DNA of 64,000 nucleotides. Origin: Condylostoma magnum (Eukaryota > Ciliophora > Heterotrichea > Heterotrichida > Condylostomatidae). Positions 1 to 64,000 of the stretch are shown here, piece after piece; positions within the stretch are counted from its first letter, which is position 1; each line of letters starts with the position of its first letter. The notes under the pieces were generated by a model that worked only from the letters and a program-made list of their open reading frames with translations, was not told the DNA's origin and ran no database searches. Location of the stretch: positions 34,029-98,028 of the forward strand of contig CAKKTI010000027.1 in assembly GCA_920105805.1 (NCBI GenBank). Direction: 5' to 3'. The translations under genes and the position numbers were made by a program.

Positions 1-2
1 AT

Positions 3-182
3 GTACAATGTCATAACTCCGTAATACAGAAAACGATAAGGACTTGTAAGAGCTATGACGAAAGTATCAGGAATCAAGTAAATGAGACGGGATATGCTGT
101 TTTAGCTCGGGTAAGAAACATAGTAGGAAAAGCGGTAGATGAGAAGGCCGCATAGAGAAAAAGGAAGGGAAAGGCGGTATAG
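3..182 (+). CDS. 3' end of an unidentified gene (5' end outside window)
   Basis: The third frame from the left edge reads as a plausible basic C-terminus (residues such as SIRNQVNETGYAVLARVR, then a Lys/Arg-rich tail) ending at a UAG at 180-182. I do not recognise the family. The next gene is convergent and ends near 290, leaving about 107 bp. Two other frames are also open under this code, so the call rests on residue composition only. Confidence 0.4.
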
Positions 183-289
183 TTAACTGTCATTAGGAAA
201 AGAGTTGGTTTTATCAAGATTTACCAACCTTAAAATGCAATGGACTATGGAAGCAAGGGAAAATTGATTTTGTAATTTTAGGTATTTTA

Positions 290-2799
290 CTATTTTCTTC
301 TTTTATTAAACAAGTTTGCGTTAGAAAAGCCGTCCATGCTTAAAACTTGAGGCCAGTTTTCTTATTCATATACTACTTAGCGGTAAAATTTGTCTTAGGT
401 TTTTCTGTAATAGAACAATACATGTGCCTATGGGTCTATAATTACTCCGGAAGACAGCTTTGTTACTAGTTCCGATTGAATCCTATACCACTCTCCTGAT
501 TAGTAGTGCTGGACTATTGCAAAATAATCTCTATTACATCCAATTGAAGCATAAAGATTGTATATAGGCTGGTATTTTAAAGGCCCTTCTTAATGAATTG
601 ATACATCCCAGTCTTATTGCACGAATGTTAGATTTGTAGTAATCTGTCCTAACTAGTCTTCTTCATTCATAAACCTTTTTATTAATATTATCAGCAAAGG
701 AGGAAATTTGTATATTTTTCTTTAATAAATTCCTAGGACTGACTTTTAGCACTTAGAGCAGAAGTGATCCTATTTAATCTCTATGTTCTACGTATCGTTA
801 ATAAAGCACTAGTCGATAGTAGAATTATTTAGATTAGGCAAAAAAACTTCTAGATACTAAAACGTTTAGAAGCCTTACTCTATACTATTACACTCCTTAC
901 ACTTTATCTTTATCCTGTACTAGCCTTAGAAAAGATCAATTATAATTGAGCTATTTTACTACAAACTTTAATGCCAAGCTTTAGCCGATAATAATTCATC
1001 ATTGTTTCCTATAAGCTCAGATGCCTCCATGATTGACTGTCTATTAGCTTCTTATGAAACTGTATTTAATATATAAGTCAAACTCTATTTAATTGATTTA
1101 TTCTAAACACACCCTGCTTCTTGCATATAATAAACAGCTATTCTAGGAACAATTATCTAAAAGTTATCCAATCAATAAGCTGACATTAACTCACCTAAGG
1201 CTCTAGTAAACCCTTCATTCTTTACATCTAATTCATAATTACTTGATATAAAGTAATCAACCAAGGGTTAAGTGTTGCAAAAGCACTATAACAGTGCTAG
1301 AATATGGGAAATTTGCCCTATATTCTCAAATCCTGCTTTTCCAAGATCCTCTAAATTTGTTTTTACTTCAACTGCGAAATTATTTAGTATATAATTTTAG
1401 TTAGCAGGGATTTATACAATATCAACCTTAATAGTTCCCTATTATCGCTTATTTTGATTGGGTATAGCTACAAGGCCTTCTTATACCTCAGGTCGTCGAC
1501 TACAGGCAGATCCCATATCAAATTGTAATAAAATTTACTAATATTCAGCTATAAATCTAGATTTGTTTTTGTTGACAGTATCTGCTAGTTTATTTACAAA
1601 TGGCTCCATGTCTTCAGAATCCCTCAATTTTGCCCTCAGTCTTTTCAAAATCTTCTCAGCAGCTTCTAATGATTGTTTCTCGAGGTCGTCGTCCGGTTAT
1701 TAATCCGGAAGCGTTTATCTTAGGTCGTTGTTAGTTTACTCGCAGTCTAAGTCCATTAAGTACATTTAGTCCTGCATTCTTAGTTGATTCAAGTTGTCTA
1801 AGATTCCTTAGGCCTCTTCTAATTGTTGATTGGCAAATTGACATTAAGATTCTCCCAGTTACTCTAAAACTTTAATTGATTAGTCCTTCACTCTAGCCTA
1901 CTCCTCGTATATGCTTATCACTTATTTCATGCTTTCCATTATATCAGAGGAACTTGCTTCCTCATTTAATGCTTCTCTTAGGGATTTTAGCTAGTTTTAC
2001 AGCTTTATTTCTATATTTAACTCATCTGAGTGTCTTTGCTTTATGTTTTGGTAAGTTTGCTTGGTTTTATGGAGTAGAATGTCTAGTTCATCATTATCTG
2101 GTGTTAATTTTCCTGGTAAGGTTTCCATTGCAGCTGTGTATTCTGCTATTTGCTACTCCTGATTTGCTAGTTATCTATTATCATTTTCCACTTACTTTTC
2201 TAAAACTTGAATTTAATTTTAGTATTCATCTAGTTATTGTTGTAATTATTGAGATAATCGCTCATATTTCTAAATTTATTAGCGATGAATCGCATCTCTT
2301 AGTTAAGTTTAGTGAATAGTATCTTTTAAATAATCAATATCAGATACAGAGTTAAGAGAGTAGTCCATTTATACCTAATTAATTCTCAAAACAGTATTGT
2401 GCTTGAACGGGCTTTTGGTTAGTACAGTCTCTTTGTCACGTTTCTTTATATACTCGCTCTTTAGGACAGTATTCTCATATCCTTTTACGATACAAATTGT
2501 CTTAAATTTACTTATGAATCATACCCTCTTAAAGATTTCACGAATTATTATACTGATTCACCCTTGTAACTTCCACAGTGAAGTCCTCCACTGTTGGTAT
2601 GAATATAAGTGTCTCTGCCACTTCCATTTGTTTTGTAATTCAAAGTTTTTGTTGATATTTCACAGGCTGAAGTAGGCCTAGAAATCTAAGTTCGTGTACC
2701 CCTGGATGTTTTATTACCAGATGTATATCCTCCATTGTTATAAGAAATGTAGGAGTCTCTTCCACCTCCATTAACATTATACAAGACTCTTTTCGGCAT
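290..2799 (-). CDS. USP-family protein lacking catalytic residues (pseudo-deubiquitinase) with coiled coil
   Basis: About 830 residues. The N-terminus carries two copies of a Gly-Gly/Ser-Gly-Arg-Asp-x-Tyr-Ile motif (residues about 11-22 and 58-69), then a long Gln-rich coiled coil (about 160-370), then a USP fold (about 480-775). The fold keeps its finger cysteines (KCKEC, CSKCQK) and the beta-strand block IYKFPPLLIILIKRF. The Cys box, normally GNTCYMNxxLQ, reads GQISHILALLQ, so the nucleophilic Cys is Ser. The His box GHYxA reads RDYFA. It should therefore bind ubiquitin or act as a scaffold rather than cleave. The reading frame changes once near residue 100; a 20-nt intron at 2474-2493 restores it. 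Stop is taken as the UAG at 290-292. It is head-to-head with Slu7, 42 bp between start codons. Confidence 0.75.
2474..2493 (-). other. candidate 20-nt intron in the USP-like gene
   Basis: On the minus strand it begins GTATCG and ends ATGAG. Removing 20 nt joins the N-terminal GRD-repeat frame to the frame that carries the coiled coil and USP domain (residues RQF then NTVLKSEY). The total frame offset demands an intron of length 2 mod 3. Other GT...AG choices nearby (14 or 26 nt) also satisfy this, so the exact borders are uncertain. Confidence 0.4.
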
Positions 2800-2841
2800 A
2801 ACTGCACTATACGATTATCGCATCATTTTTGTATATTAAAA

Positions 2842-3750
2842 ATGTAAGAGGAAAAGGACTAACAGAACCCCTATATTCCTTAATTCATAGCTCAAATACC
2901 CTGGTATGTAGGCCAACGTAGCTCTCATGTACAGAAAGATTAAAAGAAGTAAAGCATTGATACCTGATATACCAAGGGGGCTCGGTAAGACTAGATAATA
3001 ACTAAATTCCGTAAAGGAGCATGTACTAACTGTGGTGCAATGTCTCATTAGGTTAAAGAGTGTTGTGAAAGGCCTCGCAAGATAGGTGCTAAATGAACTG
3101 GTAAGAACATTCAATAAGATGAAGTAATAGAACATATTGACTTAAATTGGGATGGTAAAAGAGACCGATGAAACGGATTTAGCCCGGATATGTACTCTGA
3201 TATTATGAATCAATGATAAGAAGTTGAATAGTAGGCAAAATCAGACAGTGAAGAGAGTGACTATGCAAATGGCGATATGATAATGAATATAGATCCTCGT
3301 ACAAAAACTGTAACAAAGGCCAGGAGGGATAGAGAGGACACTGCTTCTTACTTAAATGAACTTGATACTAGCGTACAAGATTATGATTCAAAGAGCAGGG
3401 CATAGATTGATCAAATGACAGAAATGATTGGGCAATAGGAAAATTAAATGTACAGAGATCATTGGGTTAAGATTGAGGGAGGAATGCAAAAGTTTTATGA
3501 AATGGAGAATTTCCTGAGTTAAGTTAATAGTAGAGGAAATGATGTGAATTAAACGGCAACACCCTCGTAAAGTGAACTACTATTTAAGCTGTATAAGTAG
3601 AAGAAGGAGTTGATGAACAAGGCTAAGGAAAAATCGTTGACTGAAATGTATGGAGAGTAAGATGATTAAGAGGAAGTAAAGGATTTTATAGAGCCTAAAA
3701 TTGTTAAAAAGGTAAAAAGAGAGAGGGATTGATATGTTGTAATGTATTAA
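2842..3750 (+). CDS. SLU7: Pre-mRNA splicing factor Slu7 homologue
   Basis: Second-step splicing factor that acts in 3' splice-site choice in the spliceosome. The N-terminus has NPYIPQFIAQIPWYV, then the CCHC zinc knuckle [28 protein letters not shown] at about residues 55-82, written here with CX2CX4HX4C spacing, and NWDGKRDRWNGF, where the invariant Trp is UGA (3169-3171). The C-terminal SELLFKLYKQKKE block also matches. At about 300 residues it lacks the final KYEEDV...YWK segment of animal and plant Slu7. The end is either UGA at 3730 or, reading that as Trp, UAA at 3748-3750. No intron. Confidence 0.9.
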
Positions 3751-3819
3751 GACTTTAATAAAATAATACAGAGTTCTTTGATATTTACTCGTATTAATAA
3801 GAGTCATATTATTATAAAA

Positions 3820-4938
3820 TTAACTAAAATTAGGGGATTCATGTCTTTTTAAAATTGAAGTATTGAATTCAATACATCTTCCTATACTTCTACTTAAATG
3901 AATGTTCCTTTTTACACCTGTTTTAACTCTTCCAAAATCAATGCTTTTGGTTATAATTTAGTCACTAGGTGATTAATCTACTAATCTTTTGGCTAAATTG
4001 TAGTTTAAGCTTGGAAGTTTGTCAGAAATCTTTAAAGAAGCTGGATCTTTTGCATTAAATCCTGGATCATAAGATCTTCTGAGCTGATAATCAAATCTTT
4101 GTTATTTTTCACTTGTGTAGTAGGTATTAGATGTATTAAATTTTGTACGGAAATTTAGCATATTAAGCTTCCTTGCCTTTTATTCCTATATCACTCTTTG
4201 CAAAATCCTGTCAACTTCTTTTTATGTACTTTTTCTAGTCTAGCTTTAAGACTATATATAAGTATGGCCTATTTTTTTAGCTCGATGTATCTGATTTTTA
4301 GGGCTTAAGCTTTTAAGATTTAACTTCATTTTAGTTTCCATTTTAGAAAATAACAATTTTTATTAGATAGGGTAAAACCATATTTAGATCATTGCTATGC
4401 TAACTTTCAAATTATCTAAAAGAAATTTCTAAATGGCACTGTTTAGAGCTTTGTTTACTTTATTTCAATAAACTAAATTTAACTAAATTGTATCAAAGCG
4501 TTGAGCTTTATACAAATGATCTCTTCTTTTAGCTGAAAGTTATGCTGCTTCTTAAAAATGTTATGAAAACTATGAATCATAAGATTAACTTTACTCTTCT
4601 ATATTAAAAGTTTCTTGATAAATTATTTCCCTCTACTATAGTGGAATAAACCTATCTAAGGGTTGCAAGTAATTTATTTATATCATATCATCTATTTAAT
4701 GATTATTACCAGACTAAGGAATACTTTAATGGGAGTTTGATTCATAACTATTGTTGTTAAAAGAAATTTAGGAATCAAAGTCAAAAATCTGTGATCTATT
4801 AAAGTTAGTTTCTTCTTCTTATTCATCAAAACAAAGCAAATAGATTCTATTTATATTTTACGCAGTAAATCCAATAATAAGAGTACTTAATATTATGTAA
4901 ATGATTCCATAAATACCAATAAAAGAGTTTACTTCCAT
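3820..4938 (-). CDS. Hypothetical protein, one N-terminal hydrophobic segment
   Basis: About 372 residues, not recognised. A hydrophobic segment (IYGIIYIILSTLIIGF) follows the start, so it may be a signal anchor; a downstream Met would remove it. The middle is Gln/Ser-rich and the last 170 residues are basic (many Lys/Arg), ending SILKRHESPNFS before UAA. It is read continuously with one UGA as Trp. Gene order puts it downstream of another minus-strand gene by 229 bp and tail-to-tail with Slu7 by about 70 bp. Confidence 0.5.
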
Positions 4939-5167
4939 TTTATAATTTATCTAAGATGACTTTTAAAAGTTTATTCAGCAATTTATATGATTATGCAACA
5001 AAATTGAATATTATTTCTATGCAAAATAAGAAATACTTAGTATAATTTCTATTTACCATTAATAAAGCAATTTAATACTAGCAAATAATTTCAGTTAATA
5101 TTAATAATAAGATTAAGCCTTAAAAAAGCAGAAACATAACTAAAGTCTTTTGCAAGAAAAAAATTAA

Positions 5168-6346
5168 CTATAACTCTTTTGGTTCTGCAGAAAATTCATA
5201 TGAAAGTGCTCTTTAAAAGGGTTTAGAAGTTGTTGAATATATCTATGGTGAAAAAGTACAGTGTTCTAATTCAGGATCTATTAGTTCTTACTTTCTACAA
5301 ATCAGTTTTTATTGTCTATTTTAATCTCAATTGTGAAATCGTTCAAGAACATTTTTTGGATATATTTTGATTTTGCTTAAATTTATTTTGGGTGTAAACG
5401 AGTAAGTTTATTAACTTTTATTAATTTCCTTTTGAAGCAGAGCTGATTTTTCTCTATATACATAGCTTAAGTTATACAGTTCATTTCATTTGTTATCAGA
5501 TTTAGGACTCATGTTTTTGCTATTTTCATTTATGTTTGGTTAAAAACTTGGTTCAATTGGCTTATATGATTTACAGTTCCTGTCTCTTTAAGTTATATTT
5601 TTGGCAAGATATCTAGATTTTCTATTTATTTCCGGCATAAAGCTAGGTAAAGGTTGTGTTTTAGTAATTGGAGGCTTATTGTTTACTCTAGGTTATATTG
5701 TTTTATTAAAATCATCATTCAATTTGGGTTTAAACTGATAGTGCACTGCACTTAACATTTTTTTTAAATCTTGAATCCTACTGCATAGTAGTTTATTTTA
5801 CATTAATCTATCCTCTACTTTTTATCTATGAGTTATTCTTTTCGATCTTGCAGATATTTACGGAGTTGCATTTTACTTTATTTACAAGGTTTCTTTATCA
5901 TATTGGAACTTTTATCTTATGATTCTTCTTTCTCCTTGTAAAGTTAATCGATCTTCTACTTTTCCCTGTCGATTTCCTACTAATTAACGAGATCTAGGAG
6001 TTAGTCGGGGTGATGAGAGTTCTGATAATGATAGTTTTTATAAGGCGTAGTGCTTAATATCTCGTCTAAGCCTATTCTTCTGATGATCATTCAAAAGCTT
6101 ATTACAGTATAACAACTACTTATACTTAGTTGTTCTTTTAGGAGTTATTTACTAAAACTATGCCTGCTTCATTAATCTATTCTCCAATTATTTCTTTTCC
6201 GAATCTAACTACCAACAGTTAAAAACAGGTGACTCACTGTATAAAAGTTACTCTCCCTTCGCCGGCTTCAATTGCGCATTTAATTTGAAAAGAGAAGGTG
6301 AAAAACCAAGACTTGCTATTGAAGCGGATGTGGATGACTCATTCAT
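5168..6346 (-). CDS. Hypothetical protein with repeated F-x-P-x-I motifs
   Basis: About 392 residues, basic and low in hydrophobic residues. It carries FTPKIN and FTFSPQIYS-like F-x-P-x-I motifs near the C-terminus (about residues 290-370), a pattern seen in many ciliate cytoskeletal proteins of unknown role. The upstream Met at 6346 (MNESSTSASIASLGFSPS) is in frame with the rest and gives a better N-terminus than the Met at 6172. The stop is taken as UAG at 5168-5170. Head-to-head with the pepsin-like gene, 77 bp between start codons. Confidence 0.5.
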
Positions 6347-6423
6347 CTTTAAAATTAGCTATATTATGTAAATTTATTATACTTAGATCTTTGATTAAAG
6401 TTTGTAAATAATCTATAAAAATA

Positions 6424-7722
6424 ATGAAATAGAATTCAAATATACTGGGGATTTTAGTAAATCTCACGTTTATCCAAGTAATCACTCAGGCGATGTTGGA
6501 AATTCCTCTGGCTGAAAGCTAAACTTCCTTTAGTGATGCGAGTAATGCAGGATTGAGCTTCTTTAGCAATTCTATTATAGCTAAAATTTAATTAACCAAC
6601 GGTTAAAGTTATGATTTAGCACTAGATATTACTTATCCTTACACCTGGATACATCAAAACTAAATTGCAAGAAAATCAGATAGCAATGGGTTCTAGTCTG
6701 ATTTAACTTTTAACTATAATAATCAAACCTCTAATATTATGTTTAAGCAAGGAAATTAGTATATAGAAGGATATTCAAGTAAAGTAGACCTTGGGTTTTA
6801 GAATAAAGATTTGATAGGACTATAGTATATCTCTACTTATTACACTGAAGGATTTGAAAATCTACTATCTGATGGCATTTTAGGTCTAGGATTTAATTCT
6901 ATAGATTAAGAAGGCCACTTACCCTATACTATGCAATAACTAGATGAAGATTCTGTTATTTTTGGTAAAACATTTGCTATATATTTAGCTAAAGATAATA
7001 GACAGGACTCTAAGCTAATATTAAGCGGGTATAGCAATAAATATATATATGATTATCCCGTTTGGGTTAAAATCTTTAAAGATACTGAATATTGGGCAGT
7101 TAGACTTAACAAAGTTGATATCAAAGAAGACAGAATGAATACTTCTGCTATTTTAGCTGTTTTTGATATAAAGAATCCTTATATTACTGTACCTAAAGAC
7201 CTTTATGAGTAAATCATTGATAGAATTGTAAATAAGAATAATTGTAGAAATAGTTAATAAGGGCTGATATGTGAATGCTCGGATCTTAGTAGCTTTGATA
7301 CGATAAATCTGTACTTAGATAACAAACTAATAGCTATCCCACCTCAAATCTATATGAGAAAGGTATTTACTGTGTGTGAATTGCTAATCATACCAAGTAA
7401 AAATCCAAATTTAGTAATTTTAGGCTCAAACTTTATGAAATATTACTTTGTAGTATTCGATGTAAGCGCTTTTGATATAGGAATTGCCTAAAATATCAAC
7501 TTTCCAAGACTAGTTAAAGCAGAAAGTTCTATTTTAAATCAATTCTTATTCATTTCTTTAGGAATTATAGGTGGTATTGGGTTTGGAGCGTATTATATAG
7601 CGACTCTTTTCATGAAAGGTGACCAACAAGAGCACTTTTATATACTACTTTAGTAATCATTCAAAGTTTCTTTTAAATAATTCTTAGGACCAAAGGTTAA
7701 TTTGATAAATATGCATGATTAA
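6424..7722 (+). CDS. Pepsin-fold (A1) aspartic-protease-like protein, membrane anchored, altered active-site motifs
   Basis: About 432 residues. A signal peptide (ILGILVNLTFIQVITQ) is followed by an A1 fold recognisable from SDGILGLGFNS (about residues 149-159) and VILGSNFMKYYFVVFD (about 337-352). A C-terminal membrane segment (FLFISLGIIGGIGFGAYYIA) would leave a short cytosolic tail. The first DTGS motif reads DITY (Asp at about 68) and the second DTGT reads DIKN (Asp at about 248): both aspartates are kept but the Thr-Gly is lost in each. Activity is therefore doubtful. Several in-frame UAA codons between 7720 and 7752 could be the stop. Confidence 0.75.
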
Positions 7723-7792
7723 AAATAAGTAAAACAATGTATAAAACTCTAAAAATCAAGTATTAGAATTTGCTAAATTATCTATTCAAAGT

Positions 7793-8104
7793 TTACTCTG
7801 GTTTACGATAATCCCAAACTCCCCTCTTTAAAGGATCTTTAAGCCTGCAAATTCTCCCAGTTGTTTTGCCTTATCTGTGAAAAGTTCCCCAGATTTTCCC
7901 GTGAGCTGGATCTTTGAAAAATATTTATGTAATTGTGAAATATTAGTTTTCTGGCCAATCCAGTCTAAAGAACTGCAAGCCAACACCTTGCTCTGGATAC
8001 TAAGCACACATTTCGAATACGTTTTTGTGAGGATAGTTGAGCAAATAACCTATAATTTCCTATTATGTGTATATTTTGTAGCCTCTTAAAATATTTCTAA
8101 GCAT
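7793..8104 (-). CDS. Probable mitochondrial small-subunit ribosomal protein MRPS34-like
   Basis: About 103 residues starting MLRNILRGYKIY, consistent with a short mitochondrial targeting start. The core GVGLQFFRLDWPENQY followed by ITQIFFKDPAHGKIWGTFHRQGK resembles the MRPS34 pattern of a VG(x)R start, a Tyr/Trp-rich strand and GKxWGxxxxxGK. I infer a role in the mitoribosome small subunit. An in-frame Met at 8134 would overlap the divergent RING gene; the Met at 8104 leaves 17 bp. Convergent with the pepsin-like gene by about 40-70 bp. Confidence 0.5.
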
Positions 8105-8121
8105 TTATTTAATAATAATTT

Positions 8122-10296
8122 ATGTAAATGTCATAGTGCCCAAATTGCTACCACTATTTCGACTCTAACTAGCATTACCCTTTCCAGCATAATGACGAAA
8201 TATACTGTATAAAATGTATTTCGGGTTAAAATCCAAATCATTTAAATAAGCAAAACGAATTTCAATGCTAATTTTGTAGACTTTTTCACACTATAGAATA
8301 GTTGGAATCTCGAGGAGACTTAATTGATAGTGATAGAATTATGCAATGCTAATATCATCCAGAAAATAATATAGAATTTATTGATACAAGTAAAGGATTT
8401 TTGTACTGTAAAAACTGTGTATTTAATGAAGATTATGTAACAGAGTATGCATATTTAGACACATAAACTATTTTAGGCCATATTAATTAAACATTAAATC
8501 CAGAAGGACTGAATTTGTCATAGATAGGCATTATATAAAACTTAAGAGTGAGACCATTAACGTTTCCTAACTTTTTAGCATATTATTAATAACTATGCTC
8601 TTAAGTTTTTATAGTAAATTATCGCTTTAAAATGCAAGAATTTCCTAATATTTGCTAAAGTTGTGATTAAGAGCTAGCTAACATTCTACATGTAAAAACT
8701 TAATGAGTATTTTGCAATCTGTGTAATTAAAAATATGGATTTACAGACACAATAAAATTAAAATGGAAAGAAAACAATTAATTAGATGAAATAGCCTTTA
8801 ATAATGGACTAGAGAAACATCTAGCATGTTTGTTCAGTAATGACGAGTTAGATTAAAAGTACTCAAGATATTAGCAAAATATACAAAGCATTAATGATGA
8901 AATAATGTTTAAACGATCAATTTTAGCAGATTACTTTTCATATAAATGCAATAATCATGAGAAATAATATCCTTCTCATATAATTTGAACTCCTAATGAA
9001 TTACTAATTTTAGCATGCTAGGAATGTGCAGAAGTGTAGTATTATGGATATAAAAAAGAAAAGATTAATTTAAAGTAAATAGAAAACTTAGAATTGGTTA
9101 ATCAGGAAATTTAAAACATTGACGGAGTCTTTTTATAATAAATGAATATCTTTGATATATAAAAGCCTTAATTATACGGAATTGAAGACTACTTTATGGC
9201 TATTTAAAGAGTTAGGAATTTAAGAAGTAAGAAAAGAGTTTTTCCAGGTGTAAAATGCTTTAGGTGTGAAGAAAACTTTTCAGTTGAAAATAAATAGCCT
9301 ATGATGCTAAACTGCCCTGGAATGAATCATTATATTTGCTCTGATTGCTTCTAAAATAACAATTAAAACATAACATGCCCTATCGATAAATAATAAACTA
9401 ATATAAAACATGATTTTAATTAAATTGCTTAATAATTCAAGCCATTCTGCATAAACTGTGATATGTAGTTTAATTAAACCAATGTACCCCTTGTTATGGG
9501 TTGTGGAGATTTTCGTTGCTCAATGTGCTGTAATAATTTGCAATCATAGTGCAATATATGTGAAAGAAAATTAAAAACAAGCACATAAAATATCCAAATA
9601 TTTAAATTCTTGATAGATTTAATGGAAAGATACGGCAAAATGCAACCTGCATAGATATAAGAGCCTCCTCCTTTATAATCTTTAAATTAAGTTAATTAAG
9701 TTGAGAGTATTTAGCCTTTAGCCCCGATATAAGGTGTGCTTCAGTTGCAATTTTTTAAAAACATTTTAAATCCATAATTTAAGTCATGAAATTCAATGGA
9801 AAATTAAAAAATAATGTTTGTGATTAAATGCTCCGAAGACATTATAATAAAAGGGTTCTTTATATCAAATGAAGTAGATAAAAAGGAAAAGGCTCTGGTC
9901 CATAGCATTAAAAAGTATGATTATGACGAAATAATACCAGAATATTAAAATATTGAAATTAATCAGTAACTTAGTGATTAAGACACTTACTCATATATTT
10001 CAATACCCGATAATGAATTATTGATGATTTATCAGAGGTAACCCTAATTGCTTGAATTTAATATTTAATTTAACAATCTATATTCAGGAAATATTTAAGA
10101 TGATACATTCTATGGAGCATAAGACGAGAAAATAGAGATAAAGTCAATAATTGGAACAAGAGAGGATGAAAATTAATCTAGAAGATGTATTCAATGTGGA
10201 CCAATTTTAGGAATGGCTTATCTCACTATCAATAATTAGAATAATAGATTAGTATGATTAACTATCTTTAATTCATATTACCTTTATACACCATAG
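8122..10296 (+). CDS. Multi zinc-finger protein with RING/B-box-like cysteine clusters
   Basis: About 724 residues. Cys/His pairs recur: CPNCYHYF...YCIKCI at about residues 5-31, FQCQFC at about 48, further CxxC pairs (CQSCDQE, FCNLCNQ), a cluster at about 375-420 (KCFRCEENFS, CPGMNHYICSDC), and a C-terminal RING-like FCINC...MGCGDFRCSMCC...CNIC at about 445-490. The tail (500-725) lacks an obvious domain. It could be a TRIM-like ubiquitin ligase, but this is inferred from zinc ligands only. One UGA (W-V-F-C-N) falls just before a CxxC. The end is uncertain: UGA at 10255 or UAG at 10294-10296. Confidence 0.6.
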
Positions 10297-10431
10297 AACT
10301 CTCTAGAATTAATTAAACACAGTTGATACTCACTCCTTCAACTAGTTATGCATATTTATAATACTTCTAATCTTAACTTAAAACAATTTCTTGTTCTCCT
10401 TTTATTTTGGCCCCTAATTTACCATAAAAAT

Positions 10432-11931
10432 ATGTTCTCCATAGCCCTTGTCACTCTAATTTCTACAATAACCGCATCAGATACAGGTGTAAGAGCTAGT
10501 GTAAACGAAGCAGTTCTTACATAAGCCAAAGACGATCTTCTTCCCAAGCTCCTCAGCAACATCAAGTCAATTTCCATCCCAGATGTCCATGACACAATAG
10601 GCTGGAGTATATTCAGTATCAAAATCAATGTTACTAACATTAAGATCACTGATCTTAAAGTAGATGTAAAGAATACAAATCTCGACTTTAAGCCAACTGA
10701 TGAAGTTGACCTAGTACTCAGTCAATTAGGAGCAGTGGGAACCGCTGCCTTCAGCTACTCTCTTCCCATTGGAGGAGGAAGTGGAACTATAGACTTTAGT
10801 TTCTCCAATACATCAGCCAATGCTTAAATCTTAGTCACTGAGGTCAATGGAAAACTAAACTTGTAAGTACCATCATGTGTCGTAACAATTGGAGACATCT
10901 CTGTAACCACCAGTGGAGATGTACTAGCCAAAGTGGCTGAATGGATTGTGGACTTATTCAAGAGCTCCCTTAAGAACTCCATTGCTAAGCAAATCGGCAG
11001 TGCTATCCAGGACTAAGTAGCTACTTCTTTAGACAATATACTCCAGGGATTATCCAGCAATGTTAAAATCCCTAACACCGACTTAGAAGTTGACTTAGCG
11101 ATTACTGAAGAGCCTAAAGTAACTGACTCAGCTATTTTCGGATCCCTCAACGGTATTGTGTTAGATGTTACTAATCCTAATACCAATCCACCCATTCCAG
11201 CTAGAGTAGCCCTTCCTGAACTTAGTGCATCCAGCAGAAGAGGAGTACAAGTATACATAAGTGAATACAATGTAAACTCAGCCTTGTATGCAGTGCAACA
11301 AGCCGACCTTATTTACTTCAATATCTCAAGCAACTTAGTGCCTGCTACTTCTCCAATACAGCTCAATACTGACTTCTTCGATGGATTTATCCATGGGATT
11401 GTAGCTAAGTATGGATCAAACAAGCCTGTTGATATGATATGCACTGGCAGTAACAATCCAGTAGTTACCCTCAATGCTCCTTCAGCTAACCATACGTCTG
11501 GAAATCTTGACGGTAAACTGACTACTGCATGCTCAGTGGATGTAAGAAGTGAGGGATCAGCTGTAGTTCTAATCATCGATTTAAGTGTAGATGCTGGAAT
11601 CTACGAAGATAACTGGGAGATCAAAGGTGCTATTAATTCTGCTAATATCAACAGCATCGGGGCTTAAAACATAACTGTTACTGGGCCTATTGATACTGAA
11701 TCATTGTAAAGCTCACTTAACTTTATTTTTGGTATTGCCCTTCCAACTATCAATCAGCAGTTCTTCCAGAACGGGTATCCTTTACCTAATCTCAATTTCG
11801 TGAATTTAACCAACTCTGATGTTACTGTTCAGAAAGGATATGCTAGTATTGAAGCTACTCCTGTTTTCACTTTTGATGATATGGAAATGGTTCCCAAGAG
11901 CTATGGATCTAGCAAAAGACAGTATATTTAG
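10432..11931 (+). CDS. Secreted BPI/LBP/CETP-family lipid-binding protein
   Basis: About 499 residues. The Met at 10432 opens a clear signal peptide (MFSIALVTLISTITA); an upstream in-frame Met at 10348 would bury it. The sequence has the pattern of BPI-type proteins: amphipathic beta-rich repeats with a long helix (VAEWIVDLFKSSLKNSIAKQ, then IGSAIQDQVATSLDNIL) near residues 165-200, and low Cys content. Family members bind lipid or bacterial lipopolysaccharide outside the cell; in a bacteria-eating ciliate a food-vacuole or defence role is possible. Codon use here is more GC-rich than in neighbouring unknown genes. UAG at 11929 is the likely stop. Confidence 0.65.
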
Positions 11932-11987
11932 GTTAATTTAGAGTTTTAGTATATGAAATATCATTGTTTTTAATTTTGATAGTAAAA

Positions 11988-12317
11988 ATGGGATGCTGTT
12001 AATGTCATCGAATAGAAAACTAAGAAATGATTTTACATACTCTTTAAGCTAGCTCTGATTAGTCTTATATAGCAAAGGACGAGGACAGTTTTAGGGACAT
12101 TACACTTAATTCTGCTAATGAAAAGTCTTTTAACTAAAGTCCAGCAGTCCAAAGCAACAAAATAGAAGAGATTTTCTTGCAATATAACAGTATACAAACT
12201 CCTCGTTTTGGTAAAAATAACATTTTACTGGATTTTTCACCTGAAAAGAAAACATTCTACGGTAAAAGAACTACTTACTCAAAGAATACAACCCTTGATA
12301 AATCAATTCAATATTAA
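11988..12317 (+). CDS. Small protein with N-terminal MGCC acylation signal
   Basis: About 109 residues, family unknown. It starts MGCCQCHRIEN, a Gly at position 2 for N-myristoylation with adjacent cysteines for palmitoylation, so it is predicted to sit on the inner face of a membrane. The body is polar with several Ser/Thr-Pro and Lys sites (TPRFGKNN, DFSPEKKTFYGKRT). UAA at 12315-12317 lies 11 bp from the end of the convergent phosphatase gene. Confidence 0.6.
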
Positions 12318-12328
12318 TTACGATTATG

Positions 12329-14028
12329 CTAAATGGGATTTAAGTTGTTTTCTATTTTTGAGTGTCACCTATTCTTCCTCTGTATTAGATTTCTTACTAA
12401 TGTCTTTCTAGTATTAAGTCTTTATATAAATGGCTGAGATGTGCTTCTCTGCTTGATTTATTATGCTTCTTTCTTATTCTACATCATATTTACAATTGAC
12501 TCTAAAGATTCATTTAAGGATATATTAGCGTTTAGGGATATATCTGTTTATGACTAACTGAACTAATCAGACTGTACTGCTTTTTGTATAAAAACTTCCT
12601 TTTTATGAGGTAAACTAACTTAAGATTTACTTTAATCTTCTTGTTTAATTCGTGAATTTTCTTATTTCTATTGACTTAGTATTGATATAAAATGCATTTC
12701 TTATGATTTGTTATTGAAGTCTAGATAAATGTTCTATGAAATTTACCTTAAAAATGGTCTTTAGTCTTTAGGCTGTTTTCTATGCTTAAAATAGTACTAA
12801 ACAGCTAAAACAAGAAATTCATACAAATCACTAATAACCAATGACTTGTCCTATCTTCTCAGTACATTTTTATTAGTTTTCTTGATAATTTGTTTAACTT
12901 ATCTCATAGATTAAACAGTTATCTCTTAATTACCCACATGATCTATAAATTTCCTTATATTTTAAACAATTAGCCCTGGTTTTGAAATATAGCCCTGCAC
13001 TAACTACTAAGCTTTATTTAACGACACTTTATTTGTATTATAGCAAAGTGCAGTTTCCTAATTAACACTAGCGAACATTATTATCATAGCAATTATTACA
13101 TTTTCAATAGCTGATGCCCCTTTATTAAACAAGTATCTTAAATTAGCAAGTTTTTTAACAGGAATTTTTTCAATAAGACAGCCAATATCCCTTTACAGTT
13201 ATTCAATACTAATAACTTCCTCCTCACTAGCTTCACTGTTATCCTTAAAACTGGCGGCTTCATTATTTTCCTTTAGCACACCTCCTTGCTAAAACTATTA
13301 AATAATCTTACTGGCCTACTAACAAATAGCGTCTGTATTTTCTTAATACAGCCCTTGCGTCCTTGACGATAACTACCCTTATTTCCTCAAAAACATTTTC
13401 CTTAAAACCTTTCCCCTCACACTTGTCTCCGCCCTGGTTTCATAACTATCAGTTAGATCCATTTTTAACTATAACTACATACTTCCTCTTTGATTATTCA
13501 GCCAATTTTCATACCTTCTTAACTAATTCATGAACCCAGGATTAGGGTTAATCCAGGGCCTTCTGGATCTTACGTGCAAAATGGCATCTCTAAGTACCAT
13601 TCCTTTATAACGCATTAAATAAGCGATTACTATTGTTGCAGAACGTGAGACTCCTGCGAAGCAGTGGACTAATATATTTCTATGCTGGGACAGTATATTA
13701 TGTATTAAGTCAACACACTCTCTAAAATGAGCACTTAGACGAGCATTAGGCTCGTCTAGAATTCTAATTACTGTATATTCAAACTCGTTTGGAAATTTAG
13801 GGGGAAGTCCATCGCAAACTGTTAAAATGTGGGAAATTTTGAAGTTTTTGATACTAGAGTAAGTATAGGCTGCGCCGACGGAACCTAGGTATAAGCCTTC
13901 AATGATCTAGGCTAGATAGAATTTACCTTGTGGGGTCGACTGTCCGATCGCTGCATTTAGGCTATATAGACGCGTTGCATACGGGCTATTTCATCAGCGT
14001 AGTAGACTGTGTGGGATTAAGCAGACAT
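12329..14028 (-). CDS. Dual-specificity protein phosphatase with a dynein-stalk-like C-terminal region
   Basis: About 559 residues after removing one 20-nt intron. Residues about 40-190 form a DUSP domain: IIEGLYLGSVGAAY, general acid Asp in RILDEP, and the catalytic loop HCFAGVSRSATIVIAYLMR (Cys about 119, Arg about 125), all intact. Residues about 262-410 are helical. A block like the dynein NPP/helix region is followed by FIDHVGNQEITVQSMRQVKQ, and it ends LVISDLYEFLVLAVQYYFK, in the order and spacing of the microtubule-binding stalk tip of dynein heavy chain. That second match is my inference from pattern, not a search. Stop: UAG at 12329, or UGA at 12365. Confidence 0.8.
13907..13926 (-). 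other. 20-nt intron in the phosphatase gene
   Basis: The minus strand reads GTAAATTCTATCTAGCCTAG, with canonical GT and AG ends. Removing exactly these 20 nt in phase 0 joins SRPHK to IIEGLYLGS, the expected start of a dual-specificity phosphatase domain. The shorter 15-nt choice ending at the first TAG breaks the frame, so 20 nt is well supported. Confidence 0.75.
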
Positions 14029-14047
14029 TGTAGGATTTGTTTATAAA

Positions 14048-15571
14048 ATGGAAAAGTTAGAAGAGTTATTAGACTGGGTGAATGAAGAAGGATTATTGGA
14101 AGAACTTTTATCAAAAGTGTCACCCTAGATTGGAGTAAATCATCTTCAAGAGGTAACAGAGTGTATTGGAAAGCAGTTTTTAGTGTAAGGTTAAGAATTG
14201 CTGGAGTTTATTGTTGAAAATCTGTAAGAAATCAATCACGTTGACCTTAATTGTATTAATCCGTATGTTATTAGAGATTTGGTATAGAATTTTTGTATGG
14301 AGTAGATATAGAATTTGTTGTTGAAAGGTCCTAGAGAGCCTGTTGTGAATGTTTAAGACAAAATTCAAAGTGAAGTTGCTACAGAGGATGATTAAGCTAG
14401 TACTATTGAACGAATTTTAAATGAAAAGTAAACTTGGCTCACTCCTTTAATAAAATAACACCAAGAATCACTTTAATAAGTATTTTCAAAATATGGACAT
14501 GAGGATGATGAAATGTATGTAGATGTTAGAGATTTAGCCAATATATTTAAAGAGTTTTTACTTATTGCATAAATATCGCTTTCCAATACAGCTATGTAAT
14601 CTTTTAATGAACTGATTCATCAATATTACGAGCCATACACAGATTAGTAAGGAAATCAACACTATGAAAGAGTCCCTCCTACAGAATTTATTTTTATTAT
14701 TGAGTAGTGAGCAAAAACTCATAGCTCACTGTTACAAGATCCTTAGTATATAGAAAGAACGCTTATTAACTATAGGAAAATAGCTAAGAGATTAAGCAAT
14801 CAGGATAAAGGCAAAATAGATAAACTTATTTCACAACTACAAGCATAACTTGAGGAGTTGTAAAGGCCTAAAACTGCTTCAGGCCGTAAAGAGTAAATTT
14901 GTTTTAATAATCTAAAAGCAATTTTTAAAGCATTTTCAGGCCAAAAGGAAAATCTTAATGAATGAAGCTAAAAGGATGCCAAATTAACATTAGATTATAG
15001 CAAATTTTAACTGTTTTTATAAAGCTTTGGAATCTTAGATAACATGTCCTTTTGCAATACACAAGCTCTAGGAATTTTTAAAAGTACTGCAAATAATGGA
15101 AGACTTATGAGCTTTCAGTAATTCGTTTAATCCTTAGATAAGTTGTGTAATATTTACTATCCCGGGCATGCATCTATTTAATAAAAAAGAGATATGCTTT
15201 ATGGTTAGCTTGGATTGATAAGTAGTGATCAAATTTGTAACAGATTGACTAATCTAGAAGTGCAATCTTAACCTGAATAAAAGCAAGATTTAAAACCTCC
15301 TACAGTGAGACCTTCATCATTACCATAAAAGAAATCAGTATCATATGCTTAAAGGCATAAAAAGAGGATATAAGGGTAGAGAAATTCAACTGCTTAATAA
15401 TTCAGTAACACTGGCTCTCTAAAAGAATTTGTAGTAGAAGGAGATGAATAAATCATTTAAAAGTACTTTCCTGGTAAGGAATAAGCTAGACTACAGGGAA
15501 TCATAAAGATGCATGATGAAAAAATAGCCAGATCTAATAGATTTCTGCAAAAGAGTTCATATAAAAAGTAA
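14048..15571 (+). CDS. Hypothetical protein with a p25-alpha/TPPP-like domain
   Basis: About 507 residues, read without interruption. The N-terminal 140 residues are acidic and helical; residues about 290-385 show the p25-alpha pattern (LKAIFKAFSG, DYSKFQLFLQSFGIL, LGIFKSTANNGRLMSFQQFV). The C-terminal 120 residues are basic and Gln/Ser-rich. TPPP-family proteins bundle microtubules in other organisms; a cytoskeletal role is inferred. A related domain occurs in the gene at 43870-45807. Start codon lies 19 bp from that of the divergent phosphatase. Confidence 0.55.
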
Positions 15572-15781
15572 TTTTAATTCTTTTATCGTAAAAGCACCTT
15601 TTGTATATTAAAAACTTATTAAATATCATATATCTCTAACTAATAAACAAAATAAAGGTAGGGACATTTTAACATCTTTATTACAAATGAATGGAACTTA
15701 TGGAAAATCTTCATTATACTTTTGTCGTAAGGCAAAATCTGGAATTTGAGCAGAATTAAATAAATAGTTTTGAAAGGTTAT

Positions 15782-17740
15782 TTATTCTTCATCATCTTCT
15801 TCAAAACTTATATTGAAATTATTCTCTCTACGAGTGGAATTATCCTATTCCTTTAACTCTTATTGATTACTATATTCTAACTTTTCAATATATTATTATA
15901 TCTTCTCTTTTAATCTGTTTCTATGATTTATCTCCCGTTTAAGCATCTTTTTGCTCAGGGGAACTTACCTAATTCTCTTTTTAGACTTTACAAATTACCT
16001 TGATAATAATATGTAATTTACTTAATCTGCTCTTTCCTTCACTCATTTACTCTTAGTTAAATCAGTATTAAGATTAAGCTATATCAATTTGCAATGAGTG
16101 GCAATATGGCCAAGGTTTTTACAAATAAAGCAATTTATATCAAGTATAGTAAAATCATTATTTCTGCAATTTTCCTTTATAACTTTTATTCTGGATCTAA
16201 CAGACGGCATTCTTTCAATAATGTCTTTTATATCATCCCTTGATACGGTTAAAACCTCAACATAAGTCAAGCACCGTGCTGTTGCTGTTCTTGATTACTC
16301 AGTATAAAAGGCAATTTGACCAAACATGTTATCCTTATCCATAACTCCAAATCTAGTATCCGTTTCATAGTGAATTATCTCTATCTAACCAACCTATATA
16401 TAATAAATATTAGTAGTCTACTCTCCAGTTACAAAAATAATGTCAAAAGGAGCAAATAGCTGCCTGTTTAGCACTTTTCCTACAGAGCCTAAAAAAGTAT
16501 TGGGAAAATGTTTGAATACAGTGCATTATTAGAAGAAGTTTCTCCTTGATATACTAAAAATTTCATCTCGCAAAGGTTCTGATAAAATAGCCAGTATTTC
16601 TTTCTCATTTTCAGCAATACTATCAGAGTACTCAATCAAGCATTCAATGAATAATTTAACTCTTTACTGTAATTAGTATGACATTTAGTAATCTCGCATA
16701 AATTTGATAAAATGCACTAATTTTTCCCTTAGATCCACTGAATGATTATCATCCGACGTTAAGTTTCCAATACTTCCAACAGTATAAGCAAAAATAACAC
16801 AGCAGAACACCATGCATATAATAGCATAAATTTTTTCACTTTAATTATAAGGCACCATGTCTCCATATCCCACTGAAGTCATAGTAGTTAAAGCCCAGTA
16901 AATAGTGTTCACGTATATTGTAAAAGAAGAACTATCTAATAAATTATTCCTCAGTAGTCAAGTATTAGGGTTATGTTTAGATTCTTCAAGACTGATATAA
17001 AACCAAATACACGAAAGTCAATGAGCCATTGTAAATGCCCCCACTGTAAGCTTTATGGAAGTAAAAATATTAGCTATGGCTACACTTGAAATGTACTCTT
17101 ATAAATCGTATAAAATTTGCTATAGTTTGACTATTCTCAGTAGCTTCACTATCCTAAAAAGCTTTAAAAGACGGATTAATTGAGTTGCATTTGACGGCCC
17201 TTAAGAGAAAGTAAGAGGATTATTTCCGTTTATTGCCTCTATGATCTAAGGAATCGGTAAGATGGAAATTAAGTCGATGAAAAATCATTATTTTATATAA
17301 CTTTTAGCTATAATCGCCTTATCATCAATCAATATTCCTCCGCTATAAATAGCTGTATTGAAAGACATGAAAATATCTAGTGTGAAAAAGATTGTAATGA
17401 GAAGATCGATTATATTTCATAGTAGCTATTCTTCTGGATCAAAGGCCAAAATGTAAGGTAATGTTAACCCTTAGAAAAATATCAAAATTATACTGAATAT
17501 ATCTCATATTAATTTAAAGTTATTCTCAGGATTAATAAATCAAGTATTATATATACCACTTTCTTATCTAGTTATGGGATAAAACTCCTCTCTTGTGAAT
17601 GTTCTGTAAGAATTATCGAGAATACTTGAATAAAATTGTGAAGAATTTACGTAGTTACCTGGCTGTTTTTGAAATTTAAAGCTTAAATCGTATAATGAAT
17701 TCTTTGACCACCAATTTTAATTCTTTAATACTTTATACAT
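15782..17740 (-). CDS. Voltage/cyclic-nucleotide-gated potassium channel with C-terminal zinc knuckle
   Basis: 652 residues. Six membrane segments are visible from about residue 95 to 320, including an S4-like stretch (LIRLLKLFRIVKLLRIVK) with regularly spaced Arg/Lys. The pore reads TMTSVGYGDM (about 286-295), the K+-selective filter. A C-linker and cyclic-nucleotide-binding domain follow (about 370-525: GEQTTNIYYIQVGQIEI, FGQIAFYTEQSRTATARC). A CCHC knuckle CFICKNLGHIATHC sits at about 536-549 before a basic coiled coil, an arrangement I recall from other ciliate channels. Several Trp are UGA. The end is UAA at 15782-15784, followed by more UAA/UAG codons. Predicted location: plasma or ciliary membrane. 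Confidence 0.9.
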
Positions 17741-17752
17741 ATTTTTATGAAA

Positions 17753-19483
17753 ATGAACTAATTAAGTACTATGGAGGGGCCTGAAAGTTTCAGTGACGAG
17801 GAATACGAGTAGAATTCAACTCCTTTATCTACTAATCAAAATTTAGAGCAATTTCCCTAAGACTTTTCATTACAAAAATTAAATGATAATAGAAAAGACA
17901 CATATCATATGCAAGGCAGTTTGTATTAAAGCTAAAATTTCAATACTCCTTAAGATTTATAGGAAAAACTAGATTAGTATGTAAGCTATATGAATAAAGG
18001 AAATGAAACTCCTAAAAGTTCTTTTTATTAAACTGGTAGTGAATTCAGTTAAAGAATAAGTGAATCTATCAATGAACCTGAATTACTGTAATAAGACAGT
18101 TTCTCTCTAATGACCACAGGTAGAACTTTTATCAATCATAAAAGTGTATAAGGGAATGTATTTGATAGGCTGTACTTATAGAAAAAAAGGCCATCTAAAA
18201 GCATTATTTGTAAAGACAATGAAGAAATCTAGCAAAAGGTATAAAAGAAGAGTAATGTTAATTATGGAGCTATGTTATATTTAAAAGGCATGAGAATGAA
18301 AGAATCTGTAGAGAGAAGAAATAAAACTATAAAAGCAGAAAATGAGAATAAAGAAATTTCTTAGTACTCCTTTAAGCCTTAACTAGAATAAAAGGGACCG
18401 AATTGTGCTCTAACAAGTTTCACTCCAGTAGAGGAAAGATTATTGCAGAAAGGTAATGAAAAATAACTGAAAATTAAAATATTAAGGGAGAAGCAGAAGG
18501 GATCTGAGCTGGGATAATGTACTTTTACACCACTGATTAACGATAACTAGCATGCAAGTAAAGATTCAACTGTTCCTAAATACTAAGAATTATATAAAGA
18601 AGCTGAATTACGGGAAAAAAGACGAAACACTTTATAAGAAGAGGCTTCAAGCCAATTTTCGTTTAAACCTTCAATAACTACTAAGTCATCAAAGCTTGAC
18701 GGAACAAATTTCATGTAAAGGATCGACAGCTTTTAATAAGAATTTAACTAAAAGATGCAAAGGCTTAAAGAGAAATTAAATCCTACAGTTGATTAGAATA
18801 CCGGACAACCATATTTTAAACCTTAGCTAATAAATCCTGTATAAAGGAATAGAGATGGAAATGTGTTCAATCATTTATACCTAGAAAAAGATAAAGCAGT
18901 AGAAAGAAAGGATGTTTTATAATCAAAATACGAGTCATAATATCAGCATAATAAAAATCACAAAAGTGATAAGATTTATAATGATTTTAAAATAAAGCAG
19001 TATGAAAATATATTTGATTTATTAGACCACGATAATGATGGATTAATATCTGCCGATTCTATAAGCATTGAAAATGTTGATTTAAAAGTACTAGAAATTT
19101 TACTGCCGCTGTTTGAGTATCTAGAGTAAGATTAAATTATTATTTCTAAACCACAATTTGTTGATTTAGTCATATAAATAAGCAAAAATTTAAGCATTGA
19201 AGAAAAAGCTTATTTAACTAGAAGGGAAAAACTGATTTAAGTAGAAAGTTATCAATTTAAGCCTAAGATTTCAGGTTACAGTAAATTAATTGCTGAGTCA
19301 AAACGCAAGGAAGGTGAAGACATATACAATAGAAATGTTAAGGAAAGAGAGTAGAGTATTTAGAGACTTTAAAATATGTCGGAGACACTTAAAAAGAAAG
19401 AAGAAGCTGAATGCACGTTTACTCCTAAGGTCATCGGGTTTAAAAAGTCTAAGCAAAGGCCTATTTTAAGATCTAAATATTAA
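17753..19483 (+). CDS. EF-hand containing cytoskeletal-type protein
   Basis: About 576 residues. Residues about 420-445 form an EF hand with a canonical loop (DHDNDGLISADS). Several F-x-P-x-I motifs follow the ciliate pattern (FSFKPSITT, QFKPKISGYSKLI, CTFTPKVIGFKK), spaced through a basic helical background. Function unknown; a calcium-responsive ciliary or cortical protein is the best guess. A second Met at 17771 is in frame. With the first Met, only 12 bp separate this start codon from that of the K+ channel. Confidence 0.6.
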
Positions 19484-20070
19484 TGCAGTTTAAATCAATT
19501 ATTATTTGTATTTTTATTATTACATATGAGTGGTATACTTATATCATTTTAGCACTTTTAGTGTTGGTGGGATCAAATTCGATTTTAATCCCAATGCAAT
19601 TGAGCTGTTTTAATCATTTGTAATATTATTATACAATGTAATATTGGGAAAAAAGCAAGTGTCTAGTGCAAAACAGCGTTATGCATGTTTATCAATACGA
19701 AAATATGTTAAATAATTCCTACTTTTAATATTACCGAATAAATTATTTGAAAGATAATAAGTAATAAAAAATATATAGTTCTCTAATACATAATTCCTGT
19801 TGTCAATAAATTATATAAAGATAAAAGCTTTAACATACCTAATAATATCATTTTTATTTAATTTGAGTAAAACTACAAAAGCAATTAGGTTTATTTACGA
19901 AATTAGTTGATTCCTTTAAAAACAAACTATATGTAAATTTCTTCAAAGTAATCTTGCACTTTTAAATTTTGCCACATAAGTTATATAAATTAAACTTTCA
20001 TGCTCCCTAAATACTGATTTAAATAGTACTAAAACTTCTGAACGGTCATTTTTCAAATTAAATTTTTAAA
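19484..20070. other. Gene-free AT-rich stretch
   Basis: About 590 bp between the EF-hand gene and the carboxypeptidase gene. No frame gives a protein-like residue pattern. A weak inverted repeat (GGGAT...ATCCC, about 19580-19603) is present but no tRNA cloverleaf could be drawn. Confidence 0.5.
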
Positions 20071-22605
20071 ATGATATCTGATGCAGATAGCTTTTCCTTC
20101 TTAACTGAAGAAACAGATGAAGAGAATGCCTAAAATAGTACAAATGCAACAAAAAGTTTAGTTTATTCAAAAAACCGCCTTCCTCCTCCAAACCCGCTAA
20201 TCCCTAAATAAATATAATAAATAGAGCACCCAAATACAGCTCATAGGATTCCGTTTTGGTAACTTTTAGACAGTAATTTGCCAGAATTGAAAGGACAACA
20301 AAAGCCTTATGAATAAAGTCCAACTGTTGATAAGTAAGACTTGCCCTTACCAGCACCTGGAGTAATGACTTTAAGAGGGGTGATGGAAACTACGACTATA
20401 GTATACAAAAGGACTAGAAGATTTCATGAAAACAATATTTCTCAGGGGTTTTATAATGCAAATCCATGTGACTTAAGCAAATTATTAAAAGCAAGATAGA
20501 ATTCAAAGATTAGCATACCAAAACCAATCGTTAGAGATAATTTAGAGCCCTGGTATTAAAAATCAGGTGTATAAGATAATACGTTAATGTTCGAGTCACG
20601 ATTTGAGTCTGGCAATCTTTCCCTGGCAGGTAAATTAAGTCGGTATGAGTATAATTTAGTATGCTAAAATGATACTAATTCTAGAGGACATACACAGTGA
20701 TACTTTTATAAGGTAACTAATACGAGATGTTGCAATATTAAATTTAATATACTAAACTTTATCAAACCAGACTCTCTATACAACCAAGGCATGAAAGTTT
20801 CTATATACTCTTAATCTCACTTTGAAAAAACAGGAGAAGGATGATTTCGAGGAGGAGAGAATATTAAGTATTTTTGTAACGGAATTATAAGAGATCACAT
20901 TGCAGGAAAGTTTTTCCATACTCTTTCTTTCAGTTACAAATTTGCATACAATAATGACACTGTATACTTTGCCCATAGCATCCCATACACCTACACCTAA
21001 CTACTAAGAGAGCTAAATTCAATAGAACAAGACTAATAAAGGTAACAATTTATCCATAGAAAGGTCATGTGTAAAACCTTAGGAGGAAATAACTGTGATT
21101 AATTAACAATTACTAACAGAGGCTCAATAGAAGATAATTAATTTAAAAAGGGAGTTGTACTAAGTGCTAGAGTTCATCCTGGGGAGTCAGTAGGTTCATG
21201 GATGATGTAAGGAATTATAGAGTTCCTATTATCAGACGCTTTGGAGGCAGATTATCTAAGGTCTATGTATATTTTTAAAATTATACCAATGATGAATATT
21301 GACGGGGTTATTAACGGTAATTATAGATGCAGTTTAGTAGGCTCTGATTTAAATAGAAGATGGAAAAATCCCAATCAGCAGCTTCATCCTGTCATTTGGA
21401 ACATGAAAAATATGATATATGAGTTCGGTAGGAGGCAACAATTAGAGTTAATATGCGATCTTCATGGACACTCTAGGAAAAAGAATATCTTTATGTATGG
21501 ATGCGAAATGAAAGATTAACCTCATGCTTGCAGAATTTTCCCGTATATTCTAAGCAAAATTTCACCTAGTTTTGACTACTATAGCTGTAAATTTGGGGTT
21601 TAAAGGTCGAAAGAGTCTACTTTAAGAGTAACTTTATTTAAAGAGCTGTAAATTCCTAACATTTTTACCTTAGAAGCCTCGTTTTGTGGCGCTGATAAGG
21701 ACCGTTATGAAAATTAGCACTTTAATACAGATATACTAAAAGAAATGGGAAGAGATCTTTGTTTAGCTTTGATCCCAAATGCTTATTCTAATTCCTCCAT
21801 ACCACCGACTCCGACTATAAAAAAGTAATTAAACAGACGTATAAATCAAGAGGGTCAACCTCTTGCATAAAAGACTACTAACCTTAGTAAAAGTACAACT
21901 AAATATTCGTAAATCAGCTCTAAATATAGATAGCTAAACAGGCAAATATTAATACAAGATATGCTAGATAATAATGAATTATTACAAATAGGAGCAGATG
22001 AGGACTCAAGCTCTGGATCCGACTCAGATCCCTCTGAAGATAATTTCGAATTAGAAGATGTTAAAAAGATCACTTAAATCAATGCTCCAAGGAAGAAATC
22101 AATATAACCACAAACAAAGAGACGATAAAGATACGCTAGAACTCTAAGTTAAGTTAGAAAGTAAAACAAAGAGCCTACTTAGTCTAACTAAACACCTGTA
22201 AGATAAACTACATAAAGACAAGAAGAATACAAGCCAAAAATAGTCATACAGACCAAAGGAATCAAAACATACTATAATAAAAAGGGTAAAAGAGTCCACG
22301 ACTAAATCAGCTAAACTCCTACATCATTTTATCCTAAAATCTTGTTAATAAGAGCACAAATGTTAAGTGCTTCGGATAAAAGAGGAAGTGTATAGAGTAA
22401 ACTGCATACTCCTGCATTTAATGACGAAAACTAGCAAAATGAAAATATCGCATAAAGCTTAAGAGATACAAATTTCAAGAAGTTTGTGAGAAGAAACAGA
22501 ACTTAAAGCCCGTTTTCAGAGGTTAATAGAAGCTTAATACCAAGCAGCAAAAAAGTAAACAGTCATATACGAGGAACAAGCAATAATATAAAAATCCGTC
22601 AATAA
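20071..22605 (+). CDS. Cytosolic carboxypeptidase (CCP/AGBL, peptidase M14D)
   Basis: About 844 residues. The N-terminal beta domain (about 190-330: FESRFESGNLSLAG, QWYFYKVTN) is typical of the CCP subfamily and is followed by the M14 catalytic domain (about 360-560). Zinc ligands are HPGE (about 368) and the His of DLHGHS. The arginine/asparagine pair is DLNRRW and the catalytic Glu lies in TLEASFCG (about 533). It should remove glutamates from tubulin side chains or C-termini. The long basic tail contains an acidic motif SSGSDSDPSEDNFE (22000-22050) that also occurs in the second carboxypeptidase of this window. Stop is one of UAA 22603, UAG 22609 or UAA 22621. Confidence 0.9.
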
Positions 22606-22624
22606 TATTAGAATATAATCTAAA

Positions 22625-23344
22625 ATGGACAAGTCGAAGCTGGATAAGATAAGAGACTATGTGATGCACTTGAACAAAATAAAGTTTAATAAACTTGACC
22701 CGAGCTCATTAAGAGTTATGGAATTATAAAGGAAAAGAGGATTACTTCATATAGAAGAAGAAGTTAATATAAAACCCAGGCCAATCCCCCCACCTTCTAA
22801 GCATGTTTTATGACGTAAAAAACAGCATATATTCAATCCAGAGGGAATAATTGTGACATCATTACCAAAACAACAGTTTGGAAAACATAGAACATACAAC
22901 AATGAAAAGAATTTTGTAAGAAATCATTTCTACGATAATCAAAATCCTAAAAAGGACTAAAATAAGCTATAATAAATTGAAAAAGAATTTAAAAGAGTAA
23001 ATTTAGGTAACAAGCACCGTAAAACTTTCCATTCCAAAAAGCGAACAAGTTTAGACTAGGACTACCACATTTTTGACACAAAAGGAGGCCTTTTGATATG
23101 CAAGAAGCAACGCAGTGTTATAAGAAGCTATGACCTCCACTTGCAGGACTATATGCAAAACTATCAATAAGAGCAATCAAGCCACCAAAACTCCTCAATA
23201 CAGTAAACCCTATAAATCCGCAGTAAATAAAAACAAAGTAAAATAAAATCAATTACTCAAAGACTATACAAACGTCCCAAACGCCCCTAAACCACCAAAT
23301 CCCTGCAGCTTACCCAGCGCTACTCTGTCCTTTTAGAAGATTAA
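22625..23344 (+). CDS. Hypothetical basic protein
   Basis: 239 residues, strongly basic, not recognised. The N-terminus MDKSKLDKIRDYVMHLNKIK is helical; a Pro-rich stretch (KPRPIPPPSKH) follows, and the last third is Gln/Ser/Lys-rich. One UGA is read as Trp (HVLWRKKQ). It lies in a same-strand row: about 19 bp after the carboxypeptidase stop and 6 bp before the Rpt5 start codon. Confidence 0.5.
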
Positions 23345-23350
23345 TTAAAA

Positions 23351-24586
23351 ATGGCAAGTTCAATAGATCAAGAAGTCTAAGAACTCACTAACACTGAAAT
23401 CTAGAACAGAATATCAATGATGGACAACAACATCAGAGTAATGAAATCTGAGTGTTCTCGGTTAGACCACGAAAACCGCAACATAAAGGGCCGCGTAGAC
23501 GAGAACAAGGAAAAAATCAAGCTAAACAAACAGCTTCCCTACCTTGTAAGCAACGTTATAGAGATCCTCGACCTAAGCGATGAGGAGGAAGACGATGAGA
23601 TTTAAATAGAACAGACCAGAAAGGCAGTTTCTATTAAAACTTCTACTAGACAAACTGTATTTCTTCCAGTCCCCGGGCTAGTTGACCCTTCTACTCTAAA
23701 GCCAGGAGATCTCATAGGTGTAAACAAAGACTCGTACCTCATACTAGACACACTTCCCCCTGAGTACGACGCGAGGGTCAAAGCAATGGAATTAGACGAG
23801 AAACCTACAGAGGAGTACTCGGATGTAGGCGGATTGGACAAATAAATCGAGGAATTGATAGAAGCAATAGTGCTTCCAATGACACACAAGGAGAAGTTTG
23901 ATTAGATTGGTATTAAGCCACCCAAGGGAGTCTTAATGTACGGCCCTCCTGGCACTGGGAAGACCTTAATGGCTAGGGCCTGTGCTGCGTAGACTAATGC
24001 AGCCTTCTTAAAGCTGGCTGGGCCGCAGTTGGTATAGATGTTTATAGGAGATGGGGCTAAGATGGTTAGGGATGCCTTTGCACTGGCAAAGGAGAAAGCA
24101 CCTGCTATTATATTCATTGATGAGTTAGATGCTGTTGGAGCTAGAAGACATGACGCTGACTCAGCCGGGGGCCGAGAAGTATAAAGGACCATGCTTGAGT
24201 TGCTTAATTAGTTGGATGGGTTTGGGACGGATGACAGTATAAAAGTAATTGCTGCTACTAATAGACCTGATATACTAGACCCCGCCTTGTTGAGGTCAGG
24301 CAGGCTGGATAGGAAAATTGAGTTCCCTGAGCCTAATTTTGAGGCCAGAGTTAGGATTATGTAGATTCACTCCAGAAAGATGAACTATGATAAGGATAGT
24401 GTCAATTTTGAAGAGTTGGCCAGGAGTACTGAGGATTTTAATGGAGCTATGTTAAAGGCTATATGTGTCGAGGCCGGTATGATTGCGTTGAAGAGAGGAG
24501 GGACTATTATATAGCATGAGGACTACGTGGATGGTATTGCACATGTACAATCGAAGAAAAAGACTGCTCTTAATTACTATGCTTAG
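23351..24586 (+). CDS. RPT5: 26S proteasome regulatory ATPase subunit Rpt5 (PSMC3)
   Basis: 411 residues, close to the usual length. An N-terminal coiled coil is followed by an OB domain and an AAA+ ATPase domain. The Walker A motif is GPPGTGKT (about 198-205), Walker B is [11 protein letters not shown] and the Arg-finger region is [13 protein letters not shown]. The sequence [20 protein letters not shown] is nearly identical to animal and yeast Rpt5. The protein ends KTALNYYA, the HbYX-type tail that docks into the 20S core, followed by UAG at 24584-24586. Inside the gene UAG (for example 23990-23992) encodes invariant glutamines. Codon use is richer in G/C than in the unknown neighbours. 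Confidence 0.97.
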
Positions 24587-24605
24587 TTAATTTTAGATGT
24601 TTTTA

Positions 24606-25556
24606 TTAGATAAGCAACTTTGCTTGGTCTAATGATCTCAAGGCTTGTAGCAGGTTTATTGCATTGGTTAGGATAGGAGTGTTGGATGGTCTGTTAAAGA
24701 GAGGTATGCTCCGCATTTACTCACAGTTTCATCGAAATTAGCCTAGTTCAGCTTCTTGGGAAAGCATTGGATTGGAGATTGTAAATATGTCGCATTGATC
24801 GGATATTATATCATCATCTGAGCTGTTTTACACGTCAAGGGAGTTATTTATTGGGGTAAAACCTAGATTTTTGTGATCTTGGAGGCACAAGGAAGCCATT
24901 CTTCTTAGTTTGTCGTCTTAGGAGGTTGGACGAGATGAAAATTCAGAGGAGTCTTTAGTTGAGGATGTGTTTTAGCGCTCTTTGTATAGAGATTGATTTG
25001 GTAGGGGGCTAGGGATTGGGGTTATGTAAGCTACTATTAGCTCTATGTAGCCTTGGCTTAAAGATAGGCTCAAATCGCTTCGGGTTTAGTAAGCTACTTT
25101 AGCGTCTTCGGGTACCCAATTAAGCATGTAAATGTCTGATATCGTATAAAACATTTCTTAGTTGTCTAACTAATGAGCTGGTAATTACTTTGCAGTACTT
25201 ATGATATTATTTATAAAATCTGTTGATTATATTTCCTTGCCCTTTTCTAGTTTTTATATATCAGAGTAATAGCTAAATACTCATCTTTCTAATAAAATTT
25301 GCTTAAAATTATCATTTCTGACAAAAATTTCAATATAGATGGTAAGATAATTACTTAATCCGTTCTTAAGGATAGTCTTAAATTATCTACGAATATCTGA
25401 ATAAATCGAATTGTTTTTAGTACTTGTTATGTCATCAAACTTTTGATCGTTAATTTTGTTATGCAATCTATTCTCTAGGATTGTATATGAGGATTAAATC
25501 AATATTTCAGTTATAATATCCTCTTAATTTACTTCGAAGAAAGTACTATTTTCCAT
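24606..25556 (-). CDS. Probable ATG13-like HORMA-domain autophagy protein
   Basis: About 316 residues. The N-terminal 180 residues fit the ATG13 HORMA pattern: an early helix, ILLERWVFSYYSDIQ, LPAHQL, then FYTISDIYMLNW and YIELIVAYITPIPSP. The rest is Ser-rich and disordered. ATG13 joins the ATG1/ULK kinase complex that starts autophagosome formation. The match is by pattern and is not strong. The first UAA at 24606-24608 is taken as stop, 19 bp from the end of the convergent Rpt5 gene; a later UAA would overlap it. Confidence 0.45.
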
Positions 25557-25856
25557 TTATAAGATTTAGTGAAAAAGTATAATTTAAAATTGAAAAGGAG
25601 GGAAAAATCTATTAATAATATATTAAGCCATTATATGCAAAATTAGATTCATTAATATAAGTAAGATTGGAAAATATTTAGTAAACTTTGATTATAACCG
25701 TTTCAAAAATGCAGCTTACTGGGAAGTCAAAATAATTGATTATACTTTTATGACTATTAAGAGGAGTTATATATAGACAAATCAACATTAAACTGTATAT
25801 CTACAATAAAAGTAGCCAATAATATATCACTTTTTAGAATTTCAAAAAATTGTTAG
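25557..25856. other. Gene-free AT-rich stretch
   Basis: About 300 bp between the ATG13-like gene start and the DHHC gene end. No protein-like reading and no clear repeat seen. Confidence 0.4.
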
Positions 25857-26888
25857 TTAAATATTTTCTAGACTTGATTGGCCAACACAAGTAGCTGGTG
25901 GCTTCCTTAATTATCATACCTTATAACCCAATGACTAACGTGAAAAGCAGAATTACTTAAAATTATTCAAGCATCCTTACGAAAAAGGGCTTCCTTTATC
26001 TCTCCCAAAGCTTGAAAGATATGTAATTTTATCCCAAGACACATACTCTCCTGATTAAATGTTACATGTAGTTAGATTTTTACTAATTAAAAACGTGTGA
26101 AATCCAACGAGGCCTGCAACCATTATGAAAAATAATGATAAAACTATAATAATCATTAATTTCGACCAATTGAGTAATATTGTCAATACAGCATCTTTTT
26201 CTACTTCGAAATTATATATAACTACAGCAATAGCTAATGCTAGTTCTGATAACTAAGCTCACAGGTATAAATAGAAAAAAAATCTGTTTTTCTCTCCAAT
26301 ACAAGTTCCCACCCAAGGGCAGTGGTGATCATGCATAGCAACACAGTAACTGCAAGTTTTACAGTGTTTTGCCCTTATAGGCTGGCTTTAATAACAAGCT
26401 ATGCAGTATCTAGTTTCTATTAAAGCAGCAGTGTCTTCGGTTTATTATGGCTGAGTATCTTATAACTTATCATACTATTTACTTTAAACTACATTCTACA
26501 TTTCTATTTCATTTTGTTAGCTTTAATTTGAGTCGCTTTAATCTTCATCTTAAAGATATTCATAATTCTTGCCTGGAACTTATGATGTGTTATGCTGTCT
26601 TGATGTTATAATTTCACTATTGTTAATTTAGCTTTAAAAGGTGGGATTTTAGCTACTAATAACATGCTCAATTTCTATAAGGGTGATGTATCCTGGGTTA
26701 CGATGACTTACATTGATGTATAGTATAAAAGTCAGGAAAATAGATGCTATAAAGAATTGGACGAGCAGGTTATCATACTACTTATAAAAATTTGTTGCTA
26801 TAGCTATTACTAATATTACGGAGGCATGAAAAATTCATTTTATATAAGGAGCACTAGATTCTGTATATAATTTACTATTGCAGTACAT
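25857..26888 (-). CDS. DHHC palmitoyltransferase
   Basis: 343 residues. Two N-terminal membrane segments (about 19-60) are followed by a Gln/Ser-rich linker with the NPG motif (SHRNPGYI). The Cys-rich domain ([16 protein letters not shown]...CSYC) carries the catalytic DHHC in [16 protein letters not shown] (about 188-203). Two more membrane segments follow, and a TTxE-like box is present as [16 protein letters not shown]. All catalytic residues are intact. It should attach palmitate to cysteines of membrane-associated proteins in Golgi or plasma membrane. The end is UAA at 25857-25859; an in-frame UGA-UAA earlier could end it about 20 codons sooner. Confidence 0.92.
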
Positions 26889-27014
26889 TTTTATTTTCAG
26901 TCTCTATGTACAGTTTGAAATTATTAACCCTTATATTTATATATTGCTTTATATTAACCAAAACATTAGTTTTATTGTCCAACTACTAAAATTTTGCATT
27001 ATAAAATAATTTAT

Positions 27015-28151
27015 ATGAGTAATTTAGATTTAATAGACCAGGTTCTACAAGATCCAACTCAAGCTCCTAACCTCTTACCCTAAATACAAGAGAGCTTAAA
27101 AGAAGCTAATTTGAACTACTGTAAAGCTGTTATTTCAAAAATAAAGGCTCTAATAAAGAATAAAAGAGCAAGACCTTCTCATAAATTAATTGGATTAGAA
27201 ATTTTAAACCTAGGAATGCAAACACACAACTAGAATTTCGTCAGCTTTACAGAGAGAAAAGTAATGTCCCGACTTACAATTATGGGCTCTCATATGAAAC
27301 AATCTTAAAACCCAGACAGAGGACGTACATTATTTGCTAAGTAAGGCTAATTGTCAGAGGAGGAATCCTAAGCTTCTGCTGACTTCTTAAAGCACCTGTT
27401 AACTTATATAAAGGAGTGAGCATAATCGTTTCAGTAACGGTAGGATGGAAAACCTTCACTGTTTTGACTTTCTTATAAAAAACTTACAGATTAACATGTA
27501 AGATTTGATAATAGAGATATTGATTACTCATAAGTAGTGCAACCCAATGCTTTTTCACCTTATCCTGCTCGGTAGCCAAGGCAAGTTAAAAGAAGACCAC
27601 GCTTGGATATAACTGAAGTTTAAAATACTATTCAGTTATTCAATGACTTAATATCACAAGGTAATGCTGATATGGATACTATTAAAGAACTAGGAGAGAA
27701 ATTAAGTTAATGCTAGTCTTAAATGAACAGTACTATAGAAAATTTGATTAGTGCTGGAGAAGATGGCAGCATTTAATTATATTTAAGCATAAATGAAGAA
27801 TTATAGATGGCTGTAGCAACTTATGTAAATCTTAAATAAAGCCAAAGGAATTCATCTAATGCTTTATAAAATAATAATTAATAAGTGATGGTTCTGTAGT
27901 AATAATTGGCTGAGAAAGAAATCATATATACTTAGTAAATCAACTAATTGCAATAAGAGAACTAACAGTTAAGATAACAACTATCCTAATAAGATCATAG
28001 TGATAAGAAACTGAAAAGAAAAATCAAATAATTATAAAAATAGTTGTAAGAATACAATCAATAGCTATAGAAACATAGAAAAGATTCCTCAGATGATATT
28101 ATTCAAGTAAATAGACTCCCAGTAATGCAAAATCCACTAATAGAACTTTAG
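27015..28151 (+). CDS. VHS-GAT domain endosomal sorting protein (TOM1/GGA-like)
   Basis: 378 residues. Residues about 1-150 form a VHS domain (LLPQIQESLKEANLNYCKAV, HKLIGLEILNLGMQTHNQNF, LLTYIKEWAQSF). Residues about 195-270 fit a GAT three-helix bundle (TIKELGEKLSQCQSQMNSTI, INEELQMAVATYVNL). The tail is a Gln-rich coiled coil. Such proteins bind ubiquitinated cargo and clathrin on endosomes or trans-Golgi. Several Trp are UGA. UAG at 28149-28151 is the stop. Confidence 0.75.
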
Positions 28152-28206
28152 TAATTTTATACAAATCTAATTTATATTCTTTATCATTTTCAGTATCTAC
28201 CTTATA

Positions 28207-30912
28207 CTAATTAAACTTTTTGTTAAAGTAGATCAATCATAAACAGGATCAGTTTTAATCGCTCCTTTATTAATTGCTTTTCCTTTTTCTAATTTTTCAG
28301 ATAAACTTGGTGGTACTCAAAAATTAAGCATAATCTAAAGTATTAAACTGCTTCTGTACTTTTCATAAAGCGGAAGTAAAAGTCTTTCAGGGAATTATAG
28401 GCTTTGAGTCAATAGCTACGCTCATTGAAATCTAAACTAAGTCGACTCTCCATCTTCTTTTTTGGGCAAAGTTTTAAAAAGTCATTTTAACAATATAAAA
28501 GAATTATAGTATTCATTAGTTACTAAATATTTAACGCCTGGTATAGATTCTTGCATAATTGATTCTAGGTTTATATGTAGAGTTTTTTAAGCTTTGAATG
28601 GTTATTTATTTTGATCTTGTAATACTTCTTTGTAAGGTTTGAATTAGTTTTATTGTTGCTAGGTATCTGTAGTTTTTATTTTTCTTTAGTTTATTGGTCT
28701 TGTATTGGTTTTTCCTTCATTAGTGCAGTGCTTTTCGTTTTATTATTCCTAAATGAATTCTAAAATAATACATAATAAGTTATAATTTCTATTAAACTTA
28801 GCTGCTATAGTGCTTTGCTACTTTCTTCTCTTATGTTTTTATCTTTTAAAACGGAGAAATTAAATTATACTTAAAGATTCTAGTTATATAACGAATTCCA
28901 CTGTGTAAATTTTAACGTCTTTTCTAATCAGTCTCTTTATCAAAATCAATTATACTATTATAATACTACTACAAACAAGTTTTAATATTATTTTATAATG
29001 TTTTCTATAGCATTTTAGATTGATTTGATATATAAAATTCAATACTTTTTCTTAAATTAGCACAATCATTGGTATATTTTCTGCATGTAATCCTAAATCT
29101 TATAAAATAGTCATAAATTCTTTAATTATCTAGCTTTCTCGCAATTTCTATTAATCTAATCAATTAAGAATTCTAGACTCTGATTTTAAGTTAATATTTT
29201 CTATAAGCAATGTTTAATGTTCCAAATGCTCATTTTGTCTGGAACTTGATAATATTACTGATTTATTACTCTAGTGTTATAACTTTAAGATGAGATATTT
29301 CATCATATTAACTACTCCATTTCCATTGCTTAAAAGCTATTAACTTTCTATAATCTACATCCTTCTATAAATTTTTTATCAATTTTCTCATGCAACGATT
29401 CTTATTGGGTATAAATTTGTGTCTCGGAATCAAAACTTGGTTATTTTTAAGCTTTTAAAAGCATTTTTACATTTTTCTAGTATTTATTGTCTCTTTTATT
29501 TTACTAAGCATGTAAAATGAAAACTTTCAAATGTTTTAGTGTTTTGCTACCAATTTAATAAGACTTTGATACAATTTAAACCTTAGTTTTTGCTATATTA
29601 AGTGTTAGAAGTTTTTTATCTTTTATAGTTTTGCATAATCTATTTTATTATGAAATCTTACTTGATTGAATGAAATTGATATTTTCCTATTCACTCAGTC
29701 TTTTAAGTTATTAAGTGCTAGTTAAAGTAAATCGTTTACAAACTTTTACAATATTTCCTACTTAAATTTTGTAAAGGCTAAATTCCTCAACTACTTCTTA
29801 TGTAAAATGACTAATCTAGTTACCTTTTTCCTCATATTATTCATCGTTTTCAATTAGGCTTTCGGTATCTAAAAAAACTTCATTTTAAGAAACCCTCTTA
29901 CCCTTTTTCTATAAGCTTTATCAACAAATGACCCAATATTTTTTGCATTTACAGATTTACAATACCTCTCTAATATTTTCAGTCATCAAATACTTCTTTT
30001 ATTATTAATAACCTTTTAAAGTACTTTCTTCAATTTATGAATAGCATCAACCTTAGGTGTTTCTATTATCGTATCAGCTTTAATAGGAGAAAGAGTTAAA
30101 GATTCATTGAATTAAATCTAAAGCATGCTTTCTTCACCAAAAATAACCTATCTATGCATATTCCTTGGTTTAGTTTCTGGACTCATTATATCCGTATCAC
30201 TTTCTACAATATCAATACTCAAGTACTTTTTAGGGTTCTGAATATACACAAAGTTTTAAAAGGGCCTTGGAGTCTCTATCTCATCAACATCGCTTTAATT
30301 AGTCTAGAGAATCTGGAATTGTTTATCAGGGCTATTCTAATTTGACTATAAAACAGTTAATTTGCTATCCAAAAGGTAACAGATTTCCTTAGAAAACGAA
30401 TTTTCCTTAAAGCTAATTTCAGCGTATCTGTCTCTTGGTGGTGAAGATTTATTTATTATATGATTACTAAAGATGTTAGTTTGTGTAGAGATACTATTGG
30501 TCATTGAGTTAAGTCTTGAGTTTAATTGTATAGAGCTTATAAGGCTTTGATCTGGGCTTTTACTATATTTCAGTAAAACATTCCGTTTTCAAATTCTAAA
30601 ATGCTTTTTCATAAATAATTCTATTCTATCATTTAATAATATAGTTGCATCTAGCTTATATTCTGGTATTTTACCCTAATTATTTACATTAGAGTAAATT
30701 TTCAGTAGTTCTTAGGTGGTATTAGGAATTTAAGGAACTCTTCTATAGAAATTTGAGTTTTGAAATTCAGGATAGTTATGTATATTCATTATACTTCTTT
30801 TAATAACTTTTTAGGATGCTTGAAGTGAACTTGTACGCTTTTTGTGAAGAGATTTTCGTGCTTCTTATACTAGTTAGATAATATCCTATACATTTGTTGT
30901 CTTTCCCATCAT
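28207..30912 (-). CDS. Large basic helical protein, Sfi1-like centrin-binding repeats possible
   Basis: About 901 residues in one continuous frame starting MMGKTTNVQ. The N-terminal 300 residues are Ser-rich; the rest is very basic with recurring hydrophobic-Trp/Phe units (ALNNLKDWVNRK, LIAFKQWKWSS, FQTKWAFGTLNIAYRKYQL, ALHQWRKNQYK) spaced like the centrin-binding repeats of Sfi1. Basal-body or infraciliary-lattice function would follow, but this is inferred from repeat style. The last 350 bp are open in all frames; another frame there (ending near 28197) looks more protein-like, so the C-terminus may use a small intron or belong to a separate short gene. Confidence 0.55.
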
Positions 30913-31365
30913 TTTTAAATTTTTGAAAAGAGTTGGTAAAATGTAATTTTGATTTAAAGTTGTAATTTTATGTATATAAAGTTTGATCTAGTAATAACTT
31001 ATTGTGCATTTAGTGTAAAATTCACTAGTAAGTTTGTATTAATATTTAGCAAAGACACATATCATAGCTAGTTTTATTGTAATTTAAGACCTATTTTACT
31101 TATGCTTACACATAAAATACCTATGATAACTAAGCATGAAGCTTAAAAACAAAATATATACTAAAATTACTTAATTACTTTTATTATTCCCCAGCAATAC
31201 TCTAAACCCTGCTAAATATCGATTTGTTTCTTAGTTATTATGACATTATATCTAAATACGAAAGTCATTAAACATTATAATCAGTTAATTATCACATTTC
31301 CTAATTCTTCCAATGAGTTTAACATTTTATTATATTACAATATTCCCTGTTTATAATTCCTTTAC
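30913..31365. other. Gene-free AT-rich stretch
   Basis: About 450 bp upstream of the Sfi1-like gene. No convincing coding frame. Nothing recognisable as RNA gene or repeat. Confidence 0.4.
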
Positions 31366-31770
31366 TTAAATATCATAACTGGGAGTATTTAGAGTATAAT
31401 GCTGACAATTCGGTGTTATCAAAAATATTCTTTAAGTGAATCCTTCGTTATTTAAGTTAATAAAGAATACTTTAGGTTTCAGCATGTAAAAGATTAGCTG
31501 GTCATACAACTCAGCAGCTATATCATCAGATTAAATCCCAACAGAGAAGCTGGCCTCTTGCTTATTGATACAGAATTTATTTTCTATATCAGAAATATAC
31601 ATTAACCTACGCTCATACTTCATTAATCGTTGTTAAATATGATCTAACTTACACTACTCAAATTAGTTTGTTTTTTAATCACTATATAGTATTTATTCTT
31701 CCTAGTATGATTTAGGAGAGCAAGGAGTTGTATAACATTCAGTTGCAGTTGTGCTATCTTATATAAACAT
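31366..31770 (-). CDS. Small hypothetical protein
   Basis: About 134 residues, unknown. The N-terminal third is Gln/Ser/Cys-rich, followed by a short amphipathic helix (QRLMKYERRLMYISDIENKF) and a C-terminal part with mixed residues (YDQLIFYMLKPKVFFINLN). The first UAA (31366-31368) or the next (31351-31353) may be the stop. Head-to-head with the ankyrin-DHHC gene, 113 bp between starts. Confidence 0.45.
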
Positions 31771-31883
31771 TTTTAATTAAACTTTAATTGTAGAGATACA
31801 CCTACTGAATATCTAGATATAATTAACTAATACAAAAGTTCTTTAATTTAAAACACATAGTCATATATAAAAATAAGTTAGTA

Positions 31884-33654
31884 ATGCTTGAGGAACTAAA
31901 AAGTACAGTAGTCACATTAGATTTCGAACGATTTGAGGAGATAATTAAATCCACTGATTAGGACTTATGGAGTATCAATGACTTGAACAACCGAAATATC
32001 TTCCATGAACTTTCCTTTATCTTCATTAGGGAGAACAGGGCTAAGTAATTTTTAGATATTTTTGTATAATAGTTCAAAAGTCGATACCAACAGTCCTAAT
32101 AGCTAAGTATGTGCATAGATGCTCAAGACTTACATGAATAAAGAACTCCTATTCACTGAGCNNNNNNNNNNNNNNNNNNNNNNNNNNNNNNNNNNNNNNN
32201 NNNNNNNNNNNNNNNNNNNNNNNNNNNNNNNNNNNNNNNNNNNNNNNNNNNNNNNNNNNNNTGTATAATAGTTCAAAAGTCGATACCAACAGTCCTAATA
32301 GCTAAGTATGTGCATAGATGCTCAAGACTTACATGAATAAAGAACTCCTATTCACTGAGCTGTCTTAAATAATAAAAGGATTTTGCTTAAATCCCTTATA
32401 AACTATGGAGCTGATTTAACTAAATTAGATATAGAAGGATAATCTGTTGTACATTTAGCTGCTAGTACAGGGAATGTGATCATTTTAACTAAATTAATAC
32501 TTTTATACAGACTACCGTATGACGATGTGGATTTATAAGGCAATTTACCTTTACATATTGCTTGTTTATAAGGCCATGATTTTGCAGCTTATCTTCTACT
32601 TGCTTGGACTATTTAAATAGACGTTAAGAACAATTAAGGATATACACCTTTGCATCTTTCTACTATTGCTAAGAGTTATAGAATAATAAGATGTCTTTTG
32701 ATAAGAGGAGCAGATAGAGACATCGTAAATTGGTAAAACTAGAAGCCAATAGATACAGCAGTTAATGAAAACGCATCAGAAATTATAATTTCCTTACTTA
32801 AAAAACCTACCTTCATGCAAAAGTTTAACCCTATAAAGCCTCCTATCCAGAAAGCTAATTCAAACTATGTGCAAATGGTAATATATATGGTCCTATACAT
32901 CATAAGATTTATAATAATATTCATGGCAATAGTTCCAAATGTAGGTAAAGCACTAGGAGTGTTCTCCCTTTTAATCTTTCTTTTATGCATAATTATGTAC
33001 TTATGAGCATTTTTAAAAGATCCTGGATATTTAACAGTAAAGCAATAATCGCTATATAAGCTATACAAAACTTATTAACCTGAGTACGTTTGCCCTAATT
33101 GTGAAATAAAGCGTGACCGTGATACAAAGCATTGCTAATACTGCAATCGTTGTGTAGATAAGTTTGATCACCACTGCCCGTGAATACATAACTGCGTTGG
33201 GAGCTAAAATCACTTAATTTTCTTCGTATTTTTAATAGTCTTAGAAACAGATTTCCTGTATCACTCGATTTTAGGAATTGTAGTATTGATTCATGAAAGT
33301 GATGATCCTATATTCACAGATGTTTTCCCAGACCAAATTCATAACCATGCAAAGGCAGTAGGATATACTCTCTGTATATTTTGCGGAATTTGCTTTGCAC
33401 TCATTTTACCTCTACTATTAGTTTAATGTGGTAATATATGCAGATAAACCACGACGTTTTAAAGGTTTGCAAATAGACAAAGATCCAGCCAGGACGGGGG
33501 CAGTTCTTTACTAAATAATTAAGACAGTACAATCCACATGCTGAATCAGCTGACCACAGAGTCATATGGACGTCAAAGCATTGAGGTAAAAAGAAAGCTA
33601 TGCTGCTACTTCACAGAATCAGAGGAAAGTGAAATGAGATCTGTTAATAACTAA
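31884..33654 (+). CDS. Ankyrin-repeat DHHC palmitoyltransferase (HIP14/ZDHHC17-like), interrupted by an assembly gap
   Basis: Four or five ankyrin repeats are readable (RTPIHWAVLNNKRILLKSLI, VVHLAASTGN, LPLHIACLQGHD, TPLHLSTIAKSY), then membrane segments. The zinc-binding core is CPNCEIKRDRDTKHCQYCNRC and the catalytic motif is DHHCPWIHNCVG, where the conserved Trp is UGA at 33181-33183. Two more membrane segments and a Ser-rich tail follow. HIP14-type enzymes palmitoylate proteins recognised by the ankyrin domain. The coordinates include 100 Ns and a 99-bp duplicate (32063-32161 and 32262-32360). Collapsing these gives one continuous frame through the first repeats. UAA at 33652 or 33661 ends it. 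Confidence 0.9.
32063..32161 (+). repeat. 99-bp sequence, left copy beside the assembly gap
   Basis: Identical to 32262-32360, base for base by eye, on the other side of the N-run. It is part of the ankyrin-DHHC coding region; the two copies most likely represent one genomic locus. Confidence 0.9.
32162..32261. other. Assembly gap of 100 N
   Basis: Exactly 100 unknown bases, the conventional size for a gap of unknown length, flanked by two identical 99-bp copies. This is a scaffolding artefact where overlapping contig ends were not merged. Confidence 0.98.
32262..32360 (+). repeat. 99-bp sequence, right copy beside the assembly gap
   Basis: Second copy of 32063-32161, continuing directly into the ankyrin repeats of the same gene. 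Confidence 0.9.
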
Positions 33655-33666
33655 ATTGATTAAAAT

Positions 33667-34302
33667 TTATACCAAAACTATTAGAATTAAATAACTAACA
33701 GCCATCATAACCCCTATATCAGGTTTACTATCCAGGTCCTAAATTTCAAAAAATATAACTCTTCCACAATCCGCTGTTTATATAAAACTTGAATAGTACT
33801 ATTACAAATCAACCCAATAATTTCAATATTCCCAGCTAACTTCCTCATCTTCCTCACAAAGTTATCATAATTCTTCAAAAACTTCAGAGCCAATGCCAGG
33901 TCTGCAATATGCAAAGCCATCAAACCCACACTCACAAGGCATTTTATCACCGTTGACCATTACACAATCTGAGTCATCAGTGCATCTATAGGGATGAAGC
34001 TACCCATTTGCAAGCATATTGCCCTCGGGTCTTGGATCACATACTTTGTCACCCTTTTCCTCTACTTGATTATCTTCTTGCTTTTCTACGCATTAAATTG
34101 CTATAGCTTATTCAGTTGAAATTGATGTTTAAAATTATTGTAATACATTTTAGGACAAGCAACCTTTGTCTTCAGCACAACCGTTTTCATTTACTTATAA
34201 ATCTCCTGAGCCTTAGAAATTAATACAGACACCTGGTTCTAAGTCATCACAGCTTATTTTAGGGCATTCTAAAGATAAAGCAAGATTTAACAAAAGGAAC
34301 AT
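33667..34302 (-). CDS. Cys-rich type I membrane protein, function unknown
   Basis: 211 residues. A signal peptide (MFLLLNLALSL) is followed by an extracellular region with about 13 cysteines arranged in pairs (CPKISCDDLEPGVCINF, CTDDSDCVMVNG, PCECGFDGFAYCRPG), which resembles small disulfide modules of ciliate surface proteins, and a C-terminal hydrophobic anchor (VMMAVSYLILIVLV) ending at UAA. No family assigned. It is convergent with the ankyrin-DHHC gene, about 4-12 bp between stops. Confidence 0.65.
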
Positions 34303-35421
34303 CTTTTATAATTTTAGCTTGATATTAAAGGATTTTAGTTAATAAAGTTGTTTATTAATGTAGAGGATTGCATTATTGAGTTGATGTATTTTCTATAAGC
34401 CTAGATTATTGATAGACATATAGATTTAACTTAAAGTTTATGCAAATTTTATGACCTAGCTCAAATAGGTAATGCTTAAAGGATTATAGCTAATACACCG
34501 AAAGCTTATAAATAATAAAAGTATTGATGCTAATTGATAATAGTCATGATTAAACAACTAGAAATTATAGGTTACTTTTAAAACTAGTTTTGAGTTATTT
34601 TAGAATATTATTATATTGAAGCTTATTATATGTCATTCTATTTCTCATAGTTAGGCTGCATGTCAAAAATTATTAGTATAGTATTTGGGGGACTAAACTC
34701 AAGCTTTACTTCCTTTGCAATATAATTAAAATTATGAAATTTAAATACAATGCTTTAAACTTGTTGGTATAGTTATGATATTGAGCAAAATAATTATACT
34801 TTGCTATAGAACTTCACCTTGAATCGAATATATTACATATAAGAAGTAATTATTTGAAGCAAAATACAATATGCAACATAGTAATATTGTGTATAATATC
34901 TAATAAACTTATAATTATTCTCTAATTTAGATTTCTTTAGGTGCCTGAGCTAATACATATTGTTTTAGAATTAGTATATTACTACTTGTATTGAAAGTTG
35001 ACTTTAATAAAGATGTTTTCATTCTAAAGTTTTTAATATCTATTGTAAAGTTATCTTTTACCATGCAATTCAATTATTCAATATATCAAATTATTAGTTT
35101 TTAATTACGAAATATTAGCTTCAAAAATATGTATTTTTAACTGTCAGAGAAGGTAGAATCAAACTTTTTATCAGCTTAATACCATTGTAATTCAAATAGT
35201 ATACCGAACATATATGCATATTTACTTTCTCTGTATATAATTTACAAATGGGTTTACAATAATAAAATATACTAAAAACTTTCTCAAGTCCCCTTCTATC
35301 AAAAGCGAATCTAGTTAAAAATTCAACTTTATCAAACGATAATCTCAAGCTTCAATTCTCAAAACTTCATATCCCATTATATCATCTTTCAATTGCAATA
35401 TTGATAAGACAAAAGGAATCA
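34303..35421. other. Longest gene-free stretch of the window
   Basis: About 1.1 kb of AT-rich DNA. A minus-strand open frame at 35121-35348 has no start Met and no recognisable family and is not called. No tandem repeat, tRNA or transposon sign seen. Confidence 0.4.
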
Positions 35422-36546
35422 ATGTCTTACAGTGAAATTTTCATAAAGGCATTGAAATACTTTAGAGATTTTATAGAAATAACTTAAAATATAGGTAATA
35501 ATAGAATTTGTAATGAAGATTGAAGGATACCAGAGTATTTCTAACTAATGACAATTAATGGAATACAATTAGTAGACATACTATAACTCCACAATAATTC
35601 AAGAAGAGGACTCATTGGGAATAGTATAAAAGCGCTTTAATATTAAGTAAAATTGAATTAGATATTAAAATAAACCAAAGACTTAGGAAATTTACCAAAA
35701 TAACCAACTTATTTAATATAAAATTTAAATGAAGTATGCAGTATATCTATTCAAGATAATACAGTTGTTATTGGAAGTAGTGATTAAACTGTATAAATTT
35801 TAGACTTATAAAATTAAAACAACAAAAGAGAGATTGGAAGACATAATGATTGGGTATCAAGTGTATGTATTCAAGGCAATACAGTCATAAGTGGTAGTGA
35901 AGATAGAATCATATGATTTTGAGACCTATAAAATCCTAAAAACAATAGAGAGATTGGAAGGCATTCAAGCGACGTATTAAGTATATGCATTGAAGGTAAT
36001 AATGTGATCAGTGGTAGTGATGATATTAATGTATGTCTTTGAGACTTATCAGATCCAAACAACAATAGAGTAATTTGAAGAAACAATCATATGCTATTTA
36101 GTGTGTGTATTTAATGTAATATTGTTGTAGGCGGAGGGGAAGATGAGACAATATGACTTTAGGATTTATAAAATCCAAGTATTAATAAAGAGATTGGAAG
36201 ACATACTAATAAGGTAAGTTGTGTATGCATTGAAGGCAACATTATCATAAGTGGAAGTGATGATAAAACTATTCAGCTTTGGGACTTATCAGATGAAAAT
36301 AACAATAAAATAATTGGAAGACATAGGAAAGAGATAAACAGTGTATGTATTAAAGATAGCAAGGTGATTAGTGCAAGCAATGATAAAACTGTATGACTTT
36401 GGGACTTGTAAAATCCAAACAATAATTAAATCCTATTCAAATCTGAAAATTTTATTACAGCTTTGACTTTAAGGAATAAAATTATCATAATTGGAGAAGT
36501 TGATAGTGATAATAAATCTAATATAATATACTGGAGTTTAACATAG
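35422..36546 (+). CDS. WD40-repeat protein with very similar tandem repeats
   Basis: 374 residues. A 120-residue N-terminal region is followed by about seven WD40 units with a period near 41-42 residues, each like VCIQGNTVISGSEDRIIWFW followed by DLQNPKNN. The repeats differ little from each other, pointing to recent unit duplication. The Trp of the WD pairs is mostly UGA with some UGG. A propeller of this kind usually acts as a protein-binding platform; no partner can be named. UAG at 36544-36546 (followed by more UAG) is the stop. Confidence 0.85.
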
Positions 36547-36919
36547 TAGAATTAGATAAGAAATTATGTTTATCAAGCTAGTATCTATTATTAGTCGTAT
36601 ACTAGTATCATCTTTATACGAATCGCTTAATCATATCGTTTTTTTCATTATTATTATCCGATTCAAAACATTAATACTTATACATTATACTATCATATTA
36701 ATTTGTGATGTTGCATTGTTAGCTATAAGTTACTAAAATTATAAATTTATTGTGTATTTTTAAATAAAAGAGATAGATTAGTATACAAATAACTTCTATA
36801 TATTTTATTATATACTATTTATAAGAGTGAAAGTATACCAAAATTACTACTTAAACTAGTAAATAAAATAACATTTAACTTATCATACTACTAATTCCAA
36901 CAAAATTCTATATTTAAAC
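36547..36919. other. Gene-free AT-rich stretch between convergent genes
   Basis: About 370 bp, no coding pattern. If the MMTAG2-like protein continues past its first UAA it could extend to about 36875. Confidence 0.4.
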
Positions 36920-37444
36920 TTATATTCATTCAAACTTTCTACTTCTTTTCTTTTTATAATTATTCTTCTTTGCTTTAACATGTTTTTCTGCTCTCCTCCT
37001 TTCCCTCTTCTCCTATCTTTACTTCTTAGCATCTTAGATTGACTAATACAACTTATTTCCCGGATCAAATCCAACTCCAGTGGTTTTAACTCCTCTTTCC
37101 TCCTTCTTAATAAAATCAAATTCTCCAGTTCTCTATGTTAATTTCTTATATTCATTTTGACTAATTCCTCGTTTCCTCTATATTTTTCCTTCCAAGGCTT
37201 CTTCTATACATTACTAGTCTTATTCCCTAATTCTCCGCATCTCTTCATCTAATCCTTCCCTTTCTACCCCTGCTTCTCCCCGAATCCACCAATCTCTTGA
37301 TTTCCATCTTCCTCCAGAGTCTAAAAAGCCTATCTTCACACTTGCCCCTAAATAGCATTCTCTCTCCTTATACGGCATTTGCTTTACATCCTCCCAGGCA
37401 AACAGTCCTCTTCCTCCTCTATTCCCTTCTCGTATTGGATTCAT
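36920..37444 (-). CDS. MMTAG2-family protein (PF10159-like N-terminus)
   Basis: About 174 residues. The start MNPIREGNRGGRGLFAWEDV, then KERECYLGASVKIGFLD and GRWKSRDWWIRGEA, matches the conserved N-terminus of multiple-myeloma-tumour-associated protein 2 (RGGxxxFxWEDVK...RENYLG...GRWxxGRDLxWY). The C-terminus is Lys/Arg-rich as in the family. The molecular role is poorly known (nuclear or nucleolar in animals). UGA at 36926 is either stop or Trp just before UAA at 36920. The start lies 22 bp after the stop of the CAP-domain gene on the same strand. Confidence 0.75.
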
Positions 37445-37466
37445 TTTAACTAAAAATGTTTAATGT

Positions 37467-38231
37467 CTAAGCTTCAATAATGTCTTCGGTCATCTGAGTA
37501 CTCCCATCTGACATTTCTCAGTACTTTTTAAGCTTCTTCACTTGCTTTCCTTCCTCTACACCTGATCTGACTTCGCAGGTCATCTTCACAGCTCCTTCCA
37601 GCCACTCTCCAACCTCCGGCACAGTAGGAATCTCTCCTTCCGGTTCTTGAATCTCAGGTGCTGAGTTATCCTCACTGAAATCTCCTGCAAAAATAATTGC
37701 AACCATTGACTTGTACTGGGTATGAGGCCCAGATCCGATTCCAACACATGCAAATTTCTTATTCATAATTGCATTTCTATGAGGTCTAGTGGGCAAACCA
37801 TCATCCACTATAAAAGAACAAACTACTTCAAATCCTGTGACACTGCCATAATCAAGTGCCTCAGCCAGAGCTTCACTCCACTTGCCAAACCGTTCAACTC
37901 TTTCTTAAAAGCGACTCTCATCACTGGCAATATGACCTATGATTCCCTTAGAGCCTGTATCGTTGACTAGAAATTGTGCAGCTCGGCTTAGGCCATCTGA
38001 GTAGTTTAGAGAGTCTATTGGCTGTTACTCACGTAGGAAATTAATTGCTTCAATACATGCTTCTTTACCTTCACGAGTTATCAGAGGAACTGCGTTGGGG
38101 CGATGTAAGGCGTTATTTGCTTTATATTGTTCTAGATATTTTTCCATGTCATCAGCAAAACTAGAAGGGTGAGTCCTTGCCCGTGTTAACTCGTGGAATA
38201 CGTCTATTGATAGATTTGAGAAAGTAGTCAT
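37467..38231 (-). CDS. CAP/SCP-domain protein, no signal peptide
   Basis: 254 residues. The CAP fold is clear: FHELTRARTHPSSFADDMEK, NFLREQQPIDSLNYSDGLSR, GHIASDESRFQERVERFGKW, SEALAEALDYGSV, RPHRNAIMNKKFACVGIGSG and MVAIIFAGDF. The His and Glu of the CAP cavity are present. The protein lacks a signal peptide, unlike most family members, so it is probably cytosolic or ciliary. The acidic C-terminal extension reads through a UGA as Trp (KKLKKYWEMSDGS) to UAG at 37467-37469. Confidence 0.85.
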
Positions 38232-39120
38232 TTTATTATTACCATTTATTTAGAGAAATTAAAAGGATGTTTTGTGAAAGTTTTTTATTGCAGATTTATG
38301 GGTGGTTGTATAATAGAAGAAAAATGGGAGGTTTAGAGAAAATTATATTAGAAATGCGCAAATTCAGCGTTTTAAAGGTTGAGTATGATATTTGGAATAT
38401 AATTATTCAGTATGCTTGATATAGAAGTCTTTATTTAGTAATAGTATTATTACTAGACCAGCATAAACACAGGAATTCATAATCTACTATATAGATGTGT
38501 CTATGTGATACAGTGATTCTTCATTTAATAAGATTTAACAGTACATATATGTAGCTATTATCATAATTTTTAGCTTTTAATAAACAATGTTAATTTATAA
38601 ATAAATTATGGTACTGAATGAATTTATTGTTTAGATGCATCATAATTTTTCAACATTGTGCTCGTATTTTGGGTAATTAGCAATTCTATAGATATTCTTA
38701 AACTATAGCATTCAGCAAAACGATTTAACTTAGATTAATTTTGTGATTTTACTTCATAATACATTATTGTAGGCTAAATTATTCATTATGCATATTAAAA
38801 CCAAAAAACTATTATATGCATTGCTTCTATGGTTAAACATATATAACGCTGTATAAGTGATCAGTTAATAGTGTTAATTAAATATAAGTTACTTTCCTGA
38901 TTTTATATAAGCATTGTTAATTATAAAACCTATGAAAGTAATATACTTTTTATTGAACTTTCCTTAATCTTTATTTGATAACCTTGTTACTCCAATATAC
39001 TAAGCATTTATTCACATTCTAGCTGGTTTTATCTTCACTCAAACTTGAAAAAAGTCTTATTTAGATCTACTTATTAAACTCATACTAATAAATCTTACTT
39101 GAGCTCTATTAAATATAAAA
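38232..39120. other. Gene-free AT-rich stretch
   Basis: About 890 bp between two divergent genes. No coding frame with protein-like composition, and no repeats noticed. Confidence 0.4.
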
Positions 39121-39954
<834 letters not shown>

Positions 39955-40467
39955 AAAAAACAATCTTTTTATTATTGCTTTAAACAAATAAGCCTCTATT
40001 GTATATTAGGCCGATTATATCGCATAATGAATACACAAATTTAGATAAATTAGCTCTAAAAGTAGTGTAAAATATTGAACTATTAACTCATTAATAATTA
40101 TAGTATTAAATAAGGCACTTTAAATGGAAAATATTTTCATAAAGATCTAAAGACAATGTTATTAAATTAGTTCAAATGTTTATTTTACTATAATGTATTA
40201 AAAGATGAATTGTATAATTATCATATCTGATAAAAGATGACATAACAGAAGTAAAATTTAGCGTAGTTTATGCAATGTATAGAATAATCTTATAGCCAAA
40301 TACATAAATTGCTACAACATATTTTATAAATGATAAAACAATTAATTAAATACCTCTGATCTAACCCTCCGTTAAATACAATCTCTTAAGTCCTTAAATC
40401 AATATAAAAACTTTTTAAAATGTCTACTAAACATCTTAAAAAACATTGAAATATTATATAAACTTAA
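39955..40467. other. Gene-free AT-rich stretch
   Basis: About 510 bp with no clear coding frame or structured RNA. Confidence 0.4.
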
Positions 40468-41463
40468 ATGGAAGAAATAGACAATCTTAGCCCCAGCTCC
40501 ACCTGCTCTGACCTAGGAGACGCCTTCAGATTTTCTCTAAAATATTAAACAAAGCCTCCTCCCCCAGCAAATGTGCTTAATTTTTCCTAGGTCTCGTCAA
40601 TGGCTACATCTCGCAGAATTTCGTTTGATAAGTCAATACCAGACGAGCATGAGTGTCTAGATGAAGAGATTGATCATCTATTGCAATCTCTAAGCCTATT
40701 AGTAGCTTAACAAAACCAAACATATTAACTTCCAGAAAACTATAAAAGCTGGTCAAGTTTCGATAAAGTAAAGCTAGCTTAAAATATACTAGGCCATTAT
40801 AGTATGAAGAAATTTGAATCATATTTCTAGAATCTAAGCACCTAGTCTTCTCCTGTAAGAGATGATAATGAGACAATATCAGTGAAGTGTATATAAGGTG
40901 AGGAAGATGTTATATAAAAGCTGCTTAATAGTGAGAACTCAGGGGCCTTTTTATTACCTGAGTAAGTTTAGTAGCTAAATGCTTTGCTAATTGGAGCTGT
41001 GAGAGACTCTCCTAGTAGATAAGCTGAGAAGAAATATCAGTAACTACAATAACAGCATGAAGAAACTATTAATCTGTTGGTTCAAAATCGGTCAAAATTA
41101 AGAGAAAAGTTGAAAGATAATGAAAAACTTATTCATAGTTTAAAAAGTATTAAATCATAGTAAATTTTATACAGAAATTTAGTATATGAGTAGTATGTTT
41201 AAAGTTTGGAAAAGTAGCTTGAAGAGTCCTTAATGCAGTTTTATTAGGAGTAAAATTAGTATAATGAAGCGAGAAATGAGGTTAAAGAACTAAGATTGGT
41301 ATGCAAATAATTATTAGCATCTCCTAATAGAGATTTACCTGATTTATCTCACAGGGAGAATTTAGAGTATCTAGATAAGCTTAACTCAATAAGTGAGAGA
41401 TAATTATAATCAAGTTCAGACGTAAGCCTTTTGGAAGATAAGACAACAACTTATGAATCATAA
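40468..41463 (+). CDS. Coiled-coil hypothetical protein
   Basis: 331 residues. The first 150 are acidic and Ser-rich. Residues about 185-290 are a long Gln/Glu/Lys coiled coil (KYQQLQQQHEETINLLVQNR and on). The end is acidic (SSDVSLLEDKTTTYES) before UAA at 41461-41463. No family recognised. It lies tail-to-tail with the TTLL gene, 148 bp apart. Confidence 0.55.
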
Positions 41464-41611
41464 ATTTGATAATAATTTTTACTATACTTTCCATACATTT
41501 ATTTAAACTTAATTTATTAGCATTCTATACTATATTTTTTATCATAAGGGAATAATTAATAGGCTTGATGTATTTTCCTATAGGTTGCATTATAATAGAC
41601 GCTTATCTTTA

Positions 41612-43111
41612 TTACTGCAACCTATATTTGCTACCTTTTGTACTGGAATAAGGAGGAGGAGAAACTGGAGATTTCTTTATATTAGGAAACTCTTTCATTT
41701 CATTAGGCTAGGATCTTGTCTATCGCTTATAACTTGATTGTTTTATTATTCTAGTTTACTGATTTGAGATCTTTTGTTTTCTTGCATTTCTCTATTGTTC
41801 AACTACATTTGATGAGTTTTCATAGGGAAGCTATCTATGCAGAATATTACCAGTTCCCTTAGATAAGCCCTAAATTCTCTCTAAAATTTAATCATAGTAT
41901 TGGTTACACCCGGCTCTGTATATAAGATCAAATCCTCCCAAGTTTCTCCTTTCATATACATCACGTCTCTTTTGTTCTTGCTATTTAGTAAACTCTTTCT
42001 TATGTAGATATTATGAATAAGTTTGGCCTGAACGACTAACCATTTAGTCATGCATAGCTTTATAATACTTTGCTCTATTTCTTCTGTTTAAGTTAATCAA
42101 ATTCAATGCATCTTTTATAACAGACTCTTTTACTCTTTCATCAAGAGGAGTATCTGCCGTAAAGCTTGGAGTGTGATTGACTTCCAGAAGAAAAGGTTTA
42201 AATTAAGAGTTGATTATAATATCAAAGCCTAAAATCTCAAAACAAATAGAATTAGTTAATTCATTTCCTTAAGCAGACTTATAGATATGTGATAAGTGTG
42301 GCTAAGCTGTTAATAAAGTTTTAATGATTAAGTCTTTTATCTATTCTCACAACCTCTGTGTATTTTATCCCTCATCATATAACTACTGCAATACAGACTA
42401 TAAACACCGCTTATGTCCTGTATTTGTGTCTTAATCACTTTGATTGAATATAAAATTAGCATCATTTTTATTTATTGCATAGTTAGTTAAATGACTGCAT
42501 ATATCATTAAGGTTCTTGGGAGTAGGAGTTTGGTATTCATGTGTTGCAAATCTCACTAATCCTTCTTTATGCAAAAAAATCCTTAAAGGATCGCATCCTG
42601 TTACAAGTACATAAATTCTAAAATCAAATTTTAAATTGTCTATCAAATAAGGACGAGCTAGATAGCGCTGTACAACACACTTTTCTGGGATTTCTTGAAA
42701 TTTTCTAGTTAAAAATATTCCTCTTCCTTAGCAACTTGCTTCTGGTTTTACAATAAATGTTTTAGCTTGTTTACTATTAAACTATTATCTAAGCTTTATT
42801 CCGTCTCTTGGTAATATTCATGTATCAGGAAAGAAATCAAATTCTTCCGTTAAATGTCTCTTAATATCATTAAGGTTTTTCCCTAAGTAGTCTTTTCTAG
42901 ATATAATATACATCCCTGGAAAGTGATTGATTCTTTGATAGGATTTAAGAGATTGTAGTATTTCAGGAGTAACACCGGAATCCATTCAATACAAGTCAGC
43001 TTTTTATGATTGGTTTCTAACAATATATCAATTGAAGTCCTTTTGTATTATTCTTGTAATAATTTCATACTAGGTTTATATAAGATTTACGACAATCTAG
43101 TTTTTAGGCAT
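41612..43111 (-). CDS. Tubulin polyglutamylase, TTLL family
   Basis: 499 residues, read without intron. It starts MPKNQIVVNLIQTQYEI and has DFNWYIVRNQ and KADLYWMDSGV, where the Trp are UGA. The ATP-grasp core is complete: INHFPGMYIISRKDYL, KTFIVKPEASCQGRGIFLT, FDFRIYVLVTG, SHLTNYAIN and the metal-binding FLLEVNHTPSF. This fits the TTLL4/6/13 group of glutamylases, which add glutamate chains to tubulin tails in cilia. The C-terminal 120 residues are basic, as in enzymes that bind microtubules. Start codon is 24 bp from that of the divergent gene. Confidence 0.92.
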
Positions 43112-43135
43112 TTTATTAATATACAGGAACTAGAA

Positions 43136-43855
43136 ATGGAGAATACGATGCTATACGATGAAATAGACATACTAGTGTTTGGAGAGGGATAAGACTAGTT
43201 TATTTTACGAATGTTTTCCAATGAGCCTAATTCATACATATTGAACTAATATGCCGGTATAAAAAGAATTACAAGAGTTATATCAACTGAGAAACTTTGG
43301 CTACATTTCAACTTTATTTTTGTGCCTTAGGATTTAGAATAACCTTAGCTTTTATAATTAGTCAGAGGATAAGTGTACTAATACATTGTGACTTATCTAG
43401 GAAATGATGTTAACTCATATCAATAAGCTACAGAATTGTTTGAAAACTTAAAGCAGCAAAAGTTTAATCCACCCGAGTATTATTATCATGCAAGACTACT
43501 AAACACTAAGAAAGACTTTTGAAATGATAAGCTGCATATAATCTCTTAAATTCTATCATAGAACTAAAACATCACAATTGGACTTGGATTAATGGCAGCT
43601 TTGGTAAACGAGGGTAAATCCACTAAAAAACTAATAAAGCCTAGATCGGAGAATCTTAAATAAACCAGATTTGTGTGTAAGAGTAATAGTAATACTTATA
43701 AGAAGGAAAAGGATAAAATTTATACTTGAATATTTCAAAATTACCGGAGGAAGAACTCAAGACTGCCTATTACTAAAGATCAGTTATAAGAGTTAAAGTC
43801 AGCTTTAAGCATAGACTATTCATCATCAGATTGTTCATTATTATGATTTAGTTAA
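43136..43855 (+). CDS. Hypothetical protein
   Basis: 239 residues, family unknown. Mixed composition with aromatic residues (EKLWLHFNFIFVPQ, NPPEYYYHARLLNTKKDFW), so likely globular, then a basic stretch (KKLIKPRSENLKQTRFVCKS). Two UGA are read as Trp. UAA at 43853-43855 lies 14 bp before the next start codon on the same strand. Confidence 0.5.
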
Positions 43856-43869
43856 ATAATTAAGAATAA

Positions 43870-45807
43870 ATGGAAATTGATAACAGTGCTGAGGAAAATG
43901 TTTAAGGCTAAGAGGAGCTAAGATAGGAGTAAAATGAAGAAGAAATGTTTAATGATATAGTAAAAGTGTTTTAATTAGAGTAGGAAATATAAAACATTAA
44001 AAATTTTCAGCTGTTACAAGAGGAAATGGTGAATATAAGGAAATAAGGGTAATATTTAATCAGTCCTATCAATAAAGAATTAGTAAAGGAAGTAATTACT
44101 AAGTATCAAGATGAATAAGATATATAAGAAGATGAACAAGAATTATAAGAAGATGAGTAAGACTTATAAGAAGAAGATAATTATTCAGAAGTTGTATCAG
44201 ATTATAATATTGAGGAAATATCTAAAGAAATTATTCTTGATCTAATAAATAACCTTTAATTAGCGGATAAGCAGAAGAAAATTGTTATAAATATATAAAG
44301 AGATAAAAAGGTAATTTAAAAGGAATATGTTGTTCAAAATCCTAATCACCCGTTAATTGTATATATTCTTAAGAATTCATAAGATATTTAGAAAGAAATT
44401 AAAAAATATACTTATGTACAGTGCTTAGATTAAATAGTTAGGAAATGTGGCTTTGTATTTAATCAACAAAACAGATAAGACTTCTAAAACTTTTCATTGA
44501 AATAGAACAATGAACACAGCTATAATAAGTTTAAATAAATAGTCGATGGTTGAATAACTGCACAAAATCCTTAATTTGAAAAGGCAACTGTAGATATAGT
44601 GGCATAACTGTAAAACACTTTAAGCGAGTATAGATAATTAAGAGAAATGAAGCTTATATAAGGTGATGATGTTACCTTATTAGACAATTTCATAAAAACT
44701 ATCGAATAACAGATAAAAGGTGCCAAATAAGGACAGTAAAGGAGATAAGCTCAGAGAGATGATATCAATTATGCTTAAGCAATTGAAGAGATTTTCGATT
44801 TTTATGCAAAGCAGTAATCAATGGTAGGAAGAACAGCTACATTTGAAGAAATATAGCACCGTTATACGAAGTTATCATTAGCTAAGTTCAGTAAATTTTG
44901 CAAGGATTTTAACTTAGCCTAACAAAATCCTAATTAAACCGAATTATTATCAAGAGACTAAATAAAACAAATCTTTATATCAAATTCAGAATTATAAAAA
45001 ACAATGAACCTAGAAAGATTCTAATCAGCTTTGCAATAGATCACTGAAATTTTCTTTCCACAAGAAAATGAATAAAAATTGTTTCTGCTTTATAAAAAAA
45101 TGAATATTAACAAAAGAAAATAATTTAGGGCATAGTTAAAAGGCTTTGGAAATCCCTTTTAAACATCAGCCCCTATAGAAAAACGAGATAATTCAAACTA
45201 TCGCTTTAAAATCTCAAAAAAGAAGTAAGAAAAATTGTAAAACTGAAGATTAACTAAGAAAAATGCAAATAGTCAATTATTATAGCCTCATTTAAGATAT
45301 AATTCCACAGGTAAACGCATTAAACAGAACTAATCTATTTCATACTAGCCTTAGAATATTAGCTTATTCCAGCAAAAGCGATAGTAAAGTTAAAAGCCTT
45401 AAAAGTTTTTTACCATTAAAACAATAGGCCAGGCAAATCTTTAGTAGTTAAAAGACTCCGATAATGAATTTGACCTTTCTTAGTTAATAGCCGATGACTC
45501 TGATGAAGAAACTACCTTAAAAAACGATTATCCAATGACACAGCAATTAAAACAGAATTCTGAAAAAATATATAAGAAGACAGTTACTCCGGGAAGTAAT
45601 CATTCCTTGTAAAATATCAATAATGGAATGTATGCACGAAGAGCAATCCCAAGAAAAGAGAACATTTTTGCATAAAGAAAAGGTAAGTACTTAAGCAAAG
45701 AGGATGAGGATGAGTACAAACTAGAGTAAGGTATTAGATATATTGATAGATAACTACAGCGGGGAAGAAGAATTGCTGATAAATTCCAGAGAAGGGCTCA
45801 TATTTAG
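43870..45807 (+). CDS. Large acidic/Gln-rich protein with p25-alpha/TPPP-like domain
   Basis: About 645 residues. The first 130 residues are Glu/Gln-rich with short repeats (QEDEQELQEDEQDLQEED). Residues about 293-405 fit the p25-alpha pattern: AIEEIFDFYAKQ, LSLAKFSKFCKDFNL, SRDQIKQIFISNSELQKTMN and LERFQSALQQITEIFF. The C-terminal 240 residues are basic and disordered. The domain is related to that in the gene at 14048. A microtubule-associated role is inferred. UAG at 45805-45807 is the likely stop, 28 bp before the lipocalin start. Confidence 0.5.
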
Positions 45808-45835
45808 TTAGATAACATGATAAATTCTAAAAAAG

Positions 45836-46423
45836 ATGTTGATTGTAGTTTTGCTAAACTTTGTTGCAGAAGGAAAATTTGCGTTCGGATCATGTCCGGA
45901 ATCACCAGCTGCTTAAAATTTTGACCTAAATCGATATTTAGGCAAATGATACGAAATTGTAAGAAGTAAAGACTTTCCATTTGAAATAGGAAAATGTGCT
46001 GAGGCTGACTATGATATCAATTCTGAAGGAGAATTTGTATTGTATCACTCAGAGCTAAGTCCAGAGAAGTAAAGAAAAGGTAAGCATGGATATGGATATT
46101 GCGAATAATATTTAGGATAATGTTGGATTTATTTTAAGTGGTTTCAGCCCTATTTAAGCTATAGAATTCTATATACTGATTATAACTACTCAGTAACATT
46201 TAGCTGTATTGATTTTAATATTTTTAATCTGCAATTTGGATGGTATATTAGTCGTAATAGGACTTTAGAAGTGGATTTATATGACAACCTACTAACAAAA
46301 TATACAAGCATTACAGGGGATGATCTGATGTATTAAAACTAAGACAATTGTGATATTGAGGAAAATGCTACTGAATATCAAAAAGAGCTTTAGTTAGTTT
46401 AAATTATACTGGATGATTTATAA
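45836..46423 (+). CDS. Secreted lipocalin (ApoD/Blc-like)
   Basis: 195 residues. A signal peptide (MLIVVLLNFVAEGKFAFGS) is followed by CPESPAAQNFDLNRYLGKWYEIVRS, the first lipocalin motif, in which the invariant Trp is UGA (45947-45949). KCAEADYDINSEGEFVLYHS, RILYTDYNYSVTFSCIDF and GWYISRNRTLEVD complete the barrel pattern. Lipocalins carry small hydrophobic molecules. Cysteines (about residues 20, 53, 91, 97, 119) could form disulfides. UAA at 46421 is the taken stop; earlier UAA/UAG cannot be excluded. Confidence 0.8.
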
Positions 46424-46474
46424 CATTATATGTTTATTTCCAATACTATTCATATCTATCATAGAAAATAATTA

Positions 46475-47029
46475 TTACTTATTTGCAAACCTACTTCTCA
46501 AAATAGGCCCAGTAGGTAAGCTTCTTTACAAGTTTCTCCCAACTTACTTATTAAATGCAATCCCTCTATACGAGCTTCTTAACTAAGGACTCTCAAAGTG
46601 AAGTTTGCTGCAAAGCTTACTGGTTGATTACTTTTATATATAAGAGCAGCTTCTTTAGGACTTCGGAATACTATAACTTGGTTAATTTTACAGTTAAATA
46701 GAATACTTAGGCTTATAATAGCCTAAAGGAGGAGAATTAGAAGTTGTATTAATTTCTCTTCTTGTCTTATGCTTTTCAAGATATCGTTTTTAGCTATTTG
46801 ATCTAAACTAATGCTTTTCAACTATAGTTGCACTGTTCTCATACTTTAAATTTTATCCGATAATCTAATTAATCAGTTAATTCTTTGTAATACTTCTTTT
46901 TATAACAATTTTCTTATCACTAAGCTTTATATTCGCTTACGAGTAGTTTTTATTTACCGAAAAGGGCTGTATTTTCCACGGCCCACCTAAAACATTTTTG
47001 AATTGCTTATAAAATATTTCTTAATACAT
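46475..47029 (-). CDS. Hypothetical protein with PG-rich-like motif
   Basis: 184 residues, basic. It starts MYQEIFYKQFKNVLGGPWKI. The middle is Lys/Asn/Gln-rich; NSPPLGYYKPKYSI (about 115-128) resembles a sperm-tail PG-rich unit, and it ends LPTGPILRSRFANK before UAA. A ciliary structural role is only a guess. Its start codon is 5 bp from that of the divergent carboxypeptidase gene. Confidence 0.55.
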
Positions 47030-47034
47030 AAAAT

Positions 47035-49455
47035 ATGTAAAATTTGCCTCTCCCCTAACCTATATTTCGAAAAGGAGAATATAAGGTATTGTAAATATCA
47101 CACAGAACAACTCCGAAAAATCAAAAACTACCATCATTAAGTAGTTTTGATTCCTCTTATCTCAGAATTTAATATTAGTATTAGGAAGGGGTATAAGTGA
47201 ATAATCCGTATTACTAGCCTTACAAGCCAAGAGATAACGATGAAATGAAATAATACTTAAAATATATAATGGGGTAGACTAAGAAGCCTAAGTTTTTGAT
47301 ATAAAGTACAAAACAGCCCGGAATATAATTTGATAGTCTATTTGAGTGTGGCAACTTAGCAAGTGTTATTAAGATAAGTGATTAAGAATATGATTTGTTC
47401 TTAAGAGTTGATACTAATACTAAAGGCTATTGCTAATGATTTTACTTTACTGTGAAGAACTTTATAGCTGGTTAACGTTTAAAATTCAATATATTAAATT
47501 TCAGTAAGTAGTGTGAAGTATTTGGACAGGGATTTAAACCAGTCTATAAAGTACTATATTTAAACAATACTCAAAGCAAGTGAAAATAAATTAAGTCCGA
47601 TATTGAGTTTTACAAGAATAAGCTACAGTAAAATTGCTTGAATAATATCGAGGAAAGTTCTTAAGTAAGATAAACTCGGAAAGGGCTGTATACACTATCA
47701 TTTTCTCTTTAATTCAAGGAAAATTATAAAAAGGTTTACTTTGCCTTTTCAATTCCCTATACATTTTCCCGCCTATAGGAACTATACCACAATATTGAAC
47801 CAAAAGTTAAACAAGAAAGTTGTCCTATTGTAATTTCAAATGAAAGAATTCTGTATATAAGAAAAGTCCTATGCAATTCAATACTCGGTATACCAATAAA
47901 CTTCATTATAATAACAAATCCTAAAGAAAAGGGGCTAAAATTCAATAAGAGAAAAGCAATAATTCTTTCAGCCAGAGTTCATCCTGGAGAAACTCCAGGA
48001 TCTTTTACAATTGAAGGATTAATACAAGAATTGATGTCAAACTCCCATTTAGCTAATGTGTTAAGGAGTAAGTATATTTTCTATATAGTTCCAATGCTAA
48101 ATCCTGACGGAGTGATGGCTGGGAACTCAAGAACATCTTTAATTGGACAAGATTTGAATAGAAGATGGTAAAATCCCAGGGAGATAGAACATCCTGGTAT
48201 TTTTCATATGAAATTACTTCTATAGAAAATTTAAAAGGAAAGAGAAATCACCCTTTACTGTGATTTTCATGGGCATTCGCGCAAAAGTAATGCTTTTATA
48301 TACGGAAATAGTACCACAGCTAGTGGTGGATTTACCTCTTGAACTCTAGTAAGACTGTTTCCTAGAATAATGGCTAAAGTAACAGAAATGTTCTCTTACA
48401 ATAATAGTAGATTTGGCATATAAAGGGATAAAATAGGCACAGGAAGAGTTGTTGTGTGAAAAGAGTTCAAAGTAAATAATAGCTTTACTATGGAAGTATC
48501 TTTCTATAGTTATAAGCTATCTGAACAGCATTACATCTTTACAGAAAACTTGTATAGTAAATTAGGTAGTGATTTTTGTAAGGCATTGCTAGAGTATTCT
48601 AACATTTATTATGAAGTATAAAGGGAACTAAATGTAACTAATGGGTGACTTAAGCCCTCAAAAATGAAAGAGTTTTCAGGTTTACCTGCTTAAGAAAGAA
48701 TTGAAAAGGAGATGCAAGAGCAAGCTAAATAAAATAGAATGATTCAAATACGAGAAAGAGTCAAACGATATAAAATGCATAAGAAATCTATTAATAAAGT
48801 GTAAGACTTAAAGAAAAACTCGCATAGAATGTAAGAAAACCTTAACTGGCAATAATACTTCGGAAAAAAAGAAATTAATACAGTTTTCAAAAAATTCATA
48901 TAAAATTAGCACATCTCTGAAGATGAAAGCTCGGGATCTGATTCCTGTCCCTCTGAAGACAACATAGAAAATGTGTTTATTATTCCTAAAGCTCAAAAGG
49001 AACCTGTTGTAAATCCACCTATAAAGCAAAAAGCTTAAAAATTACCTAAAGATTTCAAAACAAGAAATTTCCCCAAGTCCTCCAATCCAAGACCAAGAAG
49101 ACTAATGTAGAAACAAGACTACTAGCAATCCCAAGTAAGCGGATACATAGTGCTACCTTTTTCTGAACAAAGCACTACACCTTAAAATCGTTAATTCAGA
49201 GCAAAGCCAATACATACTAGGTAAAACGCTAAATCTTTTGAGTCAAAAGTAAATAAAAAATCAGTATTTGAGCTAAGTCTTGAGCTTAATGACATAGAAA
49301 GTAATACAAACTTTTTAATGAAGCCATTTGGCAAAGGAACTCTAAGACCTTATCGGACCCCTGAGAGAAGAGAAACTTTTGATATTGGGCCCACTTGCAA
49401 AAAGCTGAAAGTAAGAGATAAATCTAAAAACCTTAAATCCAATTTTAATTTTTAG
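47035..49455 (+). CDS. Second cytosolic carboxypeptidase (CCP/AGBL, M14D)
   Basis: About 806 residues, uninterrupted. An N-terminal beta domain (about 100-250) is followed by an M14 domain. Zinc ligands are HPGE (His at 316) and the His of DFHGHSRKS; DLNRRWQNP matches, and the catalytic Glu lies in TMEVSFYSY (487). All catalytic residues are present, so it should be active as a deglutamylase. The long basic tail repeats the acidic motif SSGSDSCPSEDNIE (48919-48969) found in the first carboxypeptidase. The two enzymes are clearly diverged outside the catalytic core. UAG at 49453-49455. Confidence 0.9.
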
Positions 49456-49484
49456 CTGTATTTCCATATTTAATAAAATTTATA

Positions 49485-50351
49485 ATGTCGTCACCACTAC
49501 CACAAAAATTGCTAGACTAGAAATAAAATAAAAAAGTATCATATAATGCATGGAAAGGTAGAAATCATCCCGAAGGTAGCAATAGAATCTTTAAAAAGCA
49601 TAGGAATCCTTAAAGCACCAACACACCTCCGATTCCTCTGGGCAACTCGTATTACGCTAAGGCAAAGCAAGCTGAATTCTTATAGAAAAATTACAAAAGG
49701 GCCGAAACTCTGTATTTAAAATCAATTGAAACTGGAGATAGGGCAGAAAGCTCAATTAAAGATTTGGCGAGTCTGTTACACTAGTAGGGAAAAACTGGCT
49801 AGGCTGTTGACATCATGCTAAGATATAAGCACTTAGCAATAGAAGAGCCTGATAAATTCAACAATTTACTGTAAAATCTATAAAAATAGTCATTACCGAC
49901 CGGAAACTCAGTCAAAAAATGTCTTCTATTGTCAATTTTTGATACTAGAATTACACCTCAAGAAATAAAAAATATGTTTACTGATTAAACCCGAATTACA
50001 AGTGTGTAAATTAAAAGAAAAAATAAGATAACTTATGCTTATTTGTATTTTAGTTCCCATTCATCAGCTAGGAAAACTTTAGAAACCTTTAAGTTTTTTG
50101 ATGATTTAAAAATAGAATGAATTTCTATTACTGGGGAAAATTTAGGAGATGCTAATCCAGCTAGGTACAAACAAGAATATAGGAGGAAAAACCCTCCGTT
50201 CAGTTACTAGCTGTTTGAGCGGGATTAAGACACATGGGTGCTTCCAATGCCTGTGGATGTTGATAACTCACAAAATAATAGTTTTCTTAGTGAATAAGCA
50301 ATGCCTGATTTGCTAGGTCAAGATTTGTATAGAGAGATATTTATTAGGTAG
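49485..50351 (+). CDS. TPR-like plus RRM-like protein
   Basis: About 288 residues. Residues about 60-125 form TPR-like helices (YYAKAKQAEFLQKNYKRAET, SIKDLASLLHQQGKTGQAVD). Residues about 150-225 have the beta-alpha-beta layout of an RRM (KKCLLLSIFDTRITPQEIKN, KITYAYLYFSSHSSARKTLE). The combination suggests RNA binding with a protein partner; no named homologue recognised. UAG at 50349 or UGA at 50364 ends it. Confidence 0.55.
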
Positions 50352-50381
50352 TTAATTTTATTGTGAATTTAGTTAAACTAA

Positions 50382-51218
50382 TTATCCTCCTACAGATCCA
50401 AGTCGTTTTTTAAAGGTCGGAATTTTCCCAAATTCACTAAAATAATCATAGTGGCCCGGGCCTGGATTTCTTACTTGTTCTTTATTCACTATTCCTTCTC
50501 TTTATGATCTACCAAATATACTTTTACCGTTGCATACGTATTTTGAGACGAAGTAATTTCCGGTTTTATTGAATCCAACTTCAGTCTTATAAGCATTTGG
50601 CCCAGGGGAAGGTGTTTTATTAATAAAATCTTTCTGTTTTGGAGGAGAAATAGTGCAACATTAACTGCCTTTGTATTTAGATGTAAAGTATTTGCCCAAA
50701 GGGTCTAAATCTAACTTAGGCTTGTAATGACCCGGCCCTACACCGTCATTTTTCTAAATTACACCTGTAGATCTATTTCGCATTGTTCATTTGGGACTCT
50801 CTAATGCAAATTTCTACTTATACTCATATGCCCCTGGTCCTGGAACTATAGGATCTGGCTTATTAGTTCCTTCAATATACTATTTTTCTACTAAGTCTCT
50901 AGAAACACCAAAAGTGAATTTCCCACCCTTAGATAGATTTCTACGAACTTCGTAGGCTGTTGGCCCAGGACTGTTTTCTGTTTATATATTACATCCTAAT
51001 TACGACGTAAAGTCACTCTTGCTTCCTAATCCAATTCCAGCTCCTCTTTTACTTAAAGTGCTAGGCAGTTAGTAAAACAAGGATGATCTGTGTGTATTTT
51101 ACGCAGATTAACTCGGCTTAAACCGCGGTGATCGTGAGAACAGATATGACTGCTTGCTCGACGACCTATTAATTGGAGAATTCGTAACAGATTTGTGATT
51201 GATATCAATCAAGGACAT
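50382..51218 (-). CDS. Sperm-tail PG-rich repeat (STPGR/SHIPPO) protein
   Basis: 278 residues. Four PG-rich units are visible: SPGPTAYEVRRNL, VPGPGAYEYKQKF, GVGPGHYKPKLDL and NPGPGHYDYFSEF, plus SPGPNAYKTEVGF. Repeats of this type occur in microtubule inner proteins and other axonemal proteins. One Trp is UGA. It starts only 5 bp after the stop of DGAT1 on the same strand and is convergent with the TPR/RRM gene by 30 bp. Confidence 0.88.
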
Positions 51219-51223
51219 TTTTA

Positions 51224-52573
51224 CTAACTAGGAGTATACCCTGTTTCTTTCAGTGCAGTATACGTATAAATCACAGTTGCCAAGGGTTGTCCCACAACGC
51301 AGAATGAGATCCAGAACATAACATTGCCTAATTAACTTGTCTCAAATGGCTTTTTTAGTAAATCCTGAATTACAATCATAGGAATTTGCATTTCCATTGC
51401 AAGAAAAGCCCAACATGTTAGTAGATGCGTAGCTCCGCTAATGATATACTCATGTGCGATGGCAGATACTGTGAAAACAACAATCATGGCGAAATGTCTA
51501 TGCACTCCTTGGGCTCGAATTGGGTTGTATATATGCTTTACTAGTCAGTTATGTACTGGCTTGTTCCACAGCCTCCAATACTCCGAGAATGTTTTAGCAT
51601 TCCACCAGTCATCGTAAAATCTGCGGTCTCCAAATCTTAAAATCTCTGCTACTAGATTACACTAGGCATGAAATCCGTTATAGAACATAAGTAGCCAGAA
51701 AACGGTATTGGGCAGGGAAAGTCTTAGGAGCTTGTCTGAGATTAAAAATAAATTGTACTCCGGACTGTCTAGTAAAGGAATTAAATCGAATACTAGGGGT
51801 ATTAAGTACTATTATACGATTATGAACATCAGGGCTGCTGATAACAACCATTCAAGTATTCTTTTAACAAGCCAACGTTTACGGATTCTTTGGTTCATTG
51901 GATATGAGAACTAAAAGCAGAAGGATGGAATAAAAGTGAAGTACATCATATGCTTGAAGGATAAGGAGCCTGGGTATTTTTCGATTATTGCTTTTAACTC
52001 AGAGTCAGCGTCGGTTAATTCACAGTCTTCATATTTCACTGCGTTTACAAACTAGCGAAGGTCTCCCATTACATGAGCATAACTTGTAAGCTTCATAGAT
52101 ATCATCGCCGCTAGGCTCAGTGTATAGATATTAAGGAACACATTACCTCTAAACTGCCATATAACATAGAATGGCACAATTATCTCTGCTAGAATGATCA
52201 CAGTATGCGTAAAAATAGCCAATAATCGAGGGTTCTTCACATTTCCAAATACGAATTTTTCACATGCAAATGCACAAAGAACAGGTAAAAGCATTGTTGG
52301 CAGCAATAAAAACAATGCATAATTATCTTTTAAAATGCCTAGCATAGAAGGAATCTATAACATAAAACCATATCGATGAATATTTTCGATAATTAGTCTG
52401 AAATTAATCACGAGTAGAATAATAGCAGCCAGATTTAATAACCCTCTATAATTAGGAGATTCAGCCTCAGTGCTAAGTGGTGATACTTAAAAGTCCGTAT
52501 GTGCCTTACTACTCAAAGGGCTATACTCCATGATAACCAACTGCTTTTTAGCTGCTTCCTTCTTTCCTCCCAT
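51224..52573 (-). CDS. DGAT1: Diacylglycerol O-acyltransferase 1 (DGAT1/SOAT, MBOAT family)
   Basis: 449 residues. It starts [40 protein letters not shown] is the characteristic first membrane helix, and eight or so helices follow. The acyl-CoA-binding motif [15 protein letters not shown] (about 316) and the catalytic His in [11 protein letters not shown] (about 373) are intact; PVHNW has UGA for Trp. The enzyme makes triacylglycerol from diacylglycerol and acyl-CoA in the ER. It lies 22 bp after the SPOC gene on the same strand. UAG at 51224-51226. Confidence 0.93.
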
Positions 52574-52595
52574 TTTATTAAAATGATTTACTATA

Positions 52596-54530
52596 TTAAA
52601 CATTTTCCTTCAATCTCTTCCCATGATCCACAAAAATCCCTAAAATTTGTTCTTCTCCCAGCTCTGAATAAAACTCTTTTGCCTATGGCACTGGAGGAAG
52701 CATATACATAGAAATTCCTTTCAATGGAACAAACCCCCCTCTTTACTTCTATACAAAATATTTTATATAGTTATTGAACACCTTTTAGTCCAACTCAACA
52801 GAATTTTCGAGAGTAACAACCCCCAGAATTTCATATTTTTTAACCTCCTCGAAGGTAATCCTATGTGTAATATTTAAATGATAGATCGTAGAAAGAAAAT
52901 CAGCATGTCCTCTAACCAATGTCGCGTCCACCCCTACTTTATGGGATCTAGACCTGGTCATAAACCCAGACCAAACTACATTCCCTATATTGGGGTTCAG
53001 TGGCTCCTTGACCACTGGAATGGACCTACTAACAAAGGTTTTTGGCTTAGTATCATATGAAGGAGTTACCGAAGGTACTGTTTACAGTGTAGGGTTGGTA
53101 TTTAGAAATTGAAAAGGTTATTAATAAAACGGCATCTACGTAGACATTAAGTGAGGCTCATATTTATTAGAGTCAAAGTGAATATTCTTTAACAAGCCAG
53201 AATCATGTATGTGAGGATCATATGACATCATTAAAGTTCCCTCGGAAGGTGCGGGAAGTAGAGGCGGAGGCTGTAGTAAGGCATCTTAGTTCTGCGGAGC
53301 AGTGAGAATACCTGGTCCTGCACCTACTGTTCCGTTTATCTCTGGAGGTTTCTACATTAGTCTTTTAGTCACTTCTTATATTTCCTCTCTGCTTATTTTT
53401 ATTTAGCTTCGAGGGGGGTTGCGGGCAGTGCTGTTACGAGATACTATGGTGTTAGTGTTTTTAAAGGAGATTTCTAGTGCAGGATCGCCCAGTTCACGTC
53501 GCCTATGCCCGGACCTGTCCTCAATATACAGTTCCCTGCGGGCTGTTGCGGCCTACTCACCCCTATCAAAGTCTACAAAGGCATATGGCCGCATGGCCCC
53601 CTAGGCTTACTTTACATGCACTCCCTTTACCAGTCCATACCTTGAGAACACTTCCCGTATTCTCTGCTCTGAAGGAACTATGATATTGGAAGAGTAGCCT
53701 AAGTATAGATTCTTGAAGTTTTCATCGTCAATAGGGTTAAAATTAGGATCACGAGGAGTTGAGCTGTCTCCTACTATATCAATTCTACGTGTTGGATCAG
53801 CAAATGCTACCTTGACTGGCCTTCCGTCGACTAGTGTTCCCTGGGCTCTTTCGTAAGCTAATGTGGCCTAAGTCACACGTCTGAATTTTATAAAGGCGAA
53901 GCCTTTAGAGGAGAACATTTCTATACCTTCTATCTCTCCAAAGGCCTTGAAACTATCAAAAAGGGCTTTTTTCTCAGTTGCTGGGGATATGTTGCCTATC
54001 CACACCTCTCTTACTAGGAAGAACTAGCTGTATATCTACGGAATCCCCGAGGTAATGAAGATATTAGGGTGATTCTCTGCTAATAGTCTCTCTACATACT
54101 GTTAATCCATCTAGTTAGTAGGATTACTCCTGCCGTTGTTAGTGAGCATGAGATGAGTAGCCTGAGCATTATGAGAAAACGCGAATAGGGAGGGCTGCGG
54201 TAGCTCTTCAATCTAAGCCTCCTACTGCTTAATCTACTATTCCTATGCCTCCTTGCTCAATCTGACAGTCCACCCATCCTAATTCAGTACATCCATTGCC
54301 CTACGGGCATCCCCCTCCTTCTAAAACACAATAAACCCGTACACACTCTCCTTAAGCATCTGCCCGCTTCCACTTTTACGAATGATTCTGATGTCCTCTA
54401 CAGGCCCAAACTGGCCGAAAGCGTCTTGGATTGTCTTTTAAGGCATGCTTACTGGAAGATTTGAAACATGAAGCTTAAATCCTTAAGAATTACGAGACGG
54501 AGAACGACTTCTGGATCGGCGTTAGTACAT
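52596..54530 (-). CDS. RRM and SPOC domain protein (SPEN/FPA/RBM15-like)
   Basis: 644 residues. A short SR-like start (QRRSRSRSPSRNS) is followed by RRM1 (about 18-95: FKLHVSNLPVS, ESVYGFIVF). RRM2 (about 190-265) has REVWIGNISPATEKKALFDS and KGFAFIKF, and RRM3 (about 290-375) has KNLYLGYSSNIIVPSEQRIR and RPYAFVDF. The C-terminal SPOC domain (about 505-640) has NVVWSGFMTRSRSHKVGVDA, ILGVVTLENSVELD and LKGISMYMLPPVP. SPEN-type proteins link RNA binding to transcription, m6A or 3'-end control. RRM and SPOC order is as in the family. No intron; UAA at 52596-52598. Confidence 0.92.
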
Positions 54531-54632
54531 TTTTTATAATTGTTGTTTAAATGGAGGGCGTTTGATCGATATTTTATATGGGGAAATTTGAATGATAGGG
54601 AAAATTTTTAAGTAGTGTAAATTTTGAATAAA

Positions 54633-57600
54633 ATGTAAAATTTTGAGTAGAATTCTCAGTTGTAGAGAACCGGAGGTGTCAGTGAGGAGCAGTAATAAAG
54701 GATTTAGTAAATTTGCTTGCCTTTTAGTCCCAGCAGAAGCATAGATTTTAGAACTAATCAGCCTTTGTATTAATCGTGTCCTTTAGTTGTCCCCGCGCGT
54801 GTTTAAAGTCAAATTCCTCCGTAGGTGGTTGCCTAGTATGAGGAGTAGTAAGCTATTCAAAGAGAAGTATTGAAATAAGAGAAAGTAGAGATGTTCTTAG
54901 AAAAGACAAGGCAGTTAGTTAGGGAAAGGCAAATTAAGGAAAATTAAAAAGTTTAAGAAGAGCTGAATGAGAAGGCTCAGAGCTTAAATGGGCTAAGATA
55001 GATTGTATAGAGGGATAGAATTGGAGTGTTTTATGAAGAGTAGGAAGCTAAGAAAGAAGAGGATAAGTAAGTCAAATGAGGAAATTAAGATGAGGTTATT
55101 GAGAATGTTATGGTCAGAACTAATAGGAATTAGTAAGGAATGTAGAATTAAGCTATGATTATTAAAGAGGAAAGGAATTTCAATATGTAGATTGATAATA
55201 GAGGAAAGGGATATGGAAAGATGGAAGAAATTAAGAATAAGAGGAAAGATGAAAATAAAGAAGTTGAGGAAAAGAAAGATAAGAAGAGTAAGGGAGATGA
55301 TGAGAATTAGGATAAGAAGAAAAAGGACAAGAAAAAGAAAGATAAGAAAAAGAAGGATAAGAAGAGTAAAGGAGATGATGAAGATTAGGATTAAGATAAA
55401 AAGAAGAAGGACAAAAAGAAGAAAGATAAGAAAAAGAAAGATAAAAAGAAGAAGGATAAGAAGAGTAAAGGAGATGATGAAGATGAGAATTAAAATATAA
55501 AGAAAAAGGATAAAAAGAAGAAAGATAAGAAGAGTAAGGGAGATGATGATGATTAGGATAAGAAAAAAAAGGATAAGAAGAAGAAAGATAAAAAGAGTAA
55601 AGGAGATGATGATGAGAATTAAGATAAGAAGAAAAAGGATAAGAAGAAAAAGGATAAGAAGAAGAAAGATAAGAAGAGTAAAGGAGATGATGATGATGAG
55701 AATTAAGATAAGAAGAAAAAGGATAAGAAGAAAAAAGACAAAAAGAAGAAAGATAAAAAGAGTAAAGGAGATGAAGATGAGAATTAAGATAAGAAGAAAA
55801 AGGATAAGAAGAAAAAAGACAAAAAGAAGAAAGATAAGAAGAGTAAAGGAGATGATGATGATGAGAATTAAGATAAGAAGAAAAAGGATAAGAAGAAAAA
55901 AGACAAAAAGAAGAAAGATAAGAAGAGTAAAGGATATGATGATAATTAAAAGAATAAAATAGACACTGACCAACAATACACCTTACCTCAATTCTAAAAA
56001 GCTTTTTCTGTCCCTTTAAACTCCTAAAGCCCGAACTTCCTCCCTCGTGAAAAGTAAATGTTTACAAATCTCCATTAAAACATGCTAAACGGCTATACTC
56101 CAAAAGGCCTAAGTCCAAAACTCCTTCCAAATCTCTCAGGCAACCTAATAAACTCCCAAGGCAAAATGAGCGAAGACGAGCTATTCTGTGGTGTCGGTCT
56201 AGGCCGCACGAGTAAAGGTATCGGTACTCCCTAACAATCCGCCAATATAGCATAAGCTGACAAAATTCCATCTCTCTCCCTAACCAACCCAACTGAAACC
56301 TACTAAAACAACTACTGGGAGGTGCATTTAGAACAAAACTAAAAATCTAACTCAAAACTCCCCTAAAACAGTATATTGAAATCAATTGACGAGAACCCTA
56401 AAACTACAAAAATCCCTAAACAATCTCCCATGCTCCCCATAGGTGTAACTCTAGTGCTAAACGACTACAACAGTGCCTTAAACGCCCTAAACCCTGAAAT
56501 AAAAGCCACAACTCCTGACTTTTAAATTGAACTAGCCTAATCCAAAGCAACAGCTAAAGTAAAGGCCAGTATGCAGTAGGATTTTCCTAAAGTATGGAAT
56601 CAGAACACCTGGGATGATCAGGCCGTCAAGATAGAAATGGTGAGAAAAATGGCCATTATACAGGAGTAAAACGCCAACAAGAACAAACCCCCGGCTCCTG
56701 AGCCTAAACCACGGACTGAATGGGGAAAGGCGATTGTGTCGGAGGAAGGCAAGCGTATAGAAAGCGTTAGGTCCTTAACTACACAATGGGAGCGCCACAC
56801 TGCCCTCAATAGACACACATCTCCCCCTAAGTTTGGATAAAACACCAAAAACAAGAAATTTGTTGTATTAGAGGACAAACCAAAGCCTATTGGGTACAGG
56901 GAGCCTAAACCATTGACTGAAAGAGCTAAAAGAATATAACAAGTAAGAAATATGACTGCGGCATGGGAGAGAAATGTAGCAGTTAATAGAAATTCTAGCC
57001 CTGACATGTTCACTTTTGAGGATTATGACTAAAATTCACCCTTTGCCGGGTTGAAGAACCAGGAAAAGAAGAAAGACGAGTTTAGTAGAAAACCCAGGCT
57101 AATTGGAAAAGTGGAAAATGTATAGTCGCCTTTTGGATAGGTGAGAAATGAGTCGCCTGGGAGGGCTGATTTAAAGAAGCAAAGGGAGGAAAGGGAAAAA
57201 TTGATACAGAGAAAGGCGGATTTAGAAAAAGTTAATAAACTTATTGCTTAGATGACACAGGATTAAAAGATTATATATCATTAGAAGGTTCAAGATATAT
57301 CTAAACTTACTATAGATAAGTAAGTTACTGCGCTATAACTATTGTAGAAAGAAGCATAAAAGGCTTTAGAGAAGAAAAGATAGTTTGAGGAGTAGGAATA
57401 AGGTGTTAATTATACTTAAAGGCATTTAGAATTAGTCAGATATACTGCTGCTATGAAGTAGTTGGTTAGGGATTAAATGAAAGAAACTTATTAGGAAGAC
57501 ATTCCTTCTATATGCACTTGTGGGGCTCTTAATGGAAAGCAGGGAGTCAGTCATCCTTTCTAATGTGCTAATAATTGTCCGTTTTATGAAAGGTAGCAGG

Positions 57601-57653
57601 AGTATCAAAAGGCTGTTAGCGAAATGATTGCATCGTTTCAAGGAAGTGTTTAG
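54633..57653 (+). CDS. CCDC15-like centriole/cilium protein with long Lys/Asp repeat
   Basis: 1006 residues. The start MQNFEQNSQLQRTGG leads to PLVVPARVQSQIPPQVVAQYE and a coiled coil. Residues about 203-438 are a low-complexity run of KKKKD units broken by KSKGDDDDENQ spacers. The rest is Pro/Asn-rich, then coiled coil, ending with a Cys motif CTCGALNGKQGVSHPFQC and ANNCPFYERQQEYQKAV. That motif matches, from memory, the C-terminus of CCDC15, a protein of the centriole inner scaffold. UAG-UGA at 57651 ends it. The antisense strand of the repeat gives a spurious Leu/Ile-rich frame. Confidence 0.7.
55240..55945 (+). repeat. Degenerate purine-rich tandem repeat coding for (KKKKD)n and KSKGDDDDENQ units
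   Basis: Nearly pure A/G on the plus strand. The larger unit is about 75-90 bp (several KKKKD pentamers plus one KSKGD spacer), repeated about eight times with small changes. It lies wholly inside the CCDC15-like gene and stays in frame. Confidence 0.85.
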
Positions 57654-57695
57654 TGATTTTGTTAGGTTTAATATATTATAAAAGAAATCTATTAG

Positions 57696-58499
57696 CTATA
57701 ACTCTTCCTCATCAGAAGGCTCTATTTAGTATTTGAAAGATTTCTTCAAAATTACTAGTACACCGTCGTCACACACAATCGAAGTTATATATTCGTTTTG
57801 TGTATTGATGCATCTTCTGTGTATATAATTTCTTATTTAATTAGCCTACTGTAGACCTCTTCTTTTATTTTTGTATAGTTGAATAACTTCAAAGGATATT
57901 TCGTTGTAATTGCTTATTTTTTCAAATATCAAAATAGATCCAATACTACAGCAAATTTAAGCCTACTCTTCTATCAACATTCTTTTCAATAGCTCATCAA
58001 TACTCTCCTATGTTATTTCTAAGGTATTAAAAGCTATATATTGATGATCTATTAAATCTCCTGTCATTTTGTAAGAATTAAACCCTATGCAAAATTAATG
58101 CTAGGTTAGCTATAAGCCTCCTACAACTCGTTTCTATTCTTTATTTATCTTCTTATTCAATAACTTTTAAATCTTCTTAACTTTTGCACTAATAGAAAGT
58201 TCATCCATTTCATAGTATTCTCAACTAAATGAACAGGTTTATCCAACGCTAGAGTAAAGCCCAATTACTACAAATATGCATTTACTATTGTAGAAATCCT
58301 CTGCAATTGTTTACAAATAAACACTTTTTGCCTGTTTTTTCTCAAGCACTTTTTCCAGCTACTCATAATTTATATAAAGAGTTTTATAATCAAACAGTTT
58401 TTCAGTTCTTTATATCTTTTTACGCTGTTTACTTTCAATATCAACTTTTCTTACAGTCTTGTCTCTTTAGCCACATGGGCAGGCCCAGGTATTCCCCAT
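57696..58499 (-). CDS. Hypothetical protein with N-terminal acylation signal and coiled coil
   Basis: 267 residues. It starts MGNTWACPCGQRDKTVRKVD: Gly2 for N-myristoylation and two nearby Cys for palmitoylation. A coiled coil follows (about 20-75: ESKQRKKIQRTEKL, NYEQLEKVLEKKQAK). The rest looks globular (CIFVVIGLYSSVGQTCSFSW, HQFCIGFNSYKMTGDLIDHQ) and the tail is acidic (IEPSDEEEL). No family recognised; the inner face of a membrane is the likely place. Its start codon is 8 bp from the cyclin start codon. UAG at 57696-57698. Confidence 0.65.
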
Positions 58500-58507
58500 T
58501 AATAAAA

Positions 58508-59041
58508 ATGAACGTCACTGAGCAAATCGGTGTGATATTAGACTAATCCTTATAAGCTAAAAGTTTTAAGCCTATTTGCTCTCCTTTCTCTAGTACTGTA
58601 CCCCCAAAAATTTTAATCAAGGATTATATAAAGAGATTAAAGACTTACATGAAATGCTCAGATGACTGTTTTGTTTTAGCACTTGTTTATATAGACAGAT
58701 TTGCTAATGGTAAGAAGAAACAATGTATTTCTCCTTTTACTATACATAAATTATATTTAACTGGAGTTGTAGTAGCCGCTAAATTCATAGATGATACATT
58801 TTACAAAAATTCCTACTATGCTGAAGTTGGTGGAGTTACAAACTAAGAAATGAATATACTAGAAATGGCATTTTTGAAGAAGATTAATTTTGATTTGTTC
58901 GTAGATAAAGATTTATATGAACTATATGTTAAATCAATCAATCAATATCATCGTAGGTAGTATAAGTTTGTACGAAATTTGGTGTTTTTAAAGGAGTTTG
59001 TATTATCTGAATTTAATAATATGAATCTCCATAAATATTAG
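58508..59041 (+). CDS. PHO80/P-U-type cyclin
   Basis: 177 residues. The cyclin box fits the Pho80/PREG1/U-type pattern: PKILIKDYIKRLKTYMKCSD, CFVLALVYIDRF, LYLTGVVVAAKFIDDTFYKN, YYAEVGGVTNQEMNILEMAF and LKKINFDLFV. Such cyclins partner Pho85/CDK5-like kinases in nutrient or cell-cycle signalling. The Met at 58508 gives MNVTEQIGVILDQSLQAKSF; the open frame upstream belongs to the antisense gene. UAG at 59039-59041 is the stop. Confidence 0.88.
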
Positions 59042-59049
59042 ACAACATT

Positions 59050-61605
59050 TCACAAAAGTAAAGGTTTAACTATATTCATAACTTCAATAAACTTTTTCCT
59101 AGTAGTTGTGTAGTTTAGAATAGTGTCCACAAACAACGGTAAAATAATTGATTTTTAAATATACTTCTAATCGCTTATTTCTTGGAATAATCCTAATAAT
59201 TTATCATAGATTCTAATAGTGAATTCTGTTTTAGGGGTTGTAGGCTATACATATAGAGGTAATTAATGATGTTTTGCAGTATAGCATAAAACCATTAATA
59301 GATTTTCAGGAGATTATTAAGCAATAGTACCATTCTATAAATAATTTTATACAGTAGATTCACAGTATTACTACGATAATTTCTCTTCAATCTGGATTTC
59401 CTTCGTTTTATTCACTAAAAATCAAACTCTAACTGTTAAAATGAATCTATCTATAATCTATTCTCTGGTTTAATCATCTAAATAAGTAAAAAACTGGCTT
59501 TCTTAGTACATTTCCATTTTCTAATAATTATTAATTTCAAATAAAAACCCTGCCCTCTTCAAATGCTCTTGATACATTGTAATTTCAGCAATACTACGCT
59601 ACTCAAACATCAAATTTATTGGAATAAGATAACCTAATGTATGGGAACTTTTTACCAATTGCTTTTCCTCATCCCCAGTCCTTTAATTATTTTTCAAGTA
59701 TTTCAGTATTTCCATAAAACTTTAATTAATTATAATAACATCATCTACGATATTCCTAACATTGTAACAACTGAAATTTTAGCCATCCTCAATTATAATG
59801 CTCAAATCTTCTATAGACTATTCAAGCCTTACTATGCTATTGTTTTTATTATTCCCTATATCTTATACAGAAATTGGGTAATAGGTTCCTCATATATCAA
59901 GCACTACCAGCCAAAATTTTAAGGAAAGTTTGGAGCTTTTGCCATTGTATATAAAGCTAAGTGGTTTTCCACCAGCATCAATACTGTCGATTACCTAAAA
60001 AACTCTTTAAACTAAATCAATAAAGAAATCTTCCTCCTGTTACTCTGATATTTTTTCACTATTATCTGATTGCATCATATCAGTAAAGCTTTGAGAAAGG
60101 GAATCTTTTTAGTTTTCATCCTCACAAGAAAAATTAGTTGATAAGTCTAAAATTTTCTGTAGTGAGTTTAAGAACTGGTTTAATTGGCTTTCCTCTAGAA
60201 TATAATTAAACTTATCCAATCTTTACTTCTTAAATGGGATAGATAAAGTTTAAGCTTAGTATACAGCTATTTAGGATTTAAGGGATGCTAGATCATTAAT
60301 CATGGAGTCTTATGGATCTGCTGAGGTTACTTTATAACAATTCGATTTAAGATAATTTATAGATGCATTAGAGTCTTATATAAGGCAGATCTTAAACAAT
60401 ATATACAAAAACTTGCCAAAATTGTATAGAATTAAGTCACTGATTGAAGAAACTCCTCTATCTATAAATGCAAAATCTATTCTACAATTTGCAGCAATGT
60501 GACTGGCTATAATTCCTCCTATAGACTCCCCATGCACTCCTAATGTAACTACACCTTTTTCATTTCTAAGATAATCAACTATAGCTTCAGCATCCTTCTA
60601 CAGTTTTGATATAGTAGGATAACCTTTAGTTCTTCCAAAACCTCTATAATTTCATAGAAAAACGTTAATTCCTAGCTGCAAATATTACTCAAATCACTCG
60701 TTTTGGTAGAACTAAAATTCATAGTAACTAGAATTAGAGTTACATATGATAATTGTTGGATCCTAGTTTTAACCCACCATAACCCATAAGCAGTCTATCT
60801 TATTACCATTGTGCCCCTCCACCCATACTTATTCAGATTAGAATCTACTTTATAACTCAATTCTTAGGTGGTCTAATGTTCCAAATGAAGTGTCATAAAA
60901 CCAAGTCTTCAATTTATCAATAGGTTCCAATTCTCCAAATGTACGATATAATAAATCCTCTACATTAACACATGCTTTTCTCAAACATTAAGCATTATAA
61001 TTTTAAGGAAAATCATCAAACACTATATTAAGCCAATCTGCACTATCATGTTCTTCCTCTATTCAGTCTCAGATACTTTAAACTTCATCTTAGTTTAAAA
61101 TAATCAAAGTTTATTCAAGAAGACTTTAAATCTCAATCATTCCGTTAAAGATTTCATACTGGACTTCAGCCAGATCTTATTAGTTTTGCATTTAACCGTA
61201 TGTGTTGACTACAGTGCATATCATTCGCTTTGCTGTTATGATTATTTCTGTAGGATTTGATAGAAAGTTCTACCTGTCTTATTCCCCTGCCAAATCTAGC
61301 AAAATCTCTAGTGCAATTCTTATATCAATTACCTTTTAGTAAACTTGTTAAGCCATTTCCTTGCAGAAGTGAAACTCTATTGAACGTCTTCAGATTCAAA
61401 GAGAACCTGGAAACACTACTTTAATGGCTATTAAACGTAAAATCAGTCATAGTAGGATTAGGGAGGCTAAAATTGCTCCGAAAGAGGTAAGAAAGTATGC
61501 TATAAACTTAAAGGCTGCGATTAGAATTGCTATTAAAAGGATAATGACGAGTAGTAGGAATCCTAAGCCGATAAGTTTTACTTACTTTTTAGTCACTTTT
61601 ACCAT
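59050..61605 (-). CDS. Large membrane-anchored alpha/beta hydrolase
   Basis: About 851 residues. Two N-terminal membrane segments (about 11-60) precede a helical region. The hydrolase core begins near residue 270 (WVEGHNGNKIDCLWVMVGQN, TIIICNSNSSYYEF, NVFLWNYRGFGRTKG, with the oxyanion Arg-Gly typical of this family). The nucleophile elbow is GVHGESIGGIIASHIA (Ser about 368), then FAFIDRGVSSISDL. Later catalytic Asp/His were not pinned down. The C-terminal 350 residues have no recognised domain. The substrate is probably lipid or ester. The end is UGA at 59050-59052, or UAA overlapping the cyclin stop if that UGA is Trp. Confidence 0.8.
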
Positions 61606-62380
61606 TTAATTATTAAAATGAAATTTTAATACAAGATTTACTGAATATTATTTAAGTATTTTGGAGTTCAATTTAAGATTTAGAAGAAATTTATTATAAG
61701 TATAGTTTAATGGACCAGATAAGCTAAAGACTTTGAAATTTAATTGGAAAAGTTTGATATGGATTTTAGAGTTCTATATTTATGATTACTTACTTGTTTA
61801 TACAATTTTAATTTAATGATGTTTAGATAGATTTCTGCAATTTAATCTATATTTTTACTTATTCTTACTATCAATGTCTCAAATAGAATAATTTATAGTT
61901 TAAAATCGAATAAAATATTTATATTGCATGAAAAAAGACATTTTATGCAAATCTTTTATTTGCACTTTTTCTGCTCTCTTAATCATACTAATCATGATAC
62001 AAATCTAATGTAGATTGCACTTTTATTAGCTTATAGAGTAAATTGTCTAATTAAAATAATCTTCTATAAATAGTAAAAAGAGACATCGAAGTGATTATCT
62101 TCATTTATTTGCAATGCTTGATTTGCTAAAACACCAATGGCTGGTATAAAATACATGATACTCTTTTTTATTTATCATATAATGCAAAAGTTATAATACT
62201 TATTCCTACCTAGATTTATATTTGTATTTAATTATAAAGTAGCCAACACTATAGGATACCACTATGCACGAGACCTTTGCTATTTTATTAAAATAAGATA
62301 TTTTGCATTAAACAATTTAAGATAACCATGGACAAAGCAAATGTTTTAAGATGCTTAAACAATTTAAGAATGAAATTTAA
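61606..62380. other. Gene-free AT-rich stretch
   Basis: About 775 bp between two minus-strand genes. No coding frame or RNA gene recognised. Confidence 0.4.
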
Positions 62381-64000
62381 CTAATCAGAATGGTTTCTTT
62401 TGCTTTTGAGCTTTTTGTATTATTTTATGATTTGATTTATCAGAGATATAATACTTGTTATTATAGAACTAATTATCCCTATACTCAACGATAGAATGAT
62501 AACTAGTGTGGCTTCCTCAACTTATTCTATCGTTAGATCATATAATGTTAAAAAACTAGCAGCTATTGTTGAAAATACGATTGTAGACCAAAAGAAGATC
62601 TATACAACATTTCCATTAATAGGTAAAGTAAATGGTCTTATAATACACATATAAATAAAGTACTGATTACAGCTTACCAATGTATTTATAATATTTACTA
62701 AAGAGAACTATACAATTGGATAGTCTTAAAGAACAATAATAATCAAACATAATATAAATTTTAAAATATTGGATATAAGTAGCATATTTCTTGATATAAA
62801 ACTGTTCTATTTTATCTAATTCTAAAGTAAATGCACTTTGTATTATTTTCTATTATTATTGATTTCGCTGCTCAATACATTAACTTATCTAATATACATA
62901 TTCAAGGCCAATATATATAAAAGGGAAACTCCCCAAATTACGGTATTTACTATATCAAAAGTATCAGTAAATATAACTACTAATTGATTTAAAAAGCAGA
63001 AAGTAATCCAAAAATAAGCCTAAAGTAAAACTTAAAGGAGTACTCTGTAGATCAAAAAGTCATATATTTGGTTGAATCGGTTACTGGTAAAACAAGCTCC
63101 AACAAATTTAAGCAAGCAAGCAATCATTGATAATGAAGCAATTAGAGAAATAGGTGATCCAGCATTCTTACTGAAATTACGAGGTAATTACTTGTATGTT
63201 GATACATCTGACTATTCTTCATCTAAGTAAAAAATCAAGTAAAAGTTGGGGAAGAAATTGAAATTAGTAAAGGCTAACGCATCGTAAAACTTATTCAATG
63301 ATTCTATCTTATAAAAATTAAGATATCTAAGCATAGATATGTATTGTTTCTGCTCTAATGATCTAAAAAACATCCCAACCCCTAATTGAGGGAAAATAGA
63401 CTATAGAACCGTTTATATCAGGACAATGCCGCCTATTATTCCCCCTAAGACCTACCCACCAACTATTATATACTCAGTTTGTTCAGAAACATAGCTTGGC
63501 AATTAGTACACAACTGAATATTCTTAGCAATTCAAGTAGCCAATAGAATAAATCAAATTATCTTATGGTACGTAAAATATGACTTGTAAATCACTAATAC
63601 CACTTGATTCTAGTAAAATGTAGAATTCTATTTATTAAATATAAGCTTAATCATACTATTGGATCTCTAAATTGAAATCAACATCCAGATTAAAGTCAAT
63701 TTTCAAATACTGTTAGAAATTAAGCCAATATATAGGTTCAGTGAATTCAACAGTAAAAATGTATCTATTACTTTAATTTCCATTGTAGGATATGCTTAAG
63801 CTAGGCTATTGTTCAAAGTTGTTACATATTTAGCCATTACAATTCCATCCCTCTTCAATATTACAATTTTAATCACATCCATCTCCATTAATTTCGTTTC
63901 CATCATCGCATTCGTGACTTTAAAACAATATACCATCTCCACAGTACTCCTCACAGATTTAAATAGCTTAGAATAACTCTTAATCTGGTAGATTAGTTGT
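62381..64000 (-). CDS. C-terminal part of a large DUF4215 Cys-rich multi-pass membrane protein (5' end outside window)
   Basis: 539 residues are inside the window. Extracellular DUF4215-type repeats open the fragment (CGDGILFQSHECDDGNEING, DGCDQNCNIEEGWNCNG). A beta-rich spacer follows, then about eight membrane segments (YIIVGGQVLGGIIGGIVLI, SPISLIASLSMIACLLKFVG, ILKFILCLIIIVL, VFSTIAASFLTLY, LVIILSLSIGIISSIITSII). A basic tail ends at UAG 62381-62383. Proteins of this build are abundant and very long in ciliates; function unknown, possibly a TRP-like or sensing surface protein. Confidence 0.75.

Follow-up and report, generated by a model that had tools for sequence, protein, structure and literature searches.

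UAG read as glutamine and as stop within one ciliate Rpt5 gene: evidence for a Condylostoma-type genetic code

Introduction

Can one codon insert an amino acid and also end the protein within a single gene, and if so, under which genetic code? The question is raised by a gene for Rpt5 (PSMC3, the 26S proteasome regulatory subunit 6A) in the window, by which we mean the whole 64,000-nucleotide stretch of DNA that was analysed here. Very few lineages are known to have a genetic code that reserves no codon for termination. Here, we propose that the window is very probably ciliate nuclear DNA with a code of the Condylostoma type (NCBI table 28), in which UAA and UAG (UAR) encode glutamine and UGA encodes tryptophan inside genes, and in which UAA and UAG, and probably UGA, terminate translation near the 3' end of the mRNA.

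Gene content of the window

The window is gene-dense and ciliate-like, with about 30 genes without visible introns according to Pfam scans and a codon-usage model. Along with Rpt5, these include genes for a ubiquitin hydrolase-like protein, Slu7, an aspartyl protease, a BPI-like protein, a cyclic-nucleotide-gated (CNG) channel, a dual-specificity phosphatase, a lipocalin, two cytosolic carboxypeptidases, two DHHC transferases, WD40, CAP, MMtag, TTLL6, SHIPPO, DGAT1, RRM-SPOC and cyclin proteins, and others. Those on which the argument draws are collected in Table 1. No tRNA genes, Rfam matches (including rRNA) or eRF1 gene were found within the window, and a run of exactly 100 N at 32162-32261 is an assembly scaffold gap.

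Two of the genes have unusual sequences. In the ubiquitin-hydrolase-like gene (290-2359) the catalytic cysteine looks lost, because the motif in which it usually stands reads GFENIGQISHILALLQCF. In the gene at 54786-57651 (+), a lysine-rich unit (KKKKDKKSKGDDE...) is repeated many times in tandem at 55200-56250, and UAA and UAG codons occur here and there among the repeats; the gene has a conserved-looking C-terminus without a Pfam match and a single in-frame UGA near its start (54786-55150), which is not placed by homology.

Table 1. Coordinates of the genes and codons discussed in the text (positions within the window)
Feature	Coordinates	Strand	Basis
Rpt5 (PSMC3) CDS including the UAG stop	23351..24586	+	phmmer against PDB, codon listing
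Rpt5 UAA = Gln (LDK-Q-I)	23843	+	aligned with human Rpt5 Gln
Rpt5 UAG = invariant Gln (ACAA-Q-TN)	23990..23992	+	aligned with Gln of human and other solved Rpt5 chains
Rpt5 UAG = invariant Gln (QLV-Q-MF)	24035..24037	+	aligned with Gln of human and other solved Rpt5 chains
Rpt5 UAA = Gln (REV-Q-RTM)	24182	+	aligned with human Rpt5 Gln
Rpt5 UAG = invariant Gln (LLN-Q-LDGF), followed by UU as at the stop codon	24209..24211	+	aligned with human Rpt5 Gln
Rpt5 UAG = Gln (IM-Q-IHS)	24362	+	aligned with human Rpt5 Gln
Last sense UAG of Rpt5, 24 codons upstream of the stop UAG	24512..24514	+	conserved Rpt5 sequence 3' of the codon
UAG stop of Rpt5 after conserved C-terminal YYA (HbYX-type tail)	24584..24586	+	alignment of solved Rpt5 chains ends here
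Convergent gene, no Pfam match; ends UAA-UAA (24608-24603)	24603..25556	-	codon-usage Viterbi, translation
Slu7 splicing factor; candidate UGA stop 3730	2842..3732	+	PDB search with UGA masked
CNG channel, C-terminal zinc knuckle; stop UAA ~15700 likely	15698..17698	-	best match 7w5z_C
Cytosolic carboxypeptidase (M14) paralogue a; stop UAA 22603-22605	20071..22605	+	
Ankyrin-DHHC palmitoyltransferase; stop UAA 33652 likely	32317..33654	+	search with UGA masked, Pfam
WD40-repeat gene; ends UAG-UAG (36544)	35665..36546	+	translation, Pfam
MMtag gene; candidate UGA stop (first terminal stop-like codon UGA 36928-36926, UAA two codons later)	36926..37444	-	Pfam PF10159
CAP-domain gene; ends EDIIEA-UAG (37469-37467)	37467..38228	-	Pfam PF00188
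TTLL6-like tubulin polyglutamylase; candidate stops UAA 41614 or UAG 41527	41612..43099	-	PDB match, E 1e-95
Cytosolic carboxypeptidase (M14) paralogue b, from the conserved core onward; stop UAG 49453-49455	47248..49455	+	
SHIPPO (sperm-tail PG-rich repeat) gene; stop UAA 50384-50382	50382..51218	-	Pfam PF07004
DGAT1 (MBOAT); stop UAG 51226-51224	51224..52573	-	E 8e-77; Viterbi boundary 51224/51225
RRM x3 + SPOC protein; stop UAA 52598-52596	52596..54533	-	Pfam RRM_1, SPOC E 4e-14; Viterbi boundary 52596/52597
Cyclin (PHO80-like); stop UAG 59039	58502..59041	+	

Rpt5 and its UAR codons

With UAA and UAG translated as glutamine, positions 23351-24583 encode an intronless Rpt5 of 411 residues, which in a phmmer search against PDB matches solved Rpt5 chains from residue 4 to its last residue (E ~1e-189). 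The AAA, lid and OB domains are all present, making this a full-length AAA ATPase with a C-terminal YYA tail. The alignment runs end to end without an intron-like insertion. Relatives of Rpt5 were absent from viral contigs, and the prokaryote contigs gave one match, a bacterial AAA fragment at 33%.

The interior of the gene holds 11 in-frame UAR codons (seven UAG and four UAA), all of them sense, and six of these (four UAG and two UAA) stand at glutamines also present in human Rpt5. Two of the UAG codons, those in ACAA-Q-TN and QLVQMF, had been assigned to invariant glutamines of the AAA domain in a first-pass annotation of this DNA; the alignments bear this out, and the coordinates given there were right. 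The last of the internal UAG codons must likewise be read through, because conserved Rpt5 sequence comes after it, up to YYA.

What, then, of the eighth UAG, which the same annotation took for the stop because it follows the conserved terminal YYA? The alignment with chain 8amz_M ends exactly there, both proteins closing on LNYYA (human Rpt5 ends LQYYA). Within Rpt5 the coding score is +0.23 nats per codon, beyond this codon it is -0.01, and the 3' end is bracketed by a convergent gene whose own UAA-UAA end lies 16 nt from the Rpt5 stop. An intron at this end was considered and rejected, as no GT-AG splice places a UGA after YYA; one that began at the GT of 24586-24587 would still give a codon starting UA. 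Taken on its own, the Rpt5 end is a suggestive case for UAG as a stop, because, if the codon were ordinary glutamine, chance alone would place a stop-like codon directly after YYA in ~1/20 cases.

The Rpt5 end also bears on the karyorelict code (table 27), under which UAR would always be glutamine, UGA would be tryptophan or stop, and Rpt5 would have a long C-terminal extension. Glutamine for UAR and tryptophan for UGA are compatible with that code, which Loxodes and Parduczia are known to use (PMC11441545, PMC4967479). However, the next UGA in the Rpt5 frame stands at 25202, so that the extension would be ~206 codons long, of non-coding quality, running through further UAA and UAG codons opposite the antisense gene and hiding the YYA tail.

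UAA and UAG at the ends of other genes

About 10 genes besides Rpt5 apparently end at UAA or UAG, and we read them as stopping there because the start or end of a neighbouring gene lies 5-60 nt away, a spacing that is consistent with very short 3' UTRs. The UAG of the CAP gene lies ~22 nt before the ATG of MMtag (37444), and the next UGA in the CAP frame (37247) is already inside MMtag. Similarly, the UAA of the RRM-SPOC gene lies 22 nt before the ATG of DGAT1 (52573) and that of M14 paralogue a 19 nt before the next ATG (22625); for paralogue b, the ATG of the next gene (49485) is 29 nt on from the UAG and the nearest in-frame UGA 425 codons away. Two further ends are convergent, the SHIPPO stop facing a gene that ends at a UAG at 50349 and the cyclin stop facing a hydrolase gene whose UGA is at 59052. 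In addition, the positions at which the codon model switches frame lie no more than a few bases from the stop codons of the SPOC, DGAT1 and M14 paralogue b genes.

UAG is thus found as a stop by homology in Rpt5 and by neighbours in the CAP, M14 paralogue b and cyclin genes and others, and UAA by neighbours in the SPOC, SHIPPO and M14 paralogue a genes and in the convergent gene at 24603. It is these gene ends that make the UAG stop of Rpt5 firm. They also bear out the earlier argument against a code with UGA as its sole stop, which Rpt5 supports and the ~10 genes with neighbour-bracketed ends confirm. The karyorelict code would carry the CAP, SPOC, SHIPPO, cyclin and both M14 genes into neighbouring genes before a UGA was reached, and it is contradicted by the UAR ends of Rpt5 and the ~10 other genes, where UGA as the only stop was not what was found; we regard it as very improbable.

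As a separate observation, the stops of convergent genes lie ~8-30 nt apart at five places (24586-24608, 273-292, 33652-33669, 50349-50384 and 59039-59052), which leaves room only for tiny or overlapping 3' UTRs.

UGA as tryptophan

The claim of a Condylostoma-type code needed further evidence, because Rpt5 alone does not show that UGA encodes tryptophan. As a guard against bias, UAA, UAG and UGA were all translated as X before the PDB search. Masked UGA codons then aligned with conserved tryptophans in at least seven genes other than Rpt5. In the CNG channel five of seven did so, in an alignment to 7w5z_C, which we take to be a Tetrahymena protein, that takes in the C-terminal zinc knuckle. 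The same is true of all three in-frame UGA codons of TTLL6, of two of the four in Slu7 (2965 and 3169, in GEWYKRG and DRWNGY), of the only one in DGAT1 (51547-51545, the tryptophan of PVHxW, here PVHKW) and of the only one in the ankyrin-DHHC gene (33181, DHHCP-UGA-IHNCVG, the tryptophan of DHHCPW). Each M14 carboxypeptidase adds one (20698 in a, 47437 in b). In the WD40 gene, the tryptophan of the WD pair is encoded by UGG in two repeats and by UGA in two more. UAR, for its part, encodes glutamine in conserved regions of Rpt5, TTLL6, DGAT1 and other aligned genes.

In the curated genes, UGA makes up 50 of 118 tryptophan codons (~42%), or 0.40% of 12,532 codons, and UAR makes up 665 of 989 glutamine codons (67%). 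Because UGA falls on conserved tryptophan in at least seven other genes, all 64 codons are sense codons in this DNA. At the level of sequence, we consider the sense readings, together with UAA and UAG as the ends of many genes, to be demonstrated.

These tryptophans weigh heavily on the ordinary ciliate code (table 6), in which UAR is glutamine and UGA the sole unambiguous stop, and in which Rpt5 would have to be a nonstop or decayed copy. Glutamine for UAR is common among ciliates, but at least seven intact genes with an in-frame UGA on a conserved tryptophan contradict this code, and decay was rejected as Rpt5 is intact from end to end and its neighbours show the same pattern. We give this code next to no credence.

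Two details concern single genes. The M14 paralogues encode the same conserved tryptophan by UGA, and both have long glutamine-rich tails. A five-residue insertion in the TTLL6-like protein was considered as a 15-nt intron and rejected, being without GT-AG ends.

UGA as a candidate stop

Does UGA also stop translation? It is the first terminal stop-like codon in four genes (Slu7, MMtag, the hydrolase and a gene ending at 5488), all of which have a UAA 2-25 codons further on. The earlier proposal of context-dependent termination of the Condylostoma type stands for UAA and UAG and gains tryptophan as a sense reading of UGA, and a stopping function of UGA is suggested by these four genes.

The other possibility is that UAA and UAG are glutamine or stop by context, whereas UGA always encodes tryptophan and does not terminate. 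The frequent use of UGA for tryptophan, ~10 times the per-codon usage of C. magnum, speaks for this, as do the UAA that backs up each of the four candidate UGA stops and the other 21 inferred stops, which are all UAA or UAG. Against it, UGA occurs within six codons of the terminal UAA in 3 of 25 genes as against the ~0.6-0.75 predicted from its frequency as a sense codon, a weak excess (P ~0.04 by our own estimate). We consider a tryptophan-only UGA unlikely, if worth keeping in view. To our knowledge, no such code is in the NCBI tables; if true, it would be an ambiguous code between those of Blepharisma and Condylostoma.

Sequence context of the inferred stops

What could tell a sense UAG from a terminal one? 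Context statistics were compiled for 25 curated gene ends; for 14 of these, bracketing neighbours or homology fix the position. The preceding 16 codons are free of stop-like codons in 24 of the 25 ends (expected 11.2) and in 13 of the 14 (expected 6.9, P 0.0007), counts that come from a small sample and are partly circular, since several stops, especially in genes without homologous C-termini, were picked partly by the stop-like codons clustering after them. A stop-blind Viterbi gene model, used for unbiased 3' ends, was too imprecise, and the depletion was not shown with it. Two checks are independent of how the stops were chosen: CAA and CAG (CAR) rise to 4.2% in the last 17 codons from 2.5% elsewhere, and U comes next after 16 of 25 stops (64%) as against 145 of 652 sense stop-like codons (22%; P 1.5e-5). 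Back-up stops are close by: in the bracketed set, the distance to the next stop-like codon averages 5 codons.

The U bias brings in a further explanation, namely a Condylostoma-like code in which a local sequence signal, and not distance to the mRNA end, sets sense or stop. The enrichment of U at +4 fits such a signal, as does the greater A+T richness of the 9 nt after stops (0.83 vs 0.68), although the latter may just reflect 3' UTR. But every stop with its following two bases is also found as sense, 2-42 times, and within Rpt5 itself UAG-UU is glutamine at 24209 and stop at 24584. The local 3' sequence is thus insufficient for the choice between sense and stop, and we hold a purely local signal to be improbable. 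On these sequence statistics, stopping in the Condylostoma-type code that we favour would depend chiefly on how near the codon lies to the 3' end of the mRNA.

Proposed mechanism and significance

In light of this, how might Rpt5 be translated? Seven UAG codons would be read as glutamine and the eighth, right after YYA, as stop. If work on C. magnum is a guide, glutamine tRNAs for UAR and a tryptophan tRNA for UGA would win inside the message, and eRF1 would win near the poly(A) tail, probably aided by a poly(A)-bound protein, because the 3' UTRs appear to be extremely short. The rule is visible from DNA alone: in an essential gene, UAG followed by an identical pair of bases is sense at one site and, 375 nt later, stop. 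The heavy use of UGA for tryptophan, moreover, may make this organism a better system than C. magnum for exploring to what extent a codon can pass to an amino acid and still stop translation.

Comparison with known systems

The nonstop code of the trypanosomatid Blastocrithidia also makes all three stop codons sense, with UGA as tryptophan, UAR as glutamate and UAA doubling as stop. The window shares with it the three sense readings of stop codons, the tryptophan and the stopping UAA, but UAR is glutamine here, UAG serves as a stop no less often than UAA, and the DNA is that of a ciliate. Closer in its assignments is Amoebophrya sp. ex Karlodinium veneficum, in which, as here, UAR is glutamine, UGA is tryptophan and stops are ambiguous (PMC6394959, PMC12005148). 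Amoebophrya, however, is a dinoflagellate relative with introns, whereas the genes here show no introns and the channel is closest to a Tetrahymena protein. The karyorelict code of Parduczia and Loxodes (table 27) likewise combines UAR as glutamine and UGA as tryptophan in genes with context-dependent stopping near transcript ends; it differs in that UGA is its only stop, whereas UAG and UAA end Rpt5 and ~10 genes here.

Compared with C. magnum (table 28), UGA is here no more than a candidate stop, and sense UGA, as read from DNA alone, is ~10 times as frequent as published (0.40% of codons here vs 0.042%; PMC4967479). So heavy a usage suggests that the DNA comes from a different species. In other respects the agreement extends to detail. 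UAA and UAG are glutamine and also stops, and UGA is tryptophan; stop-like codons are depleted before the stop and CAR is retained or raised there, U is favoured around stops, and back-up stops follow at about five codons, all as described for C. magnum (Swart et al. 2016, PMC4967479). As in C. magnum, too, there is no decisive local motif, and the 3' ends are compact.
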